64,000 bases of DNA, taken from the NCBI GenBank assembly GCA_033675265.1, contig JAUJYZ010001116.1, positions 301,501-365,500 on the forward strand. The letters run 5' to 3'. The notes below the pieces were generated by a model that was not told the origin of the DNA, searched no databases, and worked only from the letters and a program-made list of their open reading frames with translations. Position numbers and translations under genes: made by a program. Positions 1 through 64,000 of the stretch are shown here, in pieces. Source of the DNA: Actinostola sp. cb2023 (Eukaryota > Cnidaria > Anthozoa > Actiniaria > Actinostolidae). How positions within the stretch are numbered: position 1 is the stretch's first letter; every line of letters begins with the position of its first letter.

Positions 1-735
1 TGAATGAATGAATGAAAAAACAAATGGGTGGATGGATAAATAAATCACTGAATGACTGACTGACTGATTGACTGAATGGATGGATGGAAGGGTAAATGAA
101 TGAATGACTGACTGACTGAAAGAGTGAATGAATGAATGAAAAAAAGAATGGGTGGATGGATAAATAAATCACTGAATGACTGACTGACTAATTGACTGAA
201 TGGATGGATGGAAGGGTAAATGAATGAGTGACTGACTGACTGACTGAAAGAGTGAATGAATGAATGAAAAAACAAATGGGTGGATGGATAAATAAATCAC
301 TGAATGACTGACTGACTGATTGACTGAATGGATGGATGGAAGGGGGTAAATGAATGAGTGACTGACTGACTGACTGAAAGAGTGAATGAATGAATGAAAA
401 AACAAATGGGTGGATGGATAAATAAATCACTGAATGACTGACTGACTGACTGATTGACTGAATGGATGGAAGGGTAAATGAATGAGTGACTGACTGACTG
501 ACTGAAAGAGTGAATGAAAAAACAAATGGGTGGATGGATAAATAAATCACTGAATGAATGACTGACTGATTGACTGAATGGATGGATGGAAGGGTAAATG
601 AGTGAGTGAGTGAATGAAAAAAATGAATGGATGGAGGGAAGTGGAAATGAATAAATAAATAAATGAATGAATGAAAAAATGAAGGGAGTGAGGGTAAATG
701 AATGAATGAGTAAATGAATGAAATTGTGAATGAAT
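1..735. repeat. TGAA/TGAC-rich tandem array with higher-order period
   Basis: Tetranucleotide steps (tgaa, tgac, ggat, aaat) are arranged in a longer unit of roughly 115-125 bases, repeated about five times before decaying near 735. Each unit passes through the same blocks in order: a GGGTGGATGGATAAATAAAT block, a TGACTGACTGAC block and a GGATGGATGGAAGGG block. The minus strand is stop-poor and gives apparent Ser/His/Phe-rich reading frames, which are products of the repeat and not genes. The array lies in what is probably an intron of GCAT, whose later exons are off the left edge. Confidence 0.9.
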
Positions 736-906
736 GAGTACCAATTTCTTATAATAGAATATATACCTGTGTTCCACAAATAAATCTAACAGAACTTAGT
801 CCATTGCCATATTTGTCTAGTGTATCCTTTGATGCCTGGATTATATCTGGATGTGACTATGGAAATACTGTAACAATCAATAGAATAAAAACAACAATAA
901 AAGTTG

Positions 907-952
<46 letters not shown>

Positions 953-1145
953 AATACAGATAAGCTCATTAGAAAACCTTACGAACTACATTACTAACAA
1001 TTACCAAGCGACAAATTACCATATAACTTACAAGCTCATTTTAGCCTGTTGGTATTGATTGTATCCAAGAATGATTCCTAAGTAATACCGCAGGGAGCCC
1101 AACTTCAGTGTTTGGGCTCCCTGTGGTGGAAATAAGATAACTTAC
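736..1145. other. Intronic spacer of GCAT with a GAT microsatellite
   Basis: This stretch holds no recognisable exon. It contains a (GAT)n microsatellite of about 15 units at 906-952 and a short palindromic element at 1089-1126. It follows the donor of GCAT exon 2 on the minus strand, so it is read as intron. Confidence 0.6.
1089..1126. mobile_element. Minimal palindromic MITE remnant (CAGGGAGCCCAA ends)
   Basis: The arms CAGGGAGCCCAA and TTTGGGCTCCCTG face each other around a loop of only a few bases. The same terminal sequence bounds the longer element at 33177-33344, so this looks like an extreme internal-deletion copy of that family. It sits just downstream of the exon 2 donor of GCAT. 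Confidence 0.55.
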
Positions 1146-1734
1146 AGAAAAACCCAAGTAATTGTTGGCACAGAAGTTCAGTATATGGTCCTGTTTGCCT
1201 TCGATACCCACTGAAGGGGATTGCTTTGTTGTGATAATTCTTTCAGTTTTCCATGTCCCCGCTTCTTTAATCCCATTCAGTTGATCATCCAATATTTTCT
1301 TGAAGGCTACTGAACTACTACTTGCATATCTTAATGGTATTCTTAGATGAGCTGTTCAAATAAGAAGTAAAACATTTCATATATACTCAAACTGATTAAC
1401 CATCTCTCTTAGAAAGAAGAGCATCATGAAATGAAATTATGCAATATATTATGTAACGCATTGTAGACATGTGCACATTAACGTTTGTTACAACAATGTT
1501 ATAACTGCTATACAGTATACACAAGCACTTCACATCACAATACAAACAATCAAATCTTGAAATAATGACATCAGAAAGGTTTTGCTTGTTTTTAACTTCA
1601 AGAACTGAGCAACACATTATTGATGAATCACTATAAATCATTTCATTCAGTGAAAATGTGTACAATATCTGTACTATTTGCTAACCTTGTGAGCTATAGA
1701 GTAATTGAGAAAGTCTTGGCGCTAGCAGTGACAT
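1146..1734 (-). CDS. GCAT: Glycine C-acetyltransferase (2-amino-3-ketobutyrate CoA ligase), 5' part
   Basis: This PLP-dependent mitochondrial enzyme converts 2-amino-3-ketobutyrate plus CoA to glycine and acetyl-CoA, the second step of threonine breakdown. Two exons are visible on the minus strand. Exon 1 (1734-1686) starts MSLLAPRLSQLLYSS, a basic, hydroxyl-rich stretch typical of a mitochondrial presequence. Exon 2 (1351-1146) carries the conserved family N-terminus, with IKEAGTWKTERIIT and ILNFCANNYLGFS. The donor is GTTAGC at 1685, the acceptor lies before 1351, and the split codon (g + ct) restores Ala. The exon 2 donor is GTAAG at 1145. The lysine-bearing catalytic core and C-terminus are beyond position 1. 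The long repeat-filled stretch 1-1145 is taken as intron. Recognition is firm; the exact presequence start is inferred from the only in-frame ATG of a phase-matching exon. Confidence 0.88.
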
Positions 1735-1999
1735 GATCGAAAGGGTTTACAGCCCGTATTTCACAAAAATCAACGAAATTAAATAAATTTTATACTACTC
1801 AGTTATCGAAAAAAAAATCCCGATTCTATTCCGAATTTATTCCGATTGATTTCGAAACCTTCCGACTTTTTCTCCGGAAAGTGATCAGCGGTATTACCCA
1901 TGAGAAGTCAAAATAAAAATTACACGTTTACAAAAGAAGGTCATCGAAAATTAAGATAAAATCCGCCTTGTAAGGCTTTCTTTCTACGTATTTTAAAGA
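1735..1999. promoter_or_regulatory. Shared divergent promoter region of GCAT and BET1
   Basis: The start codons of GCAT (minus, 1734) and BET1 (plus, 2000) are only 265 bases apart and point away from each other. The region has CG-containing patches (TCCGATT, TTCTCCGGAAAG) in otherwise AT-rich sequence. CTCCGGAAAG at about 1871-1880 resembles an ETS-type core (CCGGAA). No TATA box was identified with confidence. The call rests on geometry; transcription start sites are unknown. Confidence 0.5.
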
Positions 2000-4305
2000 A
2001 TGCGACGAGCACATAGTAAGTACGAACCTTTGATAGTTAGAATATTTGTTTTTTTGATGTTTAGAGAGGGAATTACAGTGATAGGGAAGGACTTGCGCCA
2101 TGCGCCATTGGCACGTTTTTAGATCGTACGGCGCAAAAAAAAATTTTCTTTGGGCCTTAGGGACGCATTACAATTTCAAAAAAACGTGGGTCCACGTCTT
2201 CGTTTCGGAGATATTTTGCCGTAAAAATCGAAAATTTGGCCGCCATTTCTAATTCTCAGGGGAGACTGGGTACTATAATGAGAGTTCGTTTCTTTAAAAA
2301 CCGCTGCTTTTTGCGCTTTTCAACATCAAAAAGCAGTTGAAAATCGAAAACATGTTCAGAAAGCTATTTTAGATATCAAAAAGGGAAAACATGGATACTA
2401 TTTCGAAAAAAAAGTTTTTTGGGTCATTTTGACTTCCGGTTTTAAGAGCGATGGCCCCTTTAGAAAATTTATGGCCAATAAATGTAGCAATAGGCCATAT
2501 GCACTAACGGGTCACGTGGCCCAACTTTCTCAAATCAAGCAGCAGTGTCAAAATGAACTCCAGAAATGAAAAGAGCAGCTCGATATTAGTAAGAAGGCGA
2601 AATTTCAGGTCATAACGTCTGACACAGGAGAAATGACATGAAATATAAAATCGAGTGTTTTCTAATAATTTGTTTGGAAAATGCATTGGATGGCATTTTT
2701 TGCCATCCAGCACATTTTTCCATACGAATCTTAATAAAATTTGCAATTTTATATTTCATGCCATTTCTGCTGTGTTAAACATTATAAGCTGAAATTTCGC
2801 CTTTTTACTAATATCGAGCTGCTCTTTTCATTTCTGGAGTTCATTTTGACACTGCTGCTTGATTTGAGAAAGTTGGGTCACGTGACCCGTTAGTGCATAT
2901 GGCCTATTGATGGGCCATTGGCCCACCACTGTTTTCAGCCTTCCCAATCACTGGAATTATAGCAGATAACAGTCACCATTTTATACTTTATAGACATTGG
3001 CAACGGAATGCAACCACAACATAGAAGCGATCAAATACTGGAAGAAGATGAAAATGAACGACTGCAACATAATCTATCAAATAAAGTACATGCCTTAAAA
3101 TCGGTAACTATATTTTTGTTCATTCTTTTTATTTCAATTATTTCGTTTAAGCCACTGTTATACGTTATGTTACATTTAATATTTCATTTATTTTTGGTAG
3201 CTTTCAATCGATATAGGACATGAAGTTAGAACCCAGAATCAATTATTAAATGAAATGGTAAGACAATAATCTTAGTTTCTTGATATGTGGATATGATGAT
3301 GATACTAATGATGATGATGGGAGATGCAAGGGTGGGAGAGTGGTGAGAGCAATCGCCTGCCACCGCTGTGCATGGTGCCTGGTTTAATTGACGAACTGGG
3401 CGTTTCATGTGAGTTCAGTTTGTCAGTTTGTTGTCTCCCTTGCTTCGAGGGGCTTTCTCCAGGTACTCCTGTGCCCCCCCCCCCCCCCCCCCCCAGTACA
3501 AATGTATCTCCCCTCCCCTCAGTAAAAAAAGGTTAGTGAGATGAGTGTTGGGTGTACAGAATAGAGCAGATTTCGAATGACTGTGAAAAACTTACCGTGA
3601 TGATTTAGGATTTCGAATGAATCCGTGCCGTGACCGTGCCGTGCCGTGCGCCATGGTTTTTCACAGTCATACGAAATCTGCTCTATTGAATGTAGTAAGA
3701 AGTGAGTGTGAGAGTCATGTCCCCACTAGCAGTACTGCTATAAACACTTGGCACGTTAAAATGCAATTTATTACTCGGCAGACTGCCTATGGAAGTGTTT
3801 GCCCCTTAGTGAAGCTAAATAATGAGATTCAAGATACCAAACAATTTATACTGTAAGGTACTCATTCATACCTGCCAACCCCCCGAGTCCTCAAATCTTG
3901 AGACTGTAAAACGTTGTGTTACCCGCCTGATAAACGAGCATTCACATATTCTAATATCGAAAATGATTGTTACTTTGTGTTACCCAATTTCACCGCAAAT
4001 CGTGGCGTGATTAGCCTGGAGATTTTGTCTTCAAACCGGGAGACTGGGAGTCGAGGTCCTAAATCTGGAGACTCCCAGCTAAACCGGGAGAGTTGGCAGG
4101 TCTGCCCATTCCTCAGCTTGCCTGATTGATGACTATCTTTGTCTTACAGGATAATGACTTTGATTCTGGTGGTTCGTTACTATCAGCAACAATGGGAAGA
4201 TTACAAGCCCTTACGAAGAAAGGACATTATAAGATTATGTGTTATTTAATGTTATTTTGCTTGTTTGTGTTCTTTGTTGCTTGGTTTATTGTAAGAAGAA
4301 GATAG
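2000..4305 (+). CDS. BET1: BET1 ER-Golgi SNARE, complete, four coding exons
   Basis: Bet1 is a Qc-SNARE that helps fuse COPII vesicles in ER-to-Golgi transport; it is tail-anchored in the membrane. Exons: 2000-2015 (only 16 bases, MRRAH plus one base), 2994-3103, 3201-3257 and 4150-4305. They give 112 residues, against 118 in human. The conserved start MRRA is retained. The SNARE motif begins at EEDENERLQHNLSNKVHALK and continues LSIDIGHEVRTQNQLLNEM and DNDFDSGGSLLSATMGRL. A C-terminal membrane anchor (IMCYLMLFCLFVFFVAWFIV) is followed by RRR and TAG. All junctions are GT-AG and the phases close. An in-frame ATG at 3008 in exon 2 would also open a frame, but the 16-base exon 1 restores the family N-terminus and is preferred. 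AATAAA-like poly(A) signals follow near 4739 and 4783. Confidence 0.93.
2489..2910. mobile_element. Long foldback (inverted-repeat) element in BET1 intron 1
   Basis: The left arm starts at about 2489 (caataggccatatgcacta) and its reverse complement ends at about 2910. The two arms, about 210 bases each, match over almost their full length and meet near 2702 with almost no loop. There is no coding capacity. It is a non-autonomous foldback or MITE-like element. The preceding 2016-2488 holds no exon; short GCGCCATTGGC and GGGCCATTGGCCC motifs either side suggest it may belong to a larger nested element. Confidence 0.8.
3325..3535 (+). mobile_element. tRNA-derived SINE with C-tract, BET1 intron 3
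   Basis: A degenerate A-box region (GAGAGTGGTGAGAGCA) is followed by CGCCTGCCACCGCTGTG and a weak B-box region, then a body including TTCGAGGGGCTTTCTCCAGG. A run of 21 C follows (3474-3494). This layout resembles tRNA-related SINEs that I associate with cnidarian genomes; the family assignment is from memory and unverified. Confidence 0.6.
3557..3690. mobile_element. Short palindromic MITE with GTGCCGTGCCGTG core
   Basis: The terminal inverted repeats AGAGCAGATTTCGAATGACT and its diverged complement (AGTCATACGAAATCTGCTCT) flank a core of GTGCCGTG repeats and a GTGATGATTTAGGATTTCG segment. A related copy in the opposite orientation lies at about 17015-17135. Elements at 8998-9171 and 31566-31690 share the GTGCCGTG-type core. 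It is in BET1 intron 3. Confidence 0.65.
3873..4101. mobile_element. TIR element, copy 1 (CCTGCCAAC ends)
   Basis: The element begins CCTGCCAACCCCCCGAG and ends CCGGGAGAGTTGGCAGG, so the outer bases are inverted repeats. The internal part carries repeated GGGAGAC motifs. A second copy at 37942-38303 has the same ends and the same internal order. It has no coding capacity and lies in BET1 intron 3. Confidence 0.75.
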
Positions 4306-5013
4306 TAACAAACATAATATCCATATTTGAAACTTCAAAATATGCTGACAGGTTCAAATCGGAGAGAATTGTCTCCTGTAATATGAAAAGACTGTCATAG
4401 AAATGACGATTCTATCAACCAATCTCATAATGAGGTTTGCATATTCAGCCAACAGCCAAATCATTGTTAATATAAATACTAGTCTTCTACGTATGCATCA
4501 AACTTCTCGATTGTTTGTTTTGCATTCTAAACATTTTCTATATCAGTTAATATCAAAAATGATTAAGTGTTTTCTCTCGTTTCTCTTTTTCCATCTCAAT
4601 TGCCAGCAATTATTTGATTTAGTGATAGTGATTACGATTTCCACATACACCAGTATTACCTGAATGGTACAAATTTACCAAATATATATCATTGTAAATA
4701 TTTTAATGTAATATTATGGACCTGTCAAATAATCAAAAAATAAACTAATACAATGGAAGGGAAGTAATGAATAGATGTGAAATAAAATTTACTTTCACCT
4801 AAAATTTGTAAAGAAAGTGAAATATTTTTTTTATTTTAAAATCTCTATTCATTGTTGCGTTACCCATAACAGGCTTGCGTGACATGCGTAACGCGCGACC
4901 AAAACTGACGCGCGTTCCACATGTGGCGGGAAAACGAAACCAGAGAAATATTTTGCGCGACTCTTGAGTCTTGGGAAATTTAAATTGTTTCGCTTGTTTC
5001 TTCTTGTCATTTG
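4306..5013 (+). promoter_or_regulatory. Intergenic region with E2F-like site upstream of the 5014-9605 gene
   Basis: The first 400 bases are AT-rich 3' flank of BET1. At 4870-4980 the composition changes sharply to CG-containing sequence (GCGTAACGCGCGACC, TGACGCGCGTT). GGCGGGAAAA at 4925-4934 is a canonical-looking E2F half-site (complement TTTTCCCGCC). This fits a promoter for the gene that follows and hints at cell-cycle control, but neither transcription start nor binding is shown. Confidence 0.45.
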
Positions 5014-8000
5014 ATGTTTTTATTGTATTTTTCTTGTATACAAGAAGATGTAAAATTGGTGAACATTGTTACTAAGGAAATGTTCGCATAAATTTACTCA
5101 AAAACCGTCGGAAAACAAGCAAAGAAAAGAAATCGCTGAATAGTTTCTTCGCGCGTAGCTGAAGAAATTTAAAAGATGGAGGGAATTTGTGAGTTGGGCT
5201 GAGAAGTTAGATGAATTAAAGGCCATGAGGATACGAAATAATACTGAAAAAGGTAGGACGAATCTCCATAATTTTCAGTGAACAATTTCGGACATTAAAA
5301 ATTACACTTTTAGGAAATAAGAAATGAACTCATAACTATTCACATCTCAATGGTTTTCTTGTATTTTTCTTGTGTTTGACAAATGAGAAGTCGGAGAAAT
5401 CTTCAAGAAAAACAGTCGAGATAAAAGCGATATAGAGAAAACACCTGAACGAACAGAAAGGAGAAAAAGACGAAGAAAAAGAAGACATCACGAAGAGAAG
5501 ACAAATGTAAGTTTTTTCCCCGTAAACTAAAATTTCCGTCAAAAGATACAAAAATTGAGGTTGAATTCCGTCAAAACGAAGAATCGTTTGTATTGATAAT
5601 AAACTAACCCGTATTATAAACCGCTTCGTTTGTAAACCGTTTTATTTATTAGGAAAAAATAGGAACATCAAAGAACAAACTAACTGAGCAGGACTCAATT
5701 ATTACTAAACAAAGAATCACAGTAAGGCTGAATTGTAAATGTTAGCAGTTGTTGTTGGATTTTCCAAGCATCGTGTCTTATTTCGTCTTCTTCTTTTCTT
5801 GACAGAGTAAACTGGGTATTTATAACAAAGCTAAAAGGTCCGAAACAATATTGAGAGGTAAAATTCCATCATTCTTTCAAAATTTTATTCATAATTTTGA
5901 GGAGAAAAGGATACTGTCAGCAGGGAAAGTTTTAGTCAATACTTTACTGGTTGCAAGTGGTAGTATTTAGACAGCGCAAATCATAGTTTCATTATAATTT
6001 TCTTTCCAGATCAGAACAAACGAAAAGTGTATAAAAAGGTAAAGAAGAGTAGTAAATAAATGAATATATTTTTACATTCCATAATGAAAGGGTGTTGCCC
6101 TATACATTGTTACCCATCATAAATGAAGGGGGTTGCCTCTCGCAGCACAGGGAGTCAGAGTAACGCCCGCCGCGCCGCATTGCGGTTTTTACGATTTTAT
6201 AGAATTGTGAAGACCTTGAAAAGCAGATGAAAAAAGACCTTTCTACAGTCTTAGACTGTTCATCGTTCAGAATCAAACCTCTTGGTGTAACTGGACTTTC
6301 TGATACAGAAATGCCCTCTGGTAAGTTCCTCAAACTCTTTACTGTTGAATCGTTTAGAAATGGGGTCTCTGTTCTCTAGAAAAGCCTTTAGGAATTAAGT
6401 TATGTGTTTTATATTGCAGATGTCCCTGATATCCAGAAAACGCTGACAGGACAGGAAGGTAAAACATGTCTGCAGTGTTTGATATACTAAAGTGTAGGAA
6501 CCTCCCGTAAGCCGACACTCTTGAGACGCCAAGTGTAGGTATTCGCTTACTGGAGGTGTCCGCTTATGGAAGGTTATAGCAGTGTTTTAGTGAAGAAAGA
6601 AACGTACAGGCCCGGCCTGTACGAATAGTGGATAGCGCTATCCGTTGGATAAATCCTTATCCAGTGGATAAGTTGATGATGTAATGTTATCTAATAAAGT
6701 TATTTAAGGATAAGGATTTATCCAACGGATAGTACTATCCATCATGCGTTTGCTTACGGGAGGAGTCCGTTTGAGGAGGTACGACTATACACGAAAAAGG
6801 ACTGAGAAATATTATGCTATATTTTTTTTCTAGAGCTTCTTTAAACTCTTCACAAGGTTCTATTGCACGATCAAGGTACATCGATGAAACTATCACAAAA
6901 ATTTAGCAAGAAAAAGTGGTCATTTACTGAAAGAGACTTTGCTTTCATAGTGTGTGTGGTTCAGCAGGAAATCATAGTAACTGCAGTCAATCATCTCATG
7001 GAAGGCTGGGACTTGCTTTCAAGGTAACACAGCATTTAGAAAGTTGTTGATCAACTTCATGAATGAATGGAGGAGGGAGGGAGGGATCGAGGGAGGGAAG
7101 GACGACGGGCATAAATGACTAGAAGACTGCAATTAATAGATGCATGGATAAATAGAATGATAGTAAATTGATTGATAGAAAAACGGAGAAATAAATGGAA
7201 GGATGAGATGGATGCCGGATAGATATAGATGGAAGGATGGGGTGGATGGATAGTGGCTGGAATTGAAGATGGCAGAATACTGAGATGAATGGTTGGAAGG
7301 ATATTCATGTCACCAGTCTACTTTATTTTAGACACCTCTAAATGAACTTGCTGAACATTTGATTGGCAGTCTGGATCCAGCAGAAACATTCAATGGAAGA
7401 AGTGAGTGTTCAGTTCTCATTCATATATCAACATTAACTAACATTAATGACAAAGATTAAAAGATTAAAGACTTGTTCATGATTGTAGAAGCAATGATGG
7501 CTTAAGTTGGTTAGTGCGTGGCCTTCTATGCGAGAGGTACCCGGTTCGATTCTTCATGTAGCTCAATGTAGCTTTAAATACGGCCGTAAAATGGAGCACT
7601 GATGGAGGGAGGGGGTAAAAGGGCGCACCTTCGAGCGCTTTATACATGAGCCCCTGGCTCGGGAGATTGGGCAACCACTTCCTGTGTTTCGAAGTAAAGC
7701 ACTAGCTTTACCTTTTTTTATTGTAGATTACTTTACGGAGGTCAAAGAACAAATTTTAAAAGTATTCAAGCTAAGGTTGGTGTTATAAAACACTCTATTT
7801 TACGATCATTTATCGTCGAGTCGATTCTTACTTACAGTCGTATGAGTGAAACAATTATACATGACTGTTTTTACAGTTCAGCTAATCTAGCTGTTGAAAT
7901 GAAACATGGCCAAGTCTCATCTGAGGTACAGAAACGTTGTCTAAAGAGGAAGGCTGGTATGAACGAACTTTGTTGCCATTGTTGTAATTATTTAGTTGCT

Positions 8001-9605
8001 ACTGATATATGAACTGAGCTTGCACCCCAGGGGGTGTACTCAGGGGTATCAGTGACGGGGAGGTGCGAATGAGGCCAAACTTTTTAACCCCAAAAAAGTC
8101 CATTACGCAAAATCGAGAACGGTAGGATATCATTTTTATCAACCCCAAAAAAGTCCTTGCCAGAATCTTTATATCAAAAAAAAGTTCACCAGAAAATTGT
8201 AAACCCAAAAAAAGGCCCAAGCCGCAAATTTCAAACCCAAAAAAGGTCTTCGCACCTCCCCGTCACTTATACCCCTGAGTACCCCCCCCCCCCCCCCCCT
8301 GGGGCTTGCACAAAGGAGCTGCCCTTTCATGCGGTCTATTTAAACCGTGGTGCTTGTCTAGGGTGTGCAGCATGGAAACAAACAGCATCTTCTGAATCAT
8401 CATCATCATCATCATCATCATTATGATCATCATGATTATAATAATAATAATCATCATCATCATCAATTTATATAGCGCTATTTCTAGTTTATCCAATAGC
8501 GCTTTACAATAATATATATATAATAATAATGATGACAATACTTGTTAATAAATAAAATACTATATACATGCCTAAATGTATATGATTAACAATTTAAAAA
8601 ATGGTATCAAAAGTATTTTTAAAAAGAAATGTCTTATCGTCATTATCATCATCATTATTAGTATATATTATTAATTATTATTATTATATTAATAGAGGAA
8701 ACAGTTCCAAAAGTTGAGACATCTAACCTACTTCCATCTCAACAAGGAAATCCAAGATGTTTAAATACTTGGCATCTCGATAAAACCAGTACAAATAACC
8801 ATATAGATGTCACGCGGCAACCATATACAGAAGAACAAGATATTGTCCATGAAGGATATCCAGTTTCTAAACACGAATCCGATAACGTACATTTAGATAT
8901 TCAAGCATCTAGTTGTACTGATATGACGGTGAGTTAGTATGTGCCATTTGCAGAATTCAAATAGCAAAGGCGTGGCACACACATGTAAGTGCCACACAGT
9001 AGAGTCGTTTTCGTATGAGTGGGAAGTAGTTCGTGCCGTGCGCCTTGCCCAAGCATTCTGATTGGTTGAACAATGATTTTGCGTGCTGTGATTGGTTGAA
9101 TATGTCTTCGATTCCGTACCACGTAACTCCGTGCCGTAGGTTTCCCACTCATACGAAAATGACTCAATAGATATGCAGATGCTAGCTAATGAATGATTGG
9201 GAAAGAAGGAAAAAACGTTTTAGATGGCAAAGCTTGGTGACACGTTCTTTTCTTTTTCAGACATCAAATCTTTCCATGAAATTGTTATTTGATGGAAAGA
9301 CTTCCCATCTACAAAGCAATGGTAGAGAAAACTATTCGTTTGCTAATTTGGAGCTGCTCCGATCCCATAGAGGAAAATGTTATCAAGAAAGTAACAATAA
9401 TAGTTGCACTACGACGTCAGGTTTTGATATCATTGATTTTCTTGACCACGACACAAAAAAGAACTCTGTTGAAAGTGAAACAAAGGTTTCACGTAAAGAC
9501 GATGAAGAATTATATGACAAACCTCTTCCAGATGTTTCTCCACCAAAAAAGCCATCGATGGATACACCTACACCGCCTCGTTTTTATAGAAGGAAAATGT
9601 ATTGA
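5014..9605 (+). CDS. Unrecognised multi-exon gene; basic, probably nuclear protein
   Basis: I do not recognise this family. A phase-consistent chain of GT-AG exons is: 5159-5252, 5388-5506, 5653-5721, 5806-5857, 6010-6038, 6203-6320, 6420-6458, 6836-6875, 6951-7023, 7332-7401, 7727-7775, 7877-7956, 8696-8928 and 9261-9605 (stop TGA). A possible first coding exon is 5014-5049 (12 codons, donor GTAAAA). The predicted product is about 470-480 residues. Early exons are rich in Lys/Arg, with RRKRRRKRRHH as a likely nuclear localisation signal. Exon 5159 has a helical stretch (FKRWREFVSWAEKLDELK). The middle includes GRLGLAFKTPLNELAEHL. The C-terminus has SP/TP sites (VSPPKK, DTPTPP) and ends FYRRKMY. 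The acceptor at 5387/5390 is a tandem AG. Weakest points are the start codon and the acceptor at 6835. The E2F-like site upstream would suit a cell-cycle or chromosome protein, but that is inference. Confidence 0.6.
6487..6785. mobile_element. Nested repeat: inner GGATA palindrome inside an outer CTCCCGTAAGC element
   Basis: The outer element is bounded by CCTCCCGTAAGC-type motifs near 6500 and TTGCTTACGGGAGGAG near 6750. Inside it, 6628-6742 is a separate palindromic MITE. Its arms GTGGATAGCGCTATCCGTTG and CCAACGGATAGTACTATCC are near-perfect inverted repeats around a short AT-rich loop. It lies in the intron between the 6420 and 6836 exons. Confidence 0.6.
7040..7315. repeat. GGAGGGA/GGATGGA-rich degenerate simple repeat
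   Basis: Purine-rich GGAGGGAGGGAGG and GGATGGATGG steps grade into TAGATAGAT-like sequence within an intron of the 5014-9605 gene. The minus strand gives a spurious Ser/His/Pro-rich open frame. Confidence 0.7.
7486..7722 (+). mobile_element. tRNA-derived SINE ending against an exon
   Basis: The A-box-like TGGCTTAAGTTGGTTAGTGC and the B-box GGTTCGATTC are spaced as in a tRNA. The body that follows includes GGGCGCACCTTCGAGCGC. The 3' end (GCTTTACCTTTTTTTATTG) runs straight into the acceptor of the exon at 7727, so SINE sequence appears to supply the polypyrimidine tract. A related fragment with the same B-box occurs at 41186-41240. Confidence 0.65.
8025..8302. mobile_element. MITE with GGGGGTACTCAGGGGTAT-type ends, copy 1
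   Basis: The ends (CCCAGGGGGTGTACTCAGGG and the complementary CCCTGAGTACCCCCC) are long inverted repeats that include GTGACGGGGAGGTGCGAA. The centre has several copies of an AACCCAAAAAAGTCC-like block. The right arm has expanded to 18 C (8282-8299). Copy 2 is at 20592-20936. It lies in the intron before the 8696 exon. Confidence 0.75.
8395..8695. repeat. (ATC)n microsatellite and TATAGCGCTA...AGCGCTTTACA tail
   Basis: A run of ATC/ATA trinucleotides is followed by ATTTATATAGCGCTATTTC and AATAGCGCTTTACAATA, a form common at the 3' ends of non-LTR elements. AT-rich intron sequence then runs up to the exon at 8696. No coding sequence is seen. Confidence 0.55.
8998..9171. mobile_element. Palindromic MITE with GTATGAGTGGGA arms
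   Basis: GAGTCGTTTTCGTATGAGTG at the left faces CACTCATACGAAAATGACTC at the right. Internally there are two GATTGGTTGAA motifs and CGTGCCGTGCGCC, linking it to the elements at 3557-3690 and 31566-31690. It is in the last intron of the 5014-9605 gene. Confidence 0.7.
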
Positions 9606-10211
9606 CAGGCTGTGTTATCTAATGATCTAGTAAATGTATATATATCAGTAGCCTTTTAAAACACTTGTTCCTTTTTATCGGTACACGGATGGGTGGTGGA
9701 ATGAAATAAGAATGCGCACATGGCCCTTTACCATTGCCCTTCCCTGAACAATATTAAATATAGAGGTAGACTGAATGCAAATGAGTGCTGCATGCTTGTA
9801 CGACGGGCCCGGATTTTTTCTATTTTTTTATTTATTTTATCTTTTATTTGGGGGGGGGGGGGGGGGAGGGGCGTTTTCGGGTAGGAGTGTGCCGCAGACA
9901 CCTCAAAACCCTGACCCGATTCCAGACCTAAAAATGCGATTTTCCATACCCTATCCCACACCCAATCTCAAACGTACAAGCTAAATGACCCGATTTCTCA
10001 AAAATATATGTAATTTTATACCAAGTTATTTATGGAAAACGAGGCATATCTAACAATAGTTCCTATTGTTGTACAATAGTTCCTATTGTTATTCAAATCT
10101 TGACCTGGTTTTGGTCATTGTGATCTAGTGTTTTCCGTTATTTATACGGTCTGGTTGGGTTGCCTGTGGTTAGACTTTTGGTGTCGCAGTGGATTATGGG
10201 AAGTATACAAC
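9606..10211. other. Intergenic spacer between the unknown gene and B4GAT1
   Basis: This interval contains a run of 17 G (9850-9866), a short direct repeat of AATAGTTCCTATTGTT at about 10054-10090, and the start of the B4GAT1 leader. GTGGATTATGGGA at about 10190 and CAACATGGCGG at 10208-10218 resemble ubiquitous-promoter motifs (the latter YY1-like). No gene was found. Confidence 0.5.
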
Positions 10212-10232
10212 ATGGCGGAGCAGAGCTCTTGA
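10212..10232 (+). promoter_or_regulatory. Short upstream ORF before B4GAT1
   Basis: ATG GCG GAG CAG AGC TCT TGA encodes MAEQSS and ends 24 bases before the main start at 10257. If it is in the transcript, it could reduce translation of the main frame. The ATGGCGG context also matches a YY1-like core motif, so the element may act at the DNA level instead. Confidence 0.4.
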
Positions 10233-10256
10233 TGTTCGTTTGATGTAACTATCGAT

Positions 10257-13200
10257 ATGAACTTATCCATTGGTAAAGTGATACTTATCCTAGCGGCAAT
10301 AGGCTTTGCACTTGCAATTTTAAATTTCTTTTTGGTCTCCAAGTTCAACCAAACAAGTGGGTCTAGTGGCAATGGATCTAAGGTAAAGATCATTCTAATA
10401 ATATTATATAAGATATAAATAATAATAATAGGCAAACTAGTAGTACTGCTAAATAACTATATTTTTAAATGTAAATAACTATATTTTAATATAGTTATTT
10501 TAAAATGTAAGATTTAAAACCATTTAACCATTTTATTAAATAATTATTTTATTTTAATAAATAATAATTATTAATATTATTTTGTTTGTTTTTGTTTTTC
10601 ACAGACAATTTTCTCATTGTTTTCCAACACTATTATGGATTTCAGTAATCTAGACATTGATTCTCTGGGAGAATATAGAATACAGACTAACTTTATTAAG
10701 GGTACAGCAGAGTCTATCAGAGGAGCTAATGATGTTGCCATGGTTACCCACTGTACGCCCAACCATCTACACTATTTATTGAACATGGTAGAACACTGGC
10801 AGGGATTTATATCTGTTGGTAGGTTGGTAGCCCCTGCTCACTATATTCACCGATTCGACACTTGTGCTCACATGGGTTACTACTTCATGTTACGGTCACG
10901 AAAAAGTTTGGACATTGTTGTGGTTTTGCTGTACGAACTGACTAATTTTCGTCTAAATTATCGAACTTGGTTCTCTAAATGTGAGCACAAATATTTTGGG
11001 TATTAAAGTATAGAGAATGTGGTTTGGGTATTATTTTAAAAACAGTAATAATACCAAAATTTTAGGCACCAACAAAAAATGAGTTCAATAATTTAGACGA
11101 AAATTAGTCAGTTTGTATAGCAAAATCACAGCAATTTTGTCTTTAAAACTCGGTAATAAGGCAGACAAGTGGATTCCAAGACAATTCGTTTATTCACACA
11201 TCAGTACACCAAGCGTAATTACGTCACAATTGATTAGTAGTAATTAGTAGTAACAATACACAAGTATCCCATGGGGGATTCTCGACATGAAGTAGTAACC
11301 CACAATAGCAACAGTGTCGAATCGGTGAATTCTCGATCAGTCAGTTAATCAACCAACCAATCAAATTGTATTAATGACTGTCGTTCTTTTTCTTAGCTGT
11401 TGTCGTGCCTGGTTTAAATATTATCACAGCATACAAGACTGTGATTGGACTTCATCTTTGTAACAATAAAATCAAACAAAGAGTGACTTTCCACATAGTG
11501 TACCCTCTGTCGCATCCTTCACTTGTTAACAAACTCATGACTCATGTTAAGAGTGCAAGAAAGGCTTTACCAAAGTCTTGTGTAGAGTTTTTGCTTGGTA
11601 TACAGAGTGGATCAGCAGGCATCACAAACTATGCAAACATAAAGGTAAATATACTTAAATACAGTACTATTACAGAATTTGAACCCACGTATCTGACACT
11701 CATGAGGGAGTAGTAAGTTAGTGTATGTTCGTTGTATGAGCCAGTTGCTGAAGGTGGTAAATGGCTAGGGTTATTACATTGCTCTGCAACTTGCAACGCA
11801 ACAATCTTAACAATGTTGCATGACAAGTTGCACGATTTTGTTGCTCATATTACCACACCTTAAGGATGAAACATGTTCTCATTATATGATGACTTTGTTG
11901 TACGTAAAGATTTAATACTAAAGGTTTAGAGCCAATCACTATGACAAGCTACGGTTATTGTTACAATCTAGGTAACTTTGCAACTCTCACTCAAGTGGAC
12001 ATAACTCACAAATATTATGAAAACACTATTATGTATTTTGTGATCAAAATGATGTTATTTTCTATATTTTATGTTAGATTCCATATCCCAATAACCTTCT
12101 AAGGAATGTTGCAAGACACTCAGTCAATTCTGACTACATATTTATGGTGGACATTGACATGATGTGTAATGCAAACCTTTATTCTGGCTTCTTAAAGTTT
12201 GCTGAACAGAATCACTTATTTGGTAGCACTAAAGGTGGGTACCAGTGACATTGGATACTTTAGAAGTGACATATTTATCTACATGATATCTATCAATGAA
12301 ATATCTATATTTCTCTTCTTCGAAAGCTTTCATATCGTAAAGTAAAAATTATTTCAAAACAAAAAAAAATGTTTCATCAATAATTTTATCTTCGAGTGTT
12401 GAAAATATCTCTCACTCGTTCACTGTGTGCCCATGTAATATTCTCTATGTTATTCTGTTACAACTGAAGTTAAATGTAACTAGTAGAGAGTAACTATTTA
12501 TCTACATTTAATATGCTATCCCAGGGACATAGGCAGAGGGGGGTCCCAGAGTGCCTGTGACCCCGCTTCCTCTGGGTCTACTCTTTAAATTTATATGTTT
12601 GAGGAGGGGGGGGGGGGGGGGGGGATGGAAAATTTGGTGGTGAACGATATCATTTTTATGGAGTGTGACTCCCCCAATGGAAAATCCTGGATATGCTCCT
12701 GTATCCTCTACTGGTTTACTACTGTAGTTTTTTAAATGTAGTAGGGAGTAAAATATTAATCTACATAATATACTATGATCTTATACAAGTTTACTAAATT
12801 GTAGTTAAGGTAGGTACAGGTAGGTAAGTTTATTTAAGCTAGAAGTTGATTTAAGCTAGAGACAATCTTGATACATTAAGAGTTAAGAGAGGAACTATTT
12901 TGTTTCTTTCTACAGACAAGATGGTGTTTGTTGTACCAGCATTCGAAAGTGAAAATGATGTCCCTGTTGGAACACAGAAGGAAACATTAATGACTTTGTG
13001 GGATTCAGGAAAGGTTCAACCTTTCTATTTCAAGGCTTGTTGGAAATGCCAACGTCCAACTAACTATGAGCAATGGAAGAGGTACACAGTCTTGTTTTTC
13101 TGTCAAGAATGTTATCACCATGGAATACCATGTGGATAGGGTGTGGTCTCCCTCTGGACCCCAGGGGAAGGGTACTAGGGAACTCAGGTGTAATAGTCTC

Positions 13201-14414
13201 AATTGCTGTAATACAGGGCCCTTTTTGATAACATTACTCTTGTGCTGATTAGGTCACCCTGGGTAAATATTATTATATTATTATTATTGGGCTAACTGAA
13301 CCCCGAAAAGCCCCATGGTCCAGAATGTAACTCCAACTTTAACACTTTTTAACCCCCCCCCCCCCAAAAAAAAAATCCTTACCAAAATCCTACCCCTATA
13401 AAAATCCTCCTAGATAACTAGACCTACAAATTAGACAAATGTAAAGCAATTGCAAATACACAAGTGTATATATAAGCTTTACTATTTATATTATTATTGT
13501 TTCTTTGAAGACACAAGAGCAAGTCTAATGGTGTAGAGATTTCCCACACAGTTGAATGGACAGACCCATGGGAACCATTCTACATTGGACCAAAGGATGT
13601 TCCTTTGTATGATGAAAGATTTAACAAGGTAGAATAGTGATTATATTATAATATGGTATTTAGTATTAGTGATAACAGTAGTTACATAGTATTGATGATG
13701 ATGATAGTATTGATAATGATAGTATTAATTGATGATTATGATAGTATTATTGATGATGATGATCGTATTGATAGTGATGATGGTATTGACGAATAATATA
13801 AATAATAACAATATTATTTATGCAGGGTAACCACTTCAATGCAGTGCACTGTTATTCATTGGGGGTATATAGATGGTAGTTGTACTAGTAATGATGTTGA
13901 TGATGATGCTGATGATGCTGCTGCTGATGACGATGCTGATCATGATCATGATGCTGATCATGGTGATGATGATGCTTATGATGATGGTGCTGATGATGCT
14001 GCTGCTGATGTTGGTGCTGATGATGACTATGATATTGATGATGAGTTATGATGCTGATCATGATGATGATGATGATGCTGCTGATGATGATGATGATGCT
14101 GCTGCTGCTAATGATGATGATGATGAGTCATGATGATGATGAGTTATGATGATGATGATGAGTTATGATAATATTGTAATTAAACTACTTTTACCCATTC
14201 ACAGTATGGTTTTAACAGAATTAGTCAAGTATGTGAGACCAATATTGCTGGGTACAACTTTGCTGTGTTGGATAATGCATTTTTAGTACATCATGGCTTG
14301 AAAAGAAACTTCCACAAGAACAAAGAGAAAGAAAATGATAGAAATAGAGATTTATTTAGACAATTTAAAAGAGAACTTAAAACAAAGTATCCAGCTTCAA
14401 ATCGACGATGCTGA
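10257..14414 (+). CDS. B4GAT1: Beta-1,4-glucuronyltransferase 1 (GT49 family), complete
   Basis: B4GAT1 is a Golgi type II membrane enzyme that adds glucuronic acid to prime the matriglycan chain on alpha-dystroglycan. Exons: 10257-10382, 10605-10818, 11397-11644, 12078-12234, 12916-13081, 13511-13628 and 14205-14414; phases close to 412 residues, near the human 415. Exon 1 gives a short cytoplasmic tail and a signal-anchor ([20 protein letters not shown]). Family landmarks are [26 protein letters not shown] followed by the DxD-type motif [42 protein letters not shown]; and a C-terminal [19 protein letters not shown]...[11 protein letters not shown] ending NRRC. The human gene has far fewer introns, so the seven-exon structure is informative. 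LARGE-type enzymes share the GT49 fold, but this length and C-terminus fit B4GAT1 better. Confidence 0.93.
10845..11330. mobile_element. Foldback element in B4GAT1 intron 2
   Basis: ATTCACCGATTCGACAC at 10845 is mirrored by GTGTCGAATCGGTGAAT ending at 11330. Internal segments also pair, for example GACTAATTTTCGTCTAAATT with its complement near 11085-11110, and GGTTACTACTTCATG with CATGAAGTAGTAACC. There is no coding capacity. Confidence 0.75.
12235..12915. other. B4GAT1 intron 4, non-coding
   Basis: No exon is seen. The intron contains a run of 19 G (12606-12624) inside a repeat that starts CCCAGGGACATAGGCAGAGG, and a short duplicated AGTTGATTTAAGCTAGA segment near 12840. Confidence 0.6.
13676..14165. 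repeat. GAT/GCT trinucleotide microsatellite, B4GAT1 intron 6
   Basis: Interrupted (GATGAT) and (GATGCTGCT) trinucleotides run for nearly 500 bases up to 40 bases before the exon 7 acceptor. They give apparent Asp- or Met-rich frames on the plus strand, which are not genes. Confidence 0.9.
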
Positions 14415-14649
14415 AAATGTATATTTTAAATGAAATCATATATTTTGAACGAAATATATCGCTGAAAGAAGTGGGGACATAACAGTCAAGTGTGACTGCC
14501 TTTGCCTTTCTTAACATTACTAATATAGACAAATATGCTGAGTCATATTGATTTGATGTCTCAAGTCTATTAATTACAAAATACAGGATGTGACTTATGT
14601 ATTTGACCTTTTTTGAGTATTTTATATATTACATCAAAGACTGATTTAA

Positions 14650-15092
14650 TATAATAATAATAATTTAATTCTTGAAAAAGCGCATTACATACAAATCTCA
14701 ATGCTCTTTACAAGTGAGTAAGAAAATATAGAAAATAAAAATATAGAAAATATATATAGAAGAATATAGACAAATATAGAAAATTATCGGGACTCGTCAA
14801 AGGAGTAAGGTGACTAGTATAAATTATGTAAGTGGTTCGTTCTGTTCAAACAAAAAAGTCTTGAGTCTCTGTTTAAATGATTGGGTAGATGGTGCGTTTC
14901 TCATGACCAATGGGAGATCGTTCCAGAGTAGTGGCGCACACGATGAGAAAGCACGACCACCATAGTTTTTCGTTCTAAATGTAGGTCTTGACAGCCGCAA
15001 GTTGTCATTGGCATTTGAACGAAGAATTCTTGTTGGTTTGTGAAGACTGAGTAAGTCTGTCAAGTACTTTGGAGCCAAACCAATAATACATT
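14650..15092 (-). mobile_element. LINE (non-LTR retrotransposon) 3' fragment
   Basis: On the minus strand, 15089-14824 encodes the C-terminal tail commonly found after the reverse transcriptase of CR1/L2-like elements. Landmarks are APKYLTDLL, RSNANDNLRLSRPTFRTKNY, GGRAFSSCAPLLWNDLP and FKQRLKTFLF, then a stop. Downstream on that strand comes a short 3' UTR with GCGCTTTTTCAAG and an (ATT)n tail at about 14650-14665. The element is severely 5'-truncated, as usual for such insertions. It is dead as an autonomous element. Confidence 0.8.
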
Positions 15093-15448
15093 ATTATTTT
15101 ATTTTTATTATTATCTATTATTATTATTAAATTAAGTATTTCTTTGTACGTGGGAGTCATGTATTTGTTTCGACCACGTGCCAAGCTTTCGGACTGTTGC
15201 GTCCATCTTCAGGGCGTTAAAACTACAAAAATCGTGTAAGCTACATGTAACACAAGATACACAACGGTTGAACGTGCACTACGCGTGCAAGAGAGCAAGA
15301 TAATTAACTATTATTGAAATGATATATAAAAAATAAAAACAACTGAATGTAAGAGGGCAACGAAAATAGTAAGAGTGAGAAAGAGAGTGAAAAGAATGAA
15401 GGAAAGAATGGAAGAAAATATGGGAAACTGCAAGGTTAAGAGTAGCCT
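15093..15448. other. Repeat-derived intergenic sequence
   Basis: No gene is seen. ACCACGTGCCAAGCTTTCGG and GACTGTTGCGTCCATCTTC at about 15172-15215 look like retroelement-derived sequence (a motif I associate loosely with Penelope- or LINE-type ends; unverified). The rest is purine-rich. Confidence 0.35.
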
Positions 15449-15535
15449 GATTTTCAGACGGCTCATGTGTCATATGCTTCGCTCCATTTGGGAAGTGAGA
15501 GCGTATGACACATGAGCCGTCTGAAAATCACGCTA
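15449..15535. repeat. Strong hairpin (GATTTTCAGACGGCTCATGTG arms)
   Basis: Near-perfect 35-base arms around a loop of about 20 bases; the arms include CAGACGGCTCATGTGTCATA. It is probably a small palindromic MITE. Confidence 0.75.
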
Positions 15536-15581
15536 GGTTAAGAGTGAGTAAAACCAGTAAAACACTGTTCGCGCCATTCTG

Positions 15582-15826
15582 TATACACCTATTTCAATAA
15601 ACGTTGATCATGGACGATCTGAAATGGATGATCTGAGATCAAGACGAATTATGGGAAAGTGAGGGTCTTTCGTTAGTAACATGCGAAATTCATTCATTTG
15701 ATCTGAAGCTTGGAATCATGCTTGGTGTTTGAACGAGATATGGCGGAGGTTAACGTGAATTTAAAAGTTTCAGATCATCCAATTCAGATCGACCGTTCTC
15801 AACGTTAATTGGAATAGGTGTATATA
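15582..15826. mobile_element. MITE with TACACCTATT ends
   Basis: TATACACCTATTTCAATAAA at the left is mirrored by the diverged TTAATTGGAATAGGTGTATA at the right. Both continue inward with AACGTTGA, GATCTGAA and GGATGATCTGA pairs. The inner 100 bases are unpaired. No coding capacity. Confidence 0.75.
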
Positions 15827-17010
15827 TTTTATTGGGGTTCCTGTGCATTGCCTTGTCAAAATCTAAACTTTTTTTTCAAAATACCTCGAAGACAAATCCC
15901 ATAAAAATGAAACTAACTGAAAACTAAAAGGAAAGGACGAGAAAAGAGAGAAAATGAAACGCGCTAAAAAAAGAAAGATAAAAAATCTGAAAAAAATATC
16001 GACTCCTTTGAGACTCGAATTCCAAACCTTTGGCTCCTTGGTATTGGTCACGGTCCCACCCCTCCCTTATCAAAGGAAAGACGAAAACTACAATTAACTC
16101 GAAAAAATATAAAAAATAAAAATAATGGGACGATTCTTCCGAGACATTCTAAGAAGCTGAGACATCGAATCGACTTACGTAAAGGGTGAAGATTTCGGCC
16201 TCGCCCGCGCTATCCCGGTGCTACATAAAACTTGGTCCTAGCCAAAAGGCCAGCTGTGAGGGAGGGGATATCCGGCCCCTAAGACATAACTTCAGATAAA
16301 CCCTATTAGACCATTGCTCCATCTAGTCACTCATATTATATTAAGGTGCGAGTTTTGTAGTCTATTCGGCGAAGCTTAGGGACGTCACGTCAATATCATT
16401 TGAAACAATACGATCTATTGAGCTACCGGGCTACCCGTGGATTTTTAAGACGAGCATTATTCGATTCACTGACTGGATGTTGAGACTGGTTTGTAACTGG
16501 AGTGTGTGTGACATTCTAAGTCGTGTCTATTTTACTTTCTTACTTAAGACAAAATCTCTCAGCGACCCTTTCACTACGACGCGAGTACAAGTATTAAATG
16601 ATGAACAGAAATTGTTCCTTGCGCTTCTTGTACTTGTGTCAGGTGGTCGTGTCAGGTTACCCTGTGAGCAGAGTCGATCTCCTATTACCTCCTCGCAGGG
16701 TAGTATCAGGCGGTCCGTACCGTTTTCACAATGAAATAATGAAGGCCTCTTGTGCTTGTTTTACTAACGTATGGGAAAGAGATTTTTCCTCGTAGATGAC
16801 TGCGTTGAAGCCACTTGTTGTGTCACTGAGTTTGATGTACCGTCCGGTCCACGGGGAACGCACTGTTCCAGCGACAGAATATACCCCCTGGGTTCCCGAG
16901 GATGACCCGGTTCTGTGAGAAGGGGATATGTTTGGAGGAAGGTGATAGAAGGAGGAAAGGGAACATCATTTTGTAAATGCTTGCTAGGCAACGATTTACT
17001 TCTTCCAGTG
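15827..17010. other. Intergenic sequence without recognised genes
   Basis: No exon with conserved sequence was found on either strand. A 22-base minus-strand segment at 16230-16251 resembles U2 snRNA and is discussed as a weak finding. Open frames around 16477-16795 have no recognisable motif and no supported splice context. Confidence 0.4.
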
Positions 17011-17014
17011 AAAA

Positions 17015-17135
17015 AGCACGGCACACGGCACGGTCACGGCGCGGCACGAAATCATCTCGAAATCCTAAATCATCACGGTCACGGGACGGCACGTGTCCGG
17101 CACGTCCGTAAGTCATACAAAGTCTGCTCTATCAC
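17015..17135. mobile_element. Diverged copy of the GTGCCGTG-core MITE
   Basis: CGAAATCCTAAATCATCACG and GTCATACAAAGTCTGCTCTA are the reverse complements of internal and terminal parts of the element at 3557-3690. GCACGGCACACGGCACGG matches its core. The left end is less clear. Confidence 0.55.
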
Positions 17136-18713
17136 CAAAACGGTGCAGACTTTTGAGCCCGCAAACTTATCGTCCCGCGGTGGACGGTGGAAACACAAAC
17201 TTTTATATGGACATAAGACTTTTACAGGAAAACTTTCCAAAACAGTTTTCTCTATCTGCTAAATTCAGTTGTTACTGGACATATCGATATTAGCCCACTA
17301 CTGATTAAGCACGTAGCGATATGGTAATGAACAATAGAGATTACTACAAATAATGGACAGTTACAAGTAGTAATTCTTGGATGGCACGCAAACAGAACGA
17401 TTTGCATACGCACAAACACGTAGCTGTCACGAAGAGTTTTATCATCACAGAGAACACCGTCAAACATTATAAAAGAAACACACTTTCAAAAACCTGACAA
17501 AAACCGCCACTAGCAAGCAGCGTCGCCTGACGACAACGTTTTGGTGCCTCTATCATGACTTTTCTCATGACTTATAATACAATCAATCAGATATCACCAA
17601 GACTGCGCTTACGAAGTCAACGGTAAGTTTATATTTTCACAAGTTTTTGATAACCGAATACAAAGATAAACAATTCGCAGAAGTTCTTATAAATTCGACT
17701 ACTTTTTATCCAAATTGAAACCATTTAGGGCCGGTTAGGGGGCACTAGTTTGCTCTAGAATTACTCGTATTTGTTTGTTCCGTTTGTTATTATCAGTTTG
17801 TTGTTAGTATTATTTGTAAACACTGTCATACTAAAAAAAATTGTGAAGTTACAGTCAGGTAACATAATAACAAGATATAGGTGTTGTCTCTGACTTGAAG
17901 TTTATAATTATTATTGAAAAATATACTGTCATACTAGTTTGTTTGTTTGTTTTATACTGTTCAGTATCACGCACTGCACTGCTAGCGCTGCTGATCAGAG
18001 TCAATAAGTTTCCAGAATACAAGAGTTGACATGACCCATACTTGTGTTGCGTTGAACTGTTATATGCCTCACATTATATCACGATTTTCATGATCAGCTC
18101 TCATCAGTAAAATATTTTCTCTTCTATTTTCCTCTCTTCTCATTTTCTTTCCTTGTTCTTTCTTTCTTTCTCGCTTCTTCGATTCATTTTTCCTATTTAC
18201 TGTCATCGGTCTTTTTCTTTCTATCTTTTTGTATTTATTAGTCCTCTCCGGCTGTGTGTTCCTATATTTCGTTCATTTTTCCTATTGACTTTCATCGGTC
18301 TTTCAGTTTCACGCTTCATCCATATCCATTCATTCAGCGTCTGATACCTTTAGTTCTTATTTGACATCATTTTATATTTTTCTATGTTATGTTGATTATA
18401 CTTTCTTTCTCTTTTCTTTCTATCTTCCACTACTCTTTTTCTTTTTCTCTTTCTTTTCCCAAGCGTGCTAAAAACATGCACCATTCATCATGGGTATCCC
18501 CTGTTTCCATAATCCCTTGATTCTCTTACGGCGTGTTCTGATTGGCTGTTGCCATGGTTGCATGGTCGTATACAACTCGTTATGACAATCATGTGAATAA
18601 ATTACAGAAATGTACAGCTGAATCGTTTATCGAGCTTTATTCTGGCCAATGGTTTTAGTGCAAAGATGACCCGTTGTGTCGGGATGATTAGTGTTGCTTA
18701 ACCAAGGTTTAAA
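17136..18713. other. 5' flank of the ankyrin-kinase gene, with pyrimidine tract
   Basis: No gene is seen. About 18105-18470 is a strongly pyrimidine-biased stretch (CTTTCTTTCTTTCTCGCTTC and similar), able in principle to form triplex DNA. CCTGTTTCCATAATCCC and GATTGGCTG (inverted CCAAT box) at 18490-18550 lie about 170 bases before the predicted start at 18714 and could be promoter elements. Confidence 0.4.
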
Positions 18714-21700
18714 ATGGCAAAAGACAGACATCGTAATAGCGATGAAAACAAAGTCAAATCCCATCGAAATCCTAATTTATTATCGCATTACCACGAGTGT
18801 GCTTCCAGAGTGTTTTACAATAGCGGAAGGTAGTAAAATCCCTGGTTTCATATCCTGCTGTTTTGTACGAATGTAACTAACACAGGAATACTTTATGGTT
18901 TGCTTTTACTTCAGAGCGAATGAATATCTACACAACCTTTTCCTAAAGGCAGCAAAGGTAGGTGAATGCAACACGTAGACTGCTTTATACATCGTATCAT
19001 TCGATTCATGTGATGCAGAGCAACTCATTTTAAGCTTATGATCTCTCTGTGTTTGTCTAGAATGGTGAAATTGAGAGAATACGAAACTTTCTTAAGCGTT
19101 CATCAAGAAGTAATGTAAGTTATACCTACCAATATCATAGTTTTATATCAAAGAGTGACTTTATTTCTTGTGATAACGTTAACTACCTAATTGTGTTATT
19201 GACAATGATTTATTGTATTGTTGTGGACAGAATGTTAATGTTGATTACAAGGACAGTAAGACTGGTAATACTGCAATAGTTTTAGCTGCTTTAGGGAATC
19301 ATACAGAGGTGAGTGCAGCCCTTATAGACATTAATTAAGTTTATATGTGTAATAATAATAAATTATGTGGTACGTGATTTAATGCAGTTAATACTTTAAT
19401 AATCGCTCCTTTCCGCTTGTCTTAATGTATTTTCCATTTCAAACCTCGTGGGAATAACATACTCTGTTCAAAGTATTGTCATTGAAAAGAGTTGATTACA
19501 CAAGGGAAATAACCCAATGCATGCATGCATATATGGTCACATATGGTATGAAAAGGGCCAACATCAAGACAAGCAGAAAAGGTTCAAAAATCGCAGGCCA
19601 TTATTAAAGTATTAACTGCATTAATGTAATCACCACATATTACGAATACTATCCGATATACTAGTGTACATGCATGCAATGCAATATCTCATCTAGTGTA
19701 TAATATATGCTGTATGTGTCTATTTGCCCAGAATGCAGCCAGGAATGCAGGTCTCAAATAATCTAAATGCCGGTAGTCTGAAATATTCGCAGATTTTCAA
19801 CCGAAAGTCACATTCAAAATATTTCAGATTGCTGGGCACTTAGATTATTTGAGACTGTTCCGGCTGCGATACAGGCAGCATATAACATATACCGATATAT
19901 AACATATATTATAACATAAGGGTTAAACTTCAAAGCTTATATTGCAGTTAGGTTTGCAATGATAGTGTTTGTGTAATAGATTGTACAGTTGCTGTTAAAC
20001 TATGGTGCCGACATCACTCTGCTCAATGATGAAGGGCAATCAGTCACAGCATTAGCACCAGAATCAATACGCCACATCTTACTTGGTAAGTGATATGACA
20101 ATAATATAATAAGAACAACTCCTGTGACTGTATGGCCTGGAGAGAGGGGGTCAATAAGCGATATGGGGGCATGTGTATGCCAACAAACAGAATATGGGTT
20201 TCAGTGATTTTAGTGATCATGGTATATTTTGGGGTCTTAGCCTGTAGGTATTATTGGGTACTATATTATGGGTTAATTGCACCCCTATGTCACGGTTTAA
20301 GCCCAGTACCCCCTTATTGACTGGTTATGTCGGTATTATTGGGTACTATATGTATATTATGGGTTAATTGCACCCCTATGTCACGGTTTAAGCTCAGTAC
20401 CCCCTTATTACACAAAATGTACGAATCACTTACTCTTCCACACTTATATGTATTGCTGTGTTTAAAAAAAATCTTTTTTTTGACAGCCTCAGTGGAAAGA
20501 CAAGGTAAGTCATAATGACATTCTTCACTATTTCATAACCAAGCACAAATTAAGTCAGTACAGGAAAATATCAGACCAAGGTCTTGACAGTGCCCCCAGG
20601 GGGGGTACTCAGGGGTATCAGTGACGGGGAGGTGCGAATGAGGCCAAACATTTTAACCCAAAAAAAGTCCATTACGCGAAAACAAGACCCAAAAAAAGTC
20701 CAACGGCCCAAAATCGTAACCCCAAAAAAGTCCAATTTGTCTCCGCATAAAATCGAGAATGGTAGGATATCATTTTTATCAACCCCCAAAAAGTCCTTGA
20801 CAAAATCTTTATATCAAAAAAAGTCCACCAGAAAAATGAAAACCCCAAAAAAAGTCCCAAGCCGCGAATTTCAAACCCCAAAAAAGCCTTCGCACCTCCC
20901 CGTCACTGATATCCCTGAGTACCCCCCCTGGGACAGTGCCTTACAATACATAGCTGAAAGGCAAGGTCTGTACAAAAAAGACCGAGGTCTGATATTTTCC
21001 TGTACTGATCAAGCAAGCAACCTTATTAAGTTGTTTATTATATGGCATTTTTAATTGAGGTGAGGTTATTTTTGTCATGACAAAAGAATCTGTAATCCCA
21101 AACAGGCAATAACAAAGAATCTTGCATGCTAAGCAACCAATCAGGATGTGCTATTTTACCGGAATTAGCTTGTGTCATATAATAATGTCTAATTATTGAT
21201 CTATTGATAGGTGTATCTCCTCGACATTTATTACAAGCAGCATGGCAGGGTAATGTGGAGGTTTTGAGGAGACTACTGGTAAGATAAATCATAGAAGAGT
21301 ACATGAAAGGAACACTATAGTACTAGATGTATTAGATTTTATTTAAGTCTCCCTGATTAGCAGGGCACTTGTGCCCAGTTATAATATTTTTTTGAGAAGT
21401 TAATTAAGTTTTTTTATTATTAATTTCTATTTCAAACAGTGCACTGCCTATTCTGAATACTGAAGGGCATTTTGCTGCTACTAGTGGCTTAGCAACCACC
21501 ATGTTAATTAACCTTTTATTATTTATTAACCTCTGTGGTTAAACAGGTTTATGGTTGAATAGGATAAATGTGAATCATGACAGGTGTCATATATTGTTTG
21601 TTTTTGTAGTGCCGTGAAGATACATTTGTTTAAGTTTGTTGACAGGACGTATCACTGTTATTTCCTGTTCTGTCTCCTCACGCTGATTAGGCACTGCCTA

Positions 21701-24700
21701 TTCTGAATACTGAAGGGCATTTTGCTGCTACTAGTAGCTTAGCAACCACCATGTTAATTAACCTTTTATTATTTATTAACCTTTGCGGTTAAACAGCTTT
21801 TAGTTTATGGTTGAATAGGATAAATGTGAATCATGACAGGTGTCATATATTGTTTGTTTTTGTAGTGCCATGAAGATACACTTGTTTAAGTTTGTTGACA
21901 GGACGTATCACTGTTATTTCCTGTTCTGTCTCCTCACGCTGATTAATTCCCTGCAGTGTTTTACTTATGTTTTTTGTTGATTTTAGTCTTCTCAAGCAGA
22001 CCTTAATGTGAATTGTAAAAATGCTGATGGCATGACACCACTCTTACTTGTCACCAGAGATATTAACTTATTTGAGAAAAGTATGTATGTTTGAAACCTT
22101 TTGTATTTGGTATTTAACTTAGACACAAATATTTAAGTATAAATTATTACACCATCAAGTTTGTGAAAAGTATGCTAGGGGTGTCGAATGGTCCCTGCAA
22201 AAAGTCAGAGTCTCGCAAAATTTCGGTCAAAATTTGCGGGTCTCGAAGTCTCATTTTTTCGATAAAAGCAGTCTCAGCGTCTCGAATTTTGAAAACTAAG
22301 GAAATCGGTGAAAAAGTGTCTTGGGCTCGCCAAAAATGCCTTGTCTCAGAGTCTCACAAAGTCTCACCTTGACCATTCAATACCCCTTATGCTTGATGTT
22401 CAAAACCTCCCCTCCCCTATCTGTTTGAGCTCTGAATGCTAGAGAGATGAATCAGCATTTGTTCAAGCCATTATTTACATGTTCTTACATTGAAAATGTG
22501 ATACCTTCATTTGTAGTTGAAAAGGTTGTCGCTGAGAGAGGGTACCACCCTGTGGAAATAGTGAAAGAGTTGCTGCAGCACAAGGCGTAAGTTAATATCA
22601 GTAACATTAATTGATCAACATTATAAATAATGATACTGTCATAGTACCCAAAATATCCCATGATGCACCAGTGCATTCTAATAATCTGACCTAATAATGA
22701 ACTATTTTTATGAATCAACAGAGATTCCAGTATAACAACAAGTGATGGTAAAAGTGCCTTACATTATATTGCTTCTAATAGAGGAAGACTTGCTGCACAA
22801 TTGGCCAACTTGCTTATTAATGACCGAGATTCCTGTATAGGTCAGTTGTGATTACTTTATTAGTAAAGATTACAGACATAAGTATGTGCTTTATTTGTAC
22901 GGGTACTTATTAGGTATTTGATTTAATACTGATTTTCAGAATTACCAGACGAGTTCAATTATTTACCGATTCATTTTGCATCGAGAGAAGACAACTGTCC
23001 TGTTCTGCTTGCATTAATAAATGGTGGAGCCGATGTGAATGCACGTGGATATCATAGCCAGACTCCCTTACACGTAGCGGTACGTTCAGTGAAAGAAAAT
23101 AATATAAGCACGCGCAAATACTTATATGGACCAAAAGATTCGAAAGACGTTTGTTGCAAGTGCGCGCAAAAGATTCGAAAGACGTTTGTTGCAAGCGCGC
23201 GCAAAAGATTCGAAAGACGTTTATTGCAAGCGCGCACAAAAGATTCAAAAGACGTTTGTTGCAAGCGCGCGCAAAAGATTCGAAAGACGTTTATTGCAAT
23301 CGCGCGCAAAAGATTCGAAAGACGTTTGTTGCAAGCGCGCGCAAAAGATTCGAAAGACGTTTATTGCAAGCGCGCACAAAAGATTCGAAAGACGTTTGTT
23401 GCAAGCACGCGCAAAAGATTCGAAAGACGTTTGTTGCAAGCGCGCGCAAAAGATTCGAAAGACGTTTATTGCAAGCGCGCGCAAAAGATTCGAAAGACGT
23501 TTGTTGCAAGCGCGCGCAAAAGATTCGAAAGACGTTTATTGCAAGCGCGCGCAAAAGATTCGAAAGACGTTTGTTGCAAGCACGCGCAAAAGATTCGAAA
23601 GACGTTTATTGCAAACGCGCGCAAAACATTCGAAAGATGTTTGTTGCAAGCGCGCGCAAAAGATTCGAAAGATGTTTGTTGCAAGCGCGCGCAAAAGATT
23701 CGAAAGACGTTTGTTGCAAGCGCGCGCAAAAGATTCGAAAGACGTTTATTGCAAGCGCGCGCAAAAGATTCGAACAGAAGATACTTATTGTACACATGTC
23801 TTCTCACCACAGGCATCCCATGGTCATGATAGGAGTTCTAGTACTCTGCTTGGTAATGGTGCTGATGTTACTTTAGTCGATGACAACGGATATTCTCCAG
23901 TTGACGTCACCACAAGTAAAAGAGTACATCGAGCCCTTAAAGGTAAAGTACTATGTTGTCTTAGCAACAGTTATCTTAGCAACAGTGTAGCAAGGCAGGC
24001 TAAATTGTTAATGATCATTCTCTTTGAAATGAACAGAAGCCTGGTCTGAACAGACTCGTGGAAAGAAATTGAAAACTAAGCGTTCACTTTCGGGTAACTA
24101 TAGTGCATTTGAAGTGTAGTTTGACTTGTAGAAAGTTAGTTGATTTGACTTTATTTGTCATATTTAGCACCAGCCCAGCACCAGGCATTTACACTGAATG
24201 ATGAAACGCAGGTAAGCAAATAGTCCTAATGGTGATAATTTATTACTAAATATAGCGCATTCTCCATGCAATTATAAATGCCCACATACGCTTTACGATC
24301 TAAGAATGGTCAAACTACTAACTATGTTAGAAAAAGACTATGAACTATACATACAGTAACATATCTAATATCGATTGCAATTAATAATGTGTTTTCTTGC
24401 CCAGGGAATCCTGAATCCACCAGCAAGAGACAAGACATCATCTCCCCGTAAGTCTGAAGTGACATCGCTATCAGCAACGTTTTCTATCGTTATAAATACT
24501 TAGACATTTTCTATCTACATCAGGGAAAGTATCAATAGAGAACAGACTTGATGCATCAGACATCACTGATAACGGGTAAGAAAAACTGATCTATCTAAAT
24601 AGTCGTATTAGTGTCGGGAAGTAGTCGGTGTATGTTCGGCTAGGTATCAAGAAGAAGTCGGTATATTGTCTGTTGGTTTGGATATGGCCGCCAAATCATC

Positions 24701-27700
24701 GTTATATAGTCGGTTAAGTGTCGGTAACTAATAACTGGTCTGGTAACTATCGTAGACTACGTCTAAATTGATCTTTGTTTTGATAATGGCAGACCATTTC
24801 CTCGTCCTCCACGCAAGAAACACAACCCAGCCACACGAAGCAAATCCATGGCAACCAGTAACCTCGCACCCAGTCCACCAAAAACCACCAACGGTTTCCA
24901 AAGGACGGAGTCCAGGCCCCAGACGAGACAAATTAGCTCACGGTCACATGACACAGGTTGGTAATACAATGCGCTTACATCAGTGTGGTTGCTATGGCAA
25001 TGTCAATTAAACTTGTTGTTTTTCAGCGTATTGTAATCAAGACAGACTTGAACTTCCAAAGTTATCGGTCAAGAACATTGAACTACAGTTTACAAGGTAT
25101 GATTCATTACTGCTGATGCTGCTTTTGTCACTGAAAAAACGCGTGCTCTTGAAACCTTGGTAATTTCTAAGGTTTGAAGATCGCGCGTTCTTTCCAGGTC
25201 GTTGCAAATGTTGGAAGACTGGGTACGAGTGTTTTCATTGGCTGAATTAGTTAAGTTTTTCGAGGTGTTTGTCCTCGATGAAAGACTAGTGGAAATATCA
25301 CTTGAATGGATTCTACGTTCTTTCTCCAGCACATTGGATAGGTATACAGTTTTTAAAATTGGAGATAATGTTGTCAATATTTAAGAACTGCTATCTCAAT
25401 GGTACTTGTACCCAGTCTTCCAATGTATTTGCCACAGACCCATAATGTTATTCTGTGAACTCTTTCACTGTTTGGTGATATTAACGTTCGTTCTTGTTGG
25501 TTTTCCAGCTCTCTTCGTCCTGAGTTCTCTCGGATTTCAAACGTCCAGCGCGTACGTCTTCTTACTCCAGGCCACTCACGGTCATTACCAGGGTCGCCTA
25601 ACACATATAGATCATGTCGCTATGGAAACACAAGGGGACTTCCTCTTGATGCCTTGTTACAAAACACAAAGAAAAATAGAATCCCTACAAGAATCGCTCC
25701 GTTACCAGGACAACGGTCCGTGACGCCAGAACTAGCCCTATCCCAGAGTACATTGCGGACAGGGAATAGTCTGGAATGCAATGGACAGGTTGTGGATCTA
25801 GGTGAGTACATACGGGTCTTAAAATCAAGCTTCAAAATTGTAACCATTTTGTCGTTTCTTCATACTTTCAGATTTTTTACAAAATAATTCAAGTTATGTG
25901 ACTTCTTTGGCAAAACTGGTTCTTTCTACTGACGCTGCTGATGCTAGTAGCCTGCTTCAACCACCGTCTTCACCCGACGACATGACGGGAATTAACGACG
26001 ACGTGACGGCAAACAACGACGACGTGATGGCAAACAACGAAAGTCGACAAGAAAAAGAGTTGACAAGGATGAGAAATGGAGACGAGGAATTGTTGCATGG
26101 CACAAGCTGCGAGGATGCTGAAATAAAAAGTGGAAATGAAAAGAAGGAAGAAAGTGAAAATATGGATGAAAGGGAAAATGAAACAATGAATGATACTTCT
26201 GTACTTCATCACACGCAGACTTTTTCCTCTGCAGAAATATCGAGTTTTTGGATCCCAAACGTTAAAGATGACAAAATGAAATACAGTGAACTCGATGCGG
26301 CAGCTCAGAATGTTGGCACAGAAATAGCACGTGAATTACGTAAAAATGAGTTGCAAGAAAAAACGAACAAACGAGAAACAACTGAATCAACCACCTCCGT
26401 TTCATTTTATGTGGATTTAAATGAGGTCACTGAGCATGCGCAGTGCTGTTCATGCAGTCACCATGCCGAATCCCGCATGTGTGCCGAGTCTGCACAGCAA
26501 GGTCGTCCTTCAAAGAAACGTTTTGGATTTCAATGGATGGCGAGACGAGTGACGGCGAAGCAGCGACGCCAACAGCTACTGGAAAGATCCGTTATGGACA
26601 CCATACTACGACTAAAAACCGCTGTACACGAAAAACGCGGTCTTTACCCGCCACTTCACAGCCATCGATGTCATGCCATACGGAGCGATCCAGAGAAGCT
26701 AAACGTCTACATGAGAGTCAACACGAAGATACAAAGCTTTATTCTGAGGGTACCTTTGTCAAAGAAGCTGAGACTAATTCGATAGAGGAAGAGACTGGGT
26801 ACGAACGAAGGTGTTTCCAAGGCGACCTGGGATCAAGTCAAAGACTCAATAATGATGACAGTGAAAAGACTTGCAACGAATGTTTGGATAAATCTAGTAT
26901 TGTTACAATGTTAGGCAAGGAGAAATTAGGTGAGAATTTACACAGTTATCAACCAGACATTGTACTGCAATCGGTGAACACAGACGATGAAGCACAGAAC
27001 ACAAATGAACCTGATAACGCAGTACAACCTGAAGACATAGTACTACCTAATGATACAGGACTACCTGGCGTCACACTACTACCTGATAACACAGTACTAC
27101 CAGAAGACACAGGACCACGTTGTACTACCGAGGAACCTTCACTAGGAGACGAGCAGGTTGATGGGCCTATACCTAACGATGCTGGTGTTCAAATATGTAA
27201 CGCATTCCCGTCACCCGTTCCCCCTAGCAACGCAAAACCGGAAGTGCAGCCACCTCTTGGTGAAAACCTTGCAAAGACGAAAATAAGGAAGACTTCAGGC
27301 AAGAAGGGTAGAAAGAATTGTTGTACAGAAACGAAAAAGAGCACGCGCGCACAATGTAAGAGTACAAATGGGAAAGAACAAGTGAAAAAATGCAAAAAGG
27401 GAAAATCCAAGAAGAAGAGTCAATCGTTCAAGGAAGTAACTGTCAACCAATCAGGTGCCGATGTTGCATGTACGTTCGATAGGACTGGGCCCGAGTCATG
27501 TGATATTTCTGTGGGGGTCCCCAGCCCTGATGTTGATAGTGCACCAACGTTATCTATTGACTCAAGAACATTTAGCTGTAAAATGGTTATGAGGAAGTGT
27601 CCTGCCTTGAGTCCTATTCCTGAATCACCGTATAGCAACACGTCTACCCCTCGCTCACTTGAAATACAGCCACAAGCCCCGGGTAGCACCTTACAAATGC

Positions 27701-30700
27701 CCTACAGTCAAGGTAACCATGACGACACTTTACAACTGCCCTACAGTCAAGGTAACCATGACGACACCTTACAAGTGCCCTACAGTCAAGGTAACCATGA
27801 CGACACTTTACAACTGCCCTACAGTCAAGGTAACCATGACGACACTTTACAACTGCCCTACAGTCAAGGTAACCATGACGACACTTTACAACTGCCCTAC
27901 AGTCAAGGTAACCATGACGACACCTTACAAGTGCCCTACAGTCAAGATAACCATGACGACACCTTACAACTGCCCTACAGTCAAGGTAACCATGACGACA
28001 CTTTACAAGTGCCCTACAGTCAAGGTAACCATGACGACACCTTACAAGTGCCCTACAGTCAAGGTAACCATGACGACACTTTACAAGTGCCCTACAGTCA
28101 AGGTAACCATGACGACACCTTACAAGTGCCCTACAGTCAAGGTAACCATGACGACACTTTACAAGTGCCCTACAGTCAAGGTAACCATGACGACGCTAAA
28201 GCTATGGAAAACAGTTTGCTTGTTGAATATGCAGAGGGCTTGGTGACCAATGCGGTCCACGATTCGCATAGATTTATTGTAGAAAGTAGCACAATCAATG
28301 TAGATGATGCGCAGACAAGGGAGAATAGTGCTGGCAGCGATGGGGATACAGAGCAAGACCGTGGAGATAATGATGGTGATGGTGTATATGATGAAGTTGA
28401 TGGAGGAATGATTTCACGTTTGTTTGGTATGTGTATCCCACGTCTTAACACCAACGCGTCCAACGATGACTCAGACGAAGAGCTTGTAGAAGAGACAACA
28501 AGGAAAGAGTGTCATGATGACGGTAGCACTATGGATGAGGATGGCAGCAGTACAAGTGATGGCGGCAGGAGCAGCAAGAATGAGGATGAGCCTGTTACTA
28601 ACCAGGAAGTAAGGTCTCCTTACAGTGAAGTCAATGAAGATGTTGAAGATATGCTACAACAAATATTACAAAACACCAACGACATTGCCTTATCACCGGA
28701 CAATGATGAAACGAATAGTTTGTGCACCGAAGTAAAAGATGAACAAGTGAATAAAACACAGCAAATGGAATCAACTAGTGATGTGTCTGCTGAGATGGAA
28801 TCAACTAGTGATGTGTCTGCTGACATTTCTCATCACGAAAACAAGAAGAAAAACTTAAAACAAAAATGGACACTGGATTACATTAGTCAAATGCGTCGCT
28901 TATCGCACGGGGAGTTAGATGAAGTATTCGTCCAACATGAAGGCAACAAAAACACACACAAGTTTAACAACAGTTTATCAAATAACGTGTGTCTAGACGA
29001 TGCATTATCAGACAACGACTCATCGTACATTAGCTGTGAATCCAACTCACGTCATGTCTCAGACTGTTCGACCTTTGAAAGCAGTGATAGCGTCCTGAGC
29101 TCGCAGGATTCCACGCGCGGGATGACCCCAGATGAAGACACGCCCTGTGGGTCTGTAGACATTACAGTACATGAACGTATCTACAAACAATCAACTACTA
29201 GTAGTAATAGTAGTGATAGCAGGTCAACACTCAGTAATAACAGTGTTGTATCTGCGCCGAGCTTTGTACCGTCTAATAGACGAGTGTTACGTAGTCAGGT
29301 TAGCTCGGGCAGCTTGTCATCAGCTACAAGTTGCGGTGCAGAGATTCAATGGCAGAAGGGAAGCATCTTAGGCAAAGGAGGCTTTGGAACGGTAAGACAA
29401 CTCGCTCCTTCTAGTTATGCCTACACAGCCATGCAGTAATGACGCCTTTCTTCTCCAAACTCAATCGCATGAGTTGCGAAATTCTACACGCGCGTTTTAC
29501 TGAGCGAAAGAGAGACTGCTTTCAACCATGTTTTTTCCATCTATCGATATAATGGCTCTTACTACGTGTACCGGCACAGTTGACGTAAGTCAAACAACAA
29601 AAGACACGAAGTAAGAACTGATATACTGATTGGTATTGTGTTGTACTTTAGGTTTGGCTTGGTTTAGTAAACACAGGTGAAATGATTGCTGTTAAACAAG
29701 TAGAGTTGAATCGTAACGATGACAATGAAGCTGAAAAGGTGAGTGAACAATTAATGGACTACAACTTGTTGGGGGCGATGATGGTTGCGATGATGATAGT
29801 GGTGGGTGGTGGTGATGATGATGGTGGTGGTGGTGATGATGATGATGACAGTGGTGGGTGGTGGTAATGATGATGGTGATCGCAGTGATGATGATGATGG
29901 TTGGGTGGTGGTGATTGTGCCGAAGATGATGGCGATGATGATGGTGGTGGGTGGTGGTAATGATGATCGCAGTGATGATGATGATGGTAGTGCTAATTAT
30001 TGAAGATATCCATTGATCTCTTTATCTGCAGCAATACGAGAAACTACAGGAAGAAGTGTCGCTTCTCAAGTATCTACGTCACGAAAATATTGTCAAGTAA
30101 GTTTACACACGACAGTTTTGTTATTTTAGTAAGTAATTAGTACTATATATGTTGACTAGACTGAATGAGAGGGCCTTAGTTCGACTAACAACGAGACACA
30201 TGGGTTGAAAATGGACGAATCACGTAGTCGTTTGTGTGCACCCTGTCCGCGGCTGCTTGAGTGGTATCAACAGATAGACCAGTCTGTACGCCATGGAAAG
30301 CACCGTTAAGTGTTCCATTCATTGTATTTCAGGTATATTGGTACGTGTTTAGATGAAAACTTTGTCGTTAATATCTTCATGGAGTATGTACCTGGAGGAT
30401 CTATAGCTCAAGCGTTGAAAAGGTATAAACATCTATAGCTAGTGTGTACTACATTTATTAGATATTAAAACATGTTGTCCTGTGTATGGACCTTTTCGTA
30501 GTTTCCCAGAATCCCTCATGATTCTGCGCGCGCAAGCGAGGTCAGGGTACAAAATAGATCGAAAATATTAAGAGAGATCAATTCTCAAGCAAAGAAATAG
30601 TTTTTTTTTTTTACCCTGACCTCGCTTGCGCGCGCAGAATCATGAAGCATTCTGGGAAACTACGAAAAGGTCCATATCAAGATAATTATACAGTTTCTGC

Positions 30701-33700
30701 TATTAAAGGTGCGGACACACGGTGCAACATTTCCTGCAACATTCCCTGCAACATGTATTGTTGCAGCGTGTGTCCACCTCTGCAACATGTTGCGCGCAAT
30801 GTTGCAGAAGTAGAATCGAGTCCTACTTCTGCAACGAGCAACAAATTACGTCGTATTAGCGCGCGCTAGTCAATTGCGAGCAATCAGTTTCATGGGTGGC
30901 CAACAAAATTGCCAGCAATGTTGCACGCAATGTTGTATGTCCGCACCTTAAGACCATTTATTAGATAGTATTTTGCGTCAAGACTCGACGTGGTTTCGTT
31001 CAGTCCAACCTCTCGTAAGCGACCATCGTTGTTGTTGCAGTGTAATTACAGTGATTGGTCGATATAAGGAGGGAGCGACCATCGTTGTTGTTGCAGTGTA
31101 ATTACAGTGATTGGTCGATATAAGGAGGGAGCGACCATCGTTGTTGTTGCAGTGTAATTACAGTGATTGGTCGATATAAGGAGGGAGCGACCATCGTTGT
31201 TTGTTGCAGTGTAATTACAGTGATTGGTCGATATAAGGAGGGACGTTACACGAAACAGATTCTGTATGGTGTAGAATACTTGATTTGTATTCTCAGGTTT
31301 GGTGCGTTCGTAGAACCTGTGTTTCGACGTTACACGAAACAGATTCTCTATGGTGTAGAATACTTACACACAAACAATGTTATACACAGGTATGAAGCGA
31401 TTTTGTACAGTTATAGAGCGTAGTGCATCACACTTGGTAGCAATTCAGCAATTATGGACCAACTATTTCATTATGATGGTGATGGTAATGATGTTGATGA
31501 TAGTGATGACGTGGTGCACAGCTAATGAATATATATATGAAAACATTAAGCAAAACATTAGGAGTATTTCACTGTACGGAATCGAAGACATCCATTCGAC
31601 GTGATGATCACAGAGTGCAAAATCATTGCTCAACCAAAAATCAGAATGCTTGGACACGGCACGATCACTACACGGCACGAACCGTATGTCTCAATGCGCT
31701 TTGCTCTAGTAGGGGACCCGCTGGTTACAGGCAGCGCAGTTTTTGTAGCCATGTATCATGTGTGAATTTAGTATGTGAGTGTGTTGTTATTATAGACTAT
31801 TACCAACCAAACAGCGCTCTTACCTAGCCGCGTCTGTACAATAATTATAGCCATGTATCATGTGTGAATTTAGTATGTGAGTGTGTTGTTATTATAGACT
31901 ATTACCAACCAAACAGCGCTCTTACCTAACCGCGTGCCAATAATTATAGCCATGTATCATGTGTGAATTTAGTATGTGAGTGTGTTGTTATTATAGACTA
32001 TTACCAACCAAACAGCGCTCTTACCTAACCGCGTGCCAATAATTATAGCCATGTATCATGTGTGAATTTAGTATGTGAGTGTGTTGTTATTATAGACTAT
32101 TACCAACCAAACAGTGCTCTTACCTAACCGCGTGCCAATAATTATAGCCATGTATCATGTGTGAATTTAGTATGTGAGTGTGTTGTTATTATAGACTATT
32201 ACCAACCAAACAGCGCTCTTACCTAACCGTGTGCCAATAATTATAGCCATGTATCATGTGTGAATTTAGTATGTGAGTGTGTTGTTATTATAGACTATTA
32301 CCAACCAAACAGTGCTCTTACCTAACCGCGTGCCAATAATTATAGCCATGTATCATGTGTGAATTTAGTATGTGAGTGTGTTGTTATTATAGACTATTAC
32401 CAACCAAACAGCGCTCTTACCTAACCGCGTGCCAATAATTATAGCCATGTATCATGTGTGAATTTAGTATGTGAGTGTGTTGTTATTATAGACTATTACC
32501 AACCAAACAGCGCTCTTACCTAACCGCGTGCCAATAATTATAGCCATGTATCATGTGTGAATTTAGTATGTGAGTGTGTTGTTATTATAGACTATTACCA
32601 ACCAAACAGTGCTCTTACCTAACCGCGTGCCAATAATTTTCGCGCTCTTTTTCTCTGCGAGGACTGTAAGTACTCATCGTTGACTCATTTCAGGGACATC
32701 AAAGGAGGCAATATCATGTTGATGCCGAATGGTGTTATAAAGCTGATTGATTTTGGCTGCGCGAAAAGACTGTGTATGGTAAGACACTTGATTCTTGCAA
32801 TGTTTCTTATGTATACACAACTCATAGTTAATGGTTTATGCAATACATATTTTTTTTGCGTAATTGTGTCTTTTTGTTTCGACAGAACTTAAGCCTAAGT
32901 AGAAGTAGTATGCTGCACTCGATCAAGGGAACGCCGTACTGGATGGCACCCGAGGTCATCAGAGAGACTGGACATGGCACCAAGTCTGATATCTGGCAAG
33001 TACTGATAAGTGACACGATTCTGTAAAAGACATAACGATTCAGCATGGAGTTATCCCCTAATACCGAACTTATATTCCATTATTGCAACGGTGGGGCCAA
33101 GCGCAGTTCCCGCTTTTCCATATATTTAATGAAGAGGGAGATTGGGAACAACTGTGACTAGCTCACACTTTGCACCACAGGCAGCCCAACCATTGCTTCT
33201 GAGGCAATAAAAGCGCGTCTTTTTACGATGGGTTTCCTGTGGAAGAGCGTGCGCGCAGTATTACCATTGGGCTCCCTGTGCGCATCCCGTAAGACGCACC
33301 CGCAGAAAATTTAAGTAGCCTCAGAAGCAATGGTTGGGCTCCCTGTGTTTGCACTAGAGAAAGCAGTCAAAACATGGTGGTAGAAGTCTGTTGTTGATGT
33401 TTGATTTCTGTATGTTTAGGAGCATAGGGTGTACAGTCTATGAGATGGCTACAGGCAGCCCACCATGGTCTGACATGCAGCCTATGGCAGCTATCTTCTC
33501 TATTGGTAGTGGTTCCACAGTGCCTCAGATGGGAGAGTCCTTCTCCAAACTTGCCAGGGACTTTACATCAGCATGTATGACAAGGTATAGTAATCAACTA
33601 CAGCATACAAGCAATATCACAAACCAACTGTACAGAAACAAAGATTGCACATATGATTTAACTTTACCATAATCCATCAGTGCAAGTAAACCACTCACTT

Positions 33701-34010
33701 TCCTTGTAGAAAAACAGAGTATTTCGACATCAAAAATTGCGAGTGTGAAGCTGTTGACTAGCTTGCTTTTCAGACTCAAATTTTTTAGTCTGAAAAGCAG
33801 GCTAACTGTTGACTGCTATATTTATGTGGATGTGTGAGTTTGTAGATGGCAATAGCACCTTTATCTGTACAGACATTTGTTGTACTTTGTGCGCCATGAC
33901 TTTAACATCAATGTTGTTTAATGTTTCTATGGTGATCTTCTAGGGAACCAGATGTAAGACCTTCGGCAAGTGAACTGCTACAACATCAATTCCTGAATGT
34001 TGTTAAGTAA
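18714..34010 (+). CDS. MAP3K19: Ankyrin-repeat protein kinase, MAP3K19/YSK4-like, about 30 exons
   Basis: This is a predicted STE-family kinase of 2,023 residues. Exons: 18714-18829, 18915-18957, 19061-19114, 19231-19308, 19980-20085, 20487-20504, 21211-21278, 21987-22080, 22517-22586, 22722-22840, 22940-23079, 23813-23942, 24037-24093, 24168-24211, 24405-24447, 24524-24575, 24793-24956, 25027-25096, 25198-25341, 25509-25801, 25872-29391 (with a probable internal intron ending at 26661), 29652-29738, 30032-30096, 30333-30422, 31297-31389, 32694-32778, 32886-32995, 33420-33584 and 33944-34010. The N-terminal third has ankyrin repeats ([40 protein letters not shown]). A long acidic, low-complexity middle contains a 13-residue repeat. 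The C-terminal kinase is intact: glycine loop GKGGFGTVW, lysine in IAVKQ, catalytic loop [31 protein letters not shown] and [16 protein letters not shown]. It is closest to human MAP3K19, an activator of JNK/p38-type cascades. The symbol is by kinase homology; orthology of the whole protein is not shown. Confidence 0.85.
19366..19645. mobile_element. MITE in intron 4 of the kinase gene
   Basis: ATGCAGTTAATACTTTAATA near 19381 is mirrored by TATTAAAGTATTAACTGCAT near 19604-19623. Flanking TATGTGGT and ACCACATA extend the inverted repeat outward. No coding capacity. Confidence 0.7.
19733..19868. mobile_element. Small palindromic MITE (GTCTCAAATAATCTAA arms)
   Basis: CAGGTCTCAAATAATCTAA is mirrored by TTAGATTATTTGAGACTG. 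An inner pair (CTGAAATATT / AATATTTCAG) also matches. It is in the same intron as the previous element. Confidence 0.7.
20246..20415. repeat. Tandem duplication of about 85-90 bases
   Basis: The block TTATTGGGTACTATAT...GGGTTAATTGCACCCC...AGTACCCCCTTA occurs twice in direct orientation within intron 5 of the kinase gene. The duplication is recent, with very few differences. Confidence 0.8.
20592..20936. mobile_element. MITE with GGGGGTACTCAGGGGTAT-type ends, copy 2
   Basis: The ends CCCAGGGGGGGTACTCAGGG and CCCTGAGTACCCCCCCTGGG are clear inverted repeats extending through GTGACGGGGAGGTGCGAA. The interior repeats AACCCAAAAAAAGTCC-like blocks more often than in copy 1 (8025-8302). It lies in intron 6 of the kinase gene. 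Confidence 0.82.
21441..21944. repeat. Tandem duplication of a 250-base segment
   Basis: GCACTGCCTATTCTGAATAC starts at 21441 and again at 21691. The two 250-base units are nearly identical, with scattered substitutions and one short indel. Both lie in intron 7 of the kinase gene. Confidence 0.88.
22174..22390. mobile_element. TIR element with GGGGTGTCGAATGGTC ends
   Basis: AGGGGTGTCGAATGGTC at the left pairs with the diverged GACCATTCAATACCCCTT at the right. The interior is a set of GTCTCG/GTCTCA repeats. It is in intron 8 of the kinase gene. Confidence 0.6.
23137..23775. repeat. 35-base intronic minisatellite, about 18 copies
   Basis: The unit is AAAAGATTCGAAAGACGTTT followed by GTTGCAAGCGCGCGC, 35 bases, with few variants (GTT/ATT, GCGCGC/GCACGC). 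Because 35 is not a multiple of three and the unit lacks stops in the forward frames, it produces long spurious open frames. It is flanked by good splice sites (donor after 23079, acceptor at 23812), and exons 11 and 12 join in phase without it, so it is intronic. Confidence 0.92.
26549..26661 (+). other. Probable short intron resolving a reading-frame change
   Basis: The frame entering from 25872 ends at a stop near 26785, while the frame leading to the kinase is open from about 26443. A good acceptor (CCCGCCACTTCACAG, ending at 26661) lies in the overlap and would enter the second frame at phase 0. A phase-0 donor GTGACG at 26549 gives a 113-base intron, and GTTATG at 26591 would also keep frame. 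The alternative is an indel in the sequence. The junction is inferred, not proved. Confidence 0.45.
27691..28197 (+). repeat. 39-base coding repeat, 13 units, in the kinase gene
   Basis: The unit encodes [13 protein letters not shown], with x being Val, Leu or Met. There are thirteen uninterrupted units, nearly identical at DNA level, with synonymous ACC/ACT and CTTTAC/CTTACA alternation. One unit has GAT for GGT (SQDNHDD). The array lies in the disordered linker well before the kinase domain. It is in frame, so copy number can change without breaking the protein. Confidence 0.95.
29770..29995. repeat. GAT/GGT trinucleotide microsatellite
   Basis: Interrupted GATGATGGT and GGTGGTGGT trinucleotides fill most of the intron between the 29652 and 30032 exons. 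Confidence 0.9.
30483..30677. mobile_element. Palindromic MITE with GCGCGCGCAAGCGAGGTCAGGG arms
   Basis: GGACCTTTTCGTAGTTTCCC at the left is mirrored by GGGAAACTACGAAAAGGTCC at the right, with arms of about 65 bases continuing through CGAGGTCAGGGTA. The loop is AT-rich and ends in a T-run. No coding capacity. It lies in the intron after the 30333 exon. Confidence 0.85.
30705..30950. mobile_element. MITE with AGGTGCGGACA ends
   Basis: AAAGGTGCGGACACACGGTG pairs with the right-hand TGTATGTCCGCACCTTA. The interior contains many GCAACAT/ATGTTGC motifs, themselves self-complementary. It is immediately downstream of the previous element, in the same intron. Confidence 0.75.
31019..31242. repeat. 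56-base tandem repeat, four copies
   Basis: The unit starts GACCATCGTTGTTGTTGCAG at 31021, 31077, 31133 and 31189. Each copy contains TTGTTGTTGCAG, an acceptor-like sequence. The array ends against a partial copy of the next coding exon. Confidence 0.88.
31242..31284 (+). pseudogene. Partial duplicate of a kinase exon
   Basis: GACGTTACACGAAACAGATT and the following TGTATGGTGTAGAATACTT repeat the interior of the coding exon at 31327-31370 with one substitution, 85 bases upstream. The copy lacks a proper acceptor of its own and has no donor, so it is an exon fragment left by local duplication. Confidence 0.8.
31566..31695. mobile_element. Diverged MITE of the GTGCCGTG-core group
   Basis: GGACACGGCACGATCACTAC and GGCACGAACCG resemble the cores of the elements at 3557-3690 and 8998-9171. 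TGTACGGAATCGAAGACATC matches the complement of part of 8998-9171 (CTTCGATTCCGTACC). The ends are eroded. Confidence 0.4.
31745..32640. repeat. 99-base tandem repeat, nine copies
   Basis: ATGTATCATGTGTGAATTTA starts at 31751, 31853, 31952, 32051, 32150, 32249, 32348, 32447 and 32546. Each unit contains GTTGTTATTATAG, an acceptor-like sequence, and GCTCTTACCTAACCGCG. Units differ by a handful of bases. The array fills most of the intron before the exon at 32694 that carries RDIKGGN. Confidence 0.92.
32996..33419 (+). other. GC-AG intron in the kinase domain
   Basis: The exon ending TCTGATATCTG at 32995 is followed by GCAAGT, not GT. Joining to the exon at 33420 completes Trp in the conserved SDIWSIGC. 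No alternative GT donor keeps the motif, so this is read as a genuine GC-AG intron. Confidence 0.8.
33177..33346. mobile_element. MITE with ACAGGGAGCCCAACCATTGC ends
   Basis: ACAGGCAGCCCAACCATTGC at the left is mirrored by GCAATGGTTGGGCTCCCTGT at the right, with arms continuing through TTCTGAGGC. It lies inside the GC-AG intron. The remnant at 1089-1126 shares the terminal bases. Confidence 0.85.
33757..33808. repeat. Hairpin of about 50 bases
   Basis: GCTTTTCAGACTCAAA and its near complement TTTTTTAGTCTGAAAAGC form a tight inverted repeat in the last intron of the kinase gene. Confidence 0.65.
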
Positions 34011-34399
34011 TACGACAATACAGTCAGTCCTGGACCATTTATGCAACACAGACTATCATCGCTTGGAAACAACCCTAAAACAGCTCCAAGGATGATCATT
34101 TTGGTTAAGACGTTTAGTATTGACTTCAAAAATGTATTATACTAATACGTGTACACTGTATCATAGTAATTCATATTTTTGTAGTCCTACACAGAGCCTA
34201 TAAGATAGAGCTAGTATTTTGGTAGAAAAAGTACTATATTTTTGCCTCAAGAAAACCATGTAAAAAATAGAATATATATAGAGTGAATAAAAACCTTAGT
34301 TATAAATATATAGACCTCAAAAGGTATTGAAACCCCAACTACCCATGCAAAGCAACTTCACACAGTATTTCAGCCACAATTATGATTTATTAAGCATGT
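34011..34399. terminator. Tail-to-tail 3' region of the kinase gene and RPS11
   Basis: The kinase stop (34008-34010, plus) and the RPS11 stop (34400-34402, minus) face each other across 389 bases. GAATAAAAACC near 34284 contains a plus-strand AATAAA. TTTATT at 34386-34391 is a minus-strand AATAAA that begins only about 9 bases after the RPS11 stop, which predicts a very short RPS11 3' UTR. Confidence 0.6.
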
Positions 34400-37267
34400 T
34401 TAGAACTTTTCAAATTGTTTTTTGTCCTTCTGGACACCTTTGCCCTTGGTGACTTTGAGAACGTTGAATCTAACGGTCTTGCTAAGAGGACGGCATTGAC
34501 CAACGGTTACAACATCACCAATAGCGGCATCCCTATTGAATACAAGGTAGGTATTAGCAATATGTACACAGCTACATGACAGTGGCTTTGTGAGGTACAA
34601 ACCATGGGAGTGCATTCTAACATGGTTTTCACTAGTGACACAAGCACAAGACTCGGGCCTTATGTCACTGTAAAAACAGGCCTGACACAAGCATAAGAAC
34701 AAGGCTGTATGTCACTGAAAACAGGCCTGATGCAACCATAAGCCGTCGGGTCTGACGCAAGCATAAGCGCAAGCACGAGGCCGTATGTCACTGAAAACAG
34801 ACCTGATGCAAGTAGTGCAAGGATTTTTTATTTCATTTCTTGTGCTTATGTTGCACTTATTTTCACATGACACAAGTACTAATGCTTGCATCATTAGTGA
34901 AAACGAGGCTTAAATAATTAATTATTAAGCTTTGAACACCAAGAGCTGTCACAACATTTACAAAGGTAGTGTTGTATGTACCTGAAGCAAGGAGAAAGAT
35001 GTGCTGAAATTGTCTTGTGACGTTTCTCAAAACGATTATACTTTCTGATGTAATGAAGATAATCACGTCGCACGACAATGGTTCTCTTCATCTTCATGCT
35101 TTTAATGACACCAGTGAGAATACGACCACGAATGCTGACGTTACCAGTAAATGGACACTTCTTGTCAACGTAGCTGCCGTCTATGGCCTGTATACATACA
35201 ACAATAAGCAATCACATACCATACAATTCACAGCATGCACAAGCAAGCACTCGGGCCCCGTCCACACTACTCTGTTTTCTCAGAGTGCAATGAGGGTTTA
35301 TCACATAATTTCAAAACTCATTGGACAAAAAATGATTATCATAGCTGGAAAGAGCTCGTTGAAATTAGTAAAAATATGAAAACCTTTGGAAATTTACGCT
35401 TGTAGGCAACTCTTGCCTCGAACAAAGGTTTTCATACAAAATTTTGATTTTTGAAAATTCATATCTTTGCAATTTGGTAAGCGATCTTTTCCAAACTTCA
35501 CATTTTTACTAATTTCAACGAGCTCTTTCCAGTTTTGATAATCATTTTTTTGTCCTATGAGTTTTGAAATTACATGATAAACCCTCATTGCACAATATGC
35601 ACAGTCACAATTAGCCTCATATGAGAACCGCTGGCCAGCATTGTCTCGATTTTAACCTTGCCTAAATTTCATTTAGCTACATTAATTACGGTCACTGATA
35701 CAGGGCATGGTTACCCAATGGCTCGTGATAAACGTGGTTGACAACATAATGTAGAAAAGAATGGAAGTTATCACCATGTAATACAGCCAAACCAGCCATG
35801 AACTTAAAGTACTCTGAAAGCAAACACCTCCCTTTCCTTGTCAACAAAGGTAGGTGCTTGTGAGAGCTTTACAGTGTGATGCAAACAACTATTACCACCT
35901 TTAAAGTGCCTATGAAACGAAAATGTCGATCCTTGTTTTATTGTACATTATTGTTGTTTGGTCTTTCTCTGAACATTTGCTGTATTTAAACATCGACTTT
36001 GATCATGCGAACATTTTCTTTTCGCGGTTTGAAAATTATCATTTTCAACCAAAATGTGCGACAAGAGACTGGGCCCTTGACAATGGCTCGGTGACGTCAA
36101 GAGGTTGTTCATGCCTTTGTTTGCACAACTCTTGACGTCACATTTCTATAGTTTGACCGAGCGGGAATTGTCGCACTTTGAAACCCAAAATGCCCAACTT
36201 CGTGCACAAAATAAAAAATGTTCCCCTAGCTCAATTCACTTTTTATTAATGCCACGTAAACAAGCAAATAGTAAACTTTCGTAGTAGCAAATAAAAACGG
36301 GGTCTGTTTTTTCGTTTCATAGGCACTTTAATATATCTGTATACTTGTGTCACTGTTATTAGCCAATTGGCTTCTGACATGGTGAGACATTCCAATGAGG
36401 TTGAGACAGAACTATACAAATACATTAAAAGTGGTAACACTTGTTCCCGGCGCACAGTAGCTGTAATGAATCAATAAAGTTCACTGATAATGTTATGGTA
36501 CCCAAGCAATAACAGACAGTATTGCACAGTGTTCATACTTACGTCTTTAGGAGTTTTAAATCCCAAGCCAACATTCCTAACATAACGAAGTTCCTTCTTC
36601 TTGCTAATAGGTTGTGAAAGTACACGCTTTCTGTTTTGGAAGATAGGGGCCTGCTTCTGGTACGCCCTCTCTGTCTAGAGATATAACACACCATATTATA
36701 ACCTTGCTAGAACTTGTTTATATACTCAGTTTTAAATGTTTCTGTAGATCATTTCTAAGTATATTGTGGTACATATATTAAACCCCTTGTACTTATTCCA
36801 ATCACATGACAACAAAATAATGAGAAGAACTAATTTGGGCTAGACTAGAGAAAGTATAGTAATAATAGTGTATAGTACTACTATACACTAGTACCTCTCT
36901 TTTTCCCGTGGCCTATTTCTGTCACTGAACAAAACACACTTGGAAAAGCAAATACCACGAGAAATCTACGGTTCCTAAGTACAACCTACCACCAGGATAC
37001 AAACAACTAATAACTCAGCTACGATCAACGACATCGTGGTAAAAGTCTCACCGATCGAAGGCTGTTGAATCACGACCAAAAACACATGTTTAAAAAGAAG
37101 CCACAAAACCCATCAAATGAACTACTAGGAGATGATCCTTACGATAGATAGTTGGACTAATAAATAACATTTATTGTGTAGATATTATTAGCGACTATTT
37201 GGCGTCAAAAGACGTATATATTGGTGTTTAAAGTCGAGCTGTATTCAAGTCTTACTTGTTCGGCCAT
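34400..37267 (-). CDS. RPS11: Ribosomal protein S11 (uS17), complete, four exons
   Basis: This is a component of the small ribosomal subunit that binds 18S rRNA. Minus-strand exons: 37267-37256 (MAEQ), 36674-36543, 35187-34982 and 34532-34400. They give 160 residues, against 158 in human. Conserved parts are [95 protein letters not shown] and [20 protein letters not shown]. All junctions are GT-AG in phase. Upstream of the ATG, the minus strand reads TTCTCTTTTC about 10 bases before the start, consistent with a 5' TOP leader. No snoRNA was recognised in the introns, although RPS11 introns host one in vertebrates. Confidence 0.95.
34655..34815. repeat. Imperfect direct repeats in RPS11 intron 3
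   Basis: TGTCACTGAAAACAGGCCTG and related GACGCAAGCATAAGCGCAAG blocks recur three to four times with variation. No coding role is seen. Confidence 0.6.
35283..35595. mobile_element. Foldback element in RPS11 intron 2
   Basis: TGCAATGAGGGTTTATCA at the left is mirrored by TGATAAACCCTCATTGCA at the right. Paired segments continue inward (TTGAAATTAGTAAAAAT / ATTTTTACTAATTTCAA; AAAACCTTTG / CAAAGGTTTT). It resembles the foldback in BET1 intron 1 in size and plan but not in sequence. Confidence 0.82.
35899..36330. mobile_element. MITE with TTAAAGTGCCTATGAAACGA ends
   Basis: TAAAGTGCCTATGAAACGAA near 35901 is mirrored by TTCGTTTCATAGGCACTTTA ending at about 36330. The centre contains a second palindrome with TGACGTCAAGAGTT-type arms. 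No coding capacity. It is in RPS11 intron 2. Confidence 0.85.
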
Positions 37268-37447
37268 GGCTGCCACTGAAAAGAGAACCAACCACGTGGT
37301 GTCTCGTATCTTATCCCAGCATGCAACAGTACCAAAACGAGGCTCATTCAAAATGGCGGCAGATTTGGTTTGTTGTTCTTAGTTCTGTTCAGTTGTGTTG
37401 TTTGTGGACGTGTTTTTCACATTTTTATTGAGATTTTGGAAGTGATA
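37268..37447. promoter_or_regulatory. Compact divergent promoter of RPS11 and CWF19L1
   Basis: Only 180 bases separate the two start codons. The interval contains CCACGTGG (an E-box palindrome) near 37292, CCCAGCATGC near 37315 and AAAATGGCGGCAG (YY1-like) near 37351. The TOP-like pyrimidine run serves RPS11 on the minus strand. This fits a housekeeping bidirectional promoter; start sites are inferred. Confidence 0.6.
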
Positions 37448-40400
37448 ATGTCAGCGTTAAAGATGTAAGTATTCCAACACAATGTCCATATAAAATTGTT
37501 GAACTTGTCTTGGAAAAGTTTCAATTTGTACTTTTGCTCTAAAATACGACATGACATGATTGTTTTCTTCAGACTTGTTTGCGGTGAGGTTAATGGCAGG
37601 ATAAATCAGATGTATAACAGGGTCAAGAATATTTTAAAGAAAAACCAGGACTTTGAGGTATTAAAAGAAGATATGGTGATATGATGCAAGTTATGCATTA
37701 TGTTATGCGTTATGCATTATGCAATTATGTTCTACACGACCCCACAAGCTTTAGCTTTAAATATTATCGTGTTTAAATAAAAGTTATTGTATTGTATTGT
37801 ATTGTAAGTGGTGTTAATGATGATGGTAATGACAATGATCGATGATTAATTAGTGATATTGATGATTGATTTCAATGATAATGATGATGATTGATGGCAA
37901 TGATGATGATGATGATTGATGGCAATGATGATGATTGACAGACCTGCCAACCCCCCGAGCCCTCAAATCTTGAGACTGGGAAAAATAGGCTAAATTAGCG
38001 TGCTTTAATACCAAAAGCAAAATGGCGGACAACCCTGAACATTTCCGAACCTCTCCCCCCCCCCCCCTTCTTAAAATAAAATAAACAAGGAGATTTGTAT
38101 CGCCTGATAACGCCTGATAATCGAATGAACGAGCGTTTCACATAAAAAGACGCATATTCTGGTATTGAAAAGGATCGTTACGTTGTATTACGCAATTTCA
38201 CCGTAAATCGTGTTTAGCCGGGAGATTTTGTCTTCAAACCGGGAGACCGGGAGTTGAGGTCCAAAATCTGGAGACTCCCGGCTAAACCGGGAGAGTTGGC
38301 AGATGATGATGATTGATCAATGACAGCAATGATTAATTTATTTAATGATGATGACGATTGATGACATTAATTATGATGATGATTAAGTGATGATAATATT
38401 ACTGATGTCAATATTGATGATGATGATGGTGATGATGATGATTGATCAATGACAGCAATGATTAATTTATTTAATGATGATGACGATTGATGACATTAAT
38501 TATGATGATGATTAAGTGATAACATGTATTACTGATGTCAATATTGATGATGATGATGGTGATGATGATGATTGATCAATGACAGCAATGATTAATTTAT
38601 TTAATGATGATGACGATTGATGACATTAATTATGATGATGATTAAGTGATAACATGTATTACTGATGTCAATATTGATGATGATGATGGTGATGATGATG
38701 ATTGATCAATGACAGCAATGATTAATTTATTTAATGATGATGACGATTGATGACATTAATTATGATGATGATTAAGTGATAACATGTATTACTGATGTCA
38801 ATATTGATGATGATGATGGTGATGATGATGATTGATCAATGACAGCAATGATTAATTTATTTAATGATGATGCATGACGATTGATAACATGTATTACTGA
38901 TGTCAATATTGATGATGATGATGGTGATGATGATGATTGATCAATGACAGCAATGATTAATTTATTTAATGATGATGACGATTGATGACATTAATTATGA
39001 TGATGATTAAGTGATAACATGTATTACTGATGTCAATATTGATGATGATGATGGTGATGATGATTATTTCATATAGATGCTGCTGTGTGTTGGTAGTTTT
39101 TTTGGTACAGATGACAAGGAATGGGATACTTATATCAATGGTGAATCATTGGCACCTATTATTACGTACATTCTTGGTCCGAATGATCCCGTAGAAATGA
39201 AGTACTTTGACCCATCTTTCTTAGAAGATGGTAAAGAGCTTTGTGAAAATATCACTTACTTAGGTATGAAACATTTAGTAGATTTGTGGTTGACACTTTG
39301 CAGTAAACATAACAATGGTTTACCCCCTGGGGGGAGGAGAGGGGGTTATTCAATGTAAAAAGGGTAGGGATGACTGTCGGAAAACCTAGAAAAATACCAG
39401 AAAAATTTCCCACCCTAAAAAAATACCTCATGGTCTAAAATTCACCCTAGAAATGCGCTTTTTCCAAGTTTCATATCCTACCAGTCTATCTATCTATCAT
39501 CTATCTATCTACAAAATACCAGTCTTTAAAAAATGGATTCGCTTGACCAACTCCAAAAAATAATACTGGATTGCCAATTTCAAACCCTAAAAAATATGGC
39601 GATCACCCATCACCCCTACATGCGAAATAGGAAGAACCAACCCCCTAGGGGGATTTACATTGTGTTCACCTATACTGATGACATCACTGTAATAACTCTT
39701 ATATACAATCAATATACACAGGGAGGAAAGGAATCTTAACAACTCCATCAGGATTACAGATAGCATATCTTAGTGGAGCTGATAATACTGTAATAACTCT
39801 TATATACAATCAATACACACAGGGAGGAAAGGAATCTTAACAACTCCATCAGGATTACAGATAGCATATCTCAGTGGAGCTGATAACACTGAAGGACTCA
39901 AAGTAAGTTGTAGCTTTTCTATGATTCTCTACTTCATTTCTCTTTGACCAAGTGTCTCAATACAGACATGCCATAATTATATCTCCATGGGGGGTGCCTC
40001 GCATGGGTACTCATGTACCGTTCGTACCCATTTGGGTTTCCAATTTATTTATTTCTTCAGTGTATTTTCTTGTTATATATATATATTGTTTTAGTATGTA
40101 ATCTTAGTAGTAGTTTTTACACAATTCAGCTATCCAGCTGCAATAGTATTTACTAATAATAAACTATCTATCTATCTATCTATCTAGTAGCTACATGTAG
40201 TTTAACCCAATAAAGTTTATTAAAAAAATTAAAAAAATCTCAATATTACAATATTAGTTTAATTATTATCAAGTGATTTGTTGTACGTAAGTCATGTGAT
40301 AGCTAGGGAATGACTGTCAGTAATGTTTAATAATAATAATGTTTGTATATGTCTATTGAATAGGATGGAAGTGTCTTTACTGTTGAAGATGCTGAAGCTC

Positions 40401-40848
40401 TTATTGATAAATCAAATGAAGACAAGTTTGTGGGCGTTGACATGTTGCTTACGTCGTGTTGGCCGCAGGACATTACTGAATACACCACCAAACCAGTAAG
40501 CACTGTATAATCTTATTGTAAATAGAGTGATTATATCCCTGATGGGAATGTATTGCAAACTTAATACATAACTGCTCATTTCTGACAACTCATCTCTGTG
40601 TAAGCACATGACACATGAGATTATCACAGTGCACTTGTGATGTGATATTAGCTGCATTCCCTGAGCAAACAAAACACTACCTGCTGCAGCCGCAGCTTTA
40701 CCAGTCATGACTAAATTTTTTCATATTGGGAATTCATCAGGGGTTGGGTATACTGGGTAAACTTCTTATTGGGTGGGACGTGGTGTAATGTATGTTAAAG
40801 GGGACTTCGTGTCCTATTGTATAACACCTGCCTTATGGGCGAATCTTG

Positions 40849-40882
<34 letters not shown>

Positions 40883-43800
40883 ATTATTACTGTTACTACT
40901 ATTATAAATAAACTATTATTATTATTATTATGACTTTCATCTCAAGTGGTCACGCAGTAAGTTATACAATCAGTGGTAATAAAGTGGTGCAGATACTGTC
41001 TCATATGTCATGTGATCTAATACTATTATTAAATCTTATTATTATTATTAAATTATTATTTATCAGGCTGATCTTGACTCTCTTCCTGGTGGTTCGAAAC
41101 TCACTTCCAAACTTGCATATAAACTCCGTCCTAGGTACCATTTCTGTAGTTCAGATGATTTACACTATGAAAGAGTACCCTACAGGTTAGTGTGTAGGCG
41201 AGAGGTGCTCAGTTCGATTCTTAATGACCTCAAAGTAGTCCTGGCTGTTCAGATTCAGCAATCCCAGCTGACTGCTGTTACCATTCTGTCGATTCAGCAA
41301 TCCCAGCTGACTGCTGTTACCATAGTAACTGTCAATTCAACAATCCCAGCTGACTGCTGTTACCATTCTGTCGATTCAGCAATCCCAGCTGACTGCTGTT
41401 ACCATTCTGTCGATTCAGCAATCCCAGCTGACTGCTGTTACCATTCTGTCGATTCAGCAATCCCAGCTGACTGCTGTTACCATAGTAACTGTCAATTCAA
41501 CAATCCCAGCTGACTGCTGTTACCATTCTGTCGATTCAGCAATCCCAGCTGACTGCTGTTACCATTCTGTCGATTCAGCTGACTGCTGTTACCATTCTGT
41601 CGATTCAGCAATCCAGCTGACTGCTGTTACTAGTAACTGTCAATTCAACAATCCCATGACTGCTGTTACCATTCTGTCGATTCAGCAATCCCAGCTGACT
41701 GCTGTTACCATAGTAACTGTCGTTTCAGCAATCCCAGCTGACTGCTGTTACCATAGTAACTGTCGATTCAGCAATCCCAGCTGACTGCTGTTACCATAGT
41801 AACTGTTGATTCAGCAATCCCAGCTGACTTCTGTTACTATAGTAACTGTCGATTCAGCAATCCCAGCTGACTTCTGTTACTATAGTAACTGTTGATTCAG
41901 CAATCCCAGCTGACTTCTGTTACTATAGTAACTGTCGATTCAGCAATCCCAGCTGACTGCTGTTATCATAGTAACTGTCATTTATAATATAGGAATCACC
42001 AAGTTCTACGAGAACCATCTAGACACGTCACCAGGTTCATCTCTCTGTCTTGTGTAGGAAACAAGCAGAAAAGAAAGGTTTGATGTTTCATTATTACTTT
42101 ATAAATTAATATTCTACGATATCTAATACATAAAAGAGAAAAACCAACTAACTGGTCCTATGTCACTGGTTGTGTTATAAACTTGGTATGTATGTGTTTT
42201 GCAAATCACCCCTCCCCTCACAAAAAATCATCTCTGGCTCACAAAAAAAAATACCCCTGCAAAAAATCACCCCCTCCCCTCACAAAAAAGTCACTCCTCA
42301 CAAAAGAAAATCACCCCTCACAAAAAAATCACCCCTCCCCTCACAAAAAAATTCACACCTGCCTCACAAAAAATTCACACAGGTCTGCCTCACAAAAAAT
42401 TCACCCTCACAAATAATCACCCCTCCCCTCACAAAAAAAATCACCCCTGCCTCACAAAAAATTCAGCCCTGCCTCACAAAAAAAATAATCACCCCTCCCC
42501 TCACAAAATTAATTTTATATAACTGCAGTTCTAATATCCCACATGTACCACTGAACTTTCTTGGTGTATATGGTCTATATACTAGCTAGTGTATGCAATC
42601 ATTGTTTTACTTTATATGTTCTAGTATATGTATGCATTCAATATTGTTCCAATGTGTAACATGGTCTATATACTAGTGTATGCAATCATTGTCTTACTTT
42701 ATATGTTCTAGTATATGTATGCATTCAATATTGTTCCAATGTGTGGTCTATATACTAGCTAGTGTATGCAATCATTGTTTTACTTTATATGTTCTAGTAT
42801 ATGTATGCATTCAATATTGTTCCAATGTGTGGTCTATATACTAGTGTATGCAATCATTGTCTTACTTTATATGTTCTAGTATATGTATGCATTCAATATT
42901 GTTCCAATGTGTGGTCTATATACTAGCTAGTGTATGCAATCATTGTTTTACTTTATATGTTCTAGTATATGTACGCATTCAATATTGTTCCAATGTATGG
43001 TCTATATATAGCTAGTGTATGCAATCATTGTCTTACTTTATATGTTCTAGTATATGTATGCATTCAATATTGTTCCAATGTGTGGTCTATATACTAGTGT
43101 ATGCAATCATTGTCTTACTTTATATGTTCTAGTATATGTATGCATTCAATATTGTTCCAATGTGTGGTCTATATACTAGTGTATGCAATCATTGTCTTAC
43201 TTTATATGTTCTAGTATATGTATGCATTCAATATTGTTCCAATGTATGGTCTATATATATGTATGCAATCATTGTCTTACTTTATATGTTCTATATGTAT
43301 GCATTCAATATTGTTCCAATGTATGGTCTATATACTAGTGTATGCAATCATTGTCTTACTTTATATGTTCTAGTATATGTATGCATTCAATATTGTTCCA
43401 ATGTATGGTCTATATACTAGTGTATGCAATCATTGTCTTACTTTATATGTTCTAGTATATGTATGCATTCAATATTGTTCCAATGTATGGTCTATATATA
43501 CTAGTGTATGCAATCATTGTCTTACTTTATATGTTCTAGTATATGTATGCATTCAATATTGTTCCAATGTGTGGTCTATATACTACTAGTGTATGCAATC
43601 ATTGTCTTACTTTATATGTTCTAGTATATGTATGCATTCAATATTGTTCCAATGTATGGTCTATATACTAGTGTATGCAATCATTGTCTTACTTTATATG
43701 TTCTAGTATATGTATGCATTCAATATTGTTCCAATGTATGGTCTATATATACTAGTGTATGCAATCATTGTCTTACTTTATATGTTCTAGTATATGTATG

Positions 43801-46800
43801 GTCTGCATTCAATATTGTTCCAATGTATGGTCTATATACTAGTGTATGCAATCATTGTCTTACTTTATATGTTCTAGTATATGTATGCATTCAATATTGT
43901 TCCAATGTATGGTCTATATACTAGTGTATGCAATCATTGTCTTACTTTATATGTTCTAGTATATGTATGCATTCAATATTGTTCCAATGTATGGTCTATA
44001 TACTAGTGTATGCAATCATTGTCTTACTTTATATGTTCTAGTATATGTATGCATTCAATATTGTTCCAATGTATGGTCTATATACTAGTGTATGCAATCA
44101 TTGTCTTACTTTATATGTTCTAGTATATGTATGCATTCAATATTGTTCCAATGTATGGTCTATATACTAGTGTATGCAATCATTGTCTTACTTTATATGT
44201 TCTAGTATATGTATGCATTCAATATTGTTCCAATGTATGGTCTATATACTAGTGTATGCAATCATTGTCTTACTTTATATGTTCTAGTATATGTATGCAT
44301 TCAATATTGTTCCAATGTATGGTCTATATACTAGTGTATGCAATCATTGTCTTACTTTATATGTTCTAGTATATGTATGCATTCAATATTGTTCCAATGT
44401 ATGGTCTATATACTAGTGTATGCAATCATTGTCTTACTTTATATGTTCTAGTATATGTATGCATTCAATATTGTTCCAATGTATGGTCTATATACTAGTG
44501 TATGCAATCATTGTCTTACTTTATATGTTCTAGTATATGTATGCATTCAATATTGTTCCAATGTATGGTCTATATACTAGCTAGTGTATGCAATCATTGT
44601 CTTACTTTATATGTTCTAGTATATGTATGCATTCAATATTGTTCCAATGTATGGTCTATATACTAGTGTATGCAATCATTGTCTTACTTTATATGTTCTA
44701 GTATATGTATGCATTCAATATTGTTCCAATGTATGGTCTATATACTAGCTAGTGTATGCAATCATTGTCTTACTTTATATGTTCTAGTATATGTATGCAT
44801 TCAATATTGTTCCAATGTGTGGTCTATATACTAGCTAGTGTATGCAATCATTGTCTTACTTTATATGTTCTAGTATATGTATGCATTCAATATTGTTCCA
44901 ATGTATGGTCTATATACTAGCTAGTGTATGCAATCATTGTCTTACTTTATATGTTCTAGTATATGTATGCATTCAATATTGTTCCAATGTATGGTCTATA
45001 TACTAGCTAGTGTATGCAATCATTGTCTTACTTTATATGTTCTAGTATATGTATGCATTCAATATTGTTCCAATGTATGGTCTATATACTAGTGTATGCA
45101 ATCATTGTCTTACTTTATATGTTCTAGTATATGTATGCATTCAATATTGTTCCAATGTATGGTCTATATACTAGTGTATGCAATCATTGTCTTACTTTAT
45201 ATGTTCTAGTATATGTATGCATTCAATATTGTTCCAATGTATGGTCTATATACTAGCTAGTGTATGCAATCATTGTCTTACTTTATATGTTCTAGTATAT
45301 GTATGCATTCAATATTGTTCCAATGTATGGTCTATATACTAGTGTATGCAATCATTGTCTTACTTTATATGTTCTAGTATATGTATGCATTCAATATTGT
45401 TCCAATGTATGGTCTATATACTAGTGTATGCAATCATTGTCTTACTTTATATGTTCTAGTATATGTATGCATTCAATATTGTTCCAATGTGTGGTCTATA
45501 TACTAGTGTATGCAATCATTGTCTTACTTTATATGTTCTAGTATAGTGTATTGTTCCAAATGGTCTATCTAGTGTATGCAATCATTGTCTACTTTATATG
45601 TTCTAGTATATGTATGCATTCAATATTGTTCCAATGTATGGTCTATATACTAGTGTATGCAATCATTGTCTTACTTTATATGTTCTAGTATATGTATGCA
45701 TTCAATATTGTTCCAATGTATGGTCTATATACTAGTGTATGCAATCATTGTCTTACTTTATATGTTCTAGTATATGTATGCATTCAATATTGTTCCAATG
45801 TGTGGTCTATATACTAGTGTATGCAATCATTGTCTTACTTTATATGTTCTAGTATATGTATGCATTCAATATTGTTCCAATGTGTGGTCTATATATACTA
45901 GTGTATGCAATCATTGTCTTACTTTATATGTTCTAGTATATGTATGCATTCAATATTGTTCCAATGTGTGGTCTATATACTAGCTAGTGTATGCAATCAT
46001 TGTCTTACTTTATATGTTCTAGTATATGTATGCATTCAATATTGTTCCATTGTGTGGTCTATATACTAGTGTATGCAATCATTGTCTTACTTTATATGTT
46101 CTAGTATATGTATGCATTCAATATTGTTCCAATGTGTGGTCTATATATACTAGTGTATGCAATCATTGTCTTACTTTATATGTTCTAGTATATGTATGCA
46201 TTCAATATTGTTCCAATGTATGGTCTATATACTAGTGTATGCAATCATTGTCTTACTTTATATGTTCTAGTATATGTATGCATTCAATATTGTTCCAATG
46301 TATGGTCTATATATACTAGTGTATGCAATCATTGTCTTACTTTATATGTTCTAGTATATGTATGCATTCAATATTGTTCCAATGTATGGTCTATATACTA
46401 GCTAGTGTATGCAATCATTGTCTTACTTTATATGTTCTAGTATATGTATGCATTCAATATTGTTCCAATGTATGGTCTATATACTAGTAGTGTATGCAAT
46501 CATTGTCTTACTTTATATGTTCTAGTATATGTATGCATTCAATATTGTTCCAATGTATGGTGGTCAATATACTAGCTAGTATATGTATGCAATCATTGTA
46601 CTAGTGTTACATTGTTTATATGTTCTAGTATATGTATGCATTCAATATTGTTCCAATGTATGGTCTATATACTAGTGTATGCAATCATTGTCTTACTTTA
46701 TATGTTCTAGTATATGTATGCATTCAATATTGTTCCAATGTATGGTCTATATACTACTAGTGTATGCAATCATTGTCTTACTTTATATGTTCTAGTATAT

Positions 46801-49800
46801 GTATGCATTCAATATTGTTCCAATGTATGGTCTATATACTAGTGTATGCAATCATTGTCTTACTTTATATGTTCTAGTATATGTATGCATTCAATATTGT
46901 TCCAATGTATGGTCTATATACTAGCTAGTGTATGCAATCATTGTCTTACTTTATATGTTCTAGTATATGTATGCATTCAATATTGTTCCAAATGGTCTAT
47001 ATACTAGTGTATGGTCTATATACTACTATATACTAGTGTATGCAATCATTGTCTTACTTTATATGTTCTAGTATATGTATGCATTCAATATTGTTCCAAT
47101 GTGTGGTCTATATACTAGCTAGTGTATGCAATCATTGTTTTACTTTATATGTTCTAGTATATGTATGCATTCAATATTGTTCCAATGTGTGGTCTATATA
47201 CTAGTGTATGCAATCATTGTCTTACTTTATATGTTCTAGTATATGTATGCATTCAATATTGTTCCAATGTGTGGTCTATATACTAGTGTATGCAATCATT
47301 GTCTTACTTTATATGTTCTAGTATATGTATGCATTCAATATTGTTCCAATGTGTGGTCTATATACTAGCTAGTGTATGCAATCATTGTCTTACTTTATAT
47401 GTTCTAGTATATGTATGCATTCAATATTGTTCCAATGTATGGTCTATATACTAGCTAGTGTATGCAATCATTGTCTTACTTTATATGTTCTAGTATATGT
47501 ATGCATTCAATATTGTTCCAATGTATGGTCTATATACTAGCTAGTGTATGCAATCATTGTCTTACTTTATATGTTCTAGTATATGTATGCATTCAATATT
47601 GTTCCAATGTATGGTCTATATACTACTAGTGTATGCAATCATTGTCTTACTTTATATGTTCTAGTATATGTATGCATTCAATATTGTTCCAATGTGTGGT
47701 CTATATACTAGTGTATGCAATCATTGTCTTACTTTATATGTTCTAGTATATGTATGCATTCAATATTGTTCCAATGTATGGTCTATATACTAGCTAGTGT
47801 ATGCAATCATTGTCTTACTTTATATGTTCTAGTATATGTATGCATTCAATATTGTTCCAATGTATGGTCTATATACTACTAGTGTATGCAATCATTGTCT
47901 TACTTTATATGTTCTAGTATATGTATGCATTCAATATTGTTCCAATGTGTGGTCTATATATACTAGTGTATGCAATCATTGTCTTACTTTATATGTTCTA
48001 GTATATGTATGCATTCAATATTGTTCCAATGTGTGGTCTATATATACTAGTGTATGCAATCATTGTCTTACTTTATATGTTCTAGTATATGTATGCATTC
48101 AATATTGTTCCAATGTATGGTCTATATACTAGTGTATGCAATCATTGTCTTACTTTATATGTTCTAGTATATGTATGCATTCAATATTGTTCCAATGTGT
48201 GGTCTATATATACTAGTGTATGCAATCATTGTCTTACTTTATATGTTCTAGTATATGTATGCATTCAATATTGTTCCAATGTATGGTCTATATACTAGTG
48301 TATGCAATCATTGTCTTACTTTATATGTTCTAGTATATGTATGCATTCAATATTGTTCCAATGTATGGTCTATATACTACTAGTGTATGCAATCATTGTC
48401 TTACTTTATATGTTCTAGTATATGTATGCATTCAATATTGTTCCAATGTATGGTCTATATACTAGCTAGTGTATGCAATCATTGTCTTACTTTATATGTT
48501 CTAGTATATGTATGCATTCAATATTGTTCCAATGTATGGTCTATATACTAGTGTATGCAATCATTGTCTTACTTTATATGTTCTAGTATATGTATGCATT
48601 CAATATTGTTCCAATGTATGGTCTATATACTAGTGTATGCAATCATTGTCTTACTTTATATGTTCTAGTATATGTATGCATTCAATATTGTTCCAATGTG
48701 TGGTCTATATACTAGTGTATGCAATCATTGTCTTACTTTATATGTTCTAGTATATGTATGCATTCAATATTGTTCCAATGTATGGTCTATATACTAGTGT
48801 ATGTATGCAATCATTGTCATTTACTTTATATGTTGCAATATTGTCTTATATGTTCTAGTATATGTATGCATTCAATATTGTTCCAATGTATGGTCTATAT
48901 ACTAGTGTATGCAATCATTGTCTTACTTTATATGTTCTAGTATATGTATGCATTCAATATTGTTCCAATGTATGGTCTATATACTAGTGTATGCAATCAT
49001 TGTCTTACTTTATATGTTCTAGTATATGTATGCATTCAATATTGTTCCAATGTATGGTCTATATACTAGTGTATGCAATCATTGTCTTACTTTATATGTT
49101 CTAGTATATGTATGCATTCAATATTGTTCCAATGTATGGCTATATACTAGTGTATGCAATCATTGTCTTACTTTATATGTTCTAGTATATGTATGCATTC
49201 AATATTGTTCCAATGTATGGTCTATATACTAGTGTATGCAATCATTGTCTTACTTTATATGTTCTAGTATATGTATGCATTCAATATTGTTCCAATGTAT
49301 GGTATATATATACTAGTGTATGCAATCATTGTCTTACTTTATATGTTCTAGTATATGTATGCATTCAATATTGTTCCAATGTATGGTCTATATACTACTA
49401 GTGTATGCAATCATTGTCTTACTTTATATGTTCTAGTATATGTATGCATTCAATATTGTTCCAATGTATGGTCTATATATATACTAGTGTATGCAATCAT
49501 TGTCTTACTTTATATGTTCTAGTATATGTATGCATTCAATATTGTTCCAATGTATGGTCTATATACTAGTGTATGCAATCATTGTCTTACTTTATATGTT
49601 CTAGTATATGTATGCATTCAATATTGTTCCAATGTTGGTCTATATATACTAGTGTATGCAATCATTGTCTTACTTTATATGTTCTAGTATATGTATGCAT
49701 TCAATATTGTTCCAATGTATGGTCTATATACTAGTGTATGCAATCATTGTCTTACTTTATATGTTCTAGTATATGTATGCATTCAATATTGTTCCAATGT

Positions 49801-52800
49801 ATGGTCTATATATACTAGTGTATGCAATCATTGTCTTACTTTATATGTTCTAGTATATGTATGCATTCAATATTGTTCCAATGTATGGTCTATATACTAG
49901 TGTATGCAATCATTGTCTTACTTTATATGTTCTAGTATATGTATGCATTCAATATTGTTCCAATGTATGGTCTATATACTAGTGTATGCAATCATTGTCT
50001 TACTTTATATGTTCTAGTATATGTATGCATTCAATATTGTTCCAATGTATGGTCTATATACTACTAGTGTATGCAATCATTGTCTTACTTTATATGTTCT
50101 AGTATATGTATGCATTCAATATTGTTCCAATGTATGGTCTATATACTAGTGTATGCAATCATTGTCTTACTTTATATGTTCTAGTATATGTATGCATTCA
50201 ATATTGTTCCAATGTATGGTCTATATATACTAGTGTATGCAATCATTGTCTTACTTTATATGTTCTAGTATATGTATGCATTCAATATTGTTCCAATGTA
50301 TGGTCTATATATACTAGTGTATGCAATCATTGTCTTACTTTATATGTTCTAGTATATGTATGCATTCAATATTGTTCCAATGTATGGTCTATATACTAGC
50401 TAGTGTATGCAATCATTGTCTTACTTTATATGTTCTAGTATATGTATGCATTCAATATTGTTCCAATGTATGGTCTATATACTAGTGTATGCAATCATTG
50501 TCTTACTTTATATGTTCTAGTATATGTATGCATTCAATATTGTTCCAATGTATGGTCTATATACTAGCTAGTGTATGCAATCATTGTCTTACTTTATATG
50601 TTCTAGTATGTATGCATTCAATATTGTTCCAATGTGTATGGTCTATATATACTAGTGTATGCAATCATTGTCTTACTTTATATGTTCTAGTATATGTATG
50701 CATTCAATATTGTTCCAATGTATGGTCTATATACTAGCTAGTGTATGCAATCATTGTCTTACTTTATATGTTCTAGTATATGTATGCATTCAATATTGTT
50801 CCAATGTATGGTCTATATACTAGTGTATGCAATCATTGTCTTACTTTATATGTTCTAGTATATGTATGCATTCAATATTGTTCCAATGTATGGTCTATAT
50901 ATATACTAGTGTATGCAATCATTGTCTTACTTTATATGTTCTAGTATATGTATGCATTCAATATTGTTCCAATGTATGGTCTATATACTAGTGTATGCAA
51001 TCATTGTCTTACTTTATATGTTCTAGTATATGTATGCATTCAATATTGTTCCAATGTGTGGTCTATATACTAGTGTATGCAATCATTGTCTTACTTTATA
51101 TGTTCTAGTATATGTATGCATTCAATATTGTTCCAATGTATGGTCTATATACTAGTGTATGCAATCATTGTCTTACTTTATATGTTCTAGTATATGTATG
51201 CATTCAATATTGTTCCAATGTATGGTCTATATACTAGTGTATGCAATCATTGTCTTACTTTATATGTTCTAGTATATGTATGCATTCAATATTGTTCCAA
51301 TGTGTATGGTCTATATACTAGTGTGTATGCAATCATTGTCTTACTTTATATGTTCTAGTATATGTATGCATTCAATATTGTTCCAATGTATGGTCTATAT
51401 ACTAGTGTATGCAATCATTGTCTTACTTTATATGTTCTAGTATATGTATGCATTCAATATTGTTCCAATGTGTGGTCTATATATACTAGTGTATGCAATC
51501 ATTGTCTTACTTTATATGTTCTAGTATATGTATGCATTCAATATTGTTCCAATGTATGGTCTATATATACTAGTGTATGCAATCATTGTCTTACTTTATA
51601 TGTTCTAGTATATGTATGCATTCAATATTGTTCCAATGTATGGTCTATATACTAGTGTATGCAATCATTGTCTTACTTTATATGTTCTAGTATATGTATG
51701 CATTCAATATTGTTCCAATGTATGGTCTATATACTAGTGTATGCAATCATTGTCTTACTTTATATGTTCTAGTATATGTATGCATTCAATATTGTTCCAA
51801 TGTATGGTCTATATACTAGCTAGTGTATGCAATCATTGTCTTACTTTATATGTTCTAGTATATGTATGCATTCAATATTGTTCCAAATGTATGGTCTATA
51901 TACTAGTGTATGCAATCATTGTCTTACTTTATATGTTCTAGTATATGTATGCATTCAATATTGTTCCAATGTATGGTCTATATACTAGTGTATGCAATCA
52001 TTGTCTTACTTTATATGTTCTAGTATATGTATGCATTCAATATTGTTCCAATGTATGGTCTATATACTAGTGTATGCAATCATTGTCTTACTTTATATGT
52101 TCTAGTATATGTATGCATTCAATATTGTTCCAATGTATGGTCTATATACTAGTGTATGCAATCATCATTGTCTTACTTTATATGTTCTAGTATATGTATG
52201 CATTCAATATTGTTCCAATGTATGGTCTATATACTACTAGTGTATGCAATCATTGTCTTACTTTATATGTTCTAGTATATGTATGCATTCAATATTGTTC
52301 CAATGTATGGTCTATATACTAGTGTATGCAATCATTGTCTTACTTTATATGTTCTAGTATATGTATGCATTCAATATTGTTCCAATGTATGGTCTATATA
52401 CTAGCTAGTGTATGCAATCATTGTCTTACTTTATATGTTCTAGTATATGTATGCATTCAATATTGTTCCAATGTATGGTCTATATACTAGTGTATGCAAT
52501 CATTGTCTTACTTTATATGTTCTAGTATATGTATGCATTCAATATTGTTCCAATGTATGGTCTATATACTAGTGTGTATGCAATCATTGTCTTACTTTAT
52601 ATGTTCTAGTATATGTATGCATTCAATATTGTTCCAATGTATGGTCTATATACTAGTGTATGCAATCATTGTCTTACTTTATATGTTCTAGTATATGTAT
52701 GCATTCAATATTGTTCCAATGTATGGTCTATATACTAGCTAGTGTATGCAATCATTGTCTTACTTTATATGTTCTAGTATATGTATGCATTCAATATTGT

Positions 52801-55800
52801 TCCAATGTATGGTCTATATATACTAGTGTATGCAATCATTGTCTTACTTTATATGTTCTAGTATATGTATGCATTCAATATTGTTCCAATGTGTGGTCTA
52901 TATACTAGTGTATGCAATCATTGTCTTACTTTATATGTTCTAGTATATGTATGCATTCAATATTGTTCCAATGTATGGTCTATATACTAGTGTATGCAAT
53001 CATTGTCTTACTTTATATGTTCTAGTATATGTATGCATTCAATATTGTTCCAATGTATGGTCTATATATACTAGTGTATGCAATCATTGTCTTACTTTAT
53101 ATGTTCTAGTATATGTATGCATTCAATATTGTTCCAATGTATGGTCTATATACTAGTGTATGCAATCATTGTCTTACTTTATATGTTCTAGTATATGTAT
53201 GCATTCAATATTGTTCCAATGTATGGTCTATATACTACTAGTGTATGCAATCATTGTCTTACTTTATATGTTCTAGTATATGTATGCATTCAATATTGTT
53301 CCAATGTATGGTCTATATACTAGTGTATGCAATCATTGTCTTACTTTATATGTTCTAGTATATGTATGCATTCAATATTGTTCCAATGTGTGGTCTATAT
53401 ATACTAGTGTATGCAATCATTGTCTTACTTTATATGTTCTAGTATATGTATGCATTCAATATTGTTCCAATGTGTGGTCTATATACTAGTGTATGCAATC
53501 ATTGTCTTACTTTATATGTTCTAGTATATGTATGCATTCAATATTGTTCCAATGTATGGTCTATATACTAGTGTATGCAATCATTGTCTTACTTTATATG
53601 TTCTAGTATATGTATGCATTCAATATTGTTCCAATGTATGGTCTATATACTAGTGTATGCAATCATTGTCTTACTTTATATGTTCTAGTATATGTATGCA
53701 TTCAATATTGTTCCAATGTATGGTCTATATACTAGTGTATGCAATCATTGTCTTACTTTATATGTTCTAGTATATGTATGCATTCAATATTGTTCCAATG
53801 TATGGTCTATATACTAGTGTATGCAATCATTGTCTTACTTTATATGTTCTAGTATATGTATGCATTCAATATTGTTCCAATGTATGGTCTATATACTACT
53901 AGTGTATGCAATCATTGTCTTACTTTATATGTTCTAGTATATGTATGCATTCAATATTGTTCCAATGTATGGTCTATATACTAGTGTATGCAATCATTGT
54001 CTTACTTTATATGTTCTAGTATATGTATGCATTCAATATTGTTCCAATGTATGGTCTATATACTAGTGTATGCAATCATTGTCTTACTTTATATGTTCTA
54101 GTATATGTATGCATTCAATATTGTTCCAATGTATGGTCTATATACTAGTGTATGCAATCATTGTCTTACTTTATATGTTCTAGTATATGTATGCATTCAA
54201 TATTGTTCCAATGTATGGTCTATATACTAGTGTATGCAATCATTGTCTTACTTTATATGTTCTAGTATATGTATGCATTCAATATTGTTCCAATGTATGG
54301 TCTATATACTAGTGTATGCAATCATTGTCTTACTTTATATGTTCTAGTATATGTATGCATTCAATATTGTTCCAATGTATGGTCTATATACTAGTGTATG
54401 CAATCATTGTTTTACTTTATATGTTCTAGTATATGTATGCATTCAATATTGTTCCAATGTGTGGTCTATATACTAGTGTATGCAATCATTGTCTTACTTT
54501 ATATGTTCTAGTATATGTATGCATTCAATATTGTTCCAATGTATGGTCTATATACTAGTGTATGCAATCATTGTCTTACTTTATATGTTCTAGTATATGT
54601 ATGCATTCAATATTGTTCCAATGTATGGTCTATATATACTAGTGTATGCAATCATTGTCTTACTTTATATGTTCTAGTATATGTATGCATTCAATATTGT
54701 TCCAATGTATGGTCTATATACTAGTGTATGCAATCATTGTCTTACTTTATATGTTCTAGTATATGTATGCATTCAATATTGTTCCAATGTATGGTCTATA
54801 TACTAGTGTATGCAATCATTGTCTTACTTTATATGTTCTAGTATATGTATGCATTCAATATTGTTCCAATGTATGGTCTATATACTAGTGTATGCAATCA
54901 TTGTCTTACTTTATATGTTCTAGTATATGTATGCATTCAATATTGTTCCAATGTATGGTCTATATACTAGTGTATGCAATCATTGTCTTACTTTATATGT
55001 TCTAGTATATGTATGCATTCAATATTGTTCCAATGTATGGTCTATATACTAGTGTATGCAATCATTGTCTTACTTTATATGTTCTAGTATATGTATGCAT
55101 TCAATATTGTTCCAATGTATGGTCTATATACTAGTGTATGCAATCATTGTCTTACTTTATATGTTCTAGTATATGTATGCATTCAATATTGTTCCAATGT
55201 GTATGGTCTATATACTAGTGTATGCAATCATTGTCTTACTTTATATGTTCTAGTATATGTATGCATTCAATATTGTTCCAATGTATGGTCTATATACTAG
55301 TGTATGCAATCATTGTCTTACTTTATATGTTCTAGTATATGTATGCATTCAATATTGTTCCAATGTATGGTCTATATACTAGTGTATGCAATCATTGTCT
55401 TACTTTATATGTTCTAGTATATGTATGCATTCAATATTGTTCCAATGTATGGTCTATATACTAGTGTATGCAATCATTGTCTTACTTTATATGTTCTAGT
55501 ATATGTATGCATTCAATATTGTTCCAATGTATGGTCTATATACTAGTGTATGCAATCATTGTCTTACTTTATATGTTCTAGTATATGTATGCATTCAATA
55601 TTGTTCCAATGTATGGTCTATATACTAGTGTATGCAATCATTGTCTTACTTTATATGTTCTAGTATATGTATGCATTCAATATTGTTCCAATGTATGGTC
55701 TATATACTAGTGTATGCAATCATTGTCTTACTTTATATGTTCTAGTATATGTATGCATTCAATATTGTTCCAATGTATGGTCTATATACTAGTGTATGCA

Positions 55801-58800
55801 ATCATTGTCTTACTTTATATGTTCTAGTATATGTATGCATTCAATATTGTTCAAATGTATGGTCTATATACTAGTGTATGCAATCATTGTCTTACTTTAT
55901 ATGTTCTAGTATATGTATGCATTCAATATTGTTCCAATGTATGGTCTATATACTAGTGTATGCAATCATTGTCTTACTTTATATGTTCTAGTATATGTAT
56001 GCATTCAATATTGTTCCAATGTGTGGTCTATATACTAGTGTATGCAATCATTGTCTTACTTTATATGTTCTAGTATATGTATGCATTCAATATTGTTCCA
56101 ATGTATGGTCTATATACTAGTGTATGCAATCATTGTCTTACTTTATATGTTCTAGTATATGTATGCATTCAATATTGTTCCAATGTATGGTCTATATACT
56201 AGTGTATGCAATCATTGTCTTACTTTATATGTTCTAGTATATGTATGCATTCAATATTGTTCCAATGTATGGTCTATATACTAGTGTATGCAATCATTGT
56301 CTTACTTTATATGTTCTAGTATATGTATGCATTCAATATTGTTCCAATGTATGGTCTATATACTAGTGTATGCAATCATTGTCTTACTTTATATGTTCTA
56401 GTATATGTATGCATTCAATATTGTTCCAATGTATGGTCTATATACTAGTGTATGCAATCATTGTCTTACTTTATATGTTCTAGTATATGTATGCATTCAA
56501 TATTGTTCCAATGTATGGTCTATATACTAGTGTATGCAATCATTGTCTTACTTTATATGTTCTAGTATATGTACGCGCATTCAATATTGTTCCAATGTGT
56601 GGTCTATATACTAGTGTATGCAATCATTGTCTTACTTTATATGTTCTAGTATATGTATGCATTCAATATTGTTCCAATGTGTGGTCTATATACTAGTGTA
56701 TGCAATCATTGTCTTACTTTATATGTTCTAGTATATGTATGCATTCAATATTGTTCCAATGTATGGTCTATATACTAGTGTATGCAATCATTGTCTTACT
56801 TTATATGTTCTAGTATATGTATGCATTCAATATTGTTCCAATGTATGGTCTATATACTAGTGTATGCAATCATTGTCTTACTTTATATGTTCTAGTATAT
56901 GTATGCATTCAATATTGTTCCAATGTATGGTCTATATACTAGTGTATGCAATCATTGTCTTACTTTATATGTTCTAGTATATGTATGCATTCAATATTGT
57001 TCCAATGTATGGTCTATATACTAGTGTATGCAATCATTGTCTTACTTTATATGTTCTAGTATATGTATGCATTCAATATTGTTCCAATGTATGGTCTATA
57101 TACTAGTGTATGCAATCATTGTCTTACTTTATATGTTCTAGTATATGTATGCATTCAATATTGTTCCAATGTATGGTCTATATACTAGTGTATGCAATCA
57201 TTGTCTTACTTTATATGTTCTAGTATATGTATGCATTCAATATTGTTCCAATGTATGGTCTATATACTAGTGTATGCAATCATTGTCTTACTTTATATGT
57301 TCTAGTATATGTATGCATTCAATATTGTTCCAATGTATGGTCTATATACTAGTGTATGCAATCATTGTCTTACTTTATATGTTCTAGTATATGTACGCAT
57401 TCAATATTGTTCCAATGTATGGTCTATATACTAGTGTATGCAATCATTGTCTTACTTTATATGTTCTAGTATATGTATGCATTCAATATTGTTCCAATGT
57501 ATGGTCTATATACTAGTGTATGCAATCATTGTCTTACTTTATATGTTCTTTATATGTAGTATATGTATGCATTCAATATTGTTCCAATGTATGGTCTATA
57601 TACTAGTGTATGCAATCATTGTCTTACTTTATATGTTCTAGTATATGTATGCATTCAATATTGTTCCAATGTATGGTCTATATACTAGTGTATGCAATCA
57701 TTGTCTTACTTTATATGTTCTAGTATATGTATGCATTCAATATTGTTCCAATGTATGGTCTATATACTAGTGTATGCAATCATTGTCTTACTTTATATGT
57801 TCTAGTATATGTATGCATTCAATATTGTTCCAATGTATGGTCTATATACTAGTGTATGCAATCATTGTCTTACTTTATATGTTCTAGTATATGTATGCAT
57901 TCAATATTGTTCCAATGTATGGTCTATATACTAGTGTATGCAATCATTGTCTTACTTTATATGTTCTAGTATATGTATGCATTCAATATTGTTCCAATGT
58001 ATGGTCTATATACTAGTGTATGCAATCATTGTCTTACTTTATATGTTCTAGTATATGTATGCATTCAATATTGTTCCAATGTGTGGTCTATATACTAGTG
58101 TATGCAATCATTGTCTTACTTTATATGTTCTAGTATATGTACGCATTCAATATTGTTCCAATGTGTGGTCTATATACTAGTGTATGCAATCATTGTCTTA
58201 CTTTATATGTTCTAGTATATGTATGCATTCAATATTGTTCCAATGTATGGTCTATATATACTAGTGTATGCAATCATTGTCTTACTTTATATGTTCTAGT
58301 ATATGTATGCATTCAATATTGTTCCAATGTATGGTCTATATACTAGTGTATGCAATCATTGTCTTACTTTATATGTTCTAGTATATGTACGCATTCAATA
58401 TTGTTCCAATGTATGGTCTATATACTAGTGTATGCAATCATTGTCTTACTTTATATGTTCTAGTATATGTACGCATTCAATATTGTGGTCCAATGTATGG
58501 TCTGTATACTATGTTCTAGTATATGTACGCATGCAATCATTGTCTTACTTTATATGTTCTAGTATATGTACGCATTCAATATTGTTCCAATGTATGGTCT
58601 ATATACTAGTGTATGCAATCATTGTCTTACTTTATATGTTCTAGTATATGTACGCATTCAATATTGTTCCAATGTGTGGTCTATATACTAGTGTATGCAA
58701 TCATTGTCTTACTTTATATGTTCTAGTATATGTACGCATTCAATATTGTTCCAATGTATGGTCTATATACTAGTGTATGCAATCATTGTCTTACTTTATA

Positions 58801-61800
58801 TGTTCTAGTATATGTATGCATTCAATATTGTTCCAATGTATGGTCTATATACTAGTGTATGCAATCATTGTCTTACTTTATATGTTCTAGTATATGTATG
58901 CATTCAATATTGTTCCAATGTGTGGTCTATATACTAGTGTATGCAATCATTGTCTTACTTTATATGTTCTAGTATATGTATGCATTCAATATTGTTCCAA
59001 TGTATGGTCTATATACTAGTGTATGCAATCATTGTCTTACTTTATATGTTCTAGTATATGTACGCATTCAATATTGTTCCAATGTATGGTCTATATACTA
59101 GTGTATGCAATCATTGTCTTACTTTATATGTTCTAGTATATGTATGCATTCAATATTGTTCCAATGTATGGTCTATATACTAGTGTATGCAATCATTGTC
59201 TTACTTTATATGTTCTAGTATATGTATGCATTCAATATTGTTCCAATGTATGGTCTATATACTAGTGTATGCAATCATTGTCTTACTTTATATGTTCTAG
59301 TATATGTATGCATTCAATATTGTTCCAATGTATGGTCTATATACTAGTGTATGCAATCATTGTCTTACTTTATATGTTCTAGTATATGTACGCATTCAAT
59401 ATTGTTCCAATGTATGGTCTATATACTAGTGTATGCAATCATTGTCTTACTTTATATGTTCTAGTATATGTATGCATTCAATATTGTTCCAATGTATGGT
59501 CTATATACTAGTGTATGCAATCATTGTCTTACTTTATATGTTCTAGTATATGTACGCATTCAATATTGTTCCAATGTATGGTCTATATACTAGTGTATGC
59601 AATCATTGTCTTACTTTATATGTTCTAGTATATGTATGCATTCAATATTGTTCCAATGTATGGTCTATATACTAGTGTATGCAATCATTGTCTTACTTTA
59701 TATGTTCTAGTATATGTATGCATTCAATATTGTTCCAATGTATGGTCTATATACTAGTGTATGCAATCATTGTCTTACTTTATATGTTCTAGTATATGTA
59801 CGCATTCAATATTGTTCCAATGTATGGTCTATATACTAGTGTATGCAATCATTGTCTTACTTTATATGTTCTAGTATATGTATGCATTCAATATTGTTCC
59901 AATGTATGGTCTATATACTAGTGTATGCAATCATTGTCTTACTTTATATGTTCTAGTATATGTATGCATTCAATATTGTTCCAATGTATGGTCTATATAC
60001 TAGTGTATGCAATCATTGTCTTACTTTATATGTTCTAGTATATGTACGCATTCAATATTGTTCCAATGTATGGTCTATATACTAGTGTATGCAATCATTG
60101 TCTTACTTTATATGTTCTAGTATATGTACGCATTCAATATTGTTCCAATGTGTGGTCTATATACTAGTGTATGCAATCATTGTCTTACTTTATATGTTCT
60201 AGTATATGTATGCATTCAATATTGTTCCAATGTATGGTCTATATACTAGTGTATGCAATCATTGTCTTACTTTATATGTTCTAGTATATGTATGCATTCA
60301 ATATTGTTCCAATGTATGGTCTATATACTAGTGTATGCAATCATTGTCTTACTTTATATGTTCTAGTATATGTACGCATTCAATATTGTTCCAATGTATG
60401 GTCTATATACTAGTGTATGCAATCATTGTCTTACTTTATATGTTCTAGTATATGTACGCATTCAATATTGTTCCAATGTATGGTCTATATACTAGTGTAT
60501 GCAATCATTGTCTTACTTTATATGTTCTAGTATATGTACGCATTCAATATTGTTCCAATGTATGGTCTATATACTAGTGTATGCAATCATTGTCTTACTT
60601 TATATGTTCTAGTATATGTATGCATTCAATATTGTTCCAATGTATGGTCTATATACTAGTGTATGCAATCATTGTCTTACTTTATATGTTCTAGTATATG
60701 TACGCATTCAATATTGTTCCAATGTGTGGTCTATATACTAGTGTATGCAATCATTGTCTTACTTTATATGTTCTAGTATATGTATGCATTCAATATTGTT
60801 CCAATGTATGGTCTATATACTAGTGTATGCAATCATTGTCTTACTTTATATGTTCTAGTATATGTACGCATTCAATATTGTTCCAATGTATGGTCTATAT
60901 ACTAGTGTATGCAATCATTGTCTTACTTTATATGTTCTAGTATATGTATGCATTCAATATTGTTCCAATGGTCTATATACTAGTGTATGCAATCATTGTC
61001 TTACTTTATATGTTCTAGTATATGTATGCATTCAATATTGTTCCAATGTATGGTCTATATACTAGTGTATGCAATCATTGTCTTACTTTATATGTTCTAG
61101 TATATGTATGCATTCAATATTGTTCCAATGTATGGTCTATATACTAGTGTATGCAATCATTGTCTTACTTTATATGTTCTAGTATATGTATGCATTCAAT
61201 ATTGTTCCAATGTATGGTCTATATACTAGTGTATGCAATCATTGTCTTACTTTATATGTTCTAGTATATGTATGCATTCAATATTGTTCCAATGTACTAG
61301 TGGTCTATATACTAGTATATGTATGCAATCATTGTCTTACTTTATATGTTCTAGTATATGTATGCATTCAATATTGTTCCAATGTATGGTCTATATACTA
61401 GTGTATGCAATCATTGTCTTACTTTATATGTTCTAGTATATGTATGCATTCAATATTGTTCCAATGTATGGTCTATATACTAGTGTATGCAATCATTGTC
61501 TTACTTTATATGTTCTAGTATATGTATGCATTCAATATTGTTCCAATGTATGGTCTATATACTAGTGTATGCAATCATTGTCTTACTTTATATGTTCTAG
61601 TATATGTATGCATTCAATATTGTTCCAATGTATGGTCTATATACTAGTGTATGCAATCATTGTCTTACTTTATATGTTCTAGTATATGTACGCATTCAAT
61701 ATTGTTCCAATGTATGGTCTATATACTAGTGTATGCAATCATTGTCTTACTTTATATGTTCTAGTATATGTATGCATTCAATATTGTTCCAATGTGTGGT

Positions 61801-62712
61801 CTATATACTAGTGTATGCAATCATTGTCTTACTTTATATGTTCTAGTATATGTACGCATTCAATATTGTTCCAATGTGTGGTCTATATACTAGTGTATGC
61901 AATCATTGTCTTACTTTATATGTTCTAGTATATGTACGCATTCAATATTGTTCCAATGTGTGGTCTATATACTAGTGTATGCAATCATTGTCTTACTTTA
62001 TATGTTCTAGTATATGTACGCATTCAATATTGTTCCAATGTATGGTCTATATACTAGTGTATGCAATCATTGTCTTACTTTATATGTTCTAGTATATGTA
62101 CGCATTCAATATTGTTCCAATGTGTAACATGGTATATATACTAGTGTATGCAATCATTGTCTTACTTTATATGTTCTAGTATATGTACGCATTCAATATT
62201 GTTCCAATGTGTGGTCTATATACTAGTGTATGCAATCATTGTCTTACTTTATATGTTCTAGTATATGTACGCATTCAATATTGTTCCAATGTATGGTCTA
62301 TATACTAGTGTATGCAATCATTGTCTTACTTTATATGTTCTAGTATATGTACGCATTCAATATTGTTCCAATGTGTAACATGGTATATATACTAGTGTAT
62401 GCAATCATTGTCTTACTTTATATGTTCTAGTATATGTACGCATTCAATATTGTTCCAATGTGTAACATGGAAAAAGATAAACTCACTGAGCAGCCTGAGG
62501 ACGTCACAGAATTACCATACAATAAACTATTACTGAGTTCATCAAAAGCTGATAGCAAACAGGTATTCCTGGTTATACTTTAATCAACTATTGTACTAAA
62601 TAGTGAATTTATAAAGAATGTTTTAAAATGTCACAGTCCTCAGAGAAGGGTGGATTCTTCTATGACATGAGCCACTCAGAAGGGCATGGTCAAAAGAGAA
62701 GAGGGCATCAAG
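37448..62712 (+). CDS. CWF19L1: CWF19-like protein 1, N-terminal nine exons (gene continues off the right edge)
   Basis: CWF19L1 is the animal homologue of yeast Drn1, which assists the lariat debranching enzyme; its N-terminal domain resembles that of Dbr1. Exons: 37448-37464, 37573-37657, 39077-39263, 39823-39902, 40364-40495, 41067-41185, 41993-42077, 62431-62562 and 62637-62712. Phases all close. Conserved parts include ILVCGEVNGRINQMYNRV, LLCVGSFFGTDDKEWDTY, YILGPND, ENITYLG|GRKGILTT, LRPRYHFCSSDDLHYERVPY, NHQVLREPSRHVTRFISL, YMYAFNIVPM and GGFFYDM. Human CWF19L1 has GDVEG where this protein has GEVNG. The CwfJ C-terminal domains lie beyond 64000. Intron 7 is about 20.4 kb and consists almost entirely of the 82-base junction satellite. 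The exon 8 choice at 62431 is forced: only that copy reads on into CNMEKDKLTEQPEDVTE. Confidence 0.92.
37735..37806 (+). mobile_element. Non-LTR retroelement 3' tail (ATTGT repeats)
   Basis: CCCACAAGCTTTAGCTTTAA and TTTAAATAAAAGTTATTGTA are followed by tandem ATTGT pentamers, the form of a LINE or SINE 3' end. It lies in intron 2 of CWF19L1. Confidence 0.55.
37942..38303. mobile_element. TIR element, copy 2 (CCTGCCAAC ends)
   Basis: It starts CCTGCCAACCCCCCGAGCCC and ends CCGGGAGAGTTGGCAG, as in copy 1 at 3873-4101. This copy is longer, keeping extra interior (including a C-run near 38058) that the first copy has lost. It is inserted in GAT-rich sequence of CWF19L1 intron 2. Confidence 0.8.
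38304..39070. repeat. 130-base tandem repeat, about six copies
   Basis: ATTGATCAATGACAGCAATG starts at 38312, 38441, 38571, 38701, 38831 and 38936, so the unit is 130 bases with one shortened copy. The unit is itself GAT-rich and contains GATGACATTAATTATGATGA. The array ends a few bases before the acceptor of exon 3 (39077). Confidence 0.9.
39318..39655. mobile_element. Possible TIR element with CCCCCTGGGGGG ends
   Basis: TTTACCCCCTGGGGGGAGGA at the left and CCAACCCCCTAGGGGGATTT at the right are each self-complementary. The interior has CCTAAAAAAATACC-like blocks similar in style to the elements at 8025 and 20592. It sits in CWF19L1 intron 3. Confidence 0.4.
39687..39822 (+). pseudogene. Upstream 101-base duplicate of CWF19L1 exon 4 with its acceptor
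   Basis: The acceptor and most of exon 4 occur twice, starting at 39722 and again at 39823. The first copy reads RKGILTTPSGLQIAYLSGAD but runs into intron sequence without a donor; read on, it meets TAA within 12 codons after the duplicate's end. The second copy ends ...GLK with donor GTAAG, so it is the true exon. Confidence 0.85.
39985..40215 (+). mobile_element. Non-LTR retroelement 3' region with (ATCT)n
   Basis: CATGGGTACTCATGTACCG and TTTGGGTTTCCAATTTATTT lead into an AT-rich stretch ending in AATAATAAACTATCTATCTA, a microsatellite tail typical of a LINE 3' end. No coding frame remains. Confidence 0.4.
40735..40925 (+). mobile_element. Retroposon-like sequence with poly(A) tail
   Basis: GGGCGAATCTTG is followed by 32 A (40849-40880) and then ATT trinucleotides. 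The uninterrupted A-run suggests a retroposed 3' end, but no source was recognised. Confidence 0.4.
41186..41240 (+). mobile_element. tRNA-like SINE fragment
   Basis: GTTAGTGTGTAGGCGAGAGG and the B-box-like AGTTCGATTC resemble the middle of the SINE at 7486-7722. It begins exactly at the donor of CWF19L1 exon 6, so the donor GTTAGT may be SINE-derived or coincidental. Confidence 0.45.
41248..41985. repeat. 39/43-base tandem repeat in CWF19L1 intron 6
   Basis: The core GATTCAGCAATCCCAGCTGA is followed by CTGCTGTTACC and one of two spacers: ATTCTGTC (39-base unit) or ATAGTAACTGTC (43-base unit). About 18 copies are present. The short spacer predominates early and the long one late. GTTACTATAGTAAC in late copies is a perfect palindrome. 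The array ends just before the exon 7 acceptor. Confidence 0.9.
42200..42508. repeat. TCACCCCTCACAAAAAA low-complexity repeat
   Basis: Irregular blocks of CCCCTCAC, CTGCCTCAC and A-runs alternate for about 300 bases at the start of CWF19L1 intron 7. The apparent Pro/Ser/Lys-rich frames are not genes. Confidence 0.85.
42571..62430 (+). repeat. 82-base satellite made of the intron 7/exon 8 junction of CWF19L1, about 240 copies
   Basis: The unit runs TGTATGCAATCATTGTC, TTACTTTATATGTTCTAG, then TATATGTATGCATTCAATAT, TGTTCCAATG, then TATGGTCTATATACTAG. Period 82 was measured between successive GTGTATGC starts (for example 59347 and 59429). Length variants come from an extra CTAG or extra TA steps near the unit end. 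The middle of the unit is identical to the end of intron 7 and the first 30 bases of exon 8 (codons YMYAFNIVPM). Each unit therefore holds a yUnAy-like CTTAC, a pyrimidine-rich stretch and TTCTAG. About 19.86 kb divided by the unit gives roughly 240 copies; I did not count each one. Confidence 0.97.
62431..62562 (+). other. CWF19L1: True exon 8 of CWF19L1 (last copy of the satellite junction)
   Basis: The exon starts right after TATGTTCTAG and encodes YMYAFNIVPMCNMEKDKLTE and on to SKADSKQ, ending at donor GTATTC. It has 44 codons, phase 0 at both ends. Its first 39-40 bases are the source, or last member, of the upstream array. The sequence TGTAACATGG that follows the shared part is also seen at 42651, 62122 and 62373, near the array ends. 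Confidence 0.92.
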
Positions 62713-62904
62713 GTATGTTTGGCTATCAGTGTGTCGTAATAATAATCACATAGACAGTCAACAGTGATGAGAAGAATTTCAGGTGCCATGACAATATTCT
62801 CAAGATAGAGTGAAACTTGGGAGAGAGAGAATGATGGTCGGAGTAATGCAGACAGTAAATTAATGTCCATAGGGCTCATCTAGAGGTGTTTCTTGATTTA
62901 TAGT
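62713..62904 (+). other. CWF19L1 intron 9, non-repeat part
   Basis: AT-rich intron sequence between the exon 9 donor (GTATGT at 62713) and the 35-base array. The minus-strand open frame here has no recognisable motif. Confidence 0.6.
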
Positions 62905-64000
62905 GGAATGCATCAATCTTAGGCAGATGGGTGTCTGTCCAGAGACATTAATCTTAGGCAGATGGGTGTCTGTCCAGAGATATTAATCTTAGGCAGATGG
63001 GTGTCTGTCCAGAGATATTAATCTTAGGCAGATGGGTGTCTGTCCAGAGACATTAATCTTAGGCAGATGGGTGTCTGTCCAGAGACATTAATCTTAGGCA
63101 GATGGGTGTCTGTCCAGAGATATTAATCTTAGGCAGACGGGTGTCTATCCAGAGATATTAATCTTAGGCAGATGGGTGTCTATCCAGAGATATTAATCTT
63201 AGGCAGATGGGTGTCTATCCAGAGATATTAATCTTAGGCAGACGGGTGTCTATCCAGAGATATTAATCTTAGGCAGATGGGTGTCTATCCAGAGATATTA
63301 ATCTTAGGCAGATGGGTGTCTATCCAGAGATATTAATCTTAGGCAGATGGGTGTCTATCCAGAGATATTAATCTTAGGCAGATGGGTGTCTATCCAGAGA
63401 TATTAATCTTAGGCAGATGGGTGTCTGTCCAGAGATATTAATCTTAGGCAGATGGGTGTCTATCCAGAGATATTAATCTTAGGCAGATGGGTGTCTATCC
63501 AGAGATATTAATCTTAGGCAGATGGGTGTCTGTCCAGAGATATTAATCTTAGGCAGATGGGTGTCTGTCCAGAGACATTAATCTTAGGCAGATGGGTGTC
63601 TGTCCAGAGACATTACTCTTAGGCAGATGGGTGTCTGTCCAGAGATATTAATCTTTGGCAGATGGGTGTCTGTCCAGAGACATTAATCTTAGGCAGATGG
63701 GTGTCTGTCCAGAGAGATTAATCTTAGGCAGATGGGTGTCTGTCCAGAGACATTAATCTTAGGCAGATGGGTGTCTGTCCAGAGACATTAATCTTAGGCA
63801 GATGGGTGTCTGTCCAGAGATATTAATCTTAGGCAGATGGGTGTCTGTCCAGAGACATTAATCTTAGGCAGATGGGTGTCTGTCCAGAGACATTAATCTT
63901 AGGCAGATGGGTGTCTGTCCAGAGACATTAATCTTAGGCAGACGGGTGTCTGTCCAGAGACATTAATCTTAGGCAGACGGGTGTCTATCCAGAGATATTA
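62905..64000. repeat. 35-base minisatellite, about 31 copies, running off the window
   Basis: The unit is CTTAGGCAGATGGGTGTCTG followed by TCCAGAGACATTAAT; starts at 62953 and 62988 give the 35-base period. Main variants are TCTG/TCTA, GACATT/GATATT and CAGATGG/CAGACGG. The TCTA plus GATATT combination clusters between about 63140 and 63510. The right boundary is outside the window. Confidence 0.93.

Follow-up and report, generated by a model that had tools for sequence, protein, structure and literature searches.

In the deep-sea vent anemone Actinostola sp. cb2023, the junction between intron 7 and exon 8 of the CWF19L1 gene has probably been copied in tandem and expanded to 236 acceptors, of which the last alone is predicted to be used. 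The array would thus be a giant version of the "mirages" known from amphioxus. It lies at 42574..62430 on the forward strand of the window (the whole 64,000-nucleotide stretch analysed here) and contains 236 exact TTTATATGTTCTAG acceptors with 235 units between them. The last acceptor, at 62417-62430, is the true acceptor of exon 8. The other 235 are located upstream.

The junction array and its host gene

The CWF19L1 model, on the forward strand, is composed of nine exons with GT-AG introns, and gives a 304-residue open frame after joining. Exons 1-7 span 37448..42077 (37448-37464, 37573-37657, 39077-39263, 39823-39902, 40364-40495, 41067-41185 and 41993-42077). Exon 8 (62431..62562, 132 bases) ends at the donor CAG|GTATTC, present in one copy in the window, and is followed by a 74-base intron 8 and by exon 9 (62637..62712). 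The 304-residue frame matches the Actinostola protein QZH41_014727 (100% over 98%) as well as PDB chain 8ro2_L1, CWF19-like protein 1 (E 4.4e-78). QZH41_014727 crosses the exon 7/exon 8 join; protein homology and de novo prediction, and not RNA, underlie this deposited gene model. A Pfam search of the 304-residue model, of two single exons and of the long kinase-gene frame returned no family; the precomputed domains of relatives include PF04677.

The last base of exon 7 is 42077 and the first of exon 8 is 62431, both boundaries being in phase 0. The original prediction had them join to give the CWF19L1 protein, and the open frame and the match to QZH41_014727 agree with this. It had also named the gene, placed the array inside this intron and derived the unit from the junction itself; these points hold, the array being in an intron spanned by a sensible gene model. 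Intron 7 (42078..62430, forward strand) is 20353 bases long and 99% tandem repeat, made up of the main array and a short imperfect array at 42203-42509. The sequence is repeat-like from 42574 in our own reading, instead of 42571 as first given, and the end at 62430 stands.

The units run head to tail, are mostly 82-87 bp long (mostly 82) and fall into 39 types. In the TRF output, the array covers 42586-62461 at periods of 164 and 246, and period 82 is given for three neighbouring rows (42586-48834, 48846-58511 and 58531-62461). Like a classical satellite, it is a large tandem array (19.9 kb, 95% matches at period 246). Exact counting in the window gave 229 occurrences of CTTACTTTATATGTTCTAG and 236 of TTTATATGTTCTAG, close to the approximately 240 copies first proposed. 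An exact 19-mer was found 229 times forward, which is the window's own count, and 158 times in reverse. A DNA search with exon 8 gave 305 matches; among the matches listed, the rows are on contigs C845 or C1477.

Nearly all units (225 of 235) start with TATATGTA[TC]GCATTCAATATTGTTCCAATGT, coding for YMYAFNIVPM plus one base. The unit had been described as an acceptor followed by these first codons. This composition is confirmed, except that the exon part is longer than ten codons, reaching 40 bases in the 87-bp form. The last unit (62384..62470, forward strand), with 47 bases of intron end and the first 40 bases of exon 8, is the template of this full form, the fullest unit. The bases around the true acceptor recur with 80/80 identity at 62053-62132 and 62304-62383. 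Most copies have TAT in place of TAC and are without AACAT, and complete identity to the exon start is limited to a few copies near the array ends. The 87-bp form is present once in the first tenth of the array and twice in the last tenth, with none among the 188 units between, and TAC copies are concentrated in the last three tenths, with 27 of 71 units there versus 1 of 164 earlier. The exon-side forms are CCAATGTATGG (184), CCAATGTGTGG (40) and CCAATGTGTAACATGG (4, the true exon being one of them). For a 98-codon stretch of the array (50103-50396), none of 165 candidates was a relative at E 0.001, and no further sequenced array came to light by this route.

A second array and the origin of the unit

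Contig C1477 carries 192 exact TTTATATGTTCTAG acceptors over 16.68 kb; the contig ends inside the array, so that the number is at least 192. Its unit order differs from that of the window array: the two have no 500-mer in common, and 300-mers are common at 540 positions. The window has 39 unit types and C1477 has 71, 13 of them common to both. The exon 8 donor junction is in four tandem copies on C1477 versus one in the window. C1477 is probably the other haplotype. It may also not be an allele: the 45 kb that follow on it yielded no CWF19L1 exon past exon 10, and in a protein search exons 2-7 turned up on C845 alone.

This second array bears on the idea that the assembler inflated a few junction copies, the outcome that the original prediction had set against itself. 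The assembly was made from PacBio reads with 20-kb inserts using DBG2OLC, then polished with Racon and Pilon; the array length is similar to the insert size, and C1477 breaks within its array. Such an artefact is nevertheless very unlikely because C1477 carries an array of its own, differently ordered and with at least 192 acceptors. Moreover, exact repeats in the window array all stay below 900 bases, and the order of its 39 unit types shows no visible period. Identical units also cluster nearby in it (lags 2-4, reached by 0 of 500 shuffles); on C1477, like-unit clustering is patchy and restricted to some lags. For its exact length, the array depends on a single PacBio/DBG2OLC assembly.

The unit's coding half points to exon 8 as the source, because it is conserved in other animals: Nematostella also has YMYAFNIVPM, with YLYAFSIVPM corresponding to it in human. 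The junction was likely duplicated through microhomology joining. The intron flank bordering the array on its 5' side, GTGTATATGG (42564..42573, forward strand), has ATGG, and GTGTA, in common with exon 8 GTGTAACATGG, and may be the founding breakpoint. The chance of shared breakpoint bases is 0.024 for at least four and 0.008 for at least five. Later growth, likely through unequal exchange, would have led to the 236 near-identical acceptors. Inside the array AACAT was apparently lost, and GTGTGG then appears to have become GTATGG, yielding the commonest form. With respect to the idea that the intron half of the unit descends from an earlier, degenerate copy of the exon half, 110 of 4000 shuffles reached the score of the two halves, and we do not adopt it.

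Other introns of the gene also contain arrays, unrelated to this one. The intron 2 array (38302..39068, 130-bp period) takes up more than half of the intron and ends 8 bases before exon 3. The intron 6 array (41252..41970, 43-bp) covers 89% of its intron and ends 22 bases before exon 7. The intron 9 array (62915..64000, 35-bp) has 31 copies up to the window end; on C1477 it has 109 copies and ends about 40 bases before exon 10. All three are on the forward strand. Ending near exons as they do, they indicate that arrays near acceptors are common in CWF19L1, which would fit an intron satellite that came first and within which exon 8 gained its acceptor afterwards. This order of events is extremely unlikely: the unit's coding half belongs to a stretch of the protein conserved in both Nematostella and human, which the satellite is unlikely to predate.

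Smaller duplications are found at two further acceptors. At exon 4, a 101-bp unit present twice (39685..39891, forward strand) covers the intron 3/exon 4 acceptor, with CACTG in common at the breakpoints. At exon K5 (31297-31389) of a neighbouring kinase gene, a partial repeat (31242..31389, forward strand) involves 40 bases just upstream of the acceptor, at an offset of 84 bases; we read it as a putative truncated junction duplication. Junction duplications thus affect 3 of the 18 window exons examined, all three on the acceptor side. This set comprises 16 acceptor and 17 donor junctions, includes K1 as only part of a longer exon, and leaves out an apparent RPS11 and the genes left of 29 kb.

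Acceptor choice in intron 7

As judged from the DNA, the splicing machinery would likely have to pass 235 look-alike acceptors and use the last. When exon 7 was joined to each upstream acceptor and read through, 0 of 235 gave an open frame, the first stop appearing after 11-99 codons; the same joining on C1477 gave 0 of 191, with the first stop after 4-80 codons. Against a matrix of 15 other acceptors, the true exon 8 acceptor scores -0.7, most decoys score the same, and 279 of 507 AG sites in the array are at or above this value; the splice matrices, built from 15 and 17 sites, are weak, and the scores of real acceptors spread from -6.9 to 8.9. Since by this weak score the true acceptor is not stronger than most decoys, the choice likely depends on what follows, that is a 132-base exon with a donor. 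Exon definition would then select the last copy, which precedes this exon and the 74-base intron. The decoys would be mostly silent, each being followed by AT-rich repeat and by no normal-sized exon with a donor. Use of a decoy would lead to a premature stop and nonsense-mediated decay, and the array would be near neutral save for the lost transcripts. According to the proximity rule (Reed and Maniatis), the first acceptor should win (PMC9225289), an outcome that would spoil the transcript; the rule thus counts against use of the last. Masking of the decoys by RNA structure was considered and set aside, as a 246-base piece (61600-61845) folds barely above shuffles (z -1.56, 14/200).

A donor is not clearly missing from the decoys, since AAT|GTATGG, found 186 times in the array, has a donor score of 5.8, near the 6.1 (leave-one-out) of the true exon 8 donor. 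Each unit could then be viewed as an acceptor with a donor 29 bases later, and the array as being cleared by many small re-splicing steps; the changes within the array that made the GTATGG form the commonest (184 CCAATGTATGG) agree with this. Classical recursive splicing requires an AG immediately before the GT. AGGT is missing from the window array and present once in the second array, so that the array is not one of strict recursive splicing sites. In our reading of the sequence, exon 7 joined to a decoy gives AAA|GTATAT, with the donor one base inside exon 7, so that re-splicing at this donor would remove one base of exon 7 and change the reading frame; retention of a 29-base microexon would likewise shift it. 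Overall, we consider stepwise removal unlikely.

A regulatory role for the array may also be considered, in which it titrates splicing factors or ties CWF19L1 output to splicing or lariat-turnover capacity by unproductive-splicing autoregulation. CWF19L1 is the homologue of Drn1, which is described as binding the debranching enzyme Dbr1 and, in yeast, as raising branched-RNA turnover (PMC10470207). All 235 decoys end in stops, as unproductive splicing would require; such stops are however expected by chance in AT-rich repeats. Little unit order is common to the two contigs, and comparable duplications affecting exon 4 and the kinase gene favor a mutational habit of the locus over selection on CWF19L1. 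Human Drn1 did not improve Dbr1 kinetics in the assay reported in PMC10470207, and the human ILS1 structure described in PMC6461851 held Cwf19L2, not Cwf19L1. A regulatory decoy therefore appears highly improbable. A broader view, a 235-to-1 acceptor contest in which decoys are cleared by re-splicing or tuned by unproductive splicing and the make-up of the array, different in the two copies seen, sets the output of the gene, is also improbable, though less so. We favor a junction array with mostly silent decoys and use of the last acceptor.

Relation to known systems and significance

The original prediction knew of no described case of a junction satellite of this size. The same phenomenon has in fact been reported in amphioxus, with few copies where the accounts give numbers. 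In the Adh3, globin (BflGb6, BflGb9) and TnC genes, "mirages" are minisatellites over exon-intron boundaries, and PGBD5 has similar repeats, not under this name in those accounts (PMC3087553, PMC3902484). As in the amphioxus mirages described there, the Actinostola unit extends across an exon-intron boundary in its host gene and the AG/GT signals are kept in many copies, here 236 exact TTTATATGTTCTAG in the window and 192 on C1477. Also similar are the duplicability of both 3' and 5' boundaries and a homogenised interior from which the cluster boundaries are exempt; the amphioxus accounts further describe haplotypes that differ in copy number. Somatic length instability is reported for amphioxus Adh3. 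The scale differs: BflGb6 haplotypes are given as 6 and 3 units of 150-160 bp, against 236 acceptors, units mostly of 82-87 bp and 20 kb in Actinostola. Unlike the amphioxus mirages, the present case has a cnidarian host and a second array of 192 or more acceptors. Regular splicing of amphioxus mirages is reported from RT-PCR (PMC3087553), whereas that of the Actinostola intron is predicted from DNA. What is new relative to amphioxus is the scale, the phylum and the turnover between two copies.

More distant parallels exist. In human segmental duplications, internal tandem repeats located at exon-intron boundaries are described as altering gene structure, as here, but with means of 30-bp units, 4 copies and 160 bp, half of them coding (PMC2812944). 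The gigantic introns of the Drosophila Y genes kl-3 and kl-5 reach megabases of satellite DNA; these satellites are simple, for example (AATAT)n, and are not described in that account as copies of the introns' own splice junctions (PMC6508621). Intron gain through tandem genomic duplication also proceeds from a genic duplication giving splice-site copies, but makes a new intron (PMC4974935), whereas in Actinostola an existing intron was enlarged. Our search of the literature on minisatellites and tandem repeats at exon-intron boundaries found no paper listed as dealing with cnidarian introns.

Rules by which the acceptor nearest to the donor or the strongest site is chosen would both fail here, as 235 equal or near-equal sites precede the right one and each, if used, would spoil the protein. 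The locus is thus a ready-made test of which context makes an acceptor real. Apparent stages of the process coexist in one gene: a two-copy junction at exon 4, a four-copy donor at exon 8 on one of the two contigs, and a 20-kb array. If other cnidarian genes share this habit, junction duplication would be a wider route of intron growth than the amphioxus cases suggest.

The tandem array in intron 7 of CWF19L1

The window comes from the genome of Actinostola sp. cb2023, a hydrothermal-vent sea anemone. Its CWF19L1 gene was modeled as nine exons (37448-62712) with GT-AG introns and a single open frame of 304 codons, the final exons lying beyond the analysed sequence of the window's contig, C845 (to 367,500, 2 kb past the window). 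The model is 100% identical to Actinostola protein QZH41_014727 across 98% of length. Two PDB sequences annotated as CWF19-like protein 1, or as a homolog of it, match the frame. The start of the gene is head to head (37268-37448) with an apparent minus-strand gene that, by eye, we take to be RPS11.

Intron 7 (42078-62430, 20,353 bases) is 99% tandem repeat. The sequence TTTATATGTTCTAG is found in 236 exact copies in the window, the last being the true exon 8 acceptor. The 235 units between these acceptors are of 39 kinds, the most frequent having 82 bases (113 copies). Two copies near the right end belong to a less frequent 87-base form and match exactly 40 bases from the start of exon 8 joined to 47 bases of intron. 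A further copy, near the left end, has this layout with small changes, and none is observed among the 188 units of the middle eight tenths. AACAT is also absent from most inner copies. The array ends thus retain the old form of the unit and the interior has been homogenised, in line with what tandem arrays are expected to do. TAC, the exon 8 form, occurs in 27 of the 71 copies making up the last three tenths, versus 1 of the 164 before them.

Unrelated tandem arrays are also present in introns 2, 6 and 9; the distance from their end to the following exon is 8, 22 and about 40 bases, respectively. Repeat growth adjoining acceptors is thus common within this gene.

Origin of the unit and other junction duplications

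The exon half of the unit codes for YMYAFNIVPM, identical in Nematostella and YLYAFSIVPM in human CWF19L1. Given this conservation, exon 8 is the source of the repeat. The left edge of the array has GTGTATATGG in the intron, and the exon breakpoint has GTGTAACATGG, with ATGG common to both. The founding step would be a microhomology-joined duplication, expected to leave such a common ATGG. The exon 4 acceptor of CWF19L1 is also duplicated (39685-39891), as two copies of a 101-bp unit with CACTG common to the breakpoints; splicing to the upstream copy would lead to a stop. Among random breakpoint pairs from the less repetitive sequence of the window, 2.4% have at least 4 bases in common by chance and 0.8% at least 5. 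As the breakpoints were read after the fact, the microhomology lends support but does not prove the case.

In the neighbouring kinase gene, a 40-base piece of exon K5 stands directly before its own acceptor, offset by 84 bases (31242-31389). We read it as a truncated duplicate. A 56-bp array (31018-31243) occupies the place expected for the remainder. Overall, coding sequence recurs in the preceding intron for 3 of the 18 exons tested in the window. In the same gene, exon K7, judged from frame, ends at 32995 with a GC donor (CTG|GCAAGT), and a 39-base tandem array (27687-28194) encodes a 13-residue repeat and variants in a long open frame. Another array, of 35 bases, is found at 23132-23774.

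A genome search revealed exon 8 again on the minus strand of contig C1477, preceded by 192 exact acceptors over 16.68 kb. This is a lower bound, because the contig terminates within the array. It has 71 unit types, as compared to 39 in the window, with 13 in common. The two arrays share 300-base stretches at 540 positions and 500-base stretches at none. Outside the repeats, 6 substitutions and one 15-base indel were counted by eye over ~500 aligned bases, and one further difference lies inside the first donor copy on C1477. This divergence is close to the 0.9% heterozygosity given for the Actinostola genome in PMC10803348, and C1477 probably carries the other haplotype. C1477 may alternatively hold a partial duplicate or be chimeric: a search of the 45 kb following exon 10 gave none of the remaining CWF19L1 exons, so that this stretch may be rearranged or chimeric, and exons 2-7 were located on C845 only. 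In either case the array was assembled twice, with differing contents, which makes an assembly loop unlikely.

On C1477, the exon 8 donor junction occurs as four tandem copies spaced by 76, 72 and 76 bases, versus one in the window. Of these, the first alone maintains the reading frame; the others continue into VFLVIL followed by a stop. It is apparently a recent duplication, affecting the opposite junction of exon 8.

Acceptor choice

When exon 7 is joined to any of the decoys, the upstream acceptor copies, reading on leads to a stop in all cases, after 11-99 codons in the window (235/235) and 4-80 codons on C1477 (191/191). With a small and weak matrix of 15 other acceptors, the real acceptor scores -0.7, same as most decoys, and 279 of the 507 AG sites of the array score at least as high. 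Local acceptor strength is therefore likely not decisive. The proximity rule, as described in PMC9225289, would favour the first decoy. The last acceptor leads into a 132-base exon that ends at a donor, with a 74-base intron behind it, whereas AT-rich repeats follow the others (GC 0.284 in the array, 0.356 in exon 8). As this context sets the last acceptor apart, we favour its selection by exon definition. Caution is needed with a simple reading of this kind, because the array contains 186 donor-like AAT|GTATGG sites scoring 5.8, versus 6.1 for the true exon 8 donor. They are 29 bases from the acceptor, and their use would give a very short, frame-shifting microexon.

Relation to amphioxus mirages

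According to PMC10470207, CWF19L1 is homologous to yeast Drn1, which partners the enzyme that debranches lariats; PMC6461851 describes a human structure, from after exon release, in which CWF19L1 is absent. A tie between the array and this lariat role is a tempting speculation.

Boundary-spanning repeats of amphioxus, first given the name mirages in Adh3, are also described in globin and TnC genes, and PGBD5 has similar repeats (PMC3087553 and PMC3902484). The same texts give 6 and 3 units of 150-160 bp for the two haplotypes of the globin gene BflGb6, with RT-PCR suggesting regular splicing. No cnidarian example was found in the literature searched, which included few subscription papers. As in amphioxus, both boundary types can be duplicated in Actinostola. 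In contrast to amphioxus mirages, exon 8 on C1477 bears acceptor and donor repeats in one exon, and the Actinostola array differs in copy number, length and phylum. In the features tested, the Actinostola array fits the definition of a mirage.
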